A stretch of DNA of 64,000 nt from Melampsora larici-populina 98AG31. Taxonomy: Eukaryota; Basidiomycota; Pucciniomycetes; Pucciniales; Melampsoraceae. Positions 1 through 64,000 of the stretch are shown piece after piece. Made by a program: the position numbers and the translations under genes. Below the pieces are notes generated by a model, which was not told the DNA's origin, made no database searches, and saw only the letters and a program-made list of their open reading frames with translations. Within the stretch, counting starts at the first letter, position 1. The number at the start of each line of letters is the position of its first letter. The stretch is from assembly GCF_000204055.1 (NCBI RefSeq), contig NW_006768792.1:1-64000 (forward strand), read 5' to 3'.

Positions 1-180
1 CAGAGTATGCTAAATCGAATGATAGGCCGTTTTCTGAGAAGGTGGATTCAGGTAATTTAAAACTTTTAGTGACGCTATGAGTTTTGTTGAAGAGGGATAC
101 TGGTGAATCTTCTTTGTCGGTTAGATCAATCACTCGGTCTATACCCGTAGGACCTTGCGTGGTGTCGCCTGATTTCTCGT
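1..180 (-). pseudogene. downstream half of a host gene split by the KDZ transposon
   Basis: Read on the minus strand, this stretch is open through to the window edge and encodes a Ser/Thr/Asp-rich segment containing DRVIDLTDKEDSP. It continues, in the same frame, the coding sequence that stops at the other side of the transposon (14699-15366) if one copy of the 8-bp target duplication is removed. The gene therefore ran right to left before insertion and was cut inside an exon. No conserved domain was recognised. It could be an ordinary low-complexity nuclear or regulatory protein, or itself a repeat-associated gene. The 3' end lies outside the window. Confidence 0.6.
173..180. repeat. 8-bp target-site duplication, left copy
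   Basis: TTTCTCGT lies directly outside the left TIR, which starts CACCTGTGTG. The identical octamer follows the right TIR at 14699-14706. An 8-bp duplication fits KDZ elements (also hAT and some MULEs). Confidence 0.92.
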
Positions 181-581
181 CACCTGTGTGTACCCATACC
201 TTCGCATTCTATTGGTTTATACAGGACTCTCTATGGTCGCATGGGGTCCGAAAATTGGCGTGTAGATGTGGTTAGATGCTGTAGAGGCATCTAATGTGAA
301 CTCCGACTTTGGACAAGTCCAAAGTCACCACACCACACCACACCAACACACCACCCCACCTCACCACACCAAATCTGCCCCACAGCGCACTATACCCCAC
401 CACACCTCACCATCACACCTCACCACCTCACCACTCCTACACCACTAACACCCCACCACCCCACCCTACACCATCACACCACCTCACCACACCACCCTAC
501 ACCACCCTACACCACACCACACCACACCAATTACCCCACACCACACCTCACCACTGCTAGTCGACTTGCCTTAAACCTAAC
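181..581 (+). repeat. left terminal inverted repeat of the KDZ element
   Basis: It begins CACCTGTGTGTACCCATACC and matches the reverse complement of 14263-14698 with few differences and a length change in the simple-sequence part. The outer ~145 bp is unique sequence that includes a small palindrome (GACTTTGGACAAGTCCAAAGTC, around 308-329). The inner ~230 bp (about 330-560) is degenerate CACCACACC/CACCTCACC repeat, almost without G on the top strand and nearly without CpG. Homology ends near a shared CCTTAAACCTAAC motif. Confidence 0.93.
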
Positions 582-694
582 GCCAAATCCGCCTACTACA
601 ACTCTGCCAAGCCCAACCAAGGACTTCTTCTCCCACCTCATTACTACCGCCTTCGCATTTGACATCATCATCTTACTCTAATCAATTGCACAAC
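581..694. other. leader between left TIR and zinc-finger gene
   Basis: About 115 bp between the inner TIR edge and the first ATG of the plus-strand gene. It presumably holds promoter and 5' UTR; no clear core-promoter motif was seen. Confidence 0.3.
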
Positions 695-1952
695 ATGTCC
701 ACAATAAATAATGACAATATACCGGATATAGACATGCCAGCACCACCGGAAATCTGCCTTCCAGGAACTCGAGACCCTTTGGATCCCAAAACTCGAGAAC
801 ACATGGATCGATATGTCAAATCGTTTGCTGCACCACATGGTTATTTGATATCCGTTGGGAAGTCATACGTTTCAAAGGGTAGATGTACATATCGCTGCCA
901 TCGAGGCGGCTTTTGCAAGACTTCAAACGACACCGCCAAGACAAGCAAGTCATTGAAGATCCAATGTCCATTCGAGCTCAAGGCCAAGCTGGACACCGAA
1001 CATCGATATTGGACGCTCTCCCACATCAACACAAGCCACAATCATCCACCTAACTTTGAGCTTGAGTATATACCCCCTGATGACAAGAACTCGACCGGTG
1101 TCGACATAGACACCTTTCTGTACTCTCTCTCACAACGTCTCCAATTGCTCGATTCAACTACTCAAATGACCATTGTTGAAGAGATCAACCACATCCTTGA
1201 TAAACCACACTCGACACATGCTTCTGTTATCAGACCATCTGTAAGTCTTTATCCCCTTGTTTGTTTCTCCAGAACGTAGACTGACCCACCGACACCTCTC
1301 TTTCACCTGAACGACAGTCATCCAAAAAGATAGCAGAGTCTCAAGATACCAACACAACGATATTGCTCAACTTGGCCAAAGTGGATACCCTCCATGAACA
1401 ATCTCATGTTGCGCAAAAAGTGAGCTTTCTATCAATCGTAGTGTAGATGATTCATAATGATACTCATTATGAATCATTATTTGCTTCATCTAGACGCATA
1501 GTGTTCCTCATGAAAACATAAATGTTGAAATACTTCAACCATCCTTTCCAGTCGATCATTCTACAAAAACTCACACTACAGCCACCAATTCAGCACCAAC
1601 CAGTGTTCTCAACAATACGCATGAAACTGATGATGGCACTCCATCAGTTCCACCACTTCCTCCGATATCATCTGGACCTTCAGTACTCCACATACAACCA
1701 CCTTCCACCAGACCCGACCAAGCCGAACCATCTGGGACTTCAGTACTCAACATACAAGCACCTCCCACCGGAACCGACAATACCAAAGTCACTCACAATA
1801 ATCACAAAGTCAGCCATAACACCAAGAAGAATACTTCTAGCACAAATACCTGCAGCAGCGTCAACGAGCGTCCTCGCACACGTAAACAACTACGTGAGCA
1901 GGTACCAGAATGTTCCAAGCCTATAACCCGCACAAATAAGTCAAAGCGTTGA
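695..1952 (+). CDS. FAR1/GCM1-type zinc-finger protein, element-encoded accessory
   Basis: Three exons (695-1240, 1318-1419, 1494-1952) join in phase to about 368 residues. Residues ~45-125 carry the pattern of the WRKY-GCM1/FAR1 zinc-binding fold: an RYVKSFAAPHGY-like start, a CTYRC pair, an IQCPF cysteine, a conserved W and a terminal HNH. In MULE transposases and FAR1-like factors this fold binds DNA. No transposase catalytic domain follows; the C-terminal half is Ser/Thr/Pro-rich and ends in a basic KSKR tail. The protein starts just inside the left TIR and is transcribed inward, opposite to the other genes. A role in recognising the TIR or regulating the element is inferred. It could also be a captured fragment of a MULE. 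Confidence 0.75.
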
Positions 1953-2375
1953 CAGTATTGAAATTACTCTTAAGCTTAGTTATCGAACATTTGGAAGCTT
2001 TTTTTCAAGTTAGAGGCTTATTATAAACGTTTTTGAAAGTTAGAAAGTTAGATGAATGTAATAAACCTTCCTAAGTTTATGATTTATAAACTTGCTTTAC
2101 TCCTAAGACTATCAAAAAGTGTCTGGACCAAGATTGATCAAATCGATCTGTATGTAGAAACAACCACTCCAATTATTCCATGATGAGCAATATCATATTT
2201 TAATTGTTGTATGAATAGACATCAGAGCCACCTGTACCTGAGCAAGCCAAAAACTATTGAGTTAAGTGTTCAATTCAATTTGTTTCTTCTCAGTCAGGCC
2301 AGATATATTATTTCAAAGTTTGATATAATAAGCCTAAAATTACAATTCTATTTTAGTCGGTCTTACAATTACATT
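1953..2375. other. convergent intergenic spacer
   Basis: AT-rich DNA between the stop codons of the zinc-finger gene (+) and the KDZ transposase gene (-). It probably holds the 3' UTRs of both. Nothing else seen. Confidence 0.4.
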
Positions 2376-5300
2376 TTAAAATATGTCTTCATCATCTAAT
2401 TCATGTTCAAGATCCTCTTCATCTTCCTCAGCCTCAGCAATCAAACTCGGAAGATTTGTTATTGCTGCCCATTCCATCGCGCTCTTTAAACGCATCTCCT
2501 CCCATCCGATGAGAAGGGCCGCATCCATATTTCCACTGTTGGAAAAGTACGTCGATGTACTTTCCAGCATGCTCCTCAAGCCATTGTTCCATATCATCCA
2601 TAACCGGCCAGAAGAACGGACTAGGCCCAAGTATATGAGCCTAGCCTCGTCCAGCTCATTGCCTGATTTAGGGAATTCCAAACAGTCAGTCTTTCAGTCT
2701 GACAAAGTCAAAGTACATAAACAACTCTCAATGAAGAGCCTCACCTTCGTCCACCTCCCATTTGGCCTTGATCAAGTTGACACGATCTTGATATTCAATT
2801 GACCATTTCATTAGCTGTCGAATTTCCCGTCCGAAGCGGCGAAGCTCTTCGTCGGCGCCTCTTTTGAGTAGAAAAGCCCTGATCCCAGCCCTGGTAGCTC
2901 GATTGGTTGCCCATGGTTCATTAGGATGTGTCAAACCTCCTATATCCCAAAAAGGGTCGGTTATGGCCATTGAGTCCATTTCCTCGAATGTAGGATCCGG
3001 GATTGGGTTGGCTGGAGCGTGTTTTCGATTGTAGTTTGATGCATGTCGATGGTAAGTCTGATACTTCTTCCTTAAGAGTGTTCTTTTCTTGATTCTACGC
3101 TTGTTGAATTGCGCCTGGCTTGTAGTTCCTAGATTCATAATATTGCATCTTCATTTCGATCATCACTTTCATGATGATGGAAATGAAAGGTCACACACCT
3201 GTATTTAAAGCTGCTTGTCTTTGATTTTCAATAACCCCCACCTTGGCCTCGTAAAGCTTGGATTTTGACAGGCGCATTGTCGTTAGAAGCTTGGCTTGGT
3301 CATCTGGGAATCAAATATCAGTTTGATGGTTCCATAGGTTCAGATCAGTTACATACAACTTACCCGACGTCCCTGTCAGTCGTAAGAACTCGTCAGATCC
3401 TAATTCATCTGCCAAGTCCTGCACTTTCTGCTCGAGGGCTATCAATGACCGAGGCAGATCAAGGAGCTCCGCTCGCTCAGCACCGGTCCGCATCCGAGGC
3501 CGTTTTGCAGATATGTCTTCCAGTCTGCCCCTGCATTACAGCTCTCGAGTCAGCTCGGTGCAGTCAAGTGAGAAGAGATAATCACAACCCCTACCGAGCC
3601 TCCAACACGTCCTCTTCGAGCTCTATTAACACCAGAATTTGCTCCCGTTTATCAGCAGCGGTCTCACTGATGATTCGGGCCTGCATTTCTTTTTGTCTAG
3701 CCCACTGGTGTTTGATGTACTCCAGGTTGAAAGTTGGGTTTTTTGACTCAATATTAGCCAAATCTTTCTGCGCTTCCTCAGCCCGTTTCAGGACAACATT
3801 GAACCGACTGGCCATTGAGTGAACTGTACGGGTATATAGATGATGTGCAAATTAATTGTTTATATTCACAATTAACTTCAAAATTTGAAACCCTTACCTG
3901 CGTTCGCTCGCAACATTTGATTGTGATGTAAAGCTCGTGTGTTGATGTTGATCAACCTATGTTGACTGGTGGCATATCTGTTTGGACGGACGAGAGGTGA
4001 CAGGAAGGACCATATCCTTTCCAAACCCTCACCATCTGATAAACCCCATCCTTGGTTCAATCGCGGGTTGTAGTCCAATTGGCATCCCCATTCATGAACA
4101 TATGCATGAAAGACGCTAGTGCCAAACTTAAGCTGGTTCAGTTCGCGTTCAATTGCAAACAAGTCGCGCTGGTCAAAGAAGAATTACATTAGCTGGATGG
4201 ACAAAATTAAGGGTCTTCTTCTGAGCTTACATTTATTATACCTTTTTCTATGTTGCAGCCTATGTCATATAGGATTCCAACCTTGTCGGCCTGACCCTTC
4301 CGATCTGCGTCAGAAACTACTTTCAAAATCCATTCAATCAATGCCAGAGCAAAGTATGATCTGTTGATGAAATTCATTTGTTAGTCAGATACCCTACACT
4401 ATATTGGTGGTCAACAAACACACTTTTCTCCACTTTGTATGATATTGATAAATCGTAGACAATGATCATGCCTACATGCCATGCCCAATAATCCAGTATC
4501 ATCGGATCCGCCCCAGTGGGACTTACCTCGAACATCGTTGGCCGCGGTGTGTTGCTCGCTACAAGGATGCTATATCAAATATATATAGTCAGAATCTTGT
4601 TTTCATGGTGACTAGTCAGCATCCATGACTAACCATATCTATATCATCTTCATCATTTTCATCTTCAACATTCGCACCCACTCTCAAAGCCATCTGTTCC
4701 CACTCGTTCTTCGGAAGGAAAAGTTCGGGAGTTGGGGGAAAATACCCAGGAATTGGTGCACTTGCAGCCTTGTGCCTTCGATGCTGAAAGTTTCCATCAA
4801 GACACACAATTATATCCGGTTCGCAAGGCTCAGTTGGCGCCACAGGTGGTCCAAAACACCGCGGACAGTTTTCAGCAAGTCGTTCTAATTCTGAGAGCTC
4901 CAGCAAATCCATCTCTTTATAACGCACCATGGTCACAAGGGTTTGATAGGCGTCGTAAGCTGCACTGAAAGGAGTGCGCCAGTCGCGAGGCTGTGATAGT
5001 TTGAGTTAGCGTTCAGTGGTTAATAACCATTTGTAATAGGTCACTGCTCACCTGTTGAGTCTTTGAGGTTAAGATTAAAGGATTGTGAGCATCAAGATAC
5101 TCGTCTAAAGCCCGGACAAATGCCTGCGTACGGACCGCGCCGTGTTTCCATATGCAATGAAATAGACGAAGCAACCGAGTTGAAAAAGCCGTCCTTGGAT
5201 GAACGGGTGACCCTCCCATGTATCCCATCTCGACCAATCGGACTAGATCTGATTGGCAATCACAAAAATCGATTTGGACCTTTTTGCGTGCTGTGAGCAT

Positions 5301-5883
5301 GAGACAATAAGTGGATGACTGATGAGCGTTGAATTTGTTTTTTTATCATGAGGAGTCAAGATATATTCAGGTACTTACTCAATATGTCCACCAGGTCCAC
5401 CCAAGCACATCTCTTGCGACTTTGATGACATATACATCTTCTTCGTTTTTGGTCAGAGTCCCACTTCAAGACATCACCCCATTCTGATGTTAATTGACGC
5501 CCACGCAAGAAAGATGGTAGCATGTTTTCACATTGCTTCATCCATCGTTTTGTCTTTTCTAATCGTTTTGCATCATATTGAGCCCGAGCTATTTGCGCCA
5601 GAAGTTCATACTCGTCCTCTTCCAATTCGGGATGACGATGTTCTGGCGGATGATTATCATGGACTTCGTCTTCCTCGTCCATTGGAATATTGAACCAATC
5701 TGCTTGATCATCAACAGGGTCCTGCTTCTTCGCAACGTTCGCCTGAAACAATGCTTGGGACGCTTTGCCTGCTTGAGCTCGATTTTTGGCCTGCTGTGCA
5801 ATAAAAGCTTCCTGCACAGGCGTGGCCGGCTTGTTCTTCCTGCGAAGTCTGTTCAAACGGCGAGCGTAAGGTGTGGGAGCCAT
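2376..5883 (-). CDS. KDZ (Kyakuja-Dileera-Zisupton) transposase
   Basis: Eleven exons assemble in phase: 5883-5379, 5290-5052, 4990-4634, 4569-4424, 4360-4231, 4168-3898, 3823-3595, 3530-3364, 3303-3199, 3128-2745 and 2662-2376. The product is about 939 aa. The N-terminal part has a cysteine cluster typical of KDZ-associated CxC domains (RRRCICH, then VQIDFCDCQSDL, residues ~155-190). The core then shows CPRCFGP and CLDGNFQHRRH (Asp ~313), the HPCSEQHTAANDVRG and GMACRHDH motifs, ILYDIGCN (Asp ~448) and WGLSDGEGLERIW (Glu ~506/509). These fit the expected acidic triad of an RNase H-fold transposase. The acidic tail ends EDEEDLEHELDDEDIF. No internal stop was found, so the enzyme may be functional. 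It would act in the nucleus on the element's TIRs. Confidence 0.93.
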
Positions 5884-8800
5884 CAGTATGAAATGAGAGT
5901 GTTACAAATGCATAAGATATTTGACGTGGAGAGTAAATTTCTTGAGTATGGCATGACACCTCTAAGTTAAATTCACTCACCGCACATGTCACCGACATCT
6001 TTCACATATCTGATTACCCGGTTTAGGTGTGAACTGGAACTTCTGGGATATTTGCAAAGGTTCTCTTTGATCAGCATAATTGTGAGATGAGTCAATCATA
6101 TTTTTGGAAATTAGATTAATTAGAATACTGACTAACAACACCATTTTTTATCGCCACACCATTTCTTATCTATTCCATCCCGAACTCAAACAGTGGTTAT
6201 AAATCATAAAACTTGTTATATAAATGTATATCTGGAATTGATTATCTGGAATTGTTTAAATTGATAAAATATATTGATCCTGAACTCGAACAATGATATA
6301 TGTTGATGATTAAATTGATAAAATATATTGATCCTGAACTCGAACAATGATATATCTTGAAGATTAAAATGATAAAATATCTTGATCCTGAACTCGAACA
6401 ATGATATATCTTGAAGATTAAATTGATAAAATATCTTGATCCTGAACTCGAACAATGATATATCTTGATGATTAAATTGATAAAATATCTTGATCCTGAA
6501 CTTGAACAATGATATATCTTGTATGATTAATTGATTATATATGATGATCCTGAACTCGAATATATATATATCTAGAATTGATTATCTAGAATTGAGTAAA
6601 TTATTATATATCATGATTATATTGGAATGATTCGCTCAAATGAAAAGGTGAATGATTGTATGTCATAAAACTAGGGATAAATTTTCGTTGTTTTATCTTG
6701 ATTTGGTTCGGTTCCAAAAAGAAAACGAGGTTAGGTGGAAATTCATGATGCCAAATTGAAATTGAAGTGAATCGGTCTCGTGGTGGAGGTGATATCATTT
6801 CAGTGAGATCATTCCTCGACTCGGTTGCTTCTGGATTCCCAAGTTCGCTGAGAGATAATTGCCAAGTGAAGTGAATCGGTTTGGTGGTGGTGGCGAGATC
6901 ATTTCAGTGATATCATTCCTTGACTCGTTTGGTTCGCGAGAACACTCGCAGTTTAGTCGAGGAGAATGATTCAACAACGCAACCCACAAGGAAGGCAGTA
7001 CTCAGGTGAATTAACAACGTTAGCGATGCGGCGATAGCTTGTGTTTGGTACTCTGGATGCAAGAACTTTGTAAGTCACACGAGGACTTCATGTCGACGAA
7101 CTCTGAGCTGTACCACACAGGATCTTATCGCCGCTTCCCACATGGCAATTCAATTTAATGCTATTTATGCTCACTCACCGACCAAAGTTTCATGATGTTT
7201 CACTGCATTTAAATATTTTCATCATATGTTTTGTATCATTGAGTATTTTCGGCGACGTACATACAATATTAAACAATGAAGATCCAATAGTGAATGACAC
7301 CAGCTTTCAAAGGTTCTGATAGATTTAATAAATTCGAAGTCTTGAATTCCTATGGCATCCATACATATAAATAATGCTCGAAATGAAACTGCTTGATTCG
7401 ACTAAAGTCCCATTTTGGTGAGCTGTTTGAGTAACATATTTTATATAGCCAAATATAAAAGATGTTCCATTGTGACTTCAGCTAAATCCGCTCGACTGAC
7501 AGTTATATTGTATTTTTGATGCTCTTGAAGCAAATGTAAGATGAGGATATTCGCCATCTTGGCACCATGCAATTGGTGTAGCAAGATGAACATGAAAAGA
7601 TCTTTGCATGTTTGGATGCTATTAATATCTACTGACTTTAGTGGGAATTAGAGTTTGACCCAAAATGACCCACCTGCAGCCACATTCTTTCATGATCACC
7701 AAAGATTCTTGATGTTTCACTGTAATTGATCTTTTTGCATTATTTATTTAATGTTGGAGAGTGACTTGCATTTATATTAGAAGTACTGTGAGTATTACTA
7801 TATAATTGAAATGATCACCAGACTTAAGAGATATAATGGTGAATGTCAAAGCTCCCATCATTTCCTTTAATGGGGTGCGTGGTGATTATGAAAAATACAT
7901 CATGAACAATTTTTCCTCTTACCATTGCTTTATGATTCCCAAATGATGTCAAATACTAATGATGAGCATGTTGCATCACTCAAATTGGATATCAATGATT
8001 TCAGCCTGTTATCAATCAAGTAAACTTGTATTGTGATACAAGAATAAAATAAACTATCTGAATGAGTCAAATAAAGTATGCAGTCTTCTTCCTAGTCAAA
8101 ATAACAACGCTAACATCAGTTTTATAGGAAGTTTGTGCAATGTGTAAATCTACTGGCACTCAATAAACTTTGCAGTTACTTACTAGACATGGCTTTTTTA
8201 CATCTTAATGAGCAGGTTGGAGAGGATTTGTTTGTGGTGGTGAAGTAGAGACTGGGTGACTTGCTCAGAAAGCGTGGGTTCATTTTGATATTGTCTCATG
8301 CATTCATACTTTTCCCCGAAAGTATAAATGTTAAATATATAAATATAATGCAGAACTTATGGTTTAAGTTCAGTCAACAGAAGACTCAGAGCTCATGGAC
8401 TTTGTGCGGTGTAGCAGCCACCGCGGAAGTTGATGTGAAAGCATTCGTCTTGGTTAGGATTTTTGGGTGGACTCTGCTCTGTGTCTCTGTTTCGCAAATC
8501 TTTGTGTTTGATTCATCATTATTCTTTTGGAAAACATGCTTCGCACCTTTGAAAAATGTGCTTTATAGTTCCTTGAGACTCTTTGGATTACACAGGTATC
8601 TTGTAGATACCTGTTGCATTGGGTATTCTTCTCACTCATTCATCGTCATTGTTTAGACTTGGTTTTTTTGGTCAGGATCTTTGGGTGGAACTCTAAAAGC
8701 TTTGTATTACAACACCTTTTTTGGAATTAGACCTTATCATATAATTGCATGTGAAGAGTGACTTGAGACAGAAATGGCTCTCTTTCTTTTGATAAACTTA

Positions 8801-9214
8801 GCGCACTCATTACCCACTTTTGTTTTATTTACAAACTACACCTTGTTCTTTCCATTATATTCACTTTTACTTTCAAAGTACCAAGACTTGAATATTATTT
8901 TTTGAAGTCTATTATTGCGTTGGTTTGTGCACCTCAGAGATATCAATAGGATAGGCGCAAACATGAAGCTAATGTTTGAATTGCTTCAAAAGAAGCTGAT
9001 CAAAGGGCCAAGATACCACAAACTAACAATTACAAAGCATCCTTAATTTTTTTTTTTCACAACGTCTGAAACATCACACATCTGAACATTGTCACATTGA
9101 AACATATCAAGCAAAGAAGGAAACATCAAAAAAGGGACAGTAAATCAACCAAACAATGACAAGTGGAACAAATGGACTAAAGTCACACCAAAGATCGTTA
9201 AGCTCAAAAAGTAA
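5884..9214. other. 3.3-kb gene-poor interior of the KDZ element
   Basis: This separates the transposase start from the dioxygenase stop. It is AT-rich and contains a 54-bp minisatellite (6261-6530), two diverged copies of a ~90-bp segment with GAAGTGAATCGGT (about 6760-6835 and 6870-6945), and weak similarity between ~7180-7330 and ~7690-7860 (shared TTGATGTTTCACTG-type stretches). The only long open frame (8261-8656, +) has no recognisable product and no supported splicing. The upstream ~300 bp of 5884-6200 probably holds the transposase promoter. Confidence 0.45.
6261..6530 (+). repeat. 54-bp minisatellite, 5 copies
   Basis: The unit starts TTGATAAAATATMTTGATCC and includes GAACTCGAACAATGATATAT. 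Copies start near 6261, 6315, 6369, 6423 and 6477 with a few substitutions each. Because the unit is a multiple of three, both strands show spurious open frames. Confidence 0.9.
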
Positions 9215-11635
9215 TTACTGTAAGGACACAGCCGCAGTCCGAAAGGAATCTACAGTCGCTGCTGCTCCCGCTTCAGCTTCCTCTAGACTCAAGCCTGCAG
9301 CCAAACGTGCCGCTTTCGCCGCCTTGTAAATTCGCACTTCATTTCGGTGCTTATTATTGAGTCGCTTTTCTTCGGCCAAGAATATATCACAAGTCTTCTC
9401 AAGGTCAAAATTGACAGGATAAAAAGGGATCCAAAGCCTTCGATCACTGAAGACTTTGGGTTCCTGTTGCATGCCAGAGAATCGCGCTGCTCCAGCAAAT
9501 ACGTCAGCATGGCTATAGATTGCCATGCAGATCCTCTGAGGAGGCGAATCATCTGGAGTCGGGAGTCTTGTGATTCGGCCAACTCCGTGCATAAGGATGT
9601 CGAATGCTGCATGAACAGAATGACCAGGGCCGCCATGAACGGCATAGCCAAGATAGTTCAAGATAAGTTCACCGCCTCCATAGTTTTTACCGAAGAAGTT
9701 GGCAGAAGCGAACAGAGGCGCGTTGTGTCCATCGCGATGGTGATCAACCTGGATACCGAACATGGTGTGCCTACCTAGATGAATTATTGAGTGTTGTAAT
9801 AGGAAGATGGAAAGGATTTGTCACCAGTTGCACATGCTTTCAATGATGAAGAGAAGGGATCGCTCACCTATACCAAGCGGATTGACAAGATTCTTAATTG
9901 CAGCAGCTGCTGCAGGCGTGCCGTGTTTGACTATCACTTGCAATGCTTGCCTCGCTGCAGAATAAGAACTCGGGAGGAAGGCCTTGATGATGAGGCGTCC
10001 CATTTCGAGGTGCCATAGTAGCTCTGAATCAATTCGGGCTTGATCTTCGCGCTTGTATGCGTGCTCGTTACCCATTTGGATGATGGTGGGCAGGTTGTAA
10101 TGGCTGACATTGGCTTCGTCCCACTTGGAAGAAGGGTGACCCTGCCGTTTCTCTCCAAAGGCCATTGCTGTGTCTGACATGCCGGCGCTGAGATGCTAAG
10201 CAAAAAAAAGGGCATCAAAAACTTTTTAAGGGCGTCGGGTTGAATCAAGCTGGCTGCACTCACGGAGTATCGGCCATAACCAACGGCCTGAGAAGAGATT
10301 GCTCCACTGAAACCGCCAGGCACATCGAGGAAAGTCGAAGCAGCCCCACTGAGTCGAGCGCTGGCCTCATTTGAAACGGCAAATGGGCTTTGCGCGGCAG
10401 CGAGGAGGGGTGAGTTTAGATGTGTATCCAGAGTTACAGGTCCTTGGAGACGAGGAATGTCGTTAACTTCTGCATGGCCTTCCAACGCCATGCCGCCGCG
10501 CTCCTGGGTACGGATGTGTAAAAACAAATCAGCTTGGAACCAAGGTGCATTACAAAGGTGATGTAAATACCTGACCGCTTAGAGATTCTGTGAGATTGCT
10601 TATTTTGGGAGGAACACTGATAGCAACTACTCGGCCGGCGTGATCGAGAAATACTACCGCCTCGGCATGACCAACAACCTTGGGCGAAGTGGATCGCTCG
10701 ATTGCCAGATTGTTGAGGGCAGTGAGGTTTGGATAACGAAGGGCAAAGGGCTTGGTTGAGCCAGGAATAGCGTCGTAGTCGTTGAGCGTCTGTTTAATGT
10801 GGACAGCACATTCTAAGAGGCAATCTTGACGACCGGTGAGAGGTTCAAGAAGGGAGAAGTCGGCTAGAACTTGGTTGACGGAGCTTGGAATGTCACCCAA
10901 TAGTAGCGTATGGGTGTGTTGCAGAAAATAAGCAACTGCCAAATCGAAATCGACGTTGATAACCCTAGCTTTCTTGAACACTCGGTTGAGATACTCAGCC
11001 ACCATGGAACGACGATGGAAGACGCTGCGGAACAGATGAGCTGGAACGTTTGGTCGCAGGTGTTGAGGGACTTCGTGGGATCGAAGCTTTGGTTTCTGCT
11101 GCATTCCACCGCTTTTACCTGCCTTTGCCTTCTTGGCCTTAGGTTTGGTGAACTTGGTCATCTTCTTGACCGCAACAGTGGAGCTAGAGGACAAAACAGA
11201 ATATATAATAAATTTAAATGTAACATTTAAACGCGGGGATGGAGGAAAAAGGGCATTTACCTGAAGTCGATCGGCTTGTAACCTTTGAGATTCAATAGTT
11301 TGGCTGCTGTAGGTTGGACAAACTTGGTGATGTTATGGATAGCAGCGCACTCATTCGCTTTGCCAGCGGTAGACCTAGATATCTCGTAGAAATATATCAA
11401 TGCAACATACAAGGCACAGAGTCTGGGTTGAATGTGGCTCCTACCTGACATTGAGGGGCTTGTCAGCTTCTAGGTCGGACAGATCGGTCAAATCCGAATC
11501 GTTTCCAGCATTATCGTTTCCAGCATTAGTGGTCGCATTAATGGGTTGCTGATTGGTGAACGATTGCTGGGGAGAAATATGATTACGATTTGTCAGTGTT
11601 GGCTTAAAGAATGGAGAAAAACCTGCTCCATGCAA
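9215..11635 (-). CDS. TET/JBP-family 2-oxoglutarate- and Fe(II)-dependent dioxygenase
   Basis: Six exons (11635-11445, 11374-11261, 11183-10571, 10503-10264, 10195-9868, 9774-9215) join in phase to about 681 aa. The last exon holds the double-stranded beta-helix signature: HHRDGHN (iron-binding His ~508 and Asp ~510), YGGGELILNY, then MHGVGRI (distal His ~558, Arg ~562) and RICMAIYSHADVFAGAARFSG. This matches the fungal TET/JBP clade, which oxidises 5-methylcytosine (or thymine derivatives in the kinetoplastid JBP branch). A Lys-rich stretch (KKMTKFTKPKAKKAKAGK, ~residues 105-125) may serve nuclear import or DNA contact. The N-terminus contains DLTDLSDLE acidic repeats. The first exon is uncertain; a further upstream exon near 11818 is possible. 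The product may modify methylated DNA at the element or nearby. Confidence 0.93.
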
Positions 11636-12393
11636 TCAGAAACACATCCGGGTGCTGAGATTGCATACGTAATATAGCTGAGAGATCCGGCTAAGAGCTA
11701 TTATCACTGAAGCAAGTTCGGAATGAAAGGAGGGAAGAGAACGATCACGGACCTTGTGGTGTGCTATTTCATCAGATACATTGTCCGCAGGAACAGAGGA
11801 TGGGAATTGAGGATGCATGGCAGAGGCGAATGGGGTGGGTAGACGTTGGGGCGGTGCAATTAGTTGATGCAGTTGAAATGTCGGTAGGTAATGATATCGT
11901 CAAAGGGTGTTCGATCCTGTGTGTCGGTCGCAAGGGCGGTCCTTAGGTCTTGGGTTAGAGGTGGGACCGATACTCGGGTTGTGAGTGGGCTGATTGACCA
12001 ATACTTAGGTTTCATGATGAGATTGGTGTAATCTCATCATGAAACCTAGGTATCACTTGTGCCCGGACCGCGGCCGCGGGGCCAGATCACAGGACCAATA
12101 CTTGACTTTGAACAGGGCTATATAATGCAGTTTGGTTGAACACAAGGAAACTGTAGTTTTTCATATAACACAGGTTCAAAAACTGGATAATGCAGTTTGA
12201 CTGAAAGCGAGGAAAACATATTTTTGTTATGACTCATGTTGAAACTCTCTATTAAGATATGGAGGAAACACTCGTGTTGTCAAATAACTAAGGTGAAACA
12301 TAGAAGACACACATTTAAATTATTTATTGTTTGTGGTTAGATAAGCTATAACTCAAAAGGAAATGATCAATGATTATCATTGCGGCATGCTAC
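11636..12393. other. spacer between the HMG-like and TET/JBP genes
   Basis: It contains a possible extra upstream dioxygenase exon (~11752-11818, starting MHPQFPSSVPADN), the 12006-12048 hairpin, and two diverged direct repeats with ATAATGCAGTTTG (about 12120-12140 and 12185-12205). No other gene was seen. Confidence 0.4.
12006..12048. repeat. perfect 19-bp-stem hairpin
   Basis: TAGGTTTCATGATGAGATT, a GGTGT loop, then the exact complement. It lies between the HMG-like and TET/JBP genes, beyond the TET/JBP 5' end. A GC-rich palindromic patch (CCGCGGCCGCGG) follows at about 12067-12078. Confidence 0.9.
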
Positions 12394-13989
12394 TCATTCC
12401 TCCAAATTATGGGTTTCCCCTGCTAGTCTAGGATCGTCAGCCTTGACAATGAGGTATGTTTTCTCGTTGACAGCATTGATCCATGTTTCGACTTGCAGGC
12501 CTGTAAGCTTGCCAGCTGCTGCACCTCGTGAAAGCATCTCATCAGTAACCATACATCCTGGAAGACGTAGTATAGCAAGATGTATATGGCCGCGATATCG
12601 TCTGATTGCGAAAGTGACGCTGGGATTGGGAGTTTGGGGATGTGTCTCGGTTTGTGTTTGTCGACCTGTTGGAAGGTGGGCTTCTAAAAGGTGGAACAAG
12701 ATTAGGAAAGGTTAGCGGTGTGATCGTGTAGAATACACAAAGGCTCATCGTTTTCGTACCAACAAGGCCATTAAGTAGTGTAAGGAGCTCTTTTCGCTTT
12801 TCAGCTTGAACAACACGTGAGATAGGTTGTTTTTGCCCTTTCTTTGGGTTGGGTTTTGGCGGTGGTGCTTGTGTTGATTCAACCGCAAACCTTTCGAGTA
12901 AGTGAAACTCCGTCCGTGCAAAATCAAGCCAGGCTGCACACGACGACTCTTCGTCTTGATACAAAGCATGAGTAGCTTTCGATTCGGGCTTCCATGCAGA
13001 CATGAGTAGGTGGAAATGAAATCCGAATTTATCGTGAATTTTAAATAACTAAGTGAGTTTGACCTCAAGTGTGTTAGTACTTGTATAGACATGGATATTG
13101 TTAAATATAATGTACCTGTTTGACAACTTTCTTCAACTCGGCTTTGGCGACTTGTTGGAGATGTTGTGTTTTCCCGCTATGCCGGCAAAGGACTCCGTGT
13201 TTGAAGTCGCGAGCAACTGATTGGATGTTGACAAGTCGATGAAAGAGTGGCATATACTTAGTTATTTGTTCTTTGCTGAGTGGTTCGTCTTCTTGGGTTG
13301 ATACAGGAGTTACTTCCTCAGCTTCGGGTGTATCGGTATCGGCTGTATCCACAGTGGGCTCTGGTGTTTCCATACTTTGTTGACAGAGGCGTTCGAAAAT
13401 CTGCGGGTGAAACACGTCTCGTTCGTCTTGGGAGTAAGCTGTCCAGGTGCTTCCTACGAGTTCATTGCGTCGTTTAAAGCCAGTGGCTACACCTTTGGGA
13501 GGCACTGGACATATTGGTAAAGGGATTAGAATGGGATAGAATGCAAATGTATGGTGCAATAACTTACTTTTGGCTTGGGTGCTGGCTAAGCTATATGATA
13601 GGTAATTTGTATATTTGTTTGGTTCACGGGCCATTGGGCCTTCGTGTCTAAAGAAACAGATGTGTCAGTCATTGACATAGGTATTTCATGCTTGAGTGGT
13701 TTACTTACAAAGATTCGTCTAGGGTATCACGTGTGATATGATGAACAATACATAGCATCGTTTTGTCAAGATTGTATTGAGCTTGGAGTGATTGAGCTTC
13801 AAACAAGGCGATAGGTGAAGGTCGAGTGGTGGTCACATGGATACGAGATAATGTTCGATCGGCCTTTGCTTGCCCCCACTCAATGCCGAGGTGATGATAA
13901 TTTTCCATCGTGGGTCGCTCGACTGGTTGCTTATGACGCTTGGGTTGTTGTTGTAGGTTTCCGTCTTCATCGCCAGACAGGTGAGGCAT
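12394..13989 (-). CDS. HMG-box-like protein, element-encoded accessory
   Basis: Five exons (13989-13709, 13647-13568, 13504-13116, 13048-12760, 12683-12394) join in phase to about 442 aa. Residues ~98-165 resemble an HMG box: PNKYTNYLSYSLA, then RRNELVGSTWTAYSQDERDVF, with the usual W and the helix-3 acidic/aromatic spacing; this assignment is tentative. An acidic Thr/Glu-rich segment follows (PEPTVDTADTDTPEAEE), then a long domain containing HDKFGFHFHLLMSAW that I do not recognise. A basic Gln-rich N-terminus (QQQPKRHKQP) may be a nuclear signal. In-frame stops just upstream of 13989 favour that Met as the start. The gene shares the strand of TET/JBP and lies next to the right TIR. A DNA-bending role in transposition is inferred. 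Confidence 0.6.
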
Positions 13990-14262
13990 ATCGGAATCCT
14001 GACCTTCAAATTCAGAACCTTCTTCTTCATCGCTGGATCATGTTCAAATTGGTTGGTGGTTCGGTTTCTGGTCGTGCGGCGAGGACGTTTGTGATGGGTA
14101 GAAGGTGGTTGACGTCCAAACTGGCTACCTCCTCGGCCGCGATTTGGCATTGGAATAACAGATGAGTGGTGAGGTGATGATGGTGAATGAGTTGGAGGGA
14201 ATTTTGGGGCGTTGAGAAGTTTGACGAGTGAAGAAGTGAAGAAAGAGGGATCAGCTGTATGG
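13990..14262. other. leader between HMG-like gene and right TIR
   Basis: Contains a minus-strand open segment (from ATG at 14150, Arg/Gly-rich MPNRGRGGSQFGRQ) that is not in frame with the downstream exon by any GT-AG splice I could find. It is either an unassigned 5' exon or non-coding leader. Confidence 0.35.
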
Positions 14263-14698
14263 GTGTTAGGTTTAAGGCGAGTCAAATAGCGGTGGTGGTG
14301 TGGTGTGGTGTGGGGTAATTGGTGTGGTGTGGTGTGGTGTAGGGTGGTGTAGGGTGGTGTAGGGTGGTGTGGTGAGGTGGTGTGATGGTGTAGGGTGGGG
14401 TGGTGGGGTGTTAGTGGTGTAGGAGTGGTGAGGTGGTGAGGTGTGATGGTGAGGTGTGGTGGGGTGTAGTGCGCTGTGGGGCAGATTTGGTGTGGTGAGG
14501 TGGGGTGGTGTGTTGGTGTGGTGTGGTGTGGTGTTAGTGGTGTAGGGGTGGTGACTTTGGACTTGTCCAAAGTCGAAATTCACATTAGATGCCTCTACGG
14601 CATCTAACCACATCTACACGCCAATTTTCGGACCCCATGCGACCATAGAGAGTCCTGTATAGACCAATAGAATGCGAAGGTATGGGTACACACAGGTG
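14263..14698 (-). repeat. right terminal inverted repeat of the KDZ element
   Basis: Reverse complement of 181-581, ending CACACAGGTG at 14698. The internal GGTGTGGTGTGG tract is about 30 bp longer than in the left copy, as expected for slippage in simple sequence. The outer unique part differs by only a few bases. Confidence 0.93.
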
Positions 14699-14706
14699 TT
14701 TCTCGT
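14699..14706. repeat. 8-bp target-site duplication, right copy
   Basis: TTTCTCGT, identical to 173-180, immediately outside the right TIR. Confidence 0.92.
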
Positions 14707-15366
14707 TGGGTCGAGTTGGGTTGTTAGACTTTCCTTCTTTATCAACGAGATGGTGTTTCTTTTGAATTTGTGGCAGTTTTTCGGAAGTACCAAACATGTT
14801 TCTGAATTCGGCTTCCAATCGTTTCGCTGACGTATCCGTTGAGGTAGGGCCTTGTCTGTAGCCTTTCTCTACTATCAGAGTGTCTACCGCTCCGCCTTGG
14901 TTCGACTTTTCTGGATCTGACAAAAGAATTTTGTAGACTGTTTCAGTATCGGTTCGAGGTTAGACATTTTTTGTGAGGATTCGTATGTGCTCACTTTGTC
15001 CTATTTCTTTTCCTTTGTCTGCAATGTTTCCCGTAGGTTGCTTAGTTTGGTTACCCGTTTCTATAAATTAATAGAAATGTTTCGGGAATTTCATCAGTAG
15101 ACGTTCCTAATTAAAGATCTAACGAGATCTGAATTAAGTTTTGATATCAGGTGAGCAAAACATTGCTTACCTTTGCCTCTGTTGAGGTAGTTTGATATCA
15201 ACATCTGCTTGTTATATTTTCCAAAGGATCCTTGAGGTCGGGATCCGCTTGAGTCTTCACTGCTTGAGGAGCTTTGATTCCCTTGTGTCGTCCCTCCGAT
15301 GTTGTCGTTAACAGGCGTGATTGCGCTTAGCGCAGCGGTTGCATTTGCGATGATACTGTTCGACAT
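14699..15366 (-). pseudogene. upstream half of the host gene split by the KDZ transposon
   Basis: The start is taken at 15366 (MSNSIIANATAALSA). The first exon is Ser/Gly/Gln-rich and ends at a GT donor near 15173; a second exon (~15060-14994) and a third starting near 14939 (YKILLSDPEKSNQGGAV) join in phase. The third exon runs without a stop into the transposon boundary and continues in frame at 180-1. The product is polar, with no signal peptide, membrane segment or recognised domain. The insertion removes the C-terminal part, so this copy is probably null. Confidence 0.6.
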
Positions 15367-16108
15367 TTTCGTATGAATCGATGAGAATGAGTAACAACGG
15401 GGGGGGGTAGTTGACGGTGAATACGGTTTTAATAAAAAATTGGTAATAGGAATCTTAGAAGATCTAATCAAAAGATTAATAATTGATTTGTCCAGAAGTT
15501 GAATTCTTAATTTTCGATAGATGTTCTAGCAGTGAAAAAGGATTTAAGAATATAATAAGATAATATTTTTAAATAGATAAGCGGATGAGGGACAATGGTA
15601 ATTGATCTTATCTTGCTCTCTATATAATCCAGACATGTTAATCGTGAGATTAGCATGGCATTGATTCCCAGATAGTTTTTGTAACTAGTCTAGACCCTTA
15701 TTCTTATCATGGTCACAATCTCGATGAAATTATAATTGATGGTCTCGTAGGATTGGACTAGCTAAACTATTAGGATTAAAAACTGGATTATATTTTAAAG
15801 TACATTTTAAACGACATTACTCGTAGTCGTGGACACCGCCCACCTACGTCGTACCTCCTCCGGAAAACTATCATAAATCGGTCGGTGTAAAATTCTCCCA
15901 CCCGATTTAATACAAAAGTCCAAAACAATCTCACTTTCTTCTTCTCCAATCAATTCTTGACATCGTGTTGCTTCAATCTCCCCTTCAAAATGTACTGACT
16001 GTCAGTCCTCCTCCTGAAACTTAGGGATCTTGTACATCACCTTGCAAACTCACCATCAATGCTTCAAGCTTCTATAGATCTTGGTTTTGACTTATTACTC
16101 TTTCTTAG
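15367..16108. other. AT-rich intergenic region
   Basis: No gene seen. It includes a homopolymer G run (~15400), GATATT/AGATCT-rich sequence and, near 15930-16000, pyrimidine-rich DNA that looks like a promoter and 5' UTR for the SPT3-like sequence that follows. Confidence 0.4.
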
Positions 16109-17305
16109 GTCACCCAAGCTAGAGCTTTAGCTCAACAACAAGGTTCACGAGTTCTGACTACAGAAGATCTAATGTTTCTTATTCGACACAATCAAGCAAA
16201 AGTCAATCAATTGAGAAATTACCTTGGATGGAAAGATGTCAGAAAGAAAGCAAAAGACAATGGAACGGATGAAAAAGATATAGAATCAATTGAAGCTGAA
16301 TCAAATGGACAAAATAATCAAATGAAATTTCATTATACTGATATGTTGATTGTAAATGAAGAAACCAAAGATCAAGATGATAAGGAAGCCTACGAGGCCT
16401 TTGAAAAACATTTAAAGAGTTGAGTCTTTTAACTTTTTACTTTGGTAATATCTTAAGTACTCTTCAATGACGATGAAAGCGACTTGATCGATCTATTAAG
16501 AAGCCAATGAAATCACTCGACATATGACCAGATAGGAATGTCAGCACTATTCCGCTTGTCAACAAGCTTCTTTCACGGATCGCAAAGGTCTGCTGGAAAC
16601 TTTGCTCTTCACTTAACATCTCATCACCCTGCAATCAAACTAGTCTCAGACTCTGATAATCATGATCATTTATTCAGCAAAACGTTCCTGAGAGTCTGTT
16701 GGTCTATCTAACTGCATTGAAAGTAATCCGACAGATGAGGTAGTAGATATTCTAGGATTTCGCTCATACAAAATGCTCAGATCCCTGTGTGAAAGAGGAT
16801 TAGCAGTAAAACACGATTACAAACTAGCCAGGATGGCCAGAGGTCAAGATTCAAAACCAAAACCAGAAATACGACTCCGTCAACGAAAAAACAAAGAGTG
16901 AACGGAACAGATGGGCATGATGATGATTATGATGGATCAGAAGACTTCAAACGTCCTAAACCAAGTGGACCATTCTCAGTTCCTAGTACACCTCAACCCA
17001 ATTTACCTTCATTTCTCACTCTAAGTAGAACTAGTTTTTTGGAAGATCCATTTGGAATCACAGATAAATCTGCAGGGAAAGTCACTGAGAAAGAAATCGA
17101 AGGAGGAAAAGTGTTTGTACCTGAACCAACTCGTTCTCCTTTAAGGATAGCTGGTGTTGAAGATGCTTATTTAATGATGCGAATGGGTAGAGTGAAAACA
17201 AAGACCAGCGCTTTGAGAAACTTTACGGGTGGGTTTGTGAGAAATAAAGTTAGCTTGATCGTCAAAAAATACTACTTGGCTCCTTTTCAATCTCCAATCC
17301 CCTGA
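16109..17305 (+). pseudogene. degenerate SPT3-like gene (SAGA histone-fold subunit)
   Basis: Translated segments match SPT3: a histone-fold stretch (TQARALAQQQGSRVLTTEDL, then RHNQAKVNQLRNYLGWKDVRK), a middle block (RHMTR-stop-ECQHYSACQQASFTDRK), a block DEVVDILGFRSYKMLRSLCE with LAVKHDY, and a C-terminal LRNFTGGFVRNK. SPT3 is a TBP-interacting subunit of the SAGA coactivator. This copy has a TAG at 16533-16535 and a TGA at 16689-16691 in otherwise collinear reading frames, and no N-terminal first exon can be found upstream (an isolated ATG at ~16000 is followed by a stop). An alternative is a rearranged gene with unusual introns that skip both stops, but each stop lies inside a conserved block. 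Confidence 0.72.
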
Positions 17306-18189
17306 TTGGCAATTTGTTCATCGTGCATGTTATTGTCTCTATGTCAGTCTTACTTTTTGCATTTCCATTTCCTTCATGTACCCTGTGTTATTTGGATTTC
17401 TCAGCCATTTTTTTGTAACAAGTCTCATGAAAACTACCACAAACATTGTTCCATAAGATACCATCTAAGTAGATATACATGCCCTCCCAAATACAAGAAG
17501 AAAAACCCACATTATAAGTTTCATATCATCTCCCAACACTCCCACTCCCACTCCCTTTCCTATTCTTCTCTCACCCATGATCTTTCTCCTAGCCTCGATT
17601 TCCAGTTCAGTAGCCCCAATACTTCACTCAATCGACCTTCCCAACCTTCCACCCCCAAAGCTGAAGGTTTTGGTCTGTTTTACATAACAAATGAGAAATC
17701 ATCTTCATCCTTCTTAAGTCTAGGATCGGAGTCCGAAGGTGAAGGGTGATAAGTTGATTTGAAACCATTTGATAGCTTATTCAGCATAATAAGCTGCCTT
17801 GGCTGGTTCTACATTCAAAGAAGCAAAAACACACACATCACTCTCGGGCAATCTGTTTGATAGAGTAAAGATGGTAATAGGGTATTCTTCAACTTACCTC
17901 TTTGAGGATTAAGTGCTTGTCCAGACTTCTTGATCGCTAATCGTTGGCCTTCAACATCAATCAATCTCGAAAATGATTTCTTTCTTTTGACTTCCACCTG
18001 AACGAGAAGGTGCAGCATCTAATCGGCGACCCGAACCTGCGATCTGAGGTCCAAGAACTGGGTTTGATTGAGCTGCTGAAGCGGCAGAGGCTCTCGCATC
18101 CTTGTACAGCACAGCCTTTGCATGTGTCATCAAAGCGAAATGGAAGGATCAAGGATTTTGTTGGATGAGAGACAGGAAAGCTAAGACTT
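17306..18189. other. intergenic, no supported gene
   Basis: Open frames on both strands lack recognisable domains. A minus-strand stretch around 17880-18140 with splice-like sites (KKSGQALNPQRG; SGRRLDAAPSRSGG) may be the 3' continuation of the fragment at 18190-18349. Confidence 0.3.
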
Positions 18190-18349
18190 ACACGTGAGTG
18201 AGAACCAACTGGTACATTTAGGACATTTAAGTGCTTCGCGTGGATCGACTTCATTGGGATCTGAATTCATACAAAGTGAACAATCGCACATAAAATGATA
18301 CCGCTGAGCCAGATCATTTCTTCTTTCTTTTCGAGTGCCCGCTAAATCT
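18190..18349 (-). pseudogene. possible SMYD-type SET-domain protein fragment
   Basis: The minus strand encodes RKERRNDLAQRYHFMCDCSLC, followed ~20 residues later by LKCPKCTSW. The spacing of C-x-C-x2-C plus a later CxxC resembles the post-SET zinc site of SMYD lysine methyltransferases. An AG acceptor precedes it and a GT donor (GTAAGTC) follows. The SET core itself is not visible upstream, so this is a fragment or a misidentified zinc-binding exon. Confidence 0.35.
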
Positions 18350-19483
18350 AAATATGAAGTGACAATCTAATGAAAACAAAGGATTTTTTTTAATAATCTT
18401 CCATCGGTAGGATGAAGGACAGAGAAGAGAAGAGAAGGAAACTAACTTCTTCACCCGGTTCGATTTTTTTCAATCACAATCACTTTGACACATTCTTTAC
18501 CTCCTCTTGCCCGGATCATCAGGCGTCAGCTGAGGATGAGCTGAGAGGCTTAGGATGAAGTGAGCAGATGGGAGAGCCCCCCTCGGGCCTCAGGCTTCTT
18601 TGCTAAGGAATATTGCCTGAGGGAGGCCTGGCTCATCTCCTCAGTTTCTGTTGATCACATAATGAGCTGACAAGCAGAAAGAAAAGGGAAAGAGATGGGA
18701 AACAAATGGGAAACAAATGGGAACAAAACAGGAACAAAACAGGAAGATTTCAACGCTCACATAGTTGTGAGCATCAATTTTTGCCCCTGTGTGTTGTGAT
18801 CTCCGATCTGGTCAACAACTTCATTTCGTTCAGTGGTAAGTGAATCCATGCTGATGTCGCCTTCAGCGTCCGGAGGTAAGTCTTCTCCATCAATGGAAGA
18901 GGCTTCTGTGTTGTTGTTGTTGGTTTGTAACTCTTCTCCTAGGGCTCTTCTTTGTGCTCTAATTGCTCTTGATTCGGCTTGAGACATGATGTAGGTTTAC
19001 AAGTTATGTGATCCAACTCTATCTTATGAAGGTAAATTCTGAAGGTTATTTGTTAATCGGATACGGTTGAATGTGGACTGATTGTTTAGTGATTGATGAG
19101 GTAGTGATGGGGATAATGAATGGATAGAAGATAAGAATCAGAAAAAAGTTAGGTCTAGCTCTTTAACTAAGAAGTATAAGATCTAACACTAGTAGGAGTA
19201 GAATTGATAATAGTGATGAAGGAAAATTAGTGTAATCTAATAATAATAATGTGAAGGAAAATATCGAATGCTGGGACAAACCAAAAGGAGCGGAGGGTAT
19301 ATTATATACCGTGTCTCACTTGGGTGTGGAACCTTATGAGGTCGTGAACAATTTACTCCCTTGACTATTTTGTCATTAATCCTATTCTGGATCGGGGTTC
19401 ATAATGACTCCTTTGGGTTTGCCCGCTTCTATGACGTATTACTCTTAAAGTCATACCTCGTTAAGCGCGCGCTTCTTATTTTC
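18350..19483. other. intergenic with one small unassigned frame
   Basis: A 76-codon minus-strand frame (18757-18987, MSQAESRAIRAQRRALGEEL, then acidic) could be the start of a small or truncated protein; no homology was recognised. Around 18530-18645 lie imperfect inverted arms containing CTGAGGATGAG and CTCATCTCCTCAG, resembling a short foldback. The rest is AT-rich. Confidence 0.3.
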
Positions 19484-21571
19484 ATGGACCAGTCTCCCAA
19501 TTCGTGCCTCTTGAGAGAAGCAAGAAAAACAAAGAAACAACTCGCTGAGGAAGAAGAGGCCAGAAAGAAAGATTTGTGAGTATTCCGAATTGTTTCTTTC
19601 TTTCGATACTTGTTACTGACCATCTTATTTGTAGTGCGTGGCGCCGAGCCCGTCAGGCTGGGCCAGAAGGCCTCAGTCCTGATCTTGGCAGGACTGGGAC
19701 TCCTTGGTATTTCGACAAGTGAGTTCCTTCTCTTTTTTTCTCTTTCATTGTCTTCAAGAGTCTGATCAGCTTCTGTTTGGTTTTCAGACCCGGTCATCAT
19801 TGGGAGGACCGTTGATACGGGAGACGCCAATACCTCAACACCGATTCAGTCCACATCGATCCCTTCGCCGAGCCAGGCTTCCAGGAATTCCCTTGCCCTT
19901 TCCAAATTCGTCCCAGTGAGTCCTTTTTTTTAAATCTCACTTCCTTCTCATTTCGATACCAACTGACCTTTGATTGACTTGTAGAATTTGAGATCAATGT
20001 TGATGCTGGTATCACACCAATTGTTTTTCCAAAAGCCCACCAAGGCTTTGGAACGCCTATGACAGCTGTTGGAGAACATCCTCACCATTTAGATGTGGTC
20101 CATCGGGACCCTGTCTTTGGTGTTCAAGAGGCCAGAAATTGAGTTGATGAAAGTAAGTTTTCATCTTATCTTTCAGAAGCCACCAAAAAGTAAGCAACTG
20201 ATCTCTTGATCATTAGATCCACATCCATGTGTGGATCTAACTCAATCACCAGGCCCAGGCCCTGGCGACGCTGATCACCATGTCGAACCCGTGGAGCGCA
20301 AACCAATCCCGGCCAAGTTCTACTTCAACCTTTTCCTTGCCAATCCCCTCACTGACGCCGACAAACAATCCGGTGTGCCCATCTCGTACATTGAATACGG
20401 CATCCCAGTCAAGACCCCTTTGGACATCATGATCCAAGTCGATGGACAATCACTCGGGCAGGTCAAGTCGTCCCTTTTCAATGCGTGTGACAGCCACAAG
20501 AAGGGATGTGGCAAGATGTTGAGGGTAGCTGACAGCAAAGGAAGAGTGATACTTAAGGGTTACGTGACTACTGGTGGCATCTTTGGTAAGACTGCAATGC
20601 CAAAAATTTCATCCGAGGATATTTTGAAGGATTTCCAAGCCATGATCATCTTGAAGAAGGGAAAGGAGGTTGGCTTCAGTCTCTTCATGGACAACCCAAA
20701 GAAAACCGCCAAAAACAATTCCAAGGTAAGCCCTTTTTCCATCTTTCTCATTCTTCTCATTCTCAATTTGGTACTGATTTTGTTTAAATCAATTGAACAG
20801 ACAGTGGATTTTAATTGGGTGTTGCAACACCAACTTCCAAATGTGTTGACTGAGGATCAAGTCGATGAGATGGAGATGGCGGTGAGTTTTTATATAATCT
20901 TTTCGAATTTTCAATTGATAAGAATCAATCTTTCAAACAGACTATACATGTTGAACCGGATGTTCAGGCCCATAGAGTGACTCTAATGACAATGTATGGC
21001 TGTGTTTCAATCGGAAGTAAAGAGTGTATGGGTTGTATCAACCCAGCCAACACTAACAAGGCAATGCATCTCTTGCATTTGGCGATGGACATATGGGCAG
21101 ATCTCCTTGTAAGTCACTTTCTACTCCTAAAAATTGCTCTTTCAAGATACTGACACTGATTAATGTGCTTTGATCATTTCAATTTAGGCCATTCATAAGC
21201 CTGGAGTCACCTTAATGAGACCACCTACCGGACCCGAGTTTCAATGGTTGCCGATCAGCAAGTTACATTCCAGAAAGGCTTCAACCGCCAGCTCTGTTCA
21301 GTCAACCTCTCAACTCCCAATGGTCTCACGCTACGAGTCTACACCCCGATCAGATTCCCCGGCCCCAAGGCCACTCCCTCACTTTGAATGTTACCTTGAC
21401 TATTGTTCGATTGAGAAGGACGATCAAGAAACTCGCGATTTGCTCAAGAAATACAACATTGTCAATTTCAAGATGTTTCTATCCTCCGAGCTTAGCTGCG
21501 CAGTGATGGCAGGTTTTGGGTTTGGGTTTGGACAACATGTCCGACTCCATGAAAATGCCATATCATATTGA
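19484..21571 (+). pseudogene. decayed multi-exon gene of an unrecognised family
   Basis: A chain of exons with good GT-AG borders runs from MDQSPNSCLLREARKTKKQ through AWRRARQAGPEGLSPDLG, KPGHHWEDR, FEINVDAGITPIVF, then a long block with KFYFNLFLANPLTDADKQ and KKGCGKMLRVADSKGR, and ends with NFKMFLSSELSCAVMAGF. No known domain was recognised. Reading in frame, TGA codons interrupt it at 19813-19815 (after HHWEDR) and 20140-20142 (after VQEARN); both fit CGA-to-TGA change. It looks like a decayed member of a lineage-specific family, but alternative splicing around either stop is not excluded. Confidence 0.5.
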
Positions 21572-21781
21572 CAGCATCTCAAGGATGAAGCTAATCCTAC
21601 TTTCTAAACCTCACATCCCACCTCCAATAAAAAAAACATGTACTGGCCTCCTTGTGTCAAAGAGTAACATTTTTATGTTGTAGCCACAGTATACTATAGC
21701 AAAATGACTCGCTATCTATTATTGTTTGTTTGTTGTGAAAGAAATATGCTGTAATCAAACTGTTGTTTAGTAAAAAAACAA

Positions 21782-21917
21782 AGCTCCAAGTGTGATCGAG
21801 ATTCCAAATGAGAGTGAATTTTAAAAAAAAGCTCCAAGTGTGATTGAGATTCCAAATGTTAGTGAATTTTAAAAAAAAGCTCCAAGTGTGATTGAGATTC
21901 CAAATGAGAGTGAATTT
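21782..21917 (+). repeat. 48-bp tandem repeat, about 2.8 copies
   Basis: The unit AGCTCCAAGTGTGATYGAGA, then TTCCAAATGAGAGTGAATTTT and a run of A, starts at 21782, 21830 and 21878 with one to three differences. Confidence 0.9.
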
Positions 21918-22009
21918 CTGCAAAGGTAATCCTTATGCCTCTCACTCAAATCAAGATCAAACCAATCATAGGATTTTTCTTGTTTTACGTTTCTCAAAAT
22001 ATCTTATAA

Positions 22010-22041
22010 TCTATCTCATGTTTTGAGAAACATGAGATAGA
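22010..22041. repeat. 11-bp-stem hairpin
   Basis: TCTATCTCATG, a 10-base loop, then CATGAGATAGA, about 140 bp beyond the end of the Tc1/mariner frame. It may belong to that element's end or be a terminator-like fold. Confidence 0.6.
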
Positions 22042-22182
22042 AGAATCTCATTTCCTTGAGTGTTCCATCAATTTGATTCACCTCCTCAATGTTACAGTCA
22101 ATTTCACTGGAGATTCTAATAAGACAATATCTTTCTTTGCATATTTTCAATATCTTGATTTAAGCAGTACAACAACATTTTC

Positions 22183-23375
22183 TTAAAACTCATCTTCATC
22201 ATCTTTAGGTCTGTAACCACCAGTCTTGTAAAGATTGACAAGGAACAAGCTAGTACAAATCTGGCTCATTACCCTTGTCAGACATTTCAACTTATCAACA
22301 GCCTCAGCCAGCGTACCATTCCTGCGGAGAGCATCTTTGAATACCTTGAATGTGCGCTCGATCGGGTTGAAGTTGGGCGAGCAAGGTGAAAGATAGACCA
22401 ATAGAACTCCAACTGCCTCGCACAATGCTAGAATTCCACCACGGCGATGGATAGTTGCATTATCCATCACCAGAACCGAGTTTCGATTTGGGAAGCGACC
22501 CATGACAGGGAGCTTGAAACAGATCGAGAGCATCAGCTCATTATGCACAGTTAAATAAGAGAGAGAGACAGTCACTTACCAAGATGTGTTTCAAAACGGC
22601 CTGGAATTTGTCTTGACGATAGCCATTGACCTTGGCGTTGACTGCGAGTAAGCCCAATTCACAGATGGCAGCCAGCACAGTATAGTGATTCCCCGCCCTC
22701 GTACGCTTCAAAGACTTTGGTCTTTTGCCTTTCTTGGACCTAACGTGTTTTCGTTTGACATCCTGTGGTTGAAGCCCGGTCTCATCTTCATGATGGATGA
22801 AAGGATAGAGTCAGATTGGATATGAAGAAGAAGATAGAAGGCTTAGAAGGAGATGGATGCTTACCTAAGAATACCAGACACTCTGGTGGAAGATGGGCAA
22901 CTTGACCCGAATACGCTGCTCGAAGCTCGGGTGATTGGTTGCTATCAACCTTTGCAACCTTGTGAACGGTGAGGTAAAGCCGTTCCTTGAGGTCATTGGC
23001 GATAGTTTGTCAACAAGCAAGTAGATCAGTATGATCATACATCGCCTCCTGGACCTTGTCCAGGAACATGCACGGATTGGCTTCAATAAGTTCAAGCATG
23101 AACTGTCGGTCTTGGTCGGAATACAGAGTCGGACATCCTCGTTTATCATATGAATCCGGATCTCTGATGACCGCATGAGTAAGGTCGTAGAGTTCTTTCC
23201 AACATGTGAAGGTTTGCGCTGAGATCGAAGTGAGGAGATCATTGTTGATGGAGGCAACCGGTTGACCTAATATGAACTTATTGAGAGCAATAACCTTCAA
23301 CTGAGGGGAGTATTTGACATATGGCATAACAGATATGAGAGAAATAATGGACCAATTGATGGACAAATGATTCAA
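22183..23375 (-). pseudogene. Tc1/mariner (IS630-like) transposase, defective
   Basis: The N-terminal exon has a helix-turn-helix region (YSPQLKVIALNKFILGQPVA, then a second HTH with KRGCPTLYSDQD). The catalytic part follows in two further exons: DETGLQPQDVKRKHV (first Asp), VLVMDNATIHRRGG (second Asp) and LSPCSPNFNPIERTFKVFK (Glu), giving the D-D-E arrangement of a DDE_3 domain. GT-AG introns separate HHEDETG from the N-terminal exon and KHIL from LPVMGRFP. A TGA at 23010-23012 breaks the frame between the HTH and catalytic parts (LLAC-stop-QTIAND). No convincing TIR or TA duplication was found. Confidence 0.8.
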
Positions 23376-24216
23376 CGATAAGGAGTGGTTGTTATCAAGG
23401 AAGTTGAGATAAGGGTGAACCCAAGGTTGAACCTCGAATCACCTATCTCAACTGTAGGCTATGCTTATAGGAATGCCCGTATTGGGCTGTATTGCTGTGA
23501 AATTAAAAAAAATGAATTTCATTTTATCAAGCTATTCTGGATTGACTGTAGTTGCAAAAAAACACAAAAAAACTATGCACGGCAAAGGATACACAACTTT
23601 GAGTACCGTTATTCAGCCAGGTCAGCAAATTTGCTGACCTGAGCATGGGAGTGTGTCAATACCCAAAAAACAAGTTCGCACCGTGGGCCAGGTGTGAGAC
23701 CTTGCCCTCGGCGTTGGAGGATGATTTTCTGAATAACTCGAATACAGCTTACGTTTTTGACATAAACGTAACATTTAGTCATTCAGATTGGGGCGCATTG
23801 GAGATGCTCTAATTCAAAATAAACAAACAATTGCTTTTTGTCAGCAGGTTATTCAAGAAATCGCTTTTCCACAATTATTTGACTTTGTAACTTTGCCTGC
23901 GCAGGGGTGAGATGGTATGCGGGTCACATAAATGTTGGGCGAGTCGCTTCGAGGTAAAAACAGTCCTTCATTAAATTCCAGCCAAGAAAAGCTTCAAGTT
24001 ACAATTATTCTAGGAATCAACAAAGGACACAAAATGGAGTTGAAATTGATTTTCTCATACAGAAAATATCAAATCTTTACAAATAAGCGTGGATCCAATT
24101 TGAATAAAATGCTATCTAGACAATGCAATGTCCACAATATGGTACAGGTTCTTCACGTGTTATTACAAAGACAGCTCGTCTTAAAGTGTCGATGACCAAT
24201 TTCCTTCCAATTTCTA
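23376..24216. other. intergenic with palindromes
   Basis: It contains GTTGAGATAAGG and CCTATCTCAAC arms (~23403-23455), a perfect 24-bp palindrome (23618-23641) and ATTCAG/CTGAATA arms around 23611 and 23732. This may be the remains of one or more small transposons. No gene was seen. Confidence 0.4.
23618..23641. repeat. perfect 24-bp palindrome
   Basis: CAGGTCAGCAAA followed by its exact complement TTTGCTGACCTG, with no loop. Confidence 0.9.
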
Positions 24217-27200
24217 TCAAATTTCACTTCGAGGATAACCATATTCAAGTGAATCAATTTGACTATGAATCCGTTCAGATTTCTCTTCAGATTCTGAACA
24301 AAAGCTAATCACTGGGCTATGTGCTGATCTGGGAAGTTCAAATCCAGTAGTTGTTCTTCTTAATCCTAAAGAGATACCAGCTGAATGACGCCTAGCGTGA
24401 TGAACTGGAACAAGACCTAACCACTCTCGGGTACCGCGCTTGACTCTTTGAAGAATGTAAGCAAAACGTGTAGATGTTTCTTGAGAAGTTTGATCAAAGA
24501 TTTGTTCATGAGCAAAAGCATTCCTAAATCTGATCACTGGATCACCTTCATCTGTACCTTCACCGGTAAATTGTGTGAATCGAGAGGAATATCTTGATGG
24601 TCCGTATGGATCGTAATAAGAGCTGTACTCAGATGAGCTTGAGTCGTGTTGCTTACGATGCTTAGTTGCAGAAGGCAGAGATTCCAGCTTGACCTGTTCA
24701 CGGGAGTCACCGACACGGATTGAGATTCCTTTTGAGGTGCCCTCGAACATCATCTCATCCATATAAAAATACATGCGGTTTAAAAGACCGCTGTGAAAGA
24801 AGCCGCCTCGGCCGTCAACAGTAGCTAGCTGTCGCTCAATCAAAAAATCCTCTAGTTTTTTTCTTGACATTGGGCGATAACAGATGCTTGAGCGGTAGTG
24901 GGGTGAAAAGTCAGAGGGTGATTGAGATAGAGCAGGAACATCGACAGCATTTCTCCGATACCTGACATACGAAAGAGTTGAATCAGCCACATTCGACATC
25001 CAGGAAGATGAAAGAAATATAAAGCCTGACTCACACATCGTCAAAGAAAGTATACCACCACCTTGTCAATTTGTTTTTATGAATAAACTGTAATCGATCA
25101 TCAACGGCTCGCAGTGATCCACGACAGACTTCCGGAAAATCACGCATCTTAGGATCTACTTCTTCCAACTTGATATGCTCAGCCAATGATGCCGCAGTAA
25201 CATCTTCTTTCATCAACAAGTTGAGTAAGAATGAATATGACATAGTGTTGAGCTTCCAAGCAAACTGGGTAGCAAAATAATCACGTCTACTCTTAAGATG
25301 GGTTTGTATCGAGCCTATTTTTGTGCCAATAACGTGCTTATTGTCTTGAAAGATTCTGGCAAGTCCGGGAGAAAGTTTAAAATCATCCAGCAGACCGATT
25401 GAGTGCGCCTCCCGCGTGTACTTTATCTTACTGGTGACTGAACCATTTGACTTAGCTAGTTGTCCGTCACAGTAATTTATAGTAACCTCAAATCCCGAGT
25501 TATAGTTATACCCTCGCCAGCTCAAGTCACAATTACGCCTGATCTTCAGAATTCCACTGCGGAAATGAATGCGCGAGTCTGCGTTTCGCCTGAATAAGCC
25601 TTTCTTACCCTTGACTCGCTCCCATTCCTCTGTGAGGGGTGCAAACACTTCTTTGCCTTCGAGAGATCGTAGTAGTAAGCGGACTTGTCGTCGCATCAGT
25701 ATTTCCATCGTATTATTTTGATTTACATAAGCTTGTAGATCTTCTGATTGAGTAATGAATATTGGATCAGGAGACTGATCGTATCTAAAGATCACAGTAA
25801 ATGGAAAAGGAACTACGTCGGCCCTTCCAAAGAATGTTGTCACGTTGTGCGCGTAGGGAGGGGTGCGCGGCTTCCAAAAGCAATCGGGTCCCGTGAACTC
25901 GTGGATGATAAGACCGCGTATGACGTTGTGATCATTGTTTTGCCTATTTGATGTGACCATCTCCGCATTGGCTCTTGTGTATTCTTGTAGCCCTACAGTC
26001 CGCAAGATTTTCAAATTCTCAATCAATCTCTCACCCTGAGTACCTTTGAATCCAAGTAGATATGGTGGTCCTGTGTTCTCTTCCGACCACTTGAAAGACG
26101 TTTTGTTCATGATTTTGTAATCTGGTAAGGCCAACAGTCTTTCTTGGAAGGATGCCGAAGAATAAACTTAGATTCAACCCTTCGGGTATTGTGTTCTGAT
26201 AAAGAAGTCTGAACTGAACAAACGCACAGTGTACATATCGTTTCCTGCCACACACGCCGAGTGATATGTTTAGCCAAGTCTAGCTGCGGGGAGAATAAAT
26301 CTATACTAAAATCTAAGCGTTTCTGATACCGTTTGATTACGCGTTGAAATATCGGAGTACGAATAATTGTAAAATAAGCGTTCAAAACATATATCTACGT
26401 GAGATGATGAAGCATGGATGAAATCAGGAAATGGCCGCTGAGAATCCTTCGGGCATATGATCACGGAGAAACGTAATGACGAACTAGCGCAGTAATCACT
26501 ACAAGCAGGGGACCACCCAGAACGCGACTTCCTTTGACTTTGAGGGCAACCAACAATCCTATGAAGCTAAGGAGAATATCATACATAATCGGACATACTG
26601 TTTGATATCTCACAAGGAAAATTCGCTTTCATACCTGATCACAAGATACCCAAATTTACCAACAGTGTCAGACGCATTTTGTGTTGGATGGATGAAAGGT
26701 TTGGCCCTCAGCTGTATAGCTAGAAAGATAAAAAAGACACCCATCTATGGCGCGATTGAAGGAGGAAAAGACATTAATCAGAGGCATTTATAAATGTGTA
26801 AGGCAAATTGGATAGTACCGAAATTCCTTCACGAAAGACGTTGACGCGATCCCGGGGAAGATTTCTAAACAAACAATTATCCTTGATGACTAGCGTTCCA
26901 ATAAGGATTGTGGCCAGCTTGACGATCATAGAGAATGCTTTGAAGCCACTCCAACGGCGACGGTAACCTATTAGCACGCTGCTTTAGTGCTGTCGTGTTC
27001 ATGCGGTACATCACGGGTGAATTGACTTACAGCTGTACAGATATACGAATGGTCCTTGGTCGCAATCGACGAGACGCATGTACTCTTGGTCGACGGCGTT
27101 ACGCTTTTCTCCTAGTTCAGTATACTCATCTACTTTGGGTGCTTCAACATTCACCGTTTGCCACAATCTTATAGGGAACCATAACGATAATGTACAGATA

Positions 27201-29214
27201 TTGAACATTGATGCCAGAATTATAGGTACTGTCCAGTTGATGTTGATCAAAACTCCTTGTGGTTTTTTCATCGTGGTAGTGTAGCAAAAGTCCAAAGAGG
27301 CACGATATAGATCTGAAGGTCCGAGGGGGTCCACTTGTGGTTGATCGCTATTAACATACGGATTGGGAATCGCCCAAAAGTCACTTGTCCAAGCAAGAGC
27401 GCCTATACTGATTTTGGAAAGGGGGACCTATACCATGGATGATGTGAAAGTTTTTTGGGTCAACGGATATCTGACGAGGTTATGGACGTCAAGACTCCTT
27501 GGGATGCAAAACTCACATAAAACGAGGTAAGGAGAAAAGTGAGAGTAGTGATGTAAGTTTTGCTTTGTCTCCACGTCGAACGAATCTTGGAATTGTGGAA
27601 ATTGTCTTCCATATCGAAACCTTCCCCAAACCGCGCTGAGTTAGATAGCCTTCTTTGAGGTCCTGTCCACCCACCTGTAAGTCTATAAAATTCATAAAGA
27701 CCCAAAGCACAGATGCATCCGAAAATCCAGAACCAGAGCACTGCTTTTCCAAACGCACTGACAAAATCAAGCCCGACAACGGCCGGGATCCGTCCGAATA
27801 GGACGTTTACTATGGTCAAGTTTGAAGACGCAGCCGAGTCGAATATTGGTGTAGTCGTAGGCAGAGGCGATTGCCAATAGTCACTTCGGAATCCAATGAG
27901 AAGACCGATCATCTGTGACATGTCCCGAAACATCTCGATATTCATCAAAGACATAGCATAAGGGGTATCCTCTGCATCAAGTATCGTGTCCATTCCCAAT
28001 GAAATTATGTCAGTCATTGAAAGAAGCGATGCTGATGCGGATCTATTCAGCTTCAGATCAGTGATTGTCAGATTCGCGGGTAAGAGGTGCATCGGCAAGA
28101 AGATGAGTCTCCGAATTCTTTCTTTTTTAGGAGCCTTGGCACGCGAAGCCGGGATTTCGGAAGGAAGATCCGGTAGGAATGAGATTGTAGACGTATTTAC
28201 AAACGGTTCTGAATCGTGATGCGAGCCTCGCTCGAAGTCAGACTCCTTGCTTGACGAATACTTTTGCTCTGTCTTTGAAGGGATGTCGGAGATTTCGTTA
28301 TTCATACGATGGTTTACCATTTTCGTGCACTTTCGTCCTCTGGTGCGGTGAAAAGGATTCCAATTATACGACGGGGGGTCTTGGGAGGTGCCGCGGATCC
28401 AGTCTCGCCAGGTTGAGCCCTCTTGTTCACTCATATCATTAATTCTCACTTCTTCAAAGCATGCATCTTCGATGCTCTCAAGCAACTCGTCAAGTGCCGG
28501 TAGTAACAAAGCTGGTGCGCCACGTGTGAATACGCGATGTGCCGGAACTCCGATTTTGGATCCCGTGGAAGATATAGTTGACTCGCCTCCCGTCAGAAGG
28601 GGTTTTCTATCGATTGTAGGATCTGTCGAGGTCTCAAAAACGCGAGAAAAGTCGGTAGATCCGTTGGACATACGCTTCGTCAAAAGCTGTTTGTGATACG
28701 TGTCGGTGACCAGAGTGCAATTTTGAGATGATGGTCCAGAAGAAGATTCAATGACAGATGGACATGCTGAGTCCTGAGACACATCCATTTTACGAAAGGA
28801 ATGGGAATCAGTTCTCGGCTCATTATCCTGTATTTGACCCAGATTGAGGAATGGGGCAGCTACACAAGCTGTAAGATCTTGCGGGCTTAGTGTCGTAGAG
28901 GAATCTGATGTATTGACCATTTCCATGGAGCTACATTGGACCGGATTAGTGGGCGCACTTGGGATAGGATCCGGCTCGGGATCAACATGTATGATTGGAG
29001 GAAGACAACCCGTGGTCAAAACGGGTGAGCAAAACTTGAAGACTGGAGGCTGTGGCAAAGGTGATAGATGCCGGCTGGCGCGAGTCGAAGAACCCTCGGA
29101 AGCGTCGGCTTTGGTTCGTTTGGCTGAGTTGGTATGTTTTAAAGCTTGTTCTTCATAAAGTGATACTAACGAGGAGATCTTGGTGTTTGGTCGTCCCGCT
29201 GAGCTTCTTGACAT
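24217..29214 (-). CDS. large polytopic membrane protein of unknown function
   Basis: A long N-terminal exon (29214 to ~27480) begins MSRSSAGRPNTKISS and is Ser/Thr-rich and probably cytosolic. It then has hydrophobic segments (VLWFWIFGCICALGLYEFY; ITTLTFLLTSFYVSF). Later exons add VPIILASMFNICTLSLWF, a YLYSC/YRRRWSGFKAFSMIVKL junction whose splice phases agree (intron ~27029-26970), and FIGLLVALKVKG with GGPLLVVITALV. Next come a ~360-residue soluble region (25031-26134) and a C-terminal Ser-rich exon (to 24217) with SSSSEYSSYYDPYG. At least six membrane spans are likely and the total may exceed 1,300 aa. Some intron borders (near 27470 and 26460-26390) are uncertain. The repeated hydrophobic-then-RRW layout suggests a conserved basidiomycete membrane family, but I do not recognise it. 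Confidence 0.65.
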
Positions 29215-30119
29215 ATTCTATTTCAGGTTTTCTTCGGCACAGACGGCGTTGAGCGCGAGACAAACAAAAGGAAGCGACAAATCTTGAAAGCGATGCAGAA
29301 AGGGCATACGGAAGATTCCGCTGTGAGTTCAGAGAGCAGCTGCTGTGACGAAAAGCCTTTTACCAAGGCGTGTCATGGCAGCCGTGGTCTTACATAAACT
29401 CTGGACCTGATCGATCATCTACTTGAGCTGTCTTCGCAGGACACCATAGATGGTACATCACCCGAGAGGTGGGATCGTGAAGTTCGTGCGCATTTTATGT
29501 TTAGACGCGTCCCGAAAGAAGGGTGGTATGGCCCTGAGGCTGAAAGACCAACACTTGCAAATTGAGGTGTGGCAATAGGTGAATGTCTTCTTTCGTGAAT
29601 GGTGTTCTATTATTCTACAGCCGTCGTGAGGAAGTGGGATATTTACCTTTTTTATACGATGGACGAGAGAGGAGGGTGGAGGACAAACCTCAAACCCCGA
29701 AACACAAACCTGTATTGCCCTGTACAGATACTCGATTTTCGAGTAACTCTCATCAGACCTCACCGGAACATCATGAAATGTTGTCCCAAAAACAGTTACT
29801 CACAAACTTAAGGAATAGAACACATTAGTTAGGTGTGGCAAAAAGTCCCTTAGTACGCAGACCAAGGGACGGTAAATTTCAAATCCAATCCTAACCTAAC
29901 ACCCCACGGGGTGGCCAGCGGAACAACAAATGTACAGCGTCACACTAAGAATGATACGCTAACAAATGTGAAATTAAAGCCTAATGAGGATAACAATGAA
30001 TAATTTTGTATAACTGACTAAAAAATATAAAAATACGAAACTAATAATCAAAACCCCTATCACTCAAAATGAAATAATTCCCCACAACAACCAAACCAAT
30101 AAAGTAAAAGGGTGGAGAG
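29215..30119. other. intergenic with a dispersed repeat
   Basis: Promoter region of the membrane protein gene, then a 116-bp repeat (29659-29774) shared with 44918-45033, then AT-rich DNA up to the hAT element. No gene was seen. Confidence 0.45.
29659..29774 (-). repeat. 116-bp dispersed repeat, copy 1
   Basis: Its reverse complement matches 44918-45033 with only a few differences (for example TCCGGTGAGG versus TCTGGTGAGG, ACTCGAAAATCGAGT versus ACTCAAAAATTGAGT). The differing bases are CG versus TG/CA pairs, as expected from CpG decay of the other copy. It contains an internal palindrome around ACTCGAAAATCGAGT. Confidence 0.88.
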
Positions 30120-30265
30120 CAACGCTGGGCCGCTGCGTTGCGTTTCACGCAACGGGGGGTTGCGTTGCCCCGCAGCGGTGTTTTTTTTGGCTCAAAAGGC
30201 GCAGCGAAGCGGGCAATGAAATTACCCGATGCGTTGCGCGTTGCGCAACGCCAGCAACGGCGGTG
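30120..30265. repeat. GC-rich GCGTTGC subterminal region, left
   Basis: Dense in GCGTTGCG, CGCAACG and GCAGCG words with internal inverted copies (for example TTGCGTTTCACGCAA). It contrasts strongly with the AT-rich surroundings. Confidence 0.75.
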
Positions 30266-30374
30266 ATGACCGTCAAAACCTCATTATGAAGGAGTTGTGC
30301 AAATATGTTGTTATTGCATTGTTTACTACGTGTGTTAATATGGAAAAGCACTTGTAAAAAAAATTAAAAAAAAA

Positions 30375-33300
30375 TTAAGTTCCACCTTTTCTGCCACCAA
30401 AAGCCTGAATCGCTTCGTTCACCTCGGTGTACTTGTGCGCTAAAGGTACCCCTTGACGTATCCAGAGCCTCGCACCCACACAACACTCAATGGTCTTTGG
30501 CACGAGTGAAACACGATCGGATGAGCAGACATCTGCAGCAGCCAAAAATGTTCTTTCGACTGTAGCCGACCCCGCTGGAAGACTCATGTAATCTCGAGCT
30601 AGAGATGCTAACACCGGAAATGCCATACAGTTCGCCTGAAGAGATGAAGATTGTAAAACATATCAACAAATTGAGTAAAGACGTGTATGAAATCAAATGT
30701 CCACATACCTCCCACCATGGCAGAATAGCCTTGCTTTCCCGTGCGTTATCGGTGATAGCCATTGGTTGTGATCCTTTCAAATAGGCTGCAACTTCGTCTA
30801 GCTGAACTTCGGGCTCTTGAGCTTTGAAAAGCTGGAAGACACCAGTGGTTGGAATTCGTGAGTTTTCCTTGGGTGGTGCAGGTGTCTCCTTAGGAGTGGC
30901 TAATGTGACCTCTTCCTTTCGCTTGTTGAATTTGCTTCGAAATAGATTTCCTGCACGGACGGTGTGCGGATGTTGGGGTCCAAAAGCCTGTTCATAGAAT
31001 GCTAGTCGAAAGAAGGGATTGAGGAGGCTTGCCATGACCGTGGTGTCACATCGCAAAGCCTCTTCGAGATACTTGTCGACACGAGCTTGCATCGACATGA
31101 TCATAGGTAAGAGGGCATCCCCAATCTGAAGTTCCTTAGCCCGATTTGCAAGGTGAACCTTCAGCGCATAGAATTCTGGGATTACCATGGATCCTGTCGG
31201 TCCATCGCCCTCCATACGCTTGGTCAGATCGAGGAACGGCTGTTAAAAGAACTGGTTTAGAACACATGACAAGGTTAAAATGAAAGTTAGACTACTTACT
31301 TCAAGTTCGCTAGTCAATTCCTCAAGCGAGTCCCAGTCATCGGGAGTAAAGTAAATCTCATGGAAATATCCGCGCGGTTTTTTAGAAGACCTAGCTCTTT
31401 TTTTCTTGCTTCTAACACGTTCGAGGTCTTCAGCAAGAAGTTTGTTGACAACCTATAATACAAATGCAGATAAGTAATGATAGGTCAGGTGGAAGCTGTT
31501 CACCAACTGACCTTGCGTGCCTGCACTAAACGATTGAGTGAGTCGAATTCGGCGTTCCATCGAGTCGCATTATATCCTGGTATCAGCGGTAACAACTTCA
31601 AGTTTAGACTTTTTGCTTTTCGAGCGAAATGTCTTCTCCACGCCGCAGATCGAGCAACTCTGCGTGAAACAAAATTGGCCTAAAGTAACCAAAAGACATA
31701 GTCAGAAATGTAACCATGGAGGTGCAGAATGTGAGATAGGGGAGGGAGAGGATGTGATTACCTTACTAATCAGAATATTAAGCTCGTTCGCATGCTTCCT
31801 GGAAGCACTATTTTTGAAAACATCAAGATTGGAGGCTTCAGTCGAGTTAATGGGATCATCATTGTCCATTTGATCCTCCACATCTTCATCATAGTCTGGA
31901 GCACAGGCTACCAGATCTTCAACCTCTGAATCATGATCGGTTTTGTCTTCTTCTTCAGGTATGACTTCATCATCATCGTCTTCGGCTTCGATGACAATCA
32001 TGTTCTCTTGGTTTTCGTCTTCCTCCTCTTCTGCAATGACTGGCATCTTCTCAGATATCGGAAAAACCCCTAGAAGGGATTCGCGCTGTTGGTCTCGTGA
32101 GGGTGTGGAGCGTCCTAGTTCGGCCAGTCCACCTTTGACTGTGGATGAAATCTTATGCAGGAAACAGCGATGATAGTCAGTTTTCGGATCCCAGGTGTAA
32201 GATTGACCGGGAGAGGGTGTGATTTCGTCTTCGGCAATTTGGAATTGAGTGTGCATCTCCTCGCTCATGGTTATGTTATTTGATCCAGAGTCTGTGACCT
32301 GGCCTAACATGTGATAGTAGTAAAGACGATTTGGTTAGGCTCGATTGTTTAGGTAAATTGATTCAGAGAAGATGAGAGAAGAAGTTAAAAAAACCTATCT
32401 TGTAATGAAGCTTGTGCTTCTTCATGAAATGAACCAGCGGCTGAGCAAGCCATTTTCCGTTATGATGCCAAGCTATGAGTTTTAGAGTGAGGTGCCGAAC
32501 TTGATAGGTCCATTTTTCATTGATGTATGCAACCAAAACCCCTAAGAACGCATGAATGTTGTTTGCGGTTGTCCAACCGTCGTGGATGAGGGTAAATTGG
32601 CCCTGGTTGCCCTACGTAAAATAAGAGTTCAATGTTAGTAAAGGAACTAATCTTATTAACTTGATGTCGTTGTACATCAAAACTTACAACTATTTCTTTC
32701 AACACAGTGTCTTTAAATGACATATACATCCCAGCTGCCTCTCTCGCGACCCACGTGCGCCCAAAGACCTTGATGTCGCGCCGGATGTAGCGGAAGGCAA
32801 GTCGTAAGTAGTGATCTTCAATTCTGCTCCAAGGGAGCGCTCCAGCAAGAATCCAAACAGTTAGAATTTGATTGAGTGTGGTGTTGTCGAATTTTTTGGA
32901 TTCCTTCACGTCAAAAAACTCGGTCATCGAGTGCTGGTTCTTCTCATCGGCAGTCTTCTTATGCTTTTCGAAGGCTGTCGGTGGCAGGTTGCCTCCGGCG
33001 TCAATGGCCTTTTGGCGGGCTTTACATACAGGTCGAGTTCTTCCTTTCTTGCCAACGTAACCGTCTCGGTGTGACTTAAGGTTGGAATAAGAGTCAACTG
33101 AGGCTCGAGCCACAGTACCACACCATAGGCACTCATATGAAAGGGGTTTAAGTGTTCAATCCTGGTGATTCATATTTAATGTTAATAAATCGCAATAATA
33201 TTGATTTAATATTACAAAAGGAACTTACATCACCCTGCTTATAGGTAGGTTCGGCAAAGTAATCTCGAACCTCATCGTACTCCATTTCCTCTTCGGATTG

Positions 33301-33803
33301 TTCTTCTAAAACCTTAGCTCGCTTAGTTTTTTGCCGATCGGTTAAACCGTCATCGGAATCTTGGTTCATCTCGCCCTCCGAAGGAACATCTTCTTCATTC
33401 GGCTATTTGAGAAAGTTGACTTTGGTTAGCAAGCGGAACTCACAAAGCGATGAGTAAGATTCATATATCAAATTCCAAAGTCACTCACTGCTGAAGCTCT
33501 CGTTGGTTGTTCCTTTTGTTTCTTGGTTTGGGAGCCTTTGGAAGTCGATTTGTTAACTGAGCTTTGGGTTTCCTTGCTCCCACCTGCCTTCTTGCGCGAT
33601 GTAGATTTGGACGATGGAAGAGCAATTGAAATGCGGCTATCAGAGGAAGGTTGAATCATGGTAGATAAGTCTTTACGAGGTGTCGGTGGACGAATGGAAC
33701 GTCGAAGAGGGGTTGAAGGGACAATTTGAGTCGAAGAGATATTGGTCTGGGACTGAGAGTCAGACGGAGGAGGATTCGGATCATCGACTGGGCTACTAGC
33801 CAT
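30375..33803 (-). CDS. hAT-family transposase
   Basis: Start MASSPVDDPNPPPSDSQSQ at 33803. A polar N-terminus is followed by a BED-like zinc finger (CLWCGTVARASVDSYSNLKSHRDG), TLNQILTVWILAGALPWSRIE, a catalytic block with GQFTLIHDGWTTANN (Asp) and a second with TDSGSNNITMSEEM. A very acidic insert (VIAEEEEDENQEN to EDQMDNDD) precedes NATRWNAEFDSL. The C-terminal dimerisation domain is FPVLASLARDYMSLPAGSATVERTFLAAADVC, ending AFGGRKGGT. Seven or more introns with GT-AG borders separate these blocks and I saw no in-frame stop, so the gene may still be functional. hAT transposases act in the nucleus on short TIRs and make 8-bp duplications. Confidence 0.88.
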
Positions 33804-34139
33804 ACTGAATGATGTGGAAAAGAAAACAGTACAGAGTAGATGGAGAAATATGTCAAAAAAGCCAGGGAAAATAGAATTTAAGTGGAGAAACGAGTAAACT
33901 GGGGCGAGTGCTGGAGGAACTTGAACTGGAGTGTCCTGATGAAAACGGTGTTGAGATTGAGAACTGATAGAAGAGTTGATTCGAGGGAGAAATTGAATCC
34001 ATGGTTCCGACCATCCAATACGAGCCATGGAAATACACAACAGATGGCCTGCTTTCGGTGATATTTTTGGACCTTCTGGGCTAGCTGATCGAGGTGGTTT
34101 CATCTTGCAGGTACACCACGAACCCCCTTTTCGTTAGAA

Positions 34140-34515
34140 AACCGGTGCAATACCGCAAGAGCACCACACTATGTTGCAGTTGTGGTGCGGTTGCGTAGCG
34201 CTTTTGGGCGCCGCAATAGCAACGCAATATAGTGCGGTGCCAGCGCTCCGCAATCCGGGTTCAAAAAACCCCTTGGTCAGAAACCCGCACCGCAATTGCG
34301 GTCGGTTTTTGACGGTTATTTAGGGCAAATATTGCAGAAATAGGGCAATATTGCGCATTTTCCGCAATATTTGCCCAACCGCTCCGCAACGGCAAGTTAC
34401 AAAAAAAACACCCCATTGCGGAGTGGTTGCGTAGCGTAATAATGCGCCGACTGCGCAACACAATGGAAATAGGTCGAAATCCATTGCGTTGCGTAGCGCT
34501 TGCGGTGTTGACCGG
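34140..34515. repeat. GC-rich TTGCGGAG/GCGTAGCGC subterminal region, right
   Basis: Repeated GGTTGCGTAGCGC (three copies, ~34188, 34425 and 34490), TCCGCAAT and TTGCGGT words in both orientations. It lies upstream of the hAT transposase start and probably holds transposase-binding sites. Confidence 0.72.
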
Positions 34516-34555
34516 TGTGAGCGGGTTTTAAAAATCACAATCACAGCAGGAGAGA

Positions 34556-34645
34556 TACCCGTTGGGATACAGGCCCGTATCCCGGGTTGTCACAGGTTGA
34601 TCAAATACAGTTGATCAACCACTTTATCACAGTTATTAAACTGTG
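34556..34645. repeat. cluster of three small hairpins
   Basis: GGGATAC/GTATCCC (~34564-34581), GGTTGATCAA/TTGATCAACC with a 6-base loop (~34595-34620) and CACAGTT/AACTGTG (~34627-34645), in immediate succession. They may be the edge of the hAT element or of the following CACTA-like element. Confidence 0.7.
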
Positions 34646-34700
34646 GCCTTATCGACACATTGCAGAGCCATGATTCAACACACCAGAGATTCTTCGGATC

Positions 34701-37700
34701 ATGTCTCGAAGGATTTTGCATGGTTACTTGCCCGTTTTATCCCTGGTCAGAGGAAGTGTTCACCTCACCCCTTACCCTCTGAACGCAGGAGGTCAGCCAA
34801 TGTTTCCAATTTCAAGTTTTGTGATTCTCATCGCTTTCGTTATCTCTTCGATTTCATCTTTCATCTTAGGGTCTTCTCGATTGGAAATGGTCCTTCCTCA
34901 AGACATACCAGAATGTATTGAAGAACCTTTCAAGCCTCGCTTGAAGACATCCATGCTAACACAGCTCCTCTTGCGACCAGGCTTCATCAAGGTCCTTACC
35001 GGTCCACTTGATTCAATATCATATTCGTGTCTTGCTTGTTCTGAGAGCAGAACAATGCAAATGCCCTCCGTTCGAAGGCACTGTGACCTCACCAGTCACA
35101 AAGAAAATTTCAAGATATGGAAGGCGGATCGTGCTCGCAAACGTCGCAAACCTCGCAAACGTCGTAAACCACGTCACAAATCTCCCCAGGAACCTCTTCA
35201 AACCAACGCCAACCAAGACGACATGACGAATGATCAACTTGAAGATCCAATCATAGCCAGTCCCAACGCGGCATCAGAAGAAGATGATCTTGAACAGCGT
35301 CAAAATATCCTCTTCGATCTTTGGAATAAAGATCATGCATCACTCTTTGATTCACCATCAATCAGCAGCAAAGAAGATGATTCAATTGGAGATGACACCG
35401 AAACAGACAACGACGGCGAGGAATCATCCTCAGAACATTTGGATGGCAATGAAGAGGGGGTCGTGCAGGAGGACAGCAAGTCCTGGGCGCCTTTTTCAAG
35501 CTTGGAGGTTGGCTTCTGTCTTCCTTTTTTGCTTTGATTCACAGAGATCGTTTATTGATTAAATCAATGATTTATTTATTTATTGCCTTCCTCCTCCATA
35601 AGCAACTCGTTGGCTTGCTGATTCTTGGCTCAACAAGGACAACAATGTCTCTACTCCAATACGAACGAGTTCGATCGTTTGTCAAACTCCTGGGTGTAGA
35701 GCTTCCTGGATATAAGGCCCTTCAGAACTTACGTCGGAAACTCAAGAAAAACTACGGTTATGATGTCTACGAGATTGTCAGCCCTTTGGAAAGGCCTTGC
35801 TTTGGACTGAAAGTCAAGCAAATTCTAAGCCAAGTAGGCAAACTTTATCCTTTCAAAAAACTCGACATCACTAACACCTTTTGCTTTTGGATAGGAACTG
35901 GCGAACCCTTATGTCTCAGAACAACTTCAGTTCATGCCCGAATTACCTGATCCAGCAAGCAAAATCAATCGACTGGCACAATCAAAGAAATAGCGAGAGA
36001 CGCTTGATGGGGACTTACGGGTCCAGATGGTCGAATCCAACAAGATTCACTTCTATTTGTTTGAACCAGTGCAGCTGCATTCTCAAAGGATTGTTGTACC
36101 CCACTTTTTCTATCAAGTGGGCACAGATATCTTTGCCAAGTGCAGCTCTGCACATCAAACTTACCAACGGGCTCAGAACCAATTGCCAAAGATCCGTGTG
36201 GAATATGAGTCGGTGTCTTCCTTTGATTCTTTAAGTTTGTCCTCTGTCAACATCAAAGATTTTTGGAGATCTTTCACCACGATCGAAGTACGCAGGAACG
36301 TCTTGATGAAAGATCACTGTGAGGATACAATGCATGGTAATTATTTATACGCATCATTCTGTTTTCACACACATCATCCTTTCATTCCAGCTGACCATCA
36401 TCCATTCTTTTTCAGAGAATCTTGGCAGCGGAAATTTCAATGAAGTCCCTTTCACAAATCCGTGGAGAACAAAGGCTAAAGGTAGGCTCATTCGCAACTT
36501 ACCACTGGTCTTGTATTGCGACGATCTCTCTGGGAATATTTCGAAGCGTTGGAACAAGCACATCGCCTTTTATTGCACTCTAGCTGGATTACCTCCAAAA
36601 TTCTCTAATCAGGAATACAATTGTCACTTCTTGACAACATCAAACACGGCAAGTGCTTTGGAGCTGGCTGAACCTTTGATTGATGAATTAAAGTAAGCCA
36701 GTACCTGTTCATTTCACCTATACAAGAATCTGATGTTGTTTTGTTGTATTCAGTGAATTGAGTACAAATGGTTTCATGGCCTATGATCATCGGAGTGATT
36801 CGCAAGTTCTAGTCATGACCATGGTACTATGCCATCTCGGAGACTCTCCAATGCACGCTGAGGTCACGAATACAATGAACCCCACAGTGTCGCTCACTCC
36901 ATGTCGGATTTGTAAATTGAAAGTCGAAAGTATGGTGGACAAACGAGCAACAAAGTATGTTAGTGATTTTATTGGAATTGACGAAAATGGAAACAAGGTA
37001 AGATTTAATTCCATGAAAAGTATTCTGCTAGACAACTACTTACCACAAATTTACCACCTCCAGTCGTCTCTGCCTCCGCGAAGCTGGTCAGAAACAAAAT
37101 CGAATACCCGCAAGCTCTGGGAATTGGCGCAGCGTCCCGGCACCATTGGATTGTTTGACACTGAATCGGCTGAAAAGGGTGTAAAAGACACACTCAATAT
37201 GCCATTTGTTAAGAAGGTCCAAGATTGGCATTGCGATCCATCATTATCAAAAGGTGATGTTGCACAGATGTGTCGTGATCTCAGTGATCAATTTGGAGAA
37301 TGTGTCTACAATCCATTTCTTCGTTTGAAAGGTAAATCCTGTCTCTTAAGCTTCATTCTTCAAACTATGCTGACTGTGTGGTTTTGTTTTTTTGAGCAGG
37401 GTTTGATGGGCATAAAGATACTCCGGTCGAAATCTTGCATGTTATGCTTCTAGGAATAGGAAAGTATCTTCTATGTCATTGAATGCAAAACTCGTCGCCA
37501 ATTGAGAAAGAAGGAATCTGGGCTCGATGGAGATCATTCAACACTTCAGGCTTGAAGATCCCAGCGATTCAACCCAAGAGCATGATTAATCACTTCCTCA
37601 GTCTTACTGGGAAGGAATTCCGCACCGTCCTTCAAGCAGGACCATTTATTTTCTTCGAGTGTGCCATGCCAGATGAGGAACGCGAAGCTTGGAAGGCTTT

Positions 37701-39151
37701 GTCTCACCTCTCTTCTTATCTATTTCAAACCGAAATCTCTGACATGGACGCCTATATCATTCAAGTCGGCCTTCAAGTTCAAATATTCCTTCGATCTATC
37801 GTACGGCTTTCGGCTCAATGGTGCAATAAGCCAAAATTCCACATGCTCACCCACCTTTGTGACGCAATCGAGAGATTTGGTCCGGCTTGTCTGTTTGCAA
37901 CCAAAAACTTCGAAGGATACAATGGCAACACACGAAATTCATCAATACATTCGAATCATTTGAGCCCTAGTAAAGATATTGCTAATTCTTTCAACAACCA
38001 CAGGCTCATCAGATCGATTACAGCTTCGGCGCTCAACTATCATGCAAATCTGAAGACATATATTCAAGCAGGCTCAAAGGTGACAGATGTATTCAAAAAT
38101 AATCGAGTCTTTCAAAAAGCATTGGGATATAATGCTCAATGGAATGAGCCAGGCGAGTTTCAGAGAGGATGTGAGTTACTCCATTGCTCACATGTTGAAG
38201 TTCACTGAAATTTGTTTCTTGTGGCAATTTGCAAAACACAACCCGCAAGATCTGAAGACTGTATCCCAGAAGCAATCAGGAACTCTTACACTGAAAAGAC
38301 ATGGAAAGTCTTGGACACTTTTACTCTTGAGGATCGACAAAAAGTAAAAAAGGATGACTTCATATCGGTATGGTGGTACCCGACTTGAGTCTTCATTTTT
38401 GAATAACTTATGGATGATGCATTAATCTTTTCTTTTGCAGGTACATCTTAGCACCGGCGATTTCCTTGGCCGGATCAGAAAATTGTGGGGTCTGAGTGGT
38501 TCAGGTCCTCGTCAGTGTAGATTTGAATTCTCCCGGTGTACAACAGCAGGCGTGAGTGATTTCTATGGCATGCGCGAAGTGGAAGAAACCAACCAGTCTG
38601 TGTGGGTCAGCCCCACAGTGAGTACATTCACTATTCTATTGTGGATCCATGAATTCTAACAGCTTGTTTTCGTACAGGATGTTGTCGGGGTTCTTAATGT
38701 TCAACACAATTGCCACAAAAGTGGATGTACAGTCAAGAAAAATCACCGAGTCATGATTGAGAGACGGATATCACATATCCAAGAACCAATGGTTGTTCAT
38801 GAGGACACGATTTTTTTTATCCTCAACTCTGCCGCTTTCTATTCTGCAGAGCTTCATCGTGAATGGGCTCAAATAAGATTCTCAAAAGTGCGGCCTGCTG
38901 ATTTTAAAACAGCAGTTGCAGAAGGAATTCAACATTGGGACACGTCTTTGAAAGAAAAGCAGGCAAAGAAAGAAAAGCAGATGCAAACTCTCAAGGACCG
39001 GTTCTTGGCACAACAAGAAGGACGCACGTCAAGAAAACGAAAGAGCAAAGGCAAACAACGTGCAACACAGGAAGAATCAACAGAAGGAGACTCAACACAA
39101 GAAGACTCGCCACTTGCTGGGCCTTCAACTGGGCATCTTTCCACTTTTTAA
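34701..39151 (+). pseudogene. CACTA (EnSpm)-like transposase, two nonsense codons
   Basis: Collinear exons encode a zinc-finger-like N-terminus (CLACSESRTMQMPSVRRHCD, then SHKENF) and an acidic linker. Next come a region with RSFVKLLGVELPGYKALQNL, then VLYCDDLSGNISKRWNKH, FMAYDHRSDSQVLVMTMVLC, LGDSPMHAEVTNT and CRICKLKVE. These are followed by TPVEILHVMLLGIGKY, KPKFHMLTHLCDAIERFGPA and DVVGVLNVQHNCHKSGC, with a Lys-rich tail ending at 39151. The layout recalls TNP2-type CACTA transposases and a basidiomycete family sharing the PVEILH and FHMLTHL motifs; family naming is tentative. TAG at 35991-35993 and TGA at 37480-37482 interrupt conserved blocks, so this copy is probably dead. The exact first exon is uncertain (34701-34886). 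Confidence 0.7.
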
Positions 39152-39311
39152 ATGTTATACTTGGTCACTGTTTGTTTGAGTTGCATTAATGTATTAAGGA
39201 AGTCTTTAAGTTAATTTACAAATTTCTGGCTTTATTCATGTCTTCAATTTAATTTACTGGATGGAACTGTTGTATGTTTGAATTCAAATATTTCTGTTCA
39301 AATACTACAAA

Positions 39312-39369
39312 TGAAGCTTTGCATTTTGCGAAATGCGAAGCTTCGCATTTCGCGAAATGCAAAGCTTCA
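39312..39369. repeat. 58-bp near-perfect palindrome
   Basis: Arms TGAAGCTTTGCATTTTGCG and its complement meet around GAAGCTTC with one mismatched position. It lies between the transposase-like gene and its accessory gene. Confidence 0.9.
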
Positions 39370-39652
39370 CATTCCTCAACTCTGTGATCCCCACATCCTT
39401 TGGAAAAGGATCTTACTCTGCCTTTCAATCAAGTCAAAATTAAACGCATCAAGATTCAGGTTTCAGCAAACCTTTCACAAAGGTTTCACAAGGTTTCACA
39501 TCACCAGGCCAATTCATTGATCACCTTCTTCAATTTTCATCGATCACCTTCTTCCACTTTCATCGATCACCTCCTTCAATTTCCATCAATCCTCCACGAA
39601 TCACGCCCACTGCAACCTTCATCAATCTTCTGTGAATCACCACGTCCTCAAG

Positions 39653-42368
39653 ATGTCTCAACGAAAGCGTGCTACACCTTATGCAAGGCCTTCAGCTACT
39701 GGTGGCATTAACACCCATCTGTCTCCGATCAAAGGTTTGGCTGACCAGCAACAAGGTGCGCGGGTGCGTTCTACAAACAAACCACCTCCTCAAGCCTCCT
39801 CATCAAAAACCAACAAACCACCTCCTCAAGCCTCCTCGTCGAAAACCAACAAACCACCTTCTCAAGCTGCGCCTTCGAAAACCACCAGAGCTTCTCAAGC
39901 TGCGCCTTCGAAAATCAACAAAGCGCCTTCAAAAATCAACAAACCACCTTCTCAAGCTGCACCTTTGAAAATCACCAGAGCTTCTCAAGCTGCGCCTTCG
40001 AAAATCAACAAACCACCTTCTCAATCTGTGCCTTTGAAAATCAACAAAGCACCTTCTCAATCTGTGCCTTCGAAAATCAACAAAGCACCTTCGAAAATCA
40101 ACAAAGCGCCTTCTAAAATCACCAGAGCTTCTCAAGCCTCCTCTTCAAAAGTGATCCAACCTCTTGCAATGAACAAGCGAACGAATTTGGGTAAGAAACC
40201 ACCTCATCATCAAGCTGACGAGGATGACGAAGTTGAGCCCTATGAGGAGATCTCTGGTTCGCCGGCTGGACTGCCCAGTGAGAATGAACTCTTCCAACCA
40301 GGAGATTTGGATTTCTTCAATCAATCATTCAATCAATCAGAGCGTAATAGTGGTCAGTTTTTATATATTCTTTACTTTGATTGATACCGGAACAAAACTA
40401 ACCCACCTAATGCTTCATAGAAAATGACAACAACGCTGGAAACGAAATTGAAAGTAATCATAGTGGTCAGTTTTTATATATTCTTTACTTTGATTGATAC
40501 CGGAACAAAACTAACCCACCTAATGCTTCATAGAAAATGACAACAAAGCTGGAAACGAAATCGAAAGTAATCATAGTGGTCAGTTTTTATATATTCTTTA
40601 CTTTAATCAATCAATCCCTGAATGAAACTAACACACCTAGTGCTTCATAGAAAATGACAACAACGCTGGAAACGAAATCAAAAGCAATGCAGGAGTGGCA
40701 GCTACTGACCCCGCTATCCAAACCGAAGTCGCAGACATCATGGCCGAAACGTTTGCATGCCACATGAATCGGGCCAAAGCGCTTATTTACAATCGAATTG
40801 CCACCCGTGTTGACCTTGACACGCAGCATCGTTTCATCTGTCGCAAACTCTCCAATGTCAGTGAGAATTTGCACTTTCATTCTTTTTTTTTCTTCGCTTT
40901 CAATATTGAACTAAATATCCTTTTCTGCTGTAGGTTGAATCTTCTGAAGAGCAATTCATGACAATCATGGCAAACATCATGGCTGATCGTCAAGCAAATG
41001 AATTATTCTTTTCAGAGATGAGGGCCCAAATGTCCGAGATGCAATCACAAATCTCCAAAATTGCATCTGGTGGTATTGGTTGGAAAGCAAGTAAAGAACT
41101 TAAAGTGAGTTGATTTGATTTTTCTAGAGTTGAACAATTGTTAGGTAATGTTCTCTTCTCTTTTGTCAGAAATGTGTGCGTCATTGGGCCACACAGTGCA
41201 TTTCGAAAGGCGATGTTCAGGCATACACAGCAACCAACAACAAAAAAGGCACTAAGACTCTGCTGCCTCACTCTCTTTACGCAAGGGTTATGGTAAGTGT
41301 TTTAATCTTTCATCAACATATCAACAAGGATCCAATGTTTGTTTTCAGACCAAGATCATGTCGAATCGTAACACATGGAAGAAGAAGATGTTACCACCTC
41401 GCTATGGAAAGGATCCAGACCCAGCAGCGTCAAGTGTTTTCCATCAGCTCATCAAGACGGTCTTGAAGGAAGTCCGAAAAGACCATTTAGGCACTGTAAG
41501 ATGTGTTCTATCAGACCATTGCGCTTATTTCACAAAACAACTGACTATCTTATCTCAATTCCATAGCTCCTGACGAACATTCAGCTTCCAGATCGATCCA
41601 TCGTCACCGGTGATGGTGCTGTACCAAGCATTTATGAGATTATGGTCAAGGCGAGTCCTCTGTTCAACTAAATCATTCAAGTCTTGAAGTTCTAACCAAG
41701 TTTGGATTAGCTCTACCAAAAAGAGCACGGGTATGTTGGAGGCAGTGTAGTGTCTCCAAAAAAAATCGTCAACGACGTTGGACATCTTCAAGTTGGTCGT
41801 CATGCATGGATAGTATGTGGTTTAGATGCTTTCTTCCTCTCTTCGTATGATCAATACAATGTGACTGACTTATTGCCTCAAATATCATCTTATTTAGAGG
41901 TTACAAGCCATACATTGGGGGTTAAACCGTCCAACTTATAAGACCAAAACTTTGTGGAACGTTATCGACCAAACTCTGGAGACCTTGCGCAATGAATCTT
42001 CAAGATACTGTTATGCGTATGTATTTTATCTACATTCATTTTATACTCATCTCGACTGACTTTCTTCTATAAACAGATGCTTTGTGCTGGTTTTAAAACA
42101 GGACATGATTTTTAATGGAAAAAGGACATTCACAGAATTGCAAGGGCTCACCAATTTCACGTTACCTAGTGAGGATGACATACAAGTTTGTATAGCGACT
42201 CTCAATGATTCCTTTGGCGAGGAGGCCGCCGGCCCCGATGAAGAGCTGTACGAGGCTCAAAAAGAAGAACAAGTAGTACGTGATGAGGCGCAAGAAGAAG
42301 AAGAAGAAGAAGAAGAAGAAGAAGAAGAGGAGGAGGAGGAGGAGGAGGAGGAAGAAGAAGAAGAGTAG
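39653..42368 (+). CDS. accessory protein of the CACTA-like element with tandemly duplicated exons
   Basis: Start MSQRKRATPYARPSATGG at 39653. The N-terminal ~160 residues are degenerate repeats of APSKINK/KPPSQAA/ITRASQ, Lys- and Ser-rich and probably disordered. After an acidic stretch come three copies of a 45-nt exon (40421-40465, 40534-40578, and the start of the exon at 40651) encoding ENDNNAGNEIESNHS. Further exons give TFACHMNRAKALIYNR, MRAQMSEMQSQISK (coiled coil), KCVRHWATQCISKGDVQ, a VGGSVVSPKKIV region and LRLQAIHWGLNRP. The end is a run of about 25 glutamates (42290-42366). No stop was found in the exon chain. It follows the transposase-like gene on the same strand, so partnership is inferred; the function is unknown. 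Confidence 0.7.
40353..40650 (+). repeat. tandem exon-plus-intron duplication
   Basis: A ~113-117-bp unit (intron starting GTCAGTTTTTATATATTC, acceptor TGCTTCATAG, 45-nt exon) is repeated. Exon starts are 40421, 40534 and 40651. Introns differ by only a few bases, so the duplication is recent; the exon length keeps the frame. Confidence 0.92.
42290..42366 (+). repeat. GAA/GAG coding microsatellite
   Basis: An uninterrupted run of GAA then GAG then GAA codons encodes the C-terminal polyglutamate of the accessory protein. Confidence 0.95.
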
Positions 42369-42969
42369 GTATCTGTGTGATTTAGATAGATGTTATTGAT
42401 TTCCTATTTTTAGATTTTATTTATTCTCATCTGGTATGGTTATTTTTCATTTTATGAGACAGGTTTCTCTTTCCTATTTTGAGATTTCATTTATTCTCAT
42501 CTGGTCATTTTATGAGAGCTTCTCATTTTTCTAATGTTGTATCGTGGTAGCTTTCAGATTGTATTCTACACTGTTTATTATTGTTCTTTGAAGTTATTGT
42601 GTGTAGCATGGCAATCAAATATTTTATTAGACTGTCTTTATCAAGTGGAGCCGCTGTTTATATGAGCCAAAAACGGAGTTTTGACCAGAATACCCTGTCT
42701 GTGTCACACAAAGGCAGAAAATTGACTGGTTTTTCACGAGTTTATTGACAAATTTTGACTGGGGCACATAGCACAGTATTAATTCCGGTTGTACCCACTC
42801 GATGTTTTCACGAATCATGCCTGCAGATGCCTGCGGTTTTTTCACCGCACAGCATAACCAGTGCAAAAACCGTACGGAGGCCTTCGTGGTGTAGGTCCCA
42901 GTCGCATTGGTCCAGATGAGTCGAAGTCGATGAGTTGGTAATCTGATACATTGGTTACCAACGATATCA
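42369..42969. other. 3' flank of accessory gene with direct repeats
   Basis: Two copies of a ~50-bp segment with TTCCTATTTTTAGATTTTAT, TATTCTCATCTGGT and TTTTATGAGA (about 42402-42460 and 42472-42517). No gene was seen. Confidence 0.5.
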
Positions 42970-43195
42970 AACCCTTTACCCTAGTAAACCCCCGGGCCGG
43001 GCCGCTGCGGGGTTGCGCTGCGCGGTGCGCCGCTGCATTTGCAACGCAACCCCATGGGTTATGGGTCTTGAACACCTAACGTACCGGGCATCGTATAGAC
43101 CTGGTGCGGTGCGGTGCGTTGCGGGGTAAACCCGGTGCGTTGCATTGCGGCGCGCTGCGCCCGTTGCGCAGCGCAGTGGCCCGGCGTTGTGGAGA
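42970..43195. mobile_element. GC-rich island resembling hAT termini, possible non-autonomous element
   Basis: Its two ends are roughly inverted: GGGCCGGGCCGCTGCGGGG near 42992, and the reverse complement of its right end reads CAACGCCGGGCCACTGCGC. The latter resembles the left end of the hAT element at 30120 (CAACGCTGGGCCGCTGCG). GCGTTGC/GCGCTGCGC words fill it. No target duplication could be confirmed. Confidence 0.55.
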
Positions 43196-44917
43196 GGGAG
43201 GGCCTGAAAAATTACTATTCAATGAATCAACTAAGGAAGTTTGTGAGTAAACTTAGAGGAAATGAAAGGATGAAGAAGATGGTAAAGAAGAAGTGAATCG
43301 ACTGATGACGTCAATTTCAAAATCATCCTTTCATAGAAATAGAATCCGACCCGTCAGATGCACATGTAATGTAAGTCCTGTTATTTTAACATTCCTATCT
43401 GTTAATAACAAGTGACCAACTTCAAAGAAAGCATCTAGACAATGCCAAAGACGATTCCAGACGGCTCCTGATTGAGAATGCCGTTGAGTCTTGGATCAAA
43501 ACAAAAAGTAAGTCTCCAGATGAACAAAAACAATTCAACATCGAGGTCATAATTAATAACTATGGATTCTGTTGACTTTTTATCGAACAAAAAGATTAGC
43601 TTTGAAAAATCATCATCTTTCACTTTTCATCACAGACACATATCAATCAATATTTGTCTCAGCTTCTCAACAGCAATCAGTATAATCAAAATGGAAGCTA
43701 CATTCAATGGAATACATCATTTTTGTACGAGATCTGTAGATGAGAGTAGGCATGCAACATTCAAAATCTGTGTTTTGCTTCACATTATTCTCCACAAGAA
43801 GATGATGAAGATATTCAATTTTCCAACTTTACAAAGACTGCTTAGATTGGAATTTGGATCACATGATTGTTACAGTCTGTCATAATCCAAAAGATCAGCC
43901 TTAGGAAGAGATGGTAGAGAAGGCGATCAGACTCACCTTGAAGATAGTAGAGACCAGGCGCAAGTTTCCAATTTTTTCTTACTGCTAAAGTACGATATAT
44001 GGCTTGTTTTCCACGTTTTTTCGTGTTTTACGTCACATATGGTAGTTAATTTGGCCTTTGAAACGAGTTGCGCAGTATAATCGAGTACAAGAACCGTTTC
44101 TTCTCGTCAAGCCTCATAAAGTTTTGGTGAGAACCATCTTGACCCACTCGTCTGAAAAACGACGTTCTTGCACATCATAACTTGATATTGCATCCTTGTC
44201 ACATAACTGCAAGTTTTTTGAAAAACCAGAAACTTGTATTCCTAAACTTGAAATTTCCTTACTATGCAAGGATGTCTCAGACATATTTTCAAGCTTTTAC
44301 CCATCAAATAGTGCTCTATGTTGCACGTCTCTTCATTTGAGTTCCTTGGCGCCTGATTTTGGACAAGAAATGACGCCTCAAAGTTATGGATTTGGAGGAA
44401 TCCTTGCAGAACTGGTCGTACCCAGTTTTTTGTGAAAGGTCATGGAATGAACTTTTGGGTATATATTTCCGAAGATGACATGGATTTAGGTAGGTCAGCT
44501 TGTGACACCCCGTCGTATGTCACTCGAACTTAAATGTATGTACTTGAGCTTAAATGAAACTTACGCGATGATTCCAAATCCTAAAACCACTCTGAAGTAG
44601 GATTTCTTGTTAGAAGGTCGCAAATGTGCGCCTGGACCTTAGTAAAAACCCCAAAGTTTCAATCCAATGCGAGAAGTTTCAATTCAACATTGATGTCTAA
44701 ACAATGATCAGAAAAAGACCTAAAAGTAGAAATCGAATCCAAAAGACTATTTGGATTTGAAGCAGCGAACTGAATTTCAAAAGCTTGTGGAACAATGCAT
44801 AATTTTGAATTGTTTTTGGTCATCTGGAGACTTACTTTTTGTTTTGATCCAAGACTCAACGGCATTCTCAATCAGGAGCCATCTGGAATTGTCTTTGGCA
44901 TTGTCTAGATGCTTTCT
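43196..44917. repeat. repeat-derived region bounded by inverted 113-bp copies
   Basis: The segment 43426-43538 and the reverse complement of 44804-44917 are nearly identical and encode a fragment with LLIENAVESWIKTKSKS. The DNA between has no coherent gene; around 44500 a TGTGACACCCCGTCGTATGTCAC sequence resembles an LTR edge but no partner was seen. Confidence 0.6.
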
Positions 44918-45033
44918 ATGATGTTCTGGTGAGGTCTGATGAGAGTTACTCAAAAATTGAGTATCTGTACAGGGCAATACAGGTTTGTGTTTCGGGGTTT
45001 GAGGTTTGTCCTCCACCCTCCTCTCTCGTCCAT
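44918..45033 (+). repeat. 116-bp dispersed repeat, copy 2
   Basis: Matches the reverse complement of 29659-29774. It directly abuts the inverted-repeat arm at 44804-44917, which copy 1 lacks. Confidence 0.88.
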
Positions 45034-45049
45034 TGTATTTTTAGGCATT

Positions 45050-45540
45050 TTGTACGGTACTCAAAGCTACACCACGGGGAGATGTGGCCAATCTGCAGGC
45101 GGCCTGTAACCGGGTCATTTTCAAAAAAAGACTGACGGCCTTGTGTTGCACGTAAAGTGGGATTTTGGCCTGTAGACCATATTTGAAGGAGGGTCTGTAG
45201 GCAGATTGTATACGGCCTGCAGGCCGTTTTGGGAGGTCTGCTAAACTCATCTAAGTCCCTCGCCCGAGTAGTCAAGGGAGGGACTTACAGCCAGTCTCCC
45301 TTTTCAACTCACAACAGCACAATTTTTGATGTGTTTTGCTTTAGACCACCTGCGGGATAGATAGTCTGTAATGGGACATCAGGGAATCACAAAATGGCCT
45401 AATCTGGTCTCAGAAAGGTTGGTGTTTTTGGAGACCATTCTGAGATGGGGTAAGACCATTTCAGGAAACCCTGTGGCCCGCTACAGACGGCCCAGGCAGT
45501 CTGCAGACACAGAACCCTCCTGTGGTGTAAGTATTCCATC
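45050..45540. other. region rich in GGCCTGTAG/CTGCAGGCC words
   Basis: Many short direct and inverted copies of GGCCTGTAG and TCTGCAG, including the palindrome ACGGCCTGCAGGCCGT (~45212-45227). It looks like the subterminal region of an unidentified transposon or MITE. No gene was seen. Confidence 0.45.
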
Positions 45541-46000
45541 CAAGGAATGGACAATCAATATGCCACAATAGTGAACTTTGAAGTCTAGAACCAAAGTGTG
45601 GTTACCTTTTATAGCTCCAAAGAATGATGAATACAAGATCAGTCTCAAAATGCCCACAGGAATATTCAATGATAGTAATAAAGAAAGATAGAATGAAATG
45701 AGAATGAATAATGATCATGAACTGCTTACCTAGCTCCAAATAATAATGAATACAAGAGCAGTCTTGAAATTCCCTAAGGAGCTAGTCTGAAGCATGCACA
45801 TTTGATAATATATACAACTAGACAATTTGGCACCCAGCCGCCAATGCTTGGATCTCACCGTAACGCAACAAATTACGGTCTGCATGCAGGAACGGTACGG
45901 TATACCGTTGTAGGTAGCCACCTCGTCGTACCGTTGTAGATGTTGAGAGACACCTTTGTCTCTATGAATGTCTTTGGAGTTTGGGAACAGGGATCTGAAA

Positions 46001-46480
46001 AGCACCAGATTGTATAAGCAAGAAATAGGAAAATGGACATGTCTAATAAAGACTTCTGACCTGATAAAGCACCAGCTTGTATAAGCAACAAATAGGAAAA
46101 CAGAGTTGTCTAGTAAAGACTTCTGACCTGAAAGGTGGTACAGAATTTCAGTTAGACAAAGTTAGTTATAGGTATCACTTTATTTGATACCGATCTTAGG
46201 AACTTGAGAGAACAGTTTTTTTCTCTTTCCAAAGATAAATTTTATTCACCTGATAAAGCACCAGCTTGTATAAGCAACAAATAGGAAAACGGACTTGTCT
46301 AGTATAGACTTCTGACCTAAACAACGAGATTAGAAAAAGTTAACTAAACTGAAAGATTGATAAGAAACAAGACACTAATTAATATGTACCTGAAAGGTGG
46401 TACAGAATTTCAGTTGGACAAAGTTAGTTATAGGTATCACTTTATTTGATACCAATCTTGGGAACTTGAGATAACAGTTT
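46001..46480 (+). repeat. compound direct repeats
   Basis: Module A (AGCACCAGCTTGTATAAGCA through GACTTCTGACCT, about 64 bp) starts near 46001, 46068 and 46257. Module B (CTGAAAGGTGGTACAGAATT through GGAACTTGAG, about 88 bp) starts near 46129 and 46389. The order A-A-B-A-B shows repeated segmental duplication. Confidence 0.88.
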
Positions 46481-47744
46481 TCTAATGCATCAATAAGTAA
46501 AATGAAACATAACGGTTAACTAGGCATTTGAAAGAACAGTGATCATAGCAAAGTGAAAAAGTGAGGAGGTATGTACTTCTCTTTCCAAAGATGGGGAAAG
46601 AGAAGCACAGTGAAATTTGCTACAACATATATATGATAGATAATTCTGAAATGAAAACTGATAGGTTGGGGTAATTTTAATGTATGTTGTTTTTGTCATC
46701 TGATACTCGATTCTTGATGTTGATCTTTTCTTGTCCACTCTTTTACTTCTCTGTAAGTTGATTGGAGAATTCAACAGTCTCTCTTGATCTAGGTTCCAGC
46801 AGTTGTGATACCTGGTTGAAATTAACAAGGAAATCATTACATAAGTCAGACTACCTTAGTTCAATATTTAAATATTAAACCTTAAGTGTCTTAAACTTAA
46901 ACCTAGTTGTTGTATGCTCTTTTCCTCACCAGTTATTCTACAGAAGGAAAAGAGTAAGTCCTATCTCACAATCACCATTTCTCTTTCTTATCTATTTCAT
47001 TCTTTTCTATAAATATCTTATGTGTCTAATTATCTAATTATCTTTTTACATTACTATTGTTTCTATTTTCACCTGCTCATATTGGCACTAGAATCCAGTT
47101 GCTGAATCATCACATGCCAATTCTTTTCTCCCAAATATTTGATCACTGCCTGAAACCTTATAGGTTAATCAGTTCAGGTAGTTCAGAGTGACTCAAAGGT
47201 GATTGAGACTCACCTTTAGAAAACTTCACGGGGTCATCAGGCTAGTATCTCAACAAGTGGATTTGACACTTTTCAGTAGGCATATGACTGTAGTCAAAAT
47301 GTGGTTGTGGTATGGCGGGACTGTAGCAAATTGTATTGCAATCACCATCTGAGGATCAGATTGGGGTTCATTGCGGGGAGATTATGTAGTTTTTTTTAAA
47401 AAAAAACACATACAGCCATTGCAATATTTCTTGTTGCTCACATTTTTGAAAAAAAAGTATATGAGCTCAAAACCTAAGTTTTGACCAGTTAAAACCTGAA
47501 AATTGGCTGTATTTCCTTCAATTACAGCCAATTTCAAAGTTTTATCAAGTAAAAACTTAGGTTTCACCGAGTTTCACTTTTTCTTTTTCAAAATGGAGCA
47601 CCAAGAAATATTGGAATGGCTGTAAGGTCTGCAAAGATACTGTGTAACTGAAATGAATTGAGAAATAAGTATCTTTCCTAAAACAATATGAACAAATGTG
47701 CATACAGCGGAACACTTGGGGATGGCACACACACACAGTATATA
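46481..47744. other. AT-rich intergenic region with a foldback
   Basis: No gene seen. It contains the imperfect foldback at 47470-47564; the rest is low-complexity AT-rich sequence. Confidence 0.45.
47470..47564. repeat. imperfect foldback of ~42-bp arms
   Basis: Left arm from AAACCTAAGTTTT to TTGGCTGTA pairs with TACAGCCAATTT through AAAAACTTAGGTTT around a short loop. About three quarters of arm positions pair. Confidence 0.7.
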
Positions 47745-48315
47745 ATACCGTGGGGTCCAAATTGGCCTCTCCATGGTATCACGCACAGCCTCAATACACA
47801 CAAGGAGGACAACAATTCTTTTAAATAACCAGAGTGTTATCAAAGATTTCCCGTCCAACAAACTCCCAATCACTACGCTAGATGACAGAAAAGAGACATA
47901 AAAATTACTGACATATTCACATAGAACCTTTCCAGATATGTGAATCACCATACAATGGTGCCCAGGACACGCAGGTGTTTGTGGCAACAAACTCTTGGAT
48001 AAAATAACAAATGTAAAAGCCAAAACAAAACTTCTGAGTACCTTCAGGATTACACCAAACGCTGCAAGTTTCCAATTGGCCATTAAGGAATGGCGAACAA
48101 AGCACTCACAAATAACAGACTTACAAGACCTAAAACGTTTAGGACACAGGCCACAACAAAAAATTCACCTCAAGCACCTATCAGAACTTCAAAAACACTC
48201 CATCAGTTTCATAACACAGTTAAGGTCAGGGCACATTCCACTGAACCAATATCTATCTAAATTCGGACAGATTGGAGATCCAAGCTGCAGATGCCAAGAA
48301 GCCACTGCAAACATT

Positions 48316-48803
48316 ATTCAACTTCCCCAAGTGGGCAGGAAAAAATGGTTGGGAGTATGATTTGTCATAAAATGATCCATCACTGCACACCTAAGCCATA
48401 ACACCCACACTACATATATGTAGCAGGCTCAGTGAATAGGTGGTTATCATGTACATACAGTTCTGCTCAGTTATCTGCTCATCAGGATAAGTTATTCATA
48501 TGTAATACATGCTGTAACCTTTTTTTAGATTGACAAAAGCATTCAAAAGATTGGCTACAATTCAACTTCCCCAAGTGGGCAGGAAAAAATGGTTGGGAGT
48601 ATGATTTGTCATAAAATGATCCATCACTGCACACCTAAGCCATAACACCCACACTACATATATGTAGCAGGCTCAGTGAATAGGTGGTTATCATGTACAT
48701 ACAGTTCTGCTCAGTTATCTGCTCATCAGGATAAGTTATTCATATGTAATACATGCTGTAACCTTTTTTTAGATTGACAAAAGCATTCAAAAGATTGGCT
48801 ACA
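48316..48803 (+). repeat. 244-bp perfect tandem duplication
   Basis: 48316-48559 and 48560-48803 appear identical by eye, starting ATTCAACTTCCCCAAGTGGG and ending AAAGATTGGCTACA. The left TIR of the nested element is thus present twice. Confidence 0.93.
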
Positions 48804-49151
48804 TACACTGGCTCAACATTTTGGTGTAATGTCATCAACTCAACTGTATGTAACAGCCTTTCTGTTACTAAGAAATAGCTTCAACAATTTTGCCTGAGCA
48901 GCTACAGAATTATACATAGTGATTTTTGGGACAATTTTTTCAAAGTCAAAAAGTTACATGTGGTATAACATGTGATTTATTTATTCTGATGGGCAAAAAG
49001 CTGAGCAGACCTGTATGTACATGATAGACCATTATTGACGCTTGCTGCACATATTTAGTGTGAATTTTATGACTCAGGTGGGCAGTATTGGATCCTTTTA
49101 TGAAAAATTGTACTATTAATCATTTTCCTCTTCCAACTTGGGGAAGTTGAA
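48318..49151. mobile_element. small TIR element nested in the LINE
   Basis: The 15-bp perfect inverted termini TTCAACTTCCCCAAG (48318-48332) and CTTGGGGAAGTTGAA (49137-49151) bracket non-coding DNA that splits the LINE frame exactly between CRCQEATAN and DVHSEAVESAKHY. The target duplication is not clear because the flanks are themselves palindromic (ATT/AAT). It includes a 244-bp internal tandem duplication. Confidence 0.75.
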
Positions 49152-49476
49152 TGATGTTCACAGTGAAGCCGTTGAGTCGGCCAAACATTACCTATTCATG
49201 TGTGTTAACTTCAAAGTTGAACACAAGAAATTAGAAGAGAGCCTCAAAAAACTCAAACTCCCAAACAACACATGCATTCTCAACAAACCACAATCATTCC
49301 AAGTCATTGCACAATACTGTGATGACACCTGGCGGCTGAAAGGCCGCTGGAATTGGGCTGCAATTACAGAGAAGACCTTCCTAAGGACAGGCATCCCCCA
49401 AGGGATTAAATTTTCCATCCCTGAACCCACATCCTTTAGCGCCAAACATTATAATCACGTACAACATGCATACTAG

Positions 49477-50561
49477 ATGAAACAGCCAACAGCAACCCTT
49501 TCCCCTGACACAGCCGGAGGGATTTTACAGGTGCTGGAAACATATGTAGTGTCTAATAGCCAAAAGGATCTAATGGCACATAAAGCAATAAATAAATGAA
49601 AATTGTGGATATTGGGAATTGGTAACTTACCATAGTCAACCGTAATGACTACGGGTTTTGGTACGGTTACCGTCATGAATATCAGCTGTAATTGTGAAAG
49701 TCACCATAGCTACTTTTCCCTATCTATGGTACGCCGGTACTGTAGCGCCAAAAGGGACACTATTGTACGGTGCGGACCGTGCCGCACCGTACCGTTGACC
49801 ATAATCATCGCGCTGACTAGTGTTGATTCTATCATGCGCTTATAAATCTCTTTGCTGGCTTCATTCTGATCATGTGAGATTGTCATGACATCATCTTATT
49901 TTGAGTTCATATAAGATTTACTGTTCATTCTTTATTATGTTTTTCTTCCTATCAAACTTATAATTATTGTTTTCGACAATCTTCTTTCTCAATCAGATTG
50001 TTCTAACTTCTCTCAATCAGTGTGTACAGCTTGTTTACAAAGCTGACATTTTGAACTTTCTCAGTTCTTCACTCAATTATTGCAAAGGACCTGTGGGGAC
50101 AAAGCCCACCAACTTTATCTATGAGGCTGGATTTGAACAATCAGAACTTACAAGATGCCAATGATATTTCAAGAGCCCTTCCATCTCATGTGTAGATGTT
50201 TGGTTTGTTTCCCAATCCCAACCAAGTGAATACAGCTTACAAGTTACCATTCACAGGGTTGATCTACTGATATTATTTGTAGTGTTATGCCTTGTAGGTT
50301 TTTCATACAGTGGTTTGCACAGTGAGATTATGGTATTATCTAAGTGGTGTCATATAGTGTCACAATTTCAAGCAGGGATAAGAAGTGTAATCATTCTTAT
50401 GAAATAGTGGAAGACTTCAAGAAGTAGATTAGATATTGTAGCTTGTGGAATGCACATTGAAAGGCATGTTGAAATACATACAAAGAGAAGCTCTTAAAAA
50501 ACAAAGTTGTAAAAAACAAGATATAACACGATGTATTTTGCAGAATGATAAACAGATCACA
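49477..50561. other. intergenic, no gene recognised
   Basis: Contains an 11-bp-stem hairpin GTACGGTGCGG/CCGCACCGTAC (49765-49792) in a patch of repeated ACCGTAC words, also seen near 45890. The remainder is AT-rich. Confidence 0.45.
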
Positions 50562-51894
50562 TCATTCCCCTTTTTTCTCTTCCTTGTTTGTTACAGCTTC
50601 TCTTGTTTCAACAGTTTTATTGCTGTCTGCTGCTTGTTGAAATTTCTGAAGAACAGACTTGAACTTCCGGGGTGATTGTACTGCATTTTGCTCTTGCGTA
50701 TCCGAATTCGCTCCTATGTCTTTAGATGCATTTTTCTTGCCCGGGGAGAGCAATGTCCGAAAACTCCTCCGGGTACTCTTCTTTCTTTCAAGCTTTGCTT
50801 CGACTTCGACTACTTCTGCAGTCTTGCCTATATTGTCTGTCGACTTTGACTGACCCTTCAAGTCTTTTGTCTTCCCGGGTGATAGTAGCTTTTTGGACAA
50901 TCTGTTCAAAGGGCTGTCTTTCTTTTCCGCCGCTTCTGAATCTTCAAGCTCAGTTATAATCTTGAGGCTGCGTTTCTTCTTCAGATTTGTGAAGAACGAA
51001 GTTTTGGTAGCCGCCTCGTCTTTTGCAGCATCTTCTGAGGTCTTGTCAGTTTCACCGGCCTCTCCAGGCCCCGTGGCGATTTTCTTTGATCTGTTCGCCA
51101 ATTTCCCGAAAAGAGAACTTTTTTCGACCTTAATTGCTCCTGCGTCCTCTTGGGACTCTCCAGTGGCGGCCTCTGAATTTTCCTGCGGATCTTTACTTGA
51201 AGCACCGAAGAATCCTCCCAAGAACCCTCTCCGTGATTTTTGGTTTTCCTCACTCGCTTCGGTGTTTCCAGGGTTTTCCTTCTTTTTCTTTTTTGATTTT
51301 CCTTCACCTGGGTTTTCCTCGGATGCTTCAGTATTGAGTCCTGTTTCTGGATCTGGCTTAGAGCTGTTAAACAAAAGACGCCCAAATCCTGATGGACGCT
51401 TTTTCTTCACTTCTGAGGTCTCTTCTTTGGATGTTTGCTTGCTCCACCACCAACCTGTTTTCTCATCTCCTTTCTTGTCTTTGGGAAGATCACCTGCTTC
51501 GCGCCTTTGTCGGCGTCGTTTCCTGATGTACAGCATCAGAAGCATAAGGTTTGCAATGAGAATGGCTTTTGGCGAAGGAATCACCAGGGAAATTGGTTCA
51601 GTTAACAAAATCAGCAATGATTTATCGTGTATCTTTCCCTAATTGAGGACTTATAATGAAAGAAGACTCACCAGTAGCTCCGAACACCACCCCGACCAAG
51701 TTTTCTGCCCTCAATAGGAATGGACTGTCATCTTCATGTATGGGGTATGATTTTGTTACAGTTGTGGTCGTTGTAGTCTCCACCACCCGATCATCATTCT
51801 CATCACCACTTTCACTCGGGCGTCCTTCTGAGAAGGCAATTCCTAGCAGCAGCAGAGTAAAAACAACTTTTTTCACAGACTTCCACTGAATCAT
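50562..51894 (-). CDS. single-pass membrane protein with highly charged tail, family A
   Basis: Two exons (51894-51672 and 51565-50562) join by a phase-1 intron to about 408 aa. A signal peptide is evident (MIQWKSVKKVVFTLLLLGIAFSEG). A short Thr/Asp-rich ectodomain ends FLLRAENLVGVVFGATG. A transmembrane helix follows immediately (AILIANLMLLMLYI), with a stop-transfer IRKRRRQRR. The ~330-residue cytosolic tail is Lys/Glu/Ser-rich with recurring motifs (TEASEENPG, SPGKTKD, SPRKFKS) and FG-containing stretches (RRGFLGGFFGA, SLFGKL). The motif before the helix and the intron position match the gene at 53497-55443. Function unknown; it could be a membrane-anchored scaffold or a lineage-specific secretory-pathway protein. 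Confidence 0.75.
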
Positions 51895-53496
51895 CCTATG
51901 CCATATACTTGAAGGGGTTTAACGAAGCACTTATAACTCTCTAAGAAGATAAATAAGAGGATTATTTGGAGGACAACACAAGTTCACAGATGATGTTGTA
52001 TCCTATATATGATTCGTGGCCTATGAACAGAAAAGTTGGTTTTCTGAATCTTAGAATAGGGTTATAAAAGAGTAAAGTATCTTGCGAGCAGGAAAGGCTG
52101 GTCACTGTAATATTTCTTGAGTGGATAAGTAATAAATATAAATTATGAAAGCTGAAGTTCAATGATGACAAAAGTCCGATGTCTAATGTAGTGCCAAATG
52201 TCTGATATGATGAAAGATGAAAGAGCAATGAGATGAAGAGATTGTAAGTATTGGGATGTATAAGGATAAACGATAAAAAATAAAATAAAATAAACTCTGG
52301 GCCCTGGGGGGAATCGTCGTCAGAGATTGCATCGTCTCAAAAGTTGAGTCTGAAAAGTAACTTGACCAAGCTACCAAAACCAACGCTTCGGTGGGTTTAC
52401 TCGAAGTCATCCTCACAAAGCTTTGGAGGGATGTGTCGTTGAAAAGGTCTCCGTCTGATAGTGCATCGATCTGACAGGCCAGGCTTGGGATCCGGAAGTT
52501 ACATAGCTGACCGAGCGACTAAACCAAATGCTATGTTTACTCGAAGTCATCCTCACAAAACGAATCGGTCCTGATCGGTCACGGCAGGCGATCGGCTCAT
52601 TCTCACAGATTATTTGTTTGAATCTCATCGAGTTCAGCTAGGAAGCCTGAAAAGGCGCACCAAAGAGATTATTAACGTTAAATTCTTCCCTTGTATACCA
52701 GGTAACAAGCAATACAACTCAAAACCGAAACAGATAGCTAAAGGTGTCTTTGCTCATTAGATTTAGCTGTTGACGATCAAAAGCTATGTCAAGGGACAGC
52801 AATGCCACAAACTTTGACAAACTCTAAATTGGTCCTCTTGATCAGTCAGACACCGAAGCTTTCCAACTAAGATTAAATCCAATCTCAGCAGACTCTCGAT
52901 AATTCTTTAGCTGACTGGAGGCTTGGCGAACTTTGGACAGTGAGTGTTGTCGTGTTTGGACAACGACGTAGGTTCTCGACAACGAGGCGATTTCGGCGAG
53001 GTCAACCATTTACCATGCTTACCCAGTTGGCGGTGTTAGCGAGATCATCCTTCAGCAGAGCACGAACTGGCCTGAAGGTACAGTTATCAAAGGTCCCCTT
53101 TACCGATTGACCGAGTCATTCACTTACTCAATTCACAAAACACATGTCTCGTTAACCTCTTTGTGACAATCTAAAAAACACCGCAATTTCCAAACCACGA
53201 CATGCCGATTGTTTTCGTGATTTATTTGCACATCATCGACGCCCGGAACTTGAACGACTGCTCTTAATTGAAGCTGATCTTCTCGGTGATGCCAATAATT
53301 TGATAGCAGCAATTTTTTCTTTCTTTTTTTGTTTAACTAGTTTTTGTCCAACTGGCCACTAACAGGTGCTCATCTATGCCATATTATTCATATCTTGTCT
53401 ATGCAAGCAGGCCCTTTCTGACTCATCAAAAAACCTACTGAGAACATCGTGTACGTATGTGACTTTTCGTCCATCTTCAACTCACCGGCCCATACT
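51895..53496. other. divergent intergenic region between two related membrane-protein genes
   Basis: Holds both promoters. Two diverged direct copies of a ~140-bp segment share TTTACTCGAAGTCATCCTCA (about 52396 and 52532). No gene was recognised. Confidence 0.45.
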
Positions 53497-55443
53497 ATGA
53501 CATTTGGACGTTACCATTCAAACCCCAAACACATTCACACATTCACAAGTTTAGAAAAATGGTGGTATATATTGTTCTTGAATCATCATCGAATGCTTTC
53601 AAACGCACTCCCTTCCAGCTCTACGGGAGATGGTCATACATCAAAAAGTCTCGAGACCTTGAATGGCTCTGTGAACCAAGGCTATATCTCCGACAATGGT
53701 TCAAGACCATTTCCACTGATGCCCGCGGAGCTCATGGTCACAACAGTGTTTGGTATCATTGGTGAGCTTGGTGCTAACCCGAAGTATAAAGAAATGATGC
53801 TAATGATCATCAACACCGCCCCCTTCAATTCGATAAATTCCGCAACATAATCTGGAGTGACGTTATCAGCTTTTTTATGTATAGCTGCAATACTTATACT
53901 TTTGACCGATAGGAACAAGCAAAGAGCAGGCTCATTGGTGGAAGGCGACCAAAAGATTGAATACCATGCAGACGCAACTCTCAGGAAGAAACCCTCCGCT
54001 GCTCCCATTGATACATCACTTGATCCGGCCTCATCTGACACTACAACGTCCAGCATCAGAAATAAACGCCCAAGTTGGGTACCTGGAACCTCGTTCTTTG
54101 AAGAGACAGGTCTTGTGCGAGAATCATCAGGTTATCCAGAACAAGGATCTTTGCACCAGATCAGCAACAAAGACGTGGCACTAACCAAAGGGAGAAATAT
54201 GTCTTTGATAAAACCTGACCTGGATGATGCGGTGCCAGGTGCAAAGTCTTCACAACACCAGACTGATAAGATTATTCCAATTATCCCATTTCTCAAAGAA
54301 GAAAAAGAAAATCGAGTAGTAGATCAGAAATGTCGCAGTATCAAAGGAGAAAACCAGGAGGACAAGGTGCATGCGGACAACCAAGGGCCAAAGTTGAATC
54401 AAGTACCAGATTTGACAAATGCCACAGCAGCAGTAAACCCCCATAAGAAAAAGAAATGTATTTCAAAACTCTCCAAGGGGAAATGGGGCTCAACGTCAAA
54501 AAAATCCAATCAATCAGAAACAGGCACAGACAATGAGAAGATTGTGGCAGAAAAATCAAGTGAATCACTCAAGGTGGATCAACACAATGACACACAGCAG
54601 GAATCTATGAACCCACATCAAACCAAGACTGATCATGATAAGTTTGGTGATCATACAGGATCCTTTGCAAAAGAGAGTGGCAATAACAAGCTACAGGAAC
54701 AAAATCAAAACCCAAATCAGACAGAATCAAACACAATCAAAACCCATATCAAAGAAGAAATCAACTCACAACAACAGCATAAGACTCCAAAGTTAACCAC
54801 CCCTAACCAAAAAACTAGGCCCCTCAGAAGAGTTTTTGAACAAGGAACAATTGATAAAGGAGGAAAGAAATTTCTTGCTCGAATTGAAAGCAGTTCTTCA
54901 GGAGAAAATCCTGAACTAAAATTAGAAAACAATTCACAAAAAGCAAGTGTTGGAGGAAAGCCTGGAGTGAAATCAGGAAATGATTCTCAAAAAGGCTGCA
55001 AAAAAGATATTCTTGATGAAAAATCAGCAGTAAAAGCAGAAACTAATCCTGGAAAGGAGACTCTGCAAGGAATTTCTTCAGCACAAGTAGAAACTTCATC
55101 AAAGCAAGAAAATATACATGGGTCTTACATTTTCAAGGACAAAGCACCTTCAATGGAAGAAGTATTGTCTCAGGCCATCAAAGAAATGTCCCCAAAACAA
55201 GACACAATCATGGAACACACAACATCTAAAGAACAGACCTCTGATAAAGAAGAAAACATTCAAACCAAAAAATTGATGCAAGGAGATAAAGAAGATCTAC
55301 ACAATCCTTCAAAGAATCCTAACCAAGAAGGTCTTTATGAATTTCCAAGTATTGCCTCTAAAGATCAAACTTTTCAAGGAAAAAGTGTTGATAAGCCAAA
55401 TGATAATCACCACATTGTGACACAGCTTGGAGAAGCACAATAG
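53497..55443 (+). CDS. single-pass membrane protein with long polar tail, family A paralogue
   Basis: Two exons (53497-53761 and 53870-55443) join by a phase-1 intron to about 612 aa. The first exon ends PFPLMPAELMVTTVFGIIG, similar to PFLLRAENLVGVVFGATG of the neighbouring gene, and the intron falls after the same Gly. The transmembrane helix AFLCIAAILILLTDR follows. The tail of ~500 residues is rich in Lys, Gln, Asn and Ser with no domain. No clear cleavable signal peptide is seen from 53497; the true start may lie further upstream or at 53593 (MLSNALPSSS). The head-to-head arrangement with 50562-51894 suggests an old inverted duplication. Function unknown. Confidence 0.65.
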
Positions 55444-57110
55444 GAGGCAACTTGTTCACTCATCACCCATTATTATCACATTTTGGGTCTTGTCTTCTAA
55501 AAGAAAATCAGGGACAAAAGTTTGCCATCACACAGAGTCTCAGAATACAACCATATCTGAAACTCAAGGGTAAAACATTCAAGACAGCAATGGATCAGGA
55601 GGATCTATTCATTCATTTATCTCTCCAACTGAGAAGTAAGTCCAAAATAACCTGAGATTCCTATGTGTCTTATATTGCTTTTCATTTTCATTGATAGCCT
55701 ATTCAATTGCAAATTATATGGATGGATATAGGCTATCCAACCTTGATATGTCAATTGTATATACACTTTCTTCTCATCAAAAGACATAAACTCACAAATT
55801 TGCACCTATAAACATGTTTCAAAAATTTTAGTCACTCATGACTCCGAATTAATGAATTTTTTTGTCTCAATATATTATCCTTGGATCAATCTGTGTAGCT
55901 GTTTTTTGTAAAGAATGACTTCTTCATTTGAAGGCATACCTTGAAAGACACCTATAATTACATCATGAACTGCAATATCATTCCAAACAATCAATACATC
56001 CCAAATGAGTGAGCTCAATAGAACTTTCAACTCCCACCAATAGTATCTAAGGCTATTTAATATCACCATGTTCATTGAAAATATGCTGGCATTGGGATTA
56101 TAACAAATTCAAAGTTTCTGGAAAATTTGTGCAAAAATTGTTGATGTCACTGAGGAATAGAGCACATGGGATGATCACTTATCCCACAATATTGTGTGCT
56201 GTGTCTACTACTGGTGGGTAGCTTGCATTCTGAGCCAATGGTCTTATATTTATGGGACATACCACTCAATATTCAGTGGCTCAGATCAACCAAGCATGCC
56301 ATGCCATAAATCAGCCAAGAGTAAATGGTGCCTATCATTCTGTCAAATATTGTATGATGCTCAGGAGTGTGGTGAAAGCAAATATTTGCTTTTTGTTTCC
56401 AATTTTGATGGGTTGTACATATGTCAAGGCATGCAAGTGTGGAGTGGCTGCACTAGCTGATACAATGATGTTTTGCTGTTACCAAGAATAGCAGGTGGAC
56501 TGCGGCTGGCCAAATCTTTAATCTGATCTCAGTATAATATATTAGAAGTTCCAATATGCAGCAATACTGATCTCTCTCACATGACAGCACCAGATTTATC
56601 TAGGACCAAGATGTATTATGAAAGATAGGCCTTATCAGGTCAAACAACTTCAAGGAGTGTGAAAAGACAATGAAACCAAGACAAGAAGCAGTTCAAAAAG
56701 AAAGGATGAATTTAACAAAAGGCAGGTCTGTTGTAACTGATCTACAATACAAAGCTCTGCCGTTCACTTGGGTGTGATGTTAACTTTTTGGGTATTTTGT
56801 GAACACCTCCAAAAGACAACGGGGATGTGGTATGGGTGTTCTTTTTGATGATAAGAGAGTTGGGATGAATATCTTCAATGAACATTAGATGAATGAAAGC
56901 AAGAAGCAAATTGAACACTGTGATGTGTGACCAGAAACAAACAAAACCGGCAATGAAACTTGGTCTATTTCTTGAAAGACACACTGGGAGATGATTAGGA
57001 TGAGGTATTGATGCTGGTTATAACGAGAAAAATATCCAAATTACCTGAAGAGATTGCAACATAGACATGGGTTTATGAAGACAGTTTGACCAATGGTGTT
57101 TATATTTACA
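55444..57110. other. intergenic, no supported gene
   Basis: AT-rich; short open frames on both strands lack domains, signal peptides or consistent splice sites. Confidence 0.4.
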
Positions 57111-57905
57111 TCAAAAGAACCGTGCAAATGGATCATTCCCAACCCTTTGACCAAAACTATTTCCCATCATTGATTGGTAACCTAACAGATAATATATCAC
57201 AATTCTCTTAAATGCAGTTGCAACAGGGTGTTGATCTGCAATTTCCTCTTCAACCTCTTCAGGAGGGCTGTCTTCAATCTCTCTAACAGGTGCCTTCTTC
57301 ACCCGCCTAAGGTTTTTTCTTCTGAGACGTAACCCAGTGCTTTCTTGTTCCATTATTTCATTTGAAGTTGGTGCCAGCTTTTGAAGAGTGTTCTGCTCAG
57401 CTCCTTCAAGAAACTTTTCACCTTCTTCTGGAGTGTTTTCTGCAATCTTTTTGAGAGCTGCCTTCCTTGCTCTTTTTCTTCTTCTACGGAGTAAAGCACC
57501 GCTCATGTTTTTTAAAAGTTCCTCCTGAGCCGATGTGAGATCTCTATGAATCATTGGGTTGGTTTTAGATGTCTTGTCGGATGCAGATGATGAATCTGTC
57601 GAAGGAAATGTGTTCTGCCCAGCTCCTTCAGGAAACTTTTCATCCTCTTCAAGAGGGTTGTCCTCAATCTCTTTCAGAGTTGTGTTCTTCACTACGTATT
57701 TTTGTTTTCTACGGCTTGATCTGCTGCTTACTTGTTGCCAAACTTCCTCTTGAGCTGGTGTGGAAGTTTCATCACCCTTCACGTCTCTAACTATCGACTC
57801 CGCCACGTCATTTCCTAAGCCAGGCACAGGCAGGGAATGGCTCTGGTCGATCAATCCACAGATGATCAGAAGACCCCAAGGTGCCAAGACGCGAAGATTT
57901 CTCAT
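57111..57905 (-). CDS. secreted repeat protein with polybasic sites, candidate effector or processed peptide precursor
   Basis: A single-exon frame of 264 aa. MRNLRVLAPWGLLIICGLIDQSHS is a signal peptide. The mature part has three degenerate units: a basic cluster, a KKxxLKEIEDNPLEE-like acidic helix, then KFPEGAGQNT. The units are near SRRKQKYVVKNTTLKEIEDN, RRRRKRARKAALKKIAENTP and RRKNLRRVKKAPVREIEDSP. The polybasic runs are potential Kex2 sites, so processing into repeat peptides is possible. There are almost no cysteines after the signal. The C-terminus is ALIYYLLGY-like hydrophobic (IVIYYLLGYQSMMGN). Small secreted proteins of this kind are common in rusts as candidate effectors, but nothing here proves a role in the host plant. 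Confidence 0.65.
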   Translation of the reverse strand: MRNLRVLAPWGLLIICGLIDQSHSLPVPGLGNDVAESIVRDVKGDETSTPAQEEVWQQVSSRSSRRKQKYVVKNTTLKEIEDNPLEEDEKFPEGAGQNTFPSTDSSSASDKTSKTNPMIHRDLTSAQEELLKNMSGALLRRRRKRARKAALKKIAENTPEEGEKFLEGAEQNTLQKLAPTSNEIMEQESTGLRLRRKNLRRVKKAPVREIEDSPPEEVEEEIADQHPVATAFKRIVIYYLLGYQSMMGNSFGQRVGNDPFARFF

Positions 57906-60325
57906 ATTCGGATCAAAGATGAGTAGTTTTGAATACCTTTTCCAGTGGTGGTGTTTGGACGAAACAATTAGCTGGAGTGCGCCAAACCATTCAAAGCAGT
58001 GAGGCCTGTCATACCTTAATAAAGATGAAAAATCGTATAGTTGATACTTGCGAAGCTGACAATACTCGTAAAGTGTGGACTACTTGTCAAGCTTAGCGAC
58101 CCGGGGAGCACTGGATGATATCTGGATTGTTTATGCAGCTGCAAAATCACACAGCTTGTTGCGAAACAAGATGAATAGATACTTGGAAAATTTGTTCAAA
58201 GAATGAATGTAAATGTTTGTAACGAAGCTCGCCGCAACCATAGAAATGTGGAAAGATGGTTGGTTAAATTTATTTTCTGGTGACTCTACCGTTCTTTATA
58301 TTGAGCCTCCGTGGACTCGCAGAAATAATTGGTTTGAGATGAAGCCAAAGTCTTACAGAACCTCGTAGCTGTTTAGCAGCTTGGTTCAACTTCTCAGAAG
58401 GTGTACACAGTACACAATACTTAGGCCAAGACTCGAAGACTGCGCCTCTTTATGAGCAAGTGAAGGGCCTTCACATCATGTGCACAGTAAGCGATGGAAC
58501 TTGACTATGGTGAAAGTCAACAGTTTTTCACACAACGTCATGCACGGTATCTAGAAGGGTAGGCGTACAAGAAGAAGACATGTGCCACAGCCTACAGGCG
58601 ACGTTACTGATTTTGTACTCCGAGACAAAAGTTGATCAACTAATCGAGGGTTTGGAAGAAGGGCCCGTTTCATAAATAGTGAAGCCCATATATTTTTGAC
58701 TCTGCTTAGCTGAGGTCAAATTGTACGTACTGGTCATGGGGCGTCGCATCAGCTCATTTGCTGCTCGCAGAGTATATATGGAAACTTGGATTCGAAATCG
58801 AATTTCTCGACATTATCATCAATTCATGACCACCACAACGGCACAACAGAGTCAATTCGTTCAAACCTTCCAGCTTGACCACCACTGTAAGGATATACAT
58901 ACTATGGCTTTAGACAGGACTGGATTTGGTTACTCTCAACTAACCCTGGCTCCACGTTGGGTTCTCTTCTCTTCACGAACCCCGACTGGAGCTAGGTAAG
59001 AGTTATTATCACTCTATTATATTTCACTTTATATATGGTTCTGATTGTTGTTTCTTCTCTTGACGAACCCCGACTGGAGCTAGCTAGCAAACTTGTAATG
59101 CACACAAGAGTTCTAGATTAGTTTTCAGTGGTTAGAATCCACCGTGAGAGTCCAGCGAGTCTAGTGAAGGTCCCTCTTATAGAGAACCTTACAACCACAA
59201 AGTTGACTTGCAGCAGCATCTGCTCATCAACGAGCCTTATCGACGGCGGTGCAATCGGAGACAGGTTTTCAAGATAGTATCATGAGAATTTGTAGACGAG
59301 CTTCTGGTGATTACACCCGTTGAATACATTCATATGTGAAAATAGGCAGTATGCATCATTCCAGCCAGGGCTCATGAGTAGGTTGAATGAAGAATATCTC
59401 TCTATAGACTGAATCCAACAAGCGAATAACAAACATATCATTCATTAGCTTTGTTTACTACAGCTTATTATAAATAATCAGAGAAAAGAAACGTTTTCAA
59501 TATACTTCTCCGATTTGCGCATCTCTGCCTTCTAGAATTCCAATTTCATTCACTGTGATATATGTTGTTGTTTTCAACTTGTGATCCTTCTTATCTGAAA
59601 TAGTAATTCCTTGATTTAATGATGATAAAGTATCCATCAGTCCAATAATTTCAATCAAGATACCCCTCAAAGACTCACTACATGCTGGAGAATCATTGTC
59701 CGCTTTGCTAATAGATGAACATCCAGTTGCTCCAAGCAAGTCTATTGATTTCCAAGTCCGGGGGAAAGATCACAGACCTTAAGATGAGCTTACACATACT
59801 TGGGTGTCGATCATGCAGCGAGATAGTCACCAACAATTCAGATCATCAAGATGAATTACAGATTTCTAGCTTGAGTTTTTATTCACGCAATACACCAGAC
59901 AGATTCTTGCACAAATCAATCAGCTTTTTTGTTTGCTATAAAAAGATCCACGCATGTTTAGCTATAAAAAAATCAAAGACTTCAACATATATATTTGATA
60001 CACATTATTAACAGACAACACACCATCAAAGAAAAAACGAGTTTTACAGAATTTAAAAATGATGAGATAGAAATTAAATCTTGTATAAAATGAATCATAT
60101 CACATTCTTCAAAGACAAAACAAAAACGAGATTATCCTTTCAAACCAAAAATTTAACGAAAACCAAAAAACCAAAAACCAAAACCAAAACATTTCCAAAT
60201 AAAAACAAAACACATCAAGACCACAAAATGATTTTATAGAAAATAAAAGTTTCTCCCACAAAAGTAATCCAACCTAATTTGAGAAGTAATTAAACCAAGC
60301 TATTTGATGATAATTTATGATATCA
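57906..60325. other. intergenic, no supported gene
   Basis: Includes promoter DNA of the secreted protein gene, a short direct repeat of ACGAACCCCGACTGGAGCTAG (58975-58996 and 59062-59083), and an A-rich low-complexity tract with CCAAAACC words (~60110-60220) that probably forms the 3' flank of the next gene. A minus-strand frame at 59497-59739 (ending DAQIGEVY) is unassigned. Confidence 0.4.
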
Positions 60326-62169
60326 TTAATTTTTACTAGATCCACTATCAACACCCGGAGCAGGTCTAGTTAATTCATATAAAAAGCTCATATCTGTATT
60401 ATCATACAATTCACCAAACGGTGCCGTAGAATGTCCATACATATGTTCAGTACCATAAAGCGTCGGTTTACTTAATGGACTAGCAATTCCACTTGAAGCT
60501 TTAACTTGTTTATGTAAAAAACGTGTATGAGTAGTTGGAAAGATATTAATAGAGACTTTTGAATTGGTTGAAGGTAAGATGTTTTCATTTGTTAAAGCGT
60601 TTGATGTAGCAGTAGATCGATTCATAAACGTTCGTCTTGGTGAATTTTCTATTGATTGTGGATCTTCTTTGATTGGTGATAAGATTGTATGAATTGCAGA
60701 CGGATCTTCAACTTTGTCTATAGTTTCAATTGCTTGTTGAATTTCTGTTGAATTGACTTTATCTGTTGGTTTTATGATCGAACTAATTTCATCAACACAA
60801 GTTTTGTTCTTCTTCATCGGTGGAGTTTCTACATTATCCACTTCTCGGATCTTTCGTCGAAGAGAACTTGGTGATTTTCTGTCAATTGATATCTGATCAG
60901 GTTGTGAATTTGTTTGATCTTTCGGTGAGATATTCGATGGGTTTTTATCGCTTTCATTACATGATGCGGGACAACTAAGAGCTAGATCGCCAGCATGTTG
61001 AATGGATTCCCCCTGTGACTCATGTTCAACATTCTGACCATCGGATGTTGTAGGTGTAGGATTAATGGATCCATTTGAGTTACTCCGAGGTGAATTGAGT
61101 TCTGAACCCGACAAAGACCTAGAATTGAGCTTCAATGCGTTTTTCACAGCGACCTCTAGAGCAGTTCCGGAGAGAAGACCGAGAAGAACTTCTGAGATGA
61201 TATCCATCAAGCATTGGACTGTCTCTGGAGGGGCTCCATCCTTGATTCCCATCTCTAAAGCTTTTTGGCATATAGCTTTTTGTAATTCTGATACGGATGT
61301 GGGCTGAGTTGGCTTGATCATTTCCTGTGATGAAACTTCTTGTGATGAGACTTCCTGTGATGAGATCGTTGGGGTAAGGTCTTCGTTTTGTTTGACTGAA
61401 GGACCAACACTAGCTGTTGGTCATAAAAACATGAGATTGACGCGTCAGTTTACATTTCATAAAGCATAAGGATTTGTTCAAGTATTCCTACAAGCGTACC
61501 TGACTGATCATTTGATGGTAGGGCGCTAGAGGTCTCCGTTTTAGCAGATTCTTCACTATTTGTTGCGGTCCTAACTTGAGTTCCACTTTTTCGAATCACA
61601 TCTGAATCTGATGAGGTGACCCTTTTAATCGCTCTTGATGGAACTCTTGAAATAGGTAATCGACTAACTTTTTCTTGTTTTTGTGAATTAATTGATGGCT
61701 TAGGTTTTGAAATGATTTTTCTAGTATGATGACGTGATTCTAAAGTAGTAGGTATAATTCCAGTTCCAGTTGGAACTTCAATCGATTCAGTCGCATTTGC
61801 AGTTAACCATTCTCTTGGTAAATCTTTTGTATCTCCACCTGTTTCTTGTACTCTTTTGATGGCAATTTTCAATTTAGCTGAACCTAAATTTCGACGAATC
61901 GAATATTTCTTTGGGGTTGATGATGTATTTGAAGTCGATTTGAGAAAAACAAGTCAGTCAGATATCTCTTGTACTATGGATCATAATCTCCACCAAGAAA
62001 TCAATCTTACGGCTGCTTCTGCTTGTAAAGCATGATAAGGTAATGAGTCGATATCACGTGAACTGTTCGAAACCGAACGCGGCATGGTTCGAGAGATAGG
62101 TTGATTGACAGATATGATTGATTTGGTGATTCTGATTTGTTCGATGGTAGTCAGTCGATTCGATTCCAA
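60326..62169 (-). CDS. polar protein of unknown function, probably nuclear
   Basis: Three exons (62169-62011, 61908-61500, 61413-60326) join in phase to about 551 aa. It starts MESNRLTTIEQIRITKS; the first exon boundary falls after LQAEAA and the second exon opens KYSIRRNLGSAKLKIAIKRV. The protein is Ser/Thr/Lys-rich with basic clusters (SRAIKRVTSS, SLRRKIREV, PPMKKNKT) and a short SSQEV triplet repeat before a helical region (ELQKAICQKALEMGIKDGAP to LLGLLSGTALEVAVKNALKL). No signal peptide or membrane span. The short phosphorylatable SP motifs (ILSPIKED, NSPRRTF) suggest regulated nuclear protein, but no family was recognised. Confidence 0.68.
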
Positions 62170-62508
62170 ATGTAGTGAATGCGATGAAGTGGTTTTTAAG
62201 ATTTAAAGTTGAAAATCTTGAAAAAGTGTATTTGATTTGAAATTTGAATAAGCTGACTCAGACTCAAGCTGACTCAAGAGTGATCAACCAAACTCATCAA
62301 TCGAACACACTCATCACCGGTACCGGATACTGTCAAATCCACACTCGGTACTTCCAAGACGTACCGATTTGCTCAAACCGCATGCATACATCACATACGT
62401 CATTGAACACCGTTTAGCGTCTGGCAATTGTTAAACCATCTTAGTCTTTAGATCTCATCAAAACCTTCGTTTCATTCCACGAAAGAATCAAGAAACCTTT
62501 ACCAAAAG
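62170..62508. promoter_or_regulatory. bidirectional promoter region
   Basis: About 340 bp between divergent start codons of the unknown gene (-) and the dehydrogenase gene (+). It contains repeated GACTCAAGCTGACTCA words (around 62258-62275) that resemble AP-1/bZIP sites, and ACCGGTACCGG. Activity is inferred only. Confidence 0.4.
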
Positions 62509-64000
62509 ATGTCAATGAAGATTAATACTCTTTTCGATGTTAAAGGTCGTACGGCAGTGATCACTGGTGGTGGATCTGGTTTAGGAGAAAGTTGAGTCAA
62601 TGTCAGGTTCAATCATCATATCCTTTAGCAAATCAAGTAAATATACAAATTGATTATGAACTCTAAATTTTGCAACGTATCCAACAGTGATGGCACATGC
62701 TTGGGTTCAAAATGGTGGACATGTGATCATCGCTTCACGTAAGGAGAAAGTTAGTCAATCTTAATCTCACTCAGTGGTATGGATGATCAAAACATCTGAC
62801 TGAACCCATCATCTCTTATTGGAATCGATCGTAGGCATTATCAAAAGTTTGTGATGAATTAAATTCATTAAAAACTGGTAAAGCAGAATATGTAGTAGGG
62901 GATGTATCTACAAAAGCAGGTTGTGTAGCTTTATGTGATAAAATAAAAGAAAAAGTTAATAAGATTCATGTTTTGGTGAACAATTCGGGTGTGAGTTGGG
63001 GTGCACCTTATGATGATGTTCCAGAAAAAGGTAAGTTGAATCCCACTTTGGCCAGTATTTTTGAACGGTTTCATATTTCCTTGAAATGTATTACAATTGA
63101 CTTGACTGATTTTCGAATGGCTTTTGTTTGAATCACGATGGTCTTCTAATTTTCTAGAGGGATGGGATCGTGTTCTAGGTTGAGCCTTTCGTCCCCTCAA
63201 CTGGATTCAGCAGAAGCAAGAATCCTGATCGAAACTGATGAGCTTTCCAAATTTCTAGGCATGAACGTGAAATCGATCTTTTACATGACATCAGAACTTA
63301 CTTCACTTCTGGCAAAGGACGCAACCAACATTGGTAAGATTCGTCGTTGAAATCGATGTCTCGAATCGAATTGATACTCATATATTGGTCCATTCTGATC
63401 ACTTCCTGTGGAGAATCTTTTCAGATCCGGGACGTGTGATCATCATCTCATCAGTAGCTGGTGTAGCAAGTATCGCGGAATCAACTGGTTTAGGAGCTCA
63501 AGGCCATGGTTTATGGTCATGTAAGTGAGTTTGAAAACTTAAAGTTCACTGTTGACTCACTCTTAGTTCTCTTTGAACTCTTAATCTATAGACAATGCTA
63601 GCAAAGCGGCTGCAATCTCTTTATCTAACAATTTGGCCGTCACTCTTGGTCCTAAATTCATTACCGTCAACGCAATTTGTCCAGTACGTCAGACAAATGA
63701 TTCACATTCCTCATGTCAAAGTCTATTGTTAAATTGATGATTATTCTGGGTTTAAAATTTAGGGAGTTTATCCATCAAGGATGACAGCTTATGGAATGAA
63801 AGTTGCTGGTGATGCTTTAGCACAGTCACATCCAATGGGAAGGTATGGTACACCAGAGGTATGTTTTCAACTTTTCTTTAGACAACCTTTGGTGTCGTAT
63901 CTTATTCATCGCTGATCAAGTTGACTCTCATGTCATATAGGATATGGCGGGTATATTTTTATTTTTGACTAGCCGTGCTGGAGCACATATTTCTGCAAAC
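62509..64000 (+). CDS. short-chain dehydrogenase/reductase, partial at right edge
   Basis: Starts MSMKINTLFDVKGRTAVITGGGSGLGE at 62509 and continues through at least eight short exons. The cofactor motif TGGGSGLG, then HVIIASRK, KIHVLVNNSG (NNxG), MNVKSIFYMTSEL, the catalytic Ser in VIIISSVAGVA, and Y-NASKAAAISLSNNLA (YxxxK, with an intron right after Tyr) follow in the standard order. ITVNAICPGVYPSRM and YGTPEDMAGIFLFLTS are the usual C-terminal SDR motifs. This is a classical ~260-270-aa NAD(P)-dependent SDR, likely cytosolic, close to 3-oxoacyl-ACP-reductase/RhlG-like enzymes; the substrate cannot be told. The last residues lie beyond the window. Confidence 0.9.

Follow-up and report, generated by a model that had tools for sequence, protein, structure and literature searches.

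The window analysed here, a stretch of 64,000 nucleotides of the Melampsora larici-populina 98AG31 genome, contains a transposon of 14,518 bp (positions 181-14698, locus C28), which we regard, with a probability of roughly two in three, as a KDZ-type cut-and-paste element carrying genes for a FAR1-type protein and a KDZ transposase, a further conserved gene (gene 4) and, as an optional anti-silencing module, a predicted TET/JBP dioxygenase. Transposons with their own DNA-oxidising enzyme constitute a natural test of the enzymatic fight against DNA methylation, and this genome offers a built-in comparison, as related elements contain a TET gene of one clade, of another clade, or none that can be detected. 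The elements compared have their core genes in common and resemble each other at the ends. They can be compared directly for methylation, for copy number and for the spectrum of their mutations.

The FAR1-type protein would recognise the transposon ends, whose cutting and joining would be performed by the KDZ transposase, and the product of gene 4 may be an accessory DNA-binding protein. The TET enzyme would act on 5mC in or near the transposon copies. The predicted dioxygenase likely oxidises methylated cytosine and counteracts silencing, and the element would thus stay unsilenced.

Structure and borders of the element

The element is bounded by terminal inverted repeats (TIRs) of about 400 bp (Table 1), whose alignment comprises 393 identical positions, 11 mismatches and 33 gap columns. 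The outermost 30 bases are the same at both ends, and the inner part of the left repeat (326-554) is a CACCA-type simple repeat. When the flanks are joined with one copy of TTTCTCGT, the resulting sequence agrees with two places where the target is uninterrupted (C1:1629280-1629620 and C20:347260-347600), apart from one and two mismatches and a pair of 1-base gaps near the scaffold start; this empty-site match is well beyond chance. The element is genuine, and its borders are precisely defined. The presence of TIRs together with an 8-bp target site duplication (TSD) agrees with the Dileera/Zisupton elements of the KDZ superfamily, for which a duplication of this length is expected according to Kojima (2025, PMC12730594).

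Table 1. Features of the C28 element (positions in the window) and of the related elements with defined ends.
Feature	Position	Strand	Details
Left TSD copy	173..180	.	TTTCTCGT, 8 bp, perfect
Left TIR	181..584	+	starts CACCTGTGTGTACCC
FAR1-type DNA-binding protein gene	695..1952	+	exons 695-1240, 1318-1419, 1494-1952; 368 aa
KDZ transposase gene	2376..5883	-	11 exons, 939 aa; CxC cluster
Tandem array	6256..6573	.	5.9 copies of a 54-bp unit, 93% matches; lies between the KDZ and TET genes
TET/JBP-like dioxygenase gene MELLADRAFT_108188 (predicted)	9215..11818	-	7 exons, 680 aa
Gene 4	12394..14150	-	5 exons from Met 13989 close, 442 aa
Right TIR	14262..14698	-	pairs with 181-584
Right TSD copy	14699..14706	.	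TTTCTCGT, 8 bp, perfect
C15 element	C15:110500-150193		39.7 kb; CACCTGT ends; own perfect 8-bp TSD GTTACGCT
C48 element	C48:292798-304775		CACCTGT ends; own perfect 8-bp TSD CTCCCCCA; no TET detected
C1 element	C1:419967-432547		CACCTGT ends; own perfect 8-bp TSD ACCCAAGT; no TET detected
C4 short derivative	C4:4797-9216		perfect 8-bp TSD ACTCGAGG; only FAR1 and gene 4

The FAR1 domain exceeds the cut-off of its Pfam profile (28.9 against 28.1 bits). The transposase shows the motifs DGNFQ, YDIGC and SDGEGLER and matches the KDZ domain PF18758 with 187.7 bits (cut-off 26.6, E 2.9e-55), preceded by a CxC1 cysteine cluster (PF18802; 104.2 bits, cut-off 26.9, E 5e-30). Both genes have frames free of stops throughout, with GT-AG introns. 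In the remainder of the window (15-64 kb), 10 of the 18 open reading frames of at least 180 aa had no Pfam match at E 0.001. The long TIRs and the perfect duplication of the original prediction are borne out by the end alignment, both copies of the duplication and the empty site, and these features, together with the two profile matches of the transposase, likewise support a complete KDZ transposon.

It is hardly conceivable that nested fragments lying side by side by chance, or an error of assembly, have been mistaken for one element. Such a reading could invoke the start of the element 180 bases from the scaffold end, but it is refuted in practice by the matching TIRs, the perfect TSD, the empty site and the recurrence of the gene order and ends at other loci with their own duplications.

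Gene 4

Four intact genes had been predicted, and three of them (FAR1-type, KDZ and TET/JBP-like) do close, whereas gene 4 changes frame. Its likely start lies at 14150, in a frame open until 13833, and the frame of its conserved body opens only past a stop at 14040, which places the change near 14.04 kb. Fourteen GT-AG solutions would bridge both frames, none of them with a GTRAGT donor, and the annotated paralogues P0014-P0017 have a similar N-terminus joined to the conserved body of gene 4. The change of frame may be a frame shift, a sequence error or a weak intron. As for the nature of the protein, paralogue P0014 gave weak HMG-box-like and GTF2I-like fold matches; the AlphaFold model of the paralogue contained two usable stretches, for which VIA-align 2 matches were weak only, and Foldseek alone found no match for it at E 0.001. 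A search for sequence relatives of gene 4 in the PDB returned none that was sensible.

The TET/JBP-like gene

The 680-aa model coincides in every letter with the deposited MELLADRAFT_108188. It contains the HxD...H iron triad and a downstream arginine (H507-x-D509, H557 and R575), residues kept in all 13 loci with letters there, out of 14 TET loci inspected. Tet_JBP is the only Pfam family that the protein matches, at 13.0 bits (E 0.06), far under the cut-off of 34.9. Seven of 12 relatives, this protein included, match the same profile (best E 8.5e-4), and two further relatives do so with E 2.2e-4 and 1.2e-3, again under the cut-off. When the profile alone was run over the genome, it hit two places, under the cut-off, both among the 28 TET loci. 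Sequence and profile searches of the PDB gave no sensible relative, and an AlphaFold2 model built with 12 sequences (pLDDT 40.7) was unusable for a fold search. A TET/JBP identity is predicted from the weak Pfam matches and the conserved HxD...H...R residues. The earlier claim of a TET/JBP enzyme inside the transposon stands as regards these residues and the family evidence, and is weakened by the Pfam score and the poor model.

The transposon could also be as described and its TET/JBP-like protein act on a different substrate or in a different role (thymine, adenine or hypermodification), with no removal of 5mC. This possibility, which we consider unlikely, would fit the distance of the sequence from the curated Tet_JBP profile and the statement by Kojima (2025, PMC12730594) that enzymes of the PU type may be unlike canonical TET. 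It would also fit the host complement of C5-methyltransferases, for which a single short match was found (24.9 bits against a cut-off of 22, E 4.8e-4, over 38 profile positions). The retention of the HxD...H...R residues across loci argues against it.

Related elements and TET as an optional cargo

The gene order FAR1-KDZ-gene 4 is common to 17 loci. No TET gene was detectable in 11 of these 17, for which reason TET looks like an optional cargo of the elements. Several of the related copies have ends and duplications of their own (Table 1). In C8 and C85, inverted ends are present at both sides and a matching duplication is absent, and the terminal ACAGGTG was not found at the right side of C9. 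Copies in which the TIRs bound only some of the genes had been proposed as evidence against the original prediction. Such copies do exist (C48, C1 and C4), and they show that TET is optional; they do not argue against the C28 copy being one unit.

Within 20 kb of the 28 TET loci, among the matches listed, KDZ was found at 15, FAR1 at 10 and gene 4 at 8, the corresponding shares of the genome being at most 6.7%, 2.5% and 2.4%. A search with second-clade TET for divergent genes hidden in the TET-less loci found none there, and added two fragments, both short, at other loci (C46:44392 and C29:28533). In five TET-less loci (C48, C1, C8, C9 and C60), a stretch of 4.9-6.3 kb separates the KDZ match from that of gene 4.

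The many core loci without detectable TET, with C48 and C1 among them bearing TIRs and perfect duplications, would also be expected if the enzyme worked genome-wide in trans, as a shared good that TET-less relatives obtain from TET carriers rather than as a local eraser. The oxidised cytosine on Coprinopsis and Laccaria retrotransposons that Kojima cites (PMC12730594) points in the same direction. The same author argues from the many TET-bearing families per genome that each enzyme serves its own family, and we judge the action in trans somewhat improbable.

Exchange and selection of the TET module

In the KDZ tree, from which the C13 fragment was left out by a 30% filling rule, C28, C15 and C2 group in a single clade (bootstrap 100), with 75-80% identity to C28. 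The transposase of the sister element C15 is 75% identical to that of C28, whereas the TET proteins of this pair, singled out after a first TET tree had been seen, are 39% identical and fall into two deep clades (AU p 4e-109) of a tree of 14 of the 28 TET loci, those with DNA fetched. The TET genes of both deep clades occupy the same place, adjoining gene 4. This disparity between the transposases and the TET genes shows, on the evidence of these trees, an exchange of the TET module beside gene 4 between the sister elements C28 and C15. The TET dN/dS values are 0.07-0.13 in six of eight pairs, the other two being saturated. We tentatively propose, at slightly less than even odds, that the position next to gene 4 serves rust KDZ transposons as a fixed slot, where TET/JBP genes of two deep clades would be exchanged, lost and regained as an interchangeable counter-defence cassette evolving independently of the transposase.

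The CpG observed/expected ratios of the KDZ genes are 0.85 in C28 and 0.65 in C15, both with TET, 0.71 in C2, with a TET remnant, and 0.75-0.86 in six loci without TET, so the comparison of these nine loci offers no difference favouring a protection by TET. This result, as well as the frequent absence of detectable TET from the core loci, would suit a passenger gene useless to the element. Such a reading is nevertheless quite improbable, given the dN/dS of about 0.1 between TET copies of different loci in most pairs and the occurrence of genes of two deep clades in the one position next to gene 4.

Relation to known elements

Iyer et al. reportedly described, in 2014 (PNAS), gene neighbourhoods of KDZ transposases and TET/JBP in fungi. 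Kojima (2025, PMC12730594) cites that work for the association of Dileera with TET/JBP in Puccinia and Melampsora, holds that no complete transposon structure was known around these genes before his study, and reports families of TET-bearing Dileera (KDZ) transposons with 8-bp TSDs from P. graminis, P. triticina and M. larici-populina. This kind of element is therefore already known, and the value that the original prediction placed on complete copies is largely pre-empted. The new observations are the optional TET among the 17 loci, the exchange between C28 and C15, and the low TET dN/dS.

The C28 transposase would belong to the Dileera lineage, going by Kojima's statement for rusts, and the published TET-bearing Dileera resemble C28 in their KDZ transposase, TET/JBP gene and 8-bp TSD. 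C28 has in addition a FAR1-type gene, whereas a FAR1 or HMG partner gene does not occur in the main text of PMC12730594, and a literature search for Dileera together with FAR1 gave no match. The same paper reports TET transfer between superfamilies, unlike the exchange between sister Dileera elements seen here. Zisupton-1_PGr (Repbase, cited in PMC12730594), from a different species and likened to C28 by description only, is also of the Dileera lineage by that paper, with TET/JBP and an 8-bp TSD. The Kyakuja TET-bearing elements of mushrooms (AG-type, relatives of CcTET) likewise combine a KDZ transposase with TET/JBP, but they differ from C28 in the 7-bp TSD and the lack of TIRs of the two Laccaria families and in their other type of TET (PMC12730594).

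Borders, insertion site and genes of the C28 element

The KDZ transposon at the start of scaffold C28 (the C28 element, 14,518 bp; other scaffolds of the Melampsora larici-populina 98AG31 genome are named likewise) shows the long terminal inverted repeats (TIRs) and the perfect 8-bp target site duplication (TSD) of the original prediction, TTTCTCGT standing on both sides. Two near-identical copies of its right flank (14699-15400) map to C1:1629510 (100%) and C20:347488 (99%), other genome copies being weaker and partial, and both carry a single TTTCTCGT with no insert across the site, which shows a precise insertion, one that we infer to be younger than the divergence of its target-repeat copies. 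The left flank comprises only 172 bases and the TSD, the window starting at the first base of the scaffold. In the C1 target copy an open frame is continuous over the site, and the C28 element therefore interrupts a repeated reading frame. The interrupted frame is seen at window 14585-14959. The inner parts of the TIRs (326-554 and 14295-14553) are CACCA/TGGTG-type simple repeat, and in the C15 and C2 relatives a similar repeat comes after the left end.

Features of the C28 element (window coordinates) and extents of related elements
Feature	Position	Strand	Description
TSD, left	173-180		TTTCTCGT
TSD, right	14699-14706		TTTCTCGT
TIRs	181-584 and 14262-14698		393 identical, 11 mismatched, 33 gap columns
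FAR1-type gene	695-1952	+	368 aa, no internal stops
KDZ transposase gene	5883-2376	-	939 aa, 11 exons, no internal stops
TET/JBP-like gene	11818-9215	-	680 aa, seven exons
Gene 4	from Met 13989	-	442 aa, closes
C48 element			11,978 bp, perfect TSD CTCCCCCA
C1 element			12,581 bp, perfect TSD ACCCAAGT
C4 element	C4:4797-9216		4,420 bp, perfect TSD ACTCGAGG
C8 element			12,158 bp, both ends
C85 element			27.4 kb, both ends
C15 element	C15:110500-150193		39,694 bp, GTTACGCT both sides

Four genes had been predicted to close without stops, which holds for the FAR1-type, KDZ and TET/JBP-like genes, the product of the last being the 680-aa MELLADRAFT_108188. The exception is gene 4, the fourth conserved gene, whose likely start (14150) lies in a different frame from the Met 13989 reading; no GTRAGT-type intron joins the two frames, but 14 weaker GT-AG solutions do. 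Pfam searches gave a KDZ match at E 2.9e-55 and a sub-threshold one for Tet_JBP (E 0.05); CxC1 (5e-30) and FAR1 (2e-6) also matched, and the gene 4 product had no Pfam match. KDZ and TET are 3.3 kb apart, and the stretch separating them holds a 54-bp tandem array (6256-6573, 5.9 copies, 93% matches), a possible regulatory region.

Identity of the TET/JBP-like protein and selection

The 680-aa protein is likely, if not proven, to be a TET/JBP dioxygenase, judging by sequence comparison. Of 14 genomic loci, C28 among them, 13 retain the iron triad (H507-x-D509...H557) and R575, and the fourteenth has no letters at these positions. Among 12 related proteins, seven match the Tet_JBP profile, the best of them at E 8.5e-4, as does a TET protein of the second clade (E 2.2e-4); three other families each match one of the 12, at E 0.07 or worse. 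Run alone against the 98-Mb genome, this profile hit two places (E 4e-4, below the cut-off), both within the 28-locus TET family. The predicted structure was not usable. TET dN/dS was 0.07-0.13 in six of eight pairs (two saturated), the C28-C13 value being rough at dS 2.6, and KDZ dN/dS was 0.12-0.56 in four of five (one saturated); since the pairs span different loci, these values reflect selection over the history of the family rather than on the C28 copy alone.

A common core with an optional TET

The genome was searched with the four C28 proteins and a KDZ profile, and the matches listed, merged by hand, gave 28 TET, at least 157 KDZ, 58 FAR1 and at least 57 gene-4 places. For TET every candidate was scored (66 of 66), which makes the list exhaustive for the query used, and for FAR1 nearly all were (111 of 117); 49 of 1055 and 150 of 555 KDZ candidates were scored, with further matches beyond these, and 95 of 395 for gene 4. 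The gene order expected in other copies was recovered for the core: FAR1, KDZ and gene 4, on the expected side and with gene 4 facing FAR1, follow one another at 17 FAR1 places among the matches listed. TET lies between the core genes in six (C28, C15, C85, C13:1221k, C1:3120k and C27, the last with a 72-residue fragment), and neither of two TET queries found it in the remaining 11. TET looks like an optional cargo of the core element.

Scaffolds C2, C3, C36 and C113 have FAR1, KDZ and TET, without gene 4 among the matches listed. Among these matches, gene 4 lies within 20 kb of eight TET loci: at 1.1-1.6 kb and on the same strand in C28, C13:1210k, C1:3108k, C15 and C13:81k, at 3.2 kb in C27, 11.6 kb in C85 and 13.3 kb in C9, where TET is on the opposite side of gene 4. 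The TET-carrying C1:3108k, C3, C36 and C113 have KDZ on the FAR1 strand, opposite to TET, unlike the window; this layout is a second core arrangement.

A CACCTGT match precedes FAR1 in 11 of 14 loci examined, and the right side was then examined for six of the 11 (C48, C1, C4, C8, C85 and C9). Termini bounding only some of the genes do occur: the C4 element has FAR1 and gene 4 matches, with no KDZ or TET among the matches listed, and is probably a non-autonomous derivative. No matching TSD was found at the C8 and C85 ends, and on the right side of C9 the inverted repeat is present but the terminal ACAGGTG was not found. In the C15 element a gap of about 6 kb splits the KDZ matches and one of about 6.4 kb those of gene 4, pointing to later insertions within the element.

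Exchange of TET between sister elements

In a tree of 15 KDZ proteins, those of C28, C2 and C15 group in a single clade (bootstrap 100), C2 being 80% and C15 75% identical to C28. The TET tree, built from 14 loci, has two long-branched clades (0.83 and 0.79), with C28 in one and C15 in the other (39% identical over 368 residues). Constraining these two together cost 215 log units (AU p 4e-109), for a pair picked from the KDZ grouping, yet after the first TET tree had been seen. The C2 TET remnant is 98.4% identical to the C15 TET over 244 bases, and C13 resembles C28 in TET (67%) more than in KDZ (53%, 125 residues) or gene 4 (42%, 139 columns). TET thus has a different history from the rest of the element: one of the two sister lines, C28 or C15, had its TET replaced.

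The kind of transposon is already known: Kojima 2025 (PMC12730594) names TET+ Dileera families for M. larici-populina, gives 8-bp TSDs for a P. graminis family and reports TET transfer between superfamilies, and the C28 copy may already be in its Table S1. Its main text mentions neither FAR1 nor HMG. Among the papers searched, none treats Dileera together with FAR1. The additions made here are the common FAR1-KDZ-gene 4 core, the optional TET and its exchange, which carries the between-superfamily observation to sister elements of one genome.

Possible mobilization and methylation

KDZ transposases belong to the DDE class and have an RNase H fold, and FAR1-type domains, by their Pfam name, bind DNA; the two proteins together would mobilise the element. 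TET enzymes oxidise 5mC (PMC12730594). The TET of the element would do so too, and thereby counter silencing or methylation-linked mutation; the one test of this role, which compared KDZ genes for their CpG content, did not support it. A host methyltransferase search, reading exons singly, gave one short match over the cut-off (38 profile positions). In the remainder of the window, five ORFs scanned at 30487-33155 (-) and 34674-38208 (+) had no Pfam match at E 0.001; by eye, the ORFs there resemble other DNA transposon remnants.
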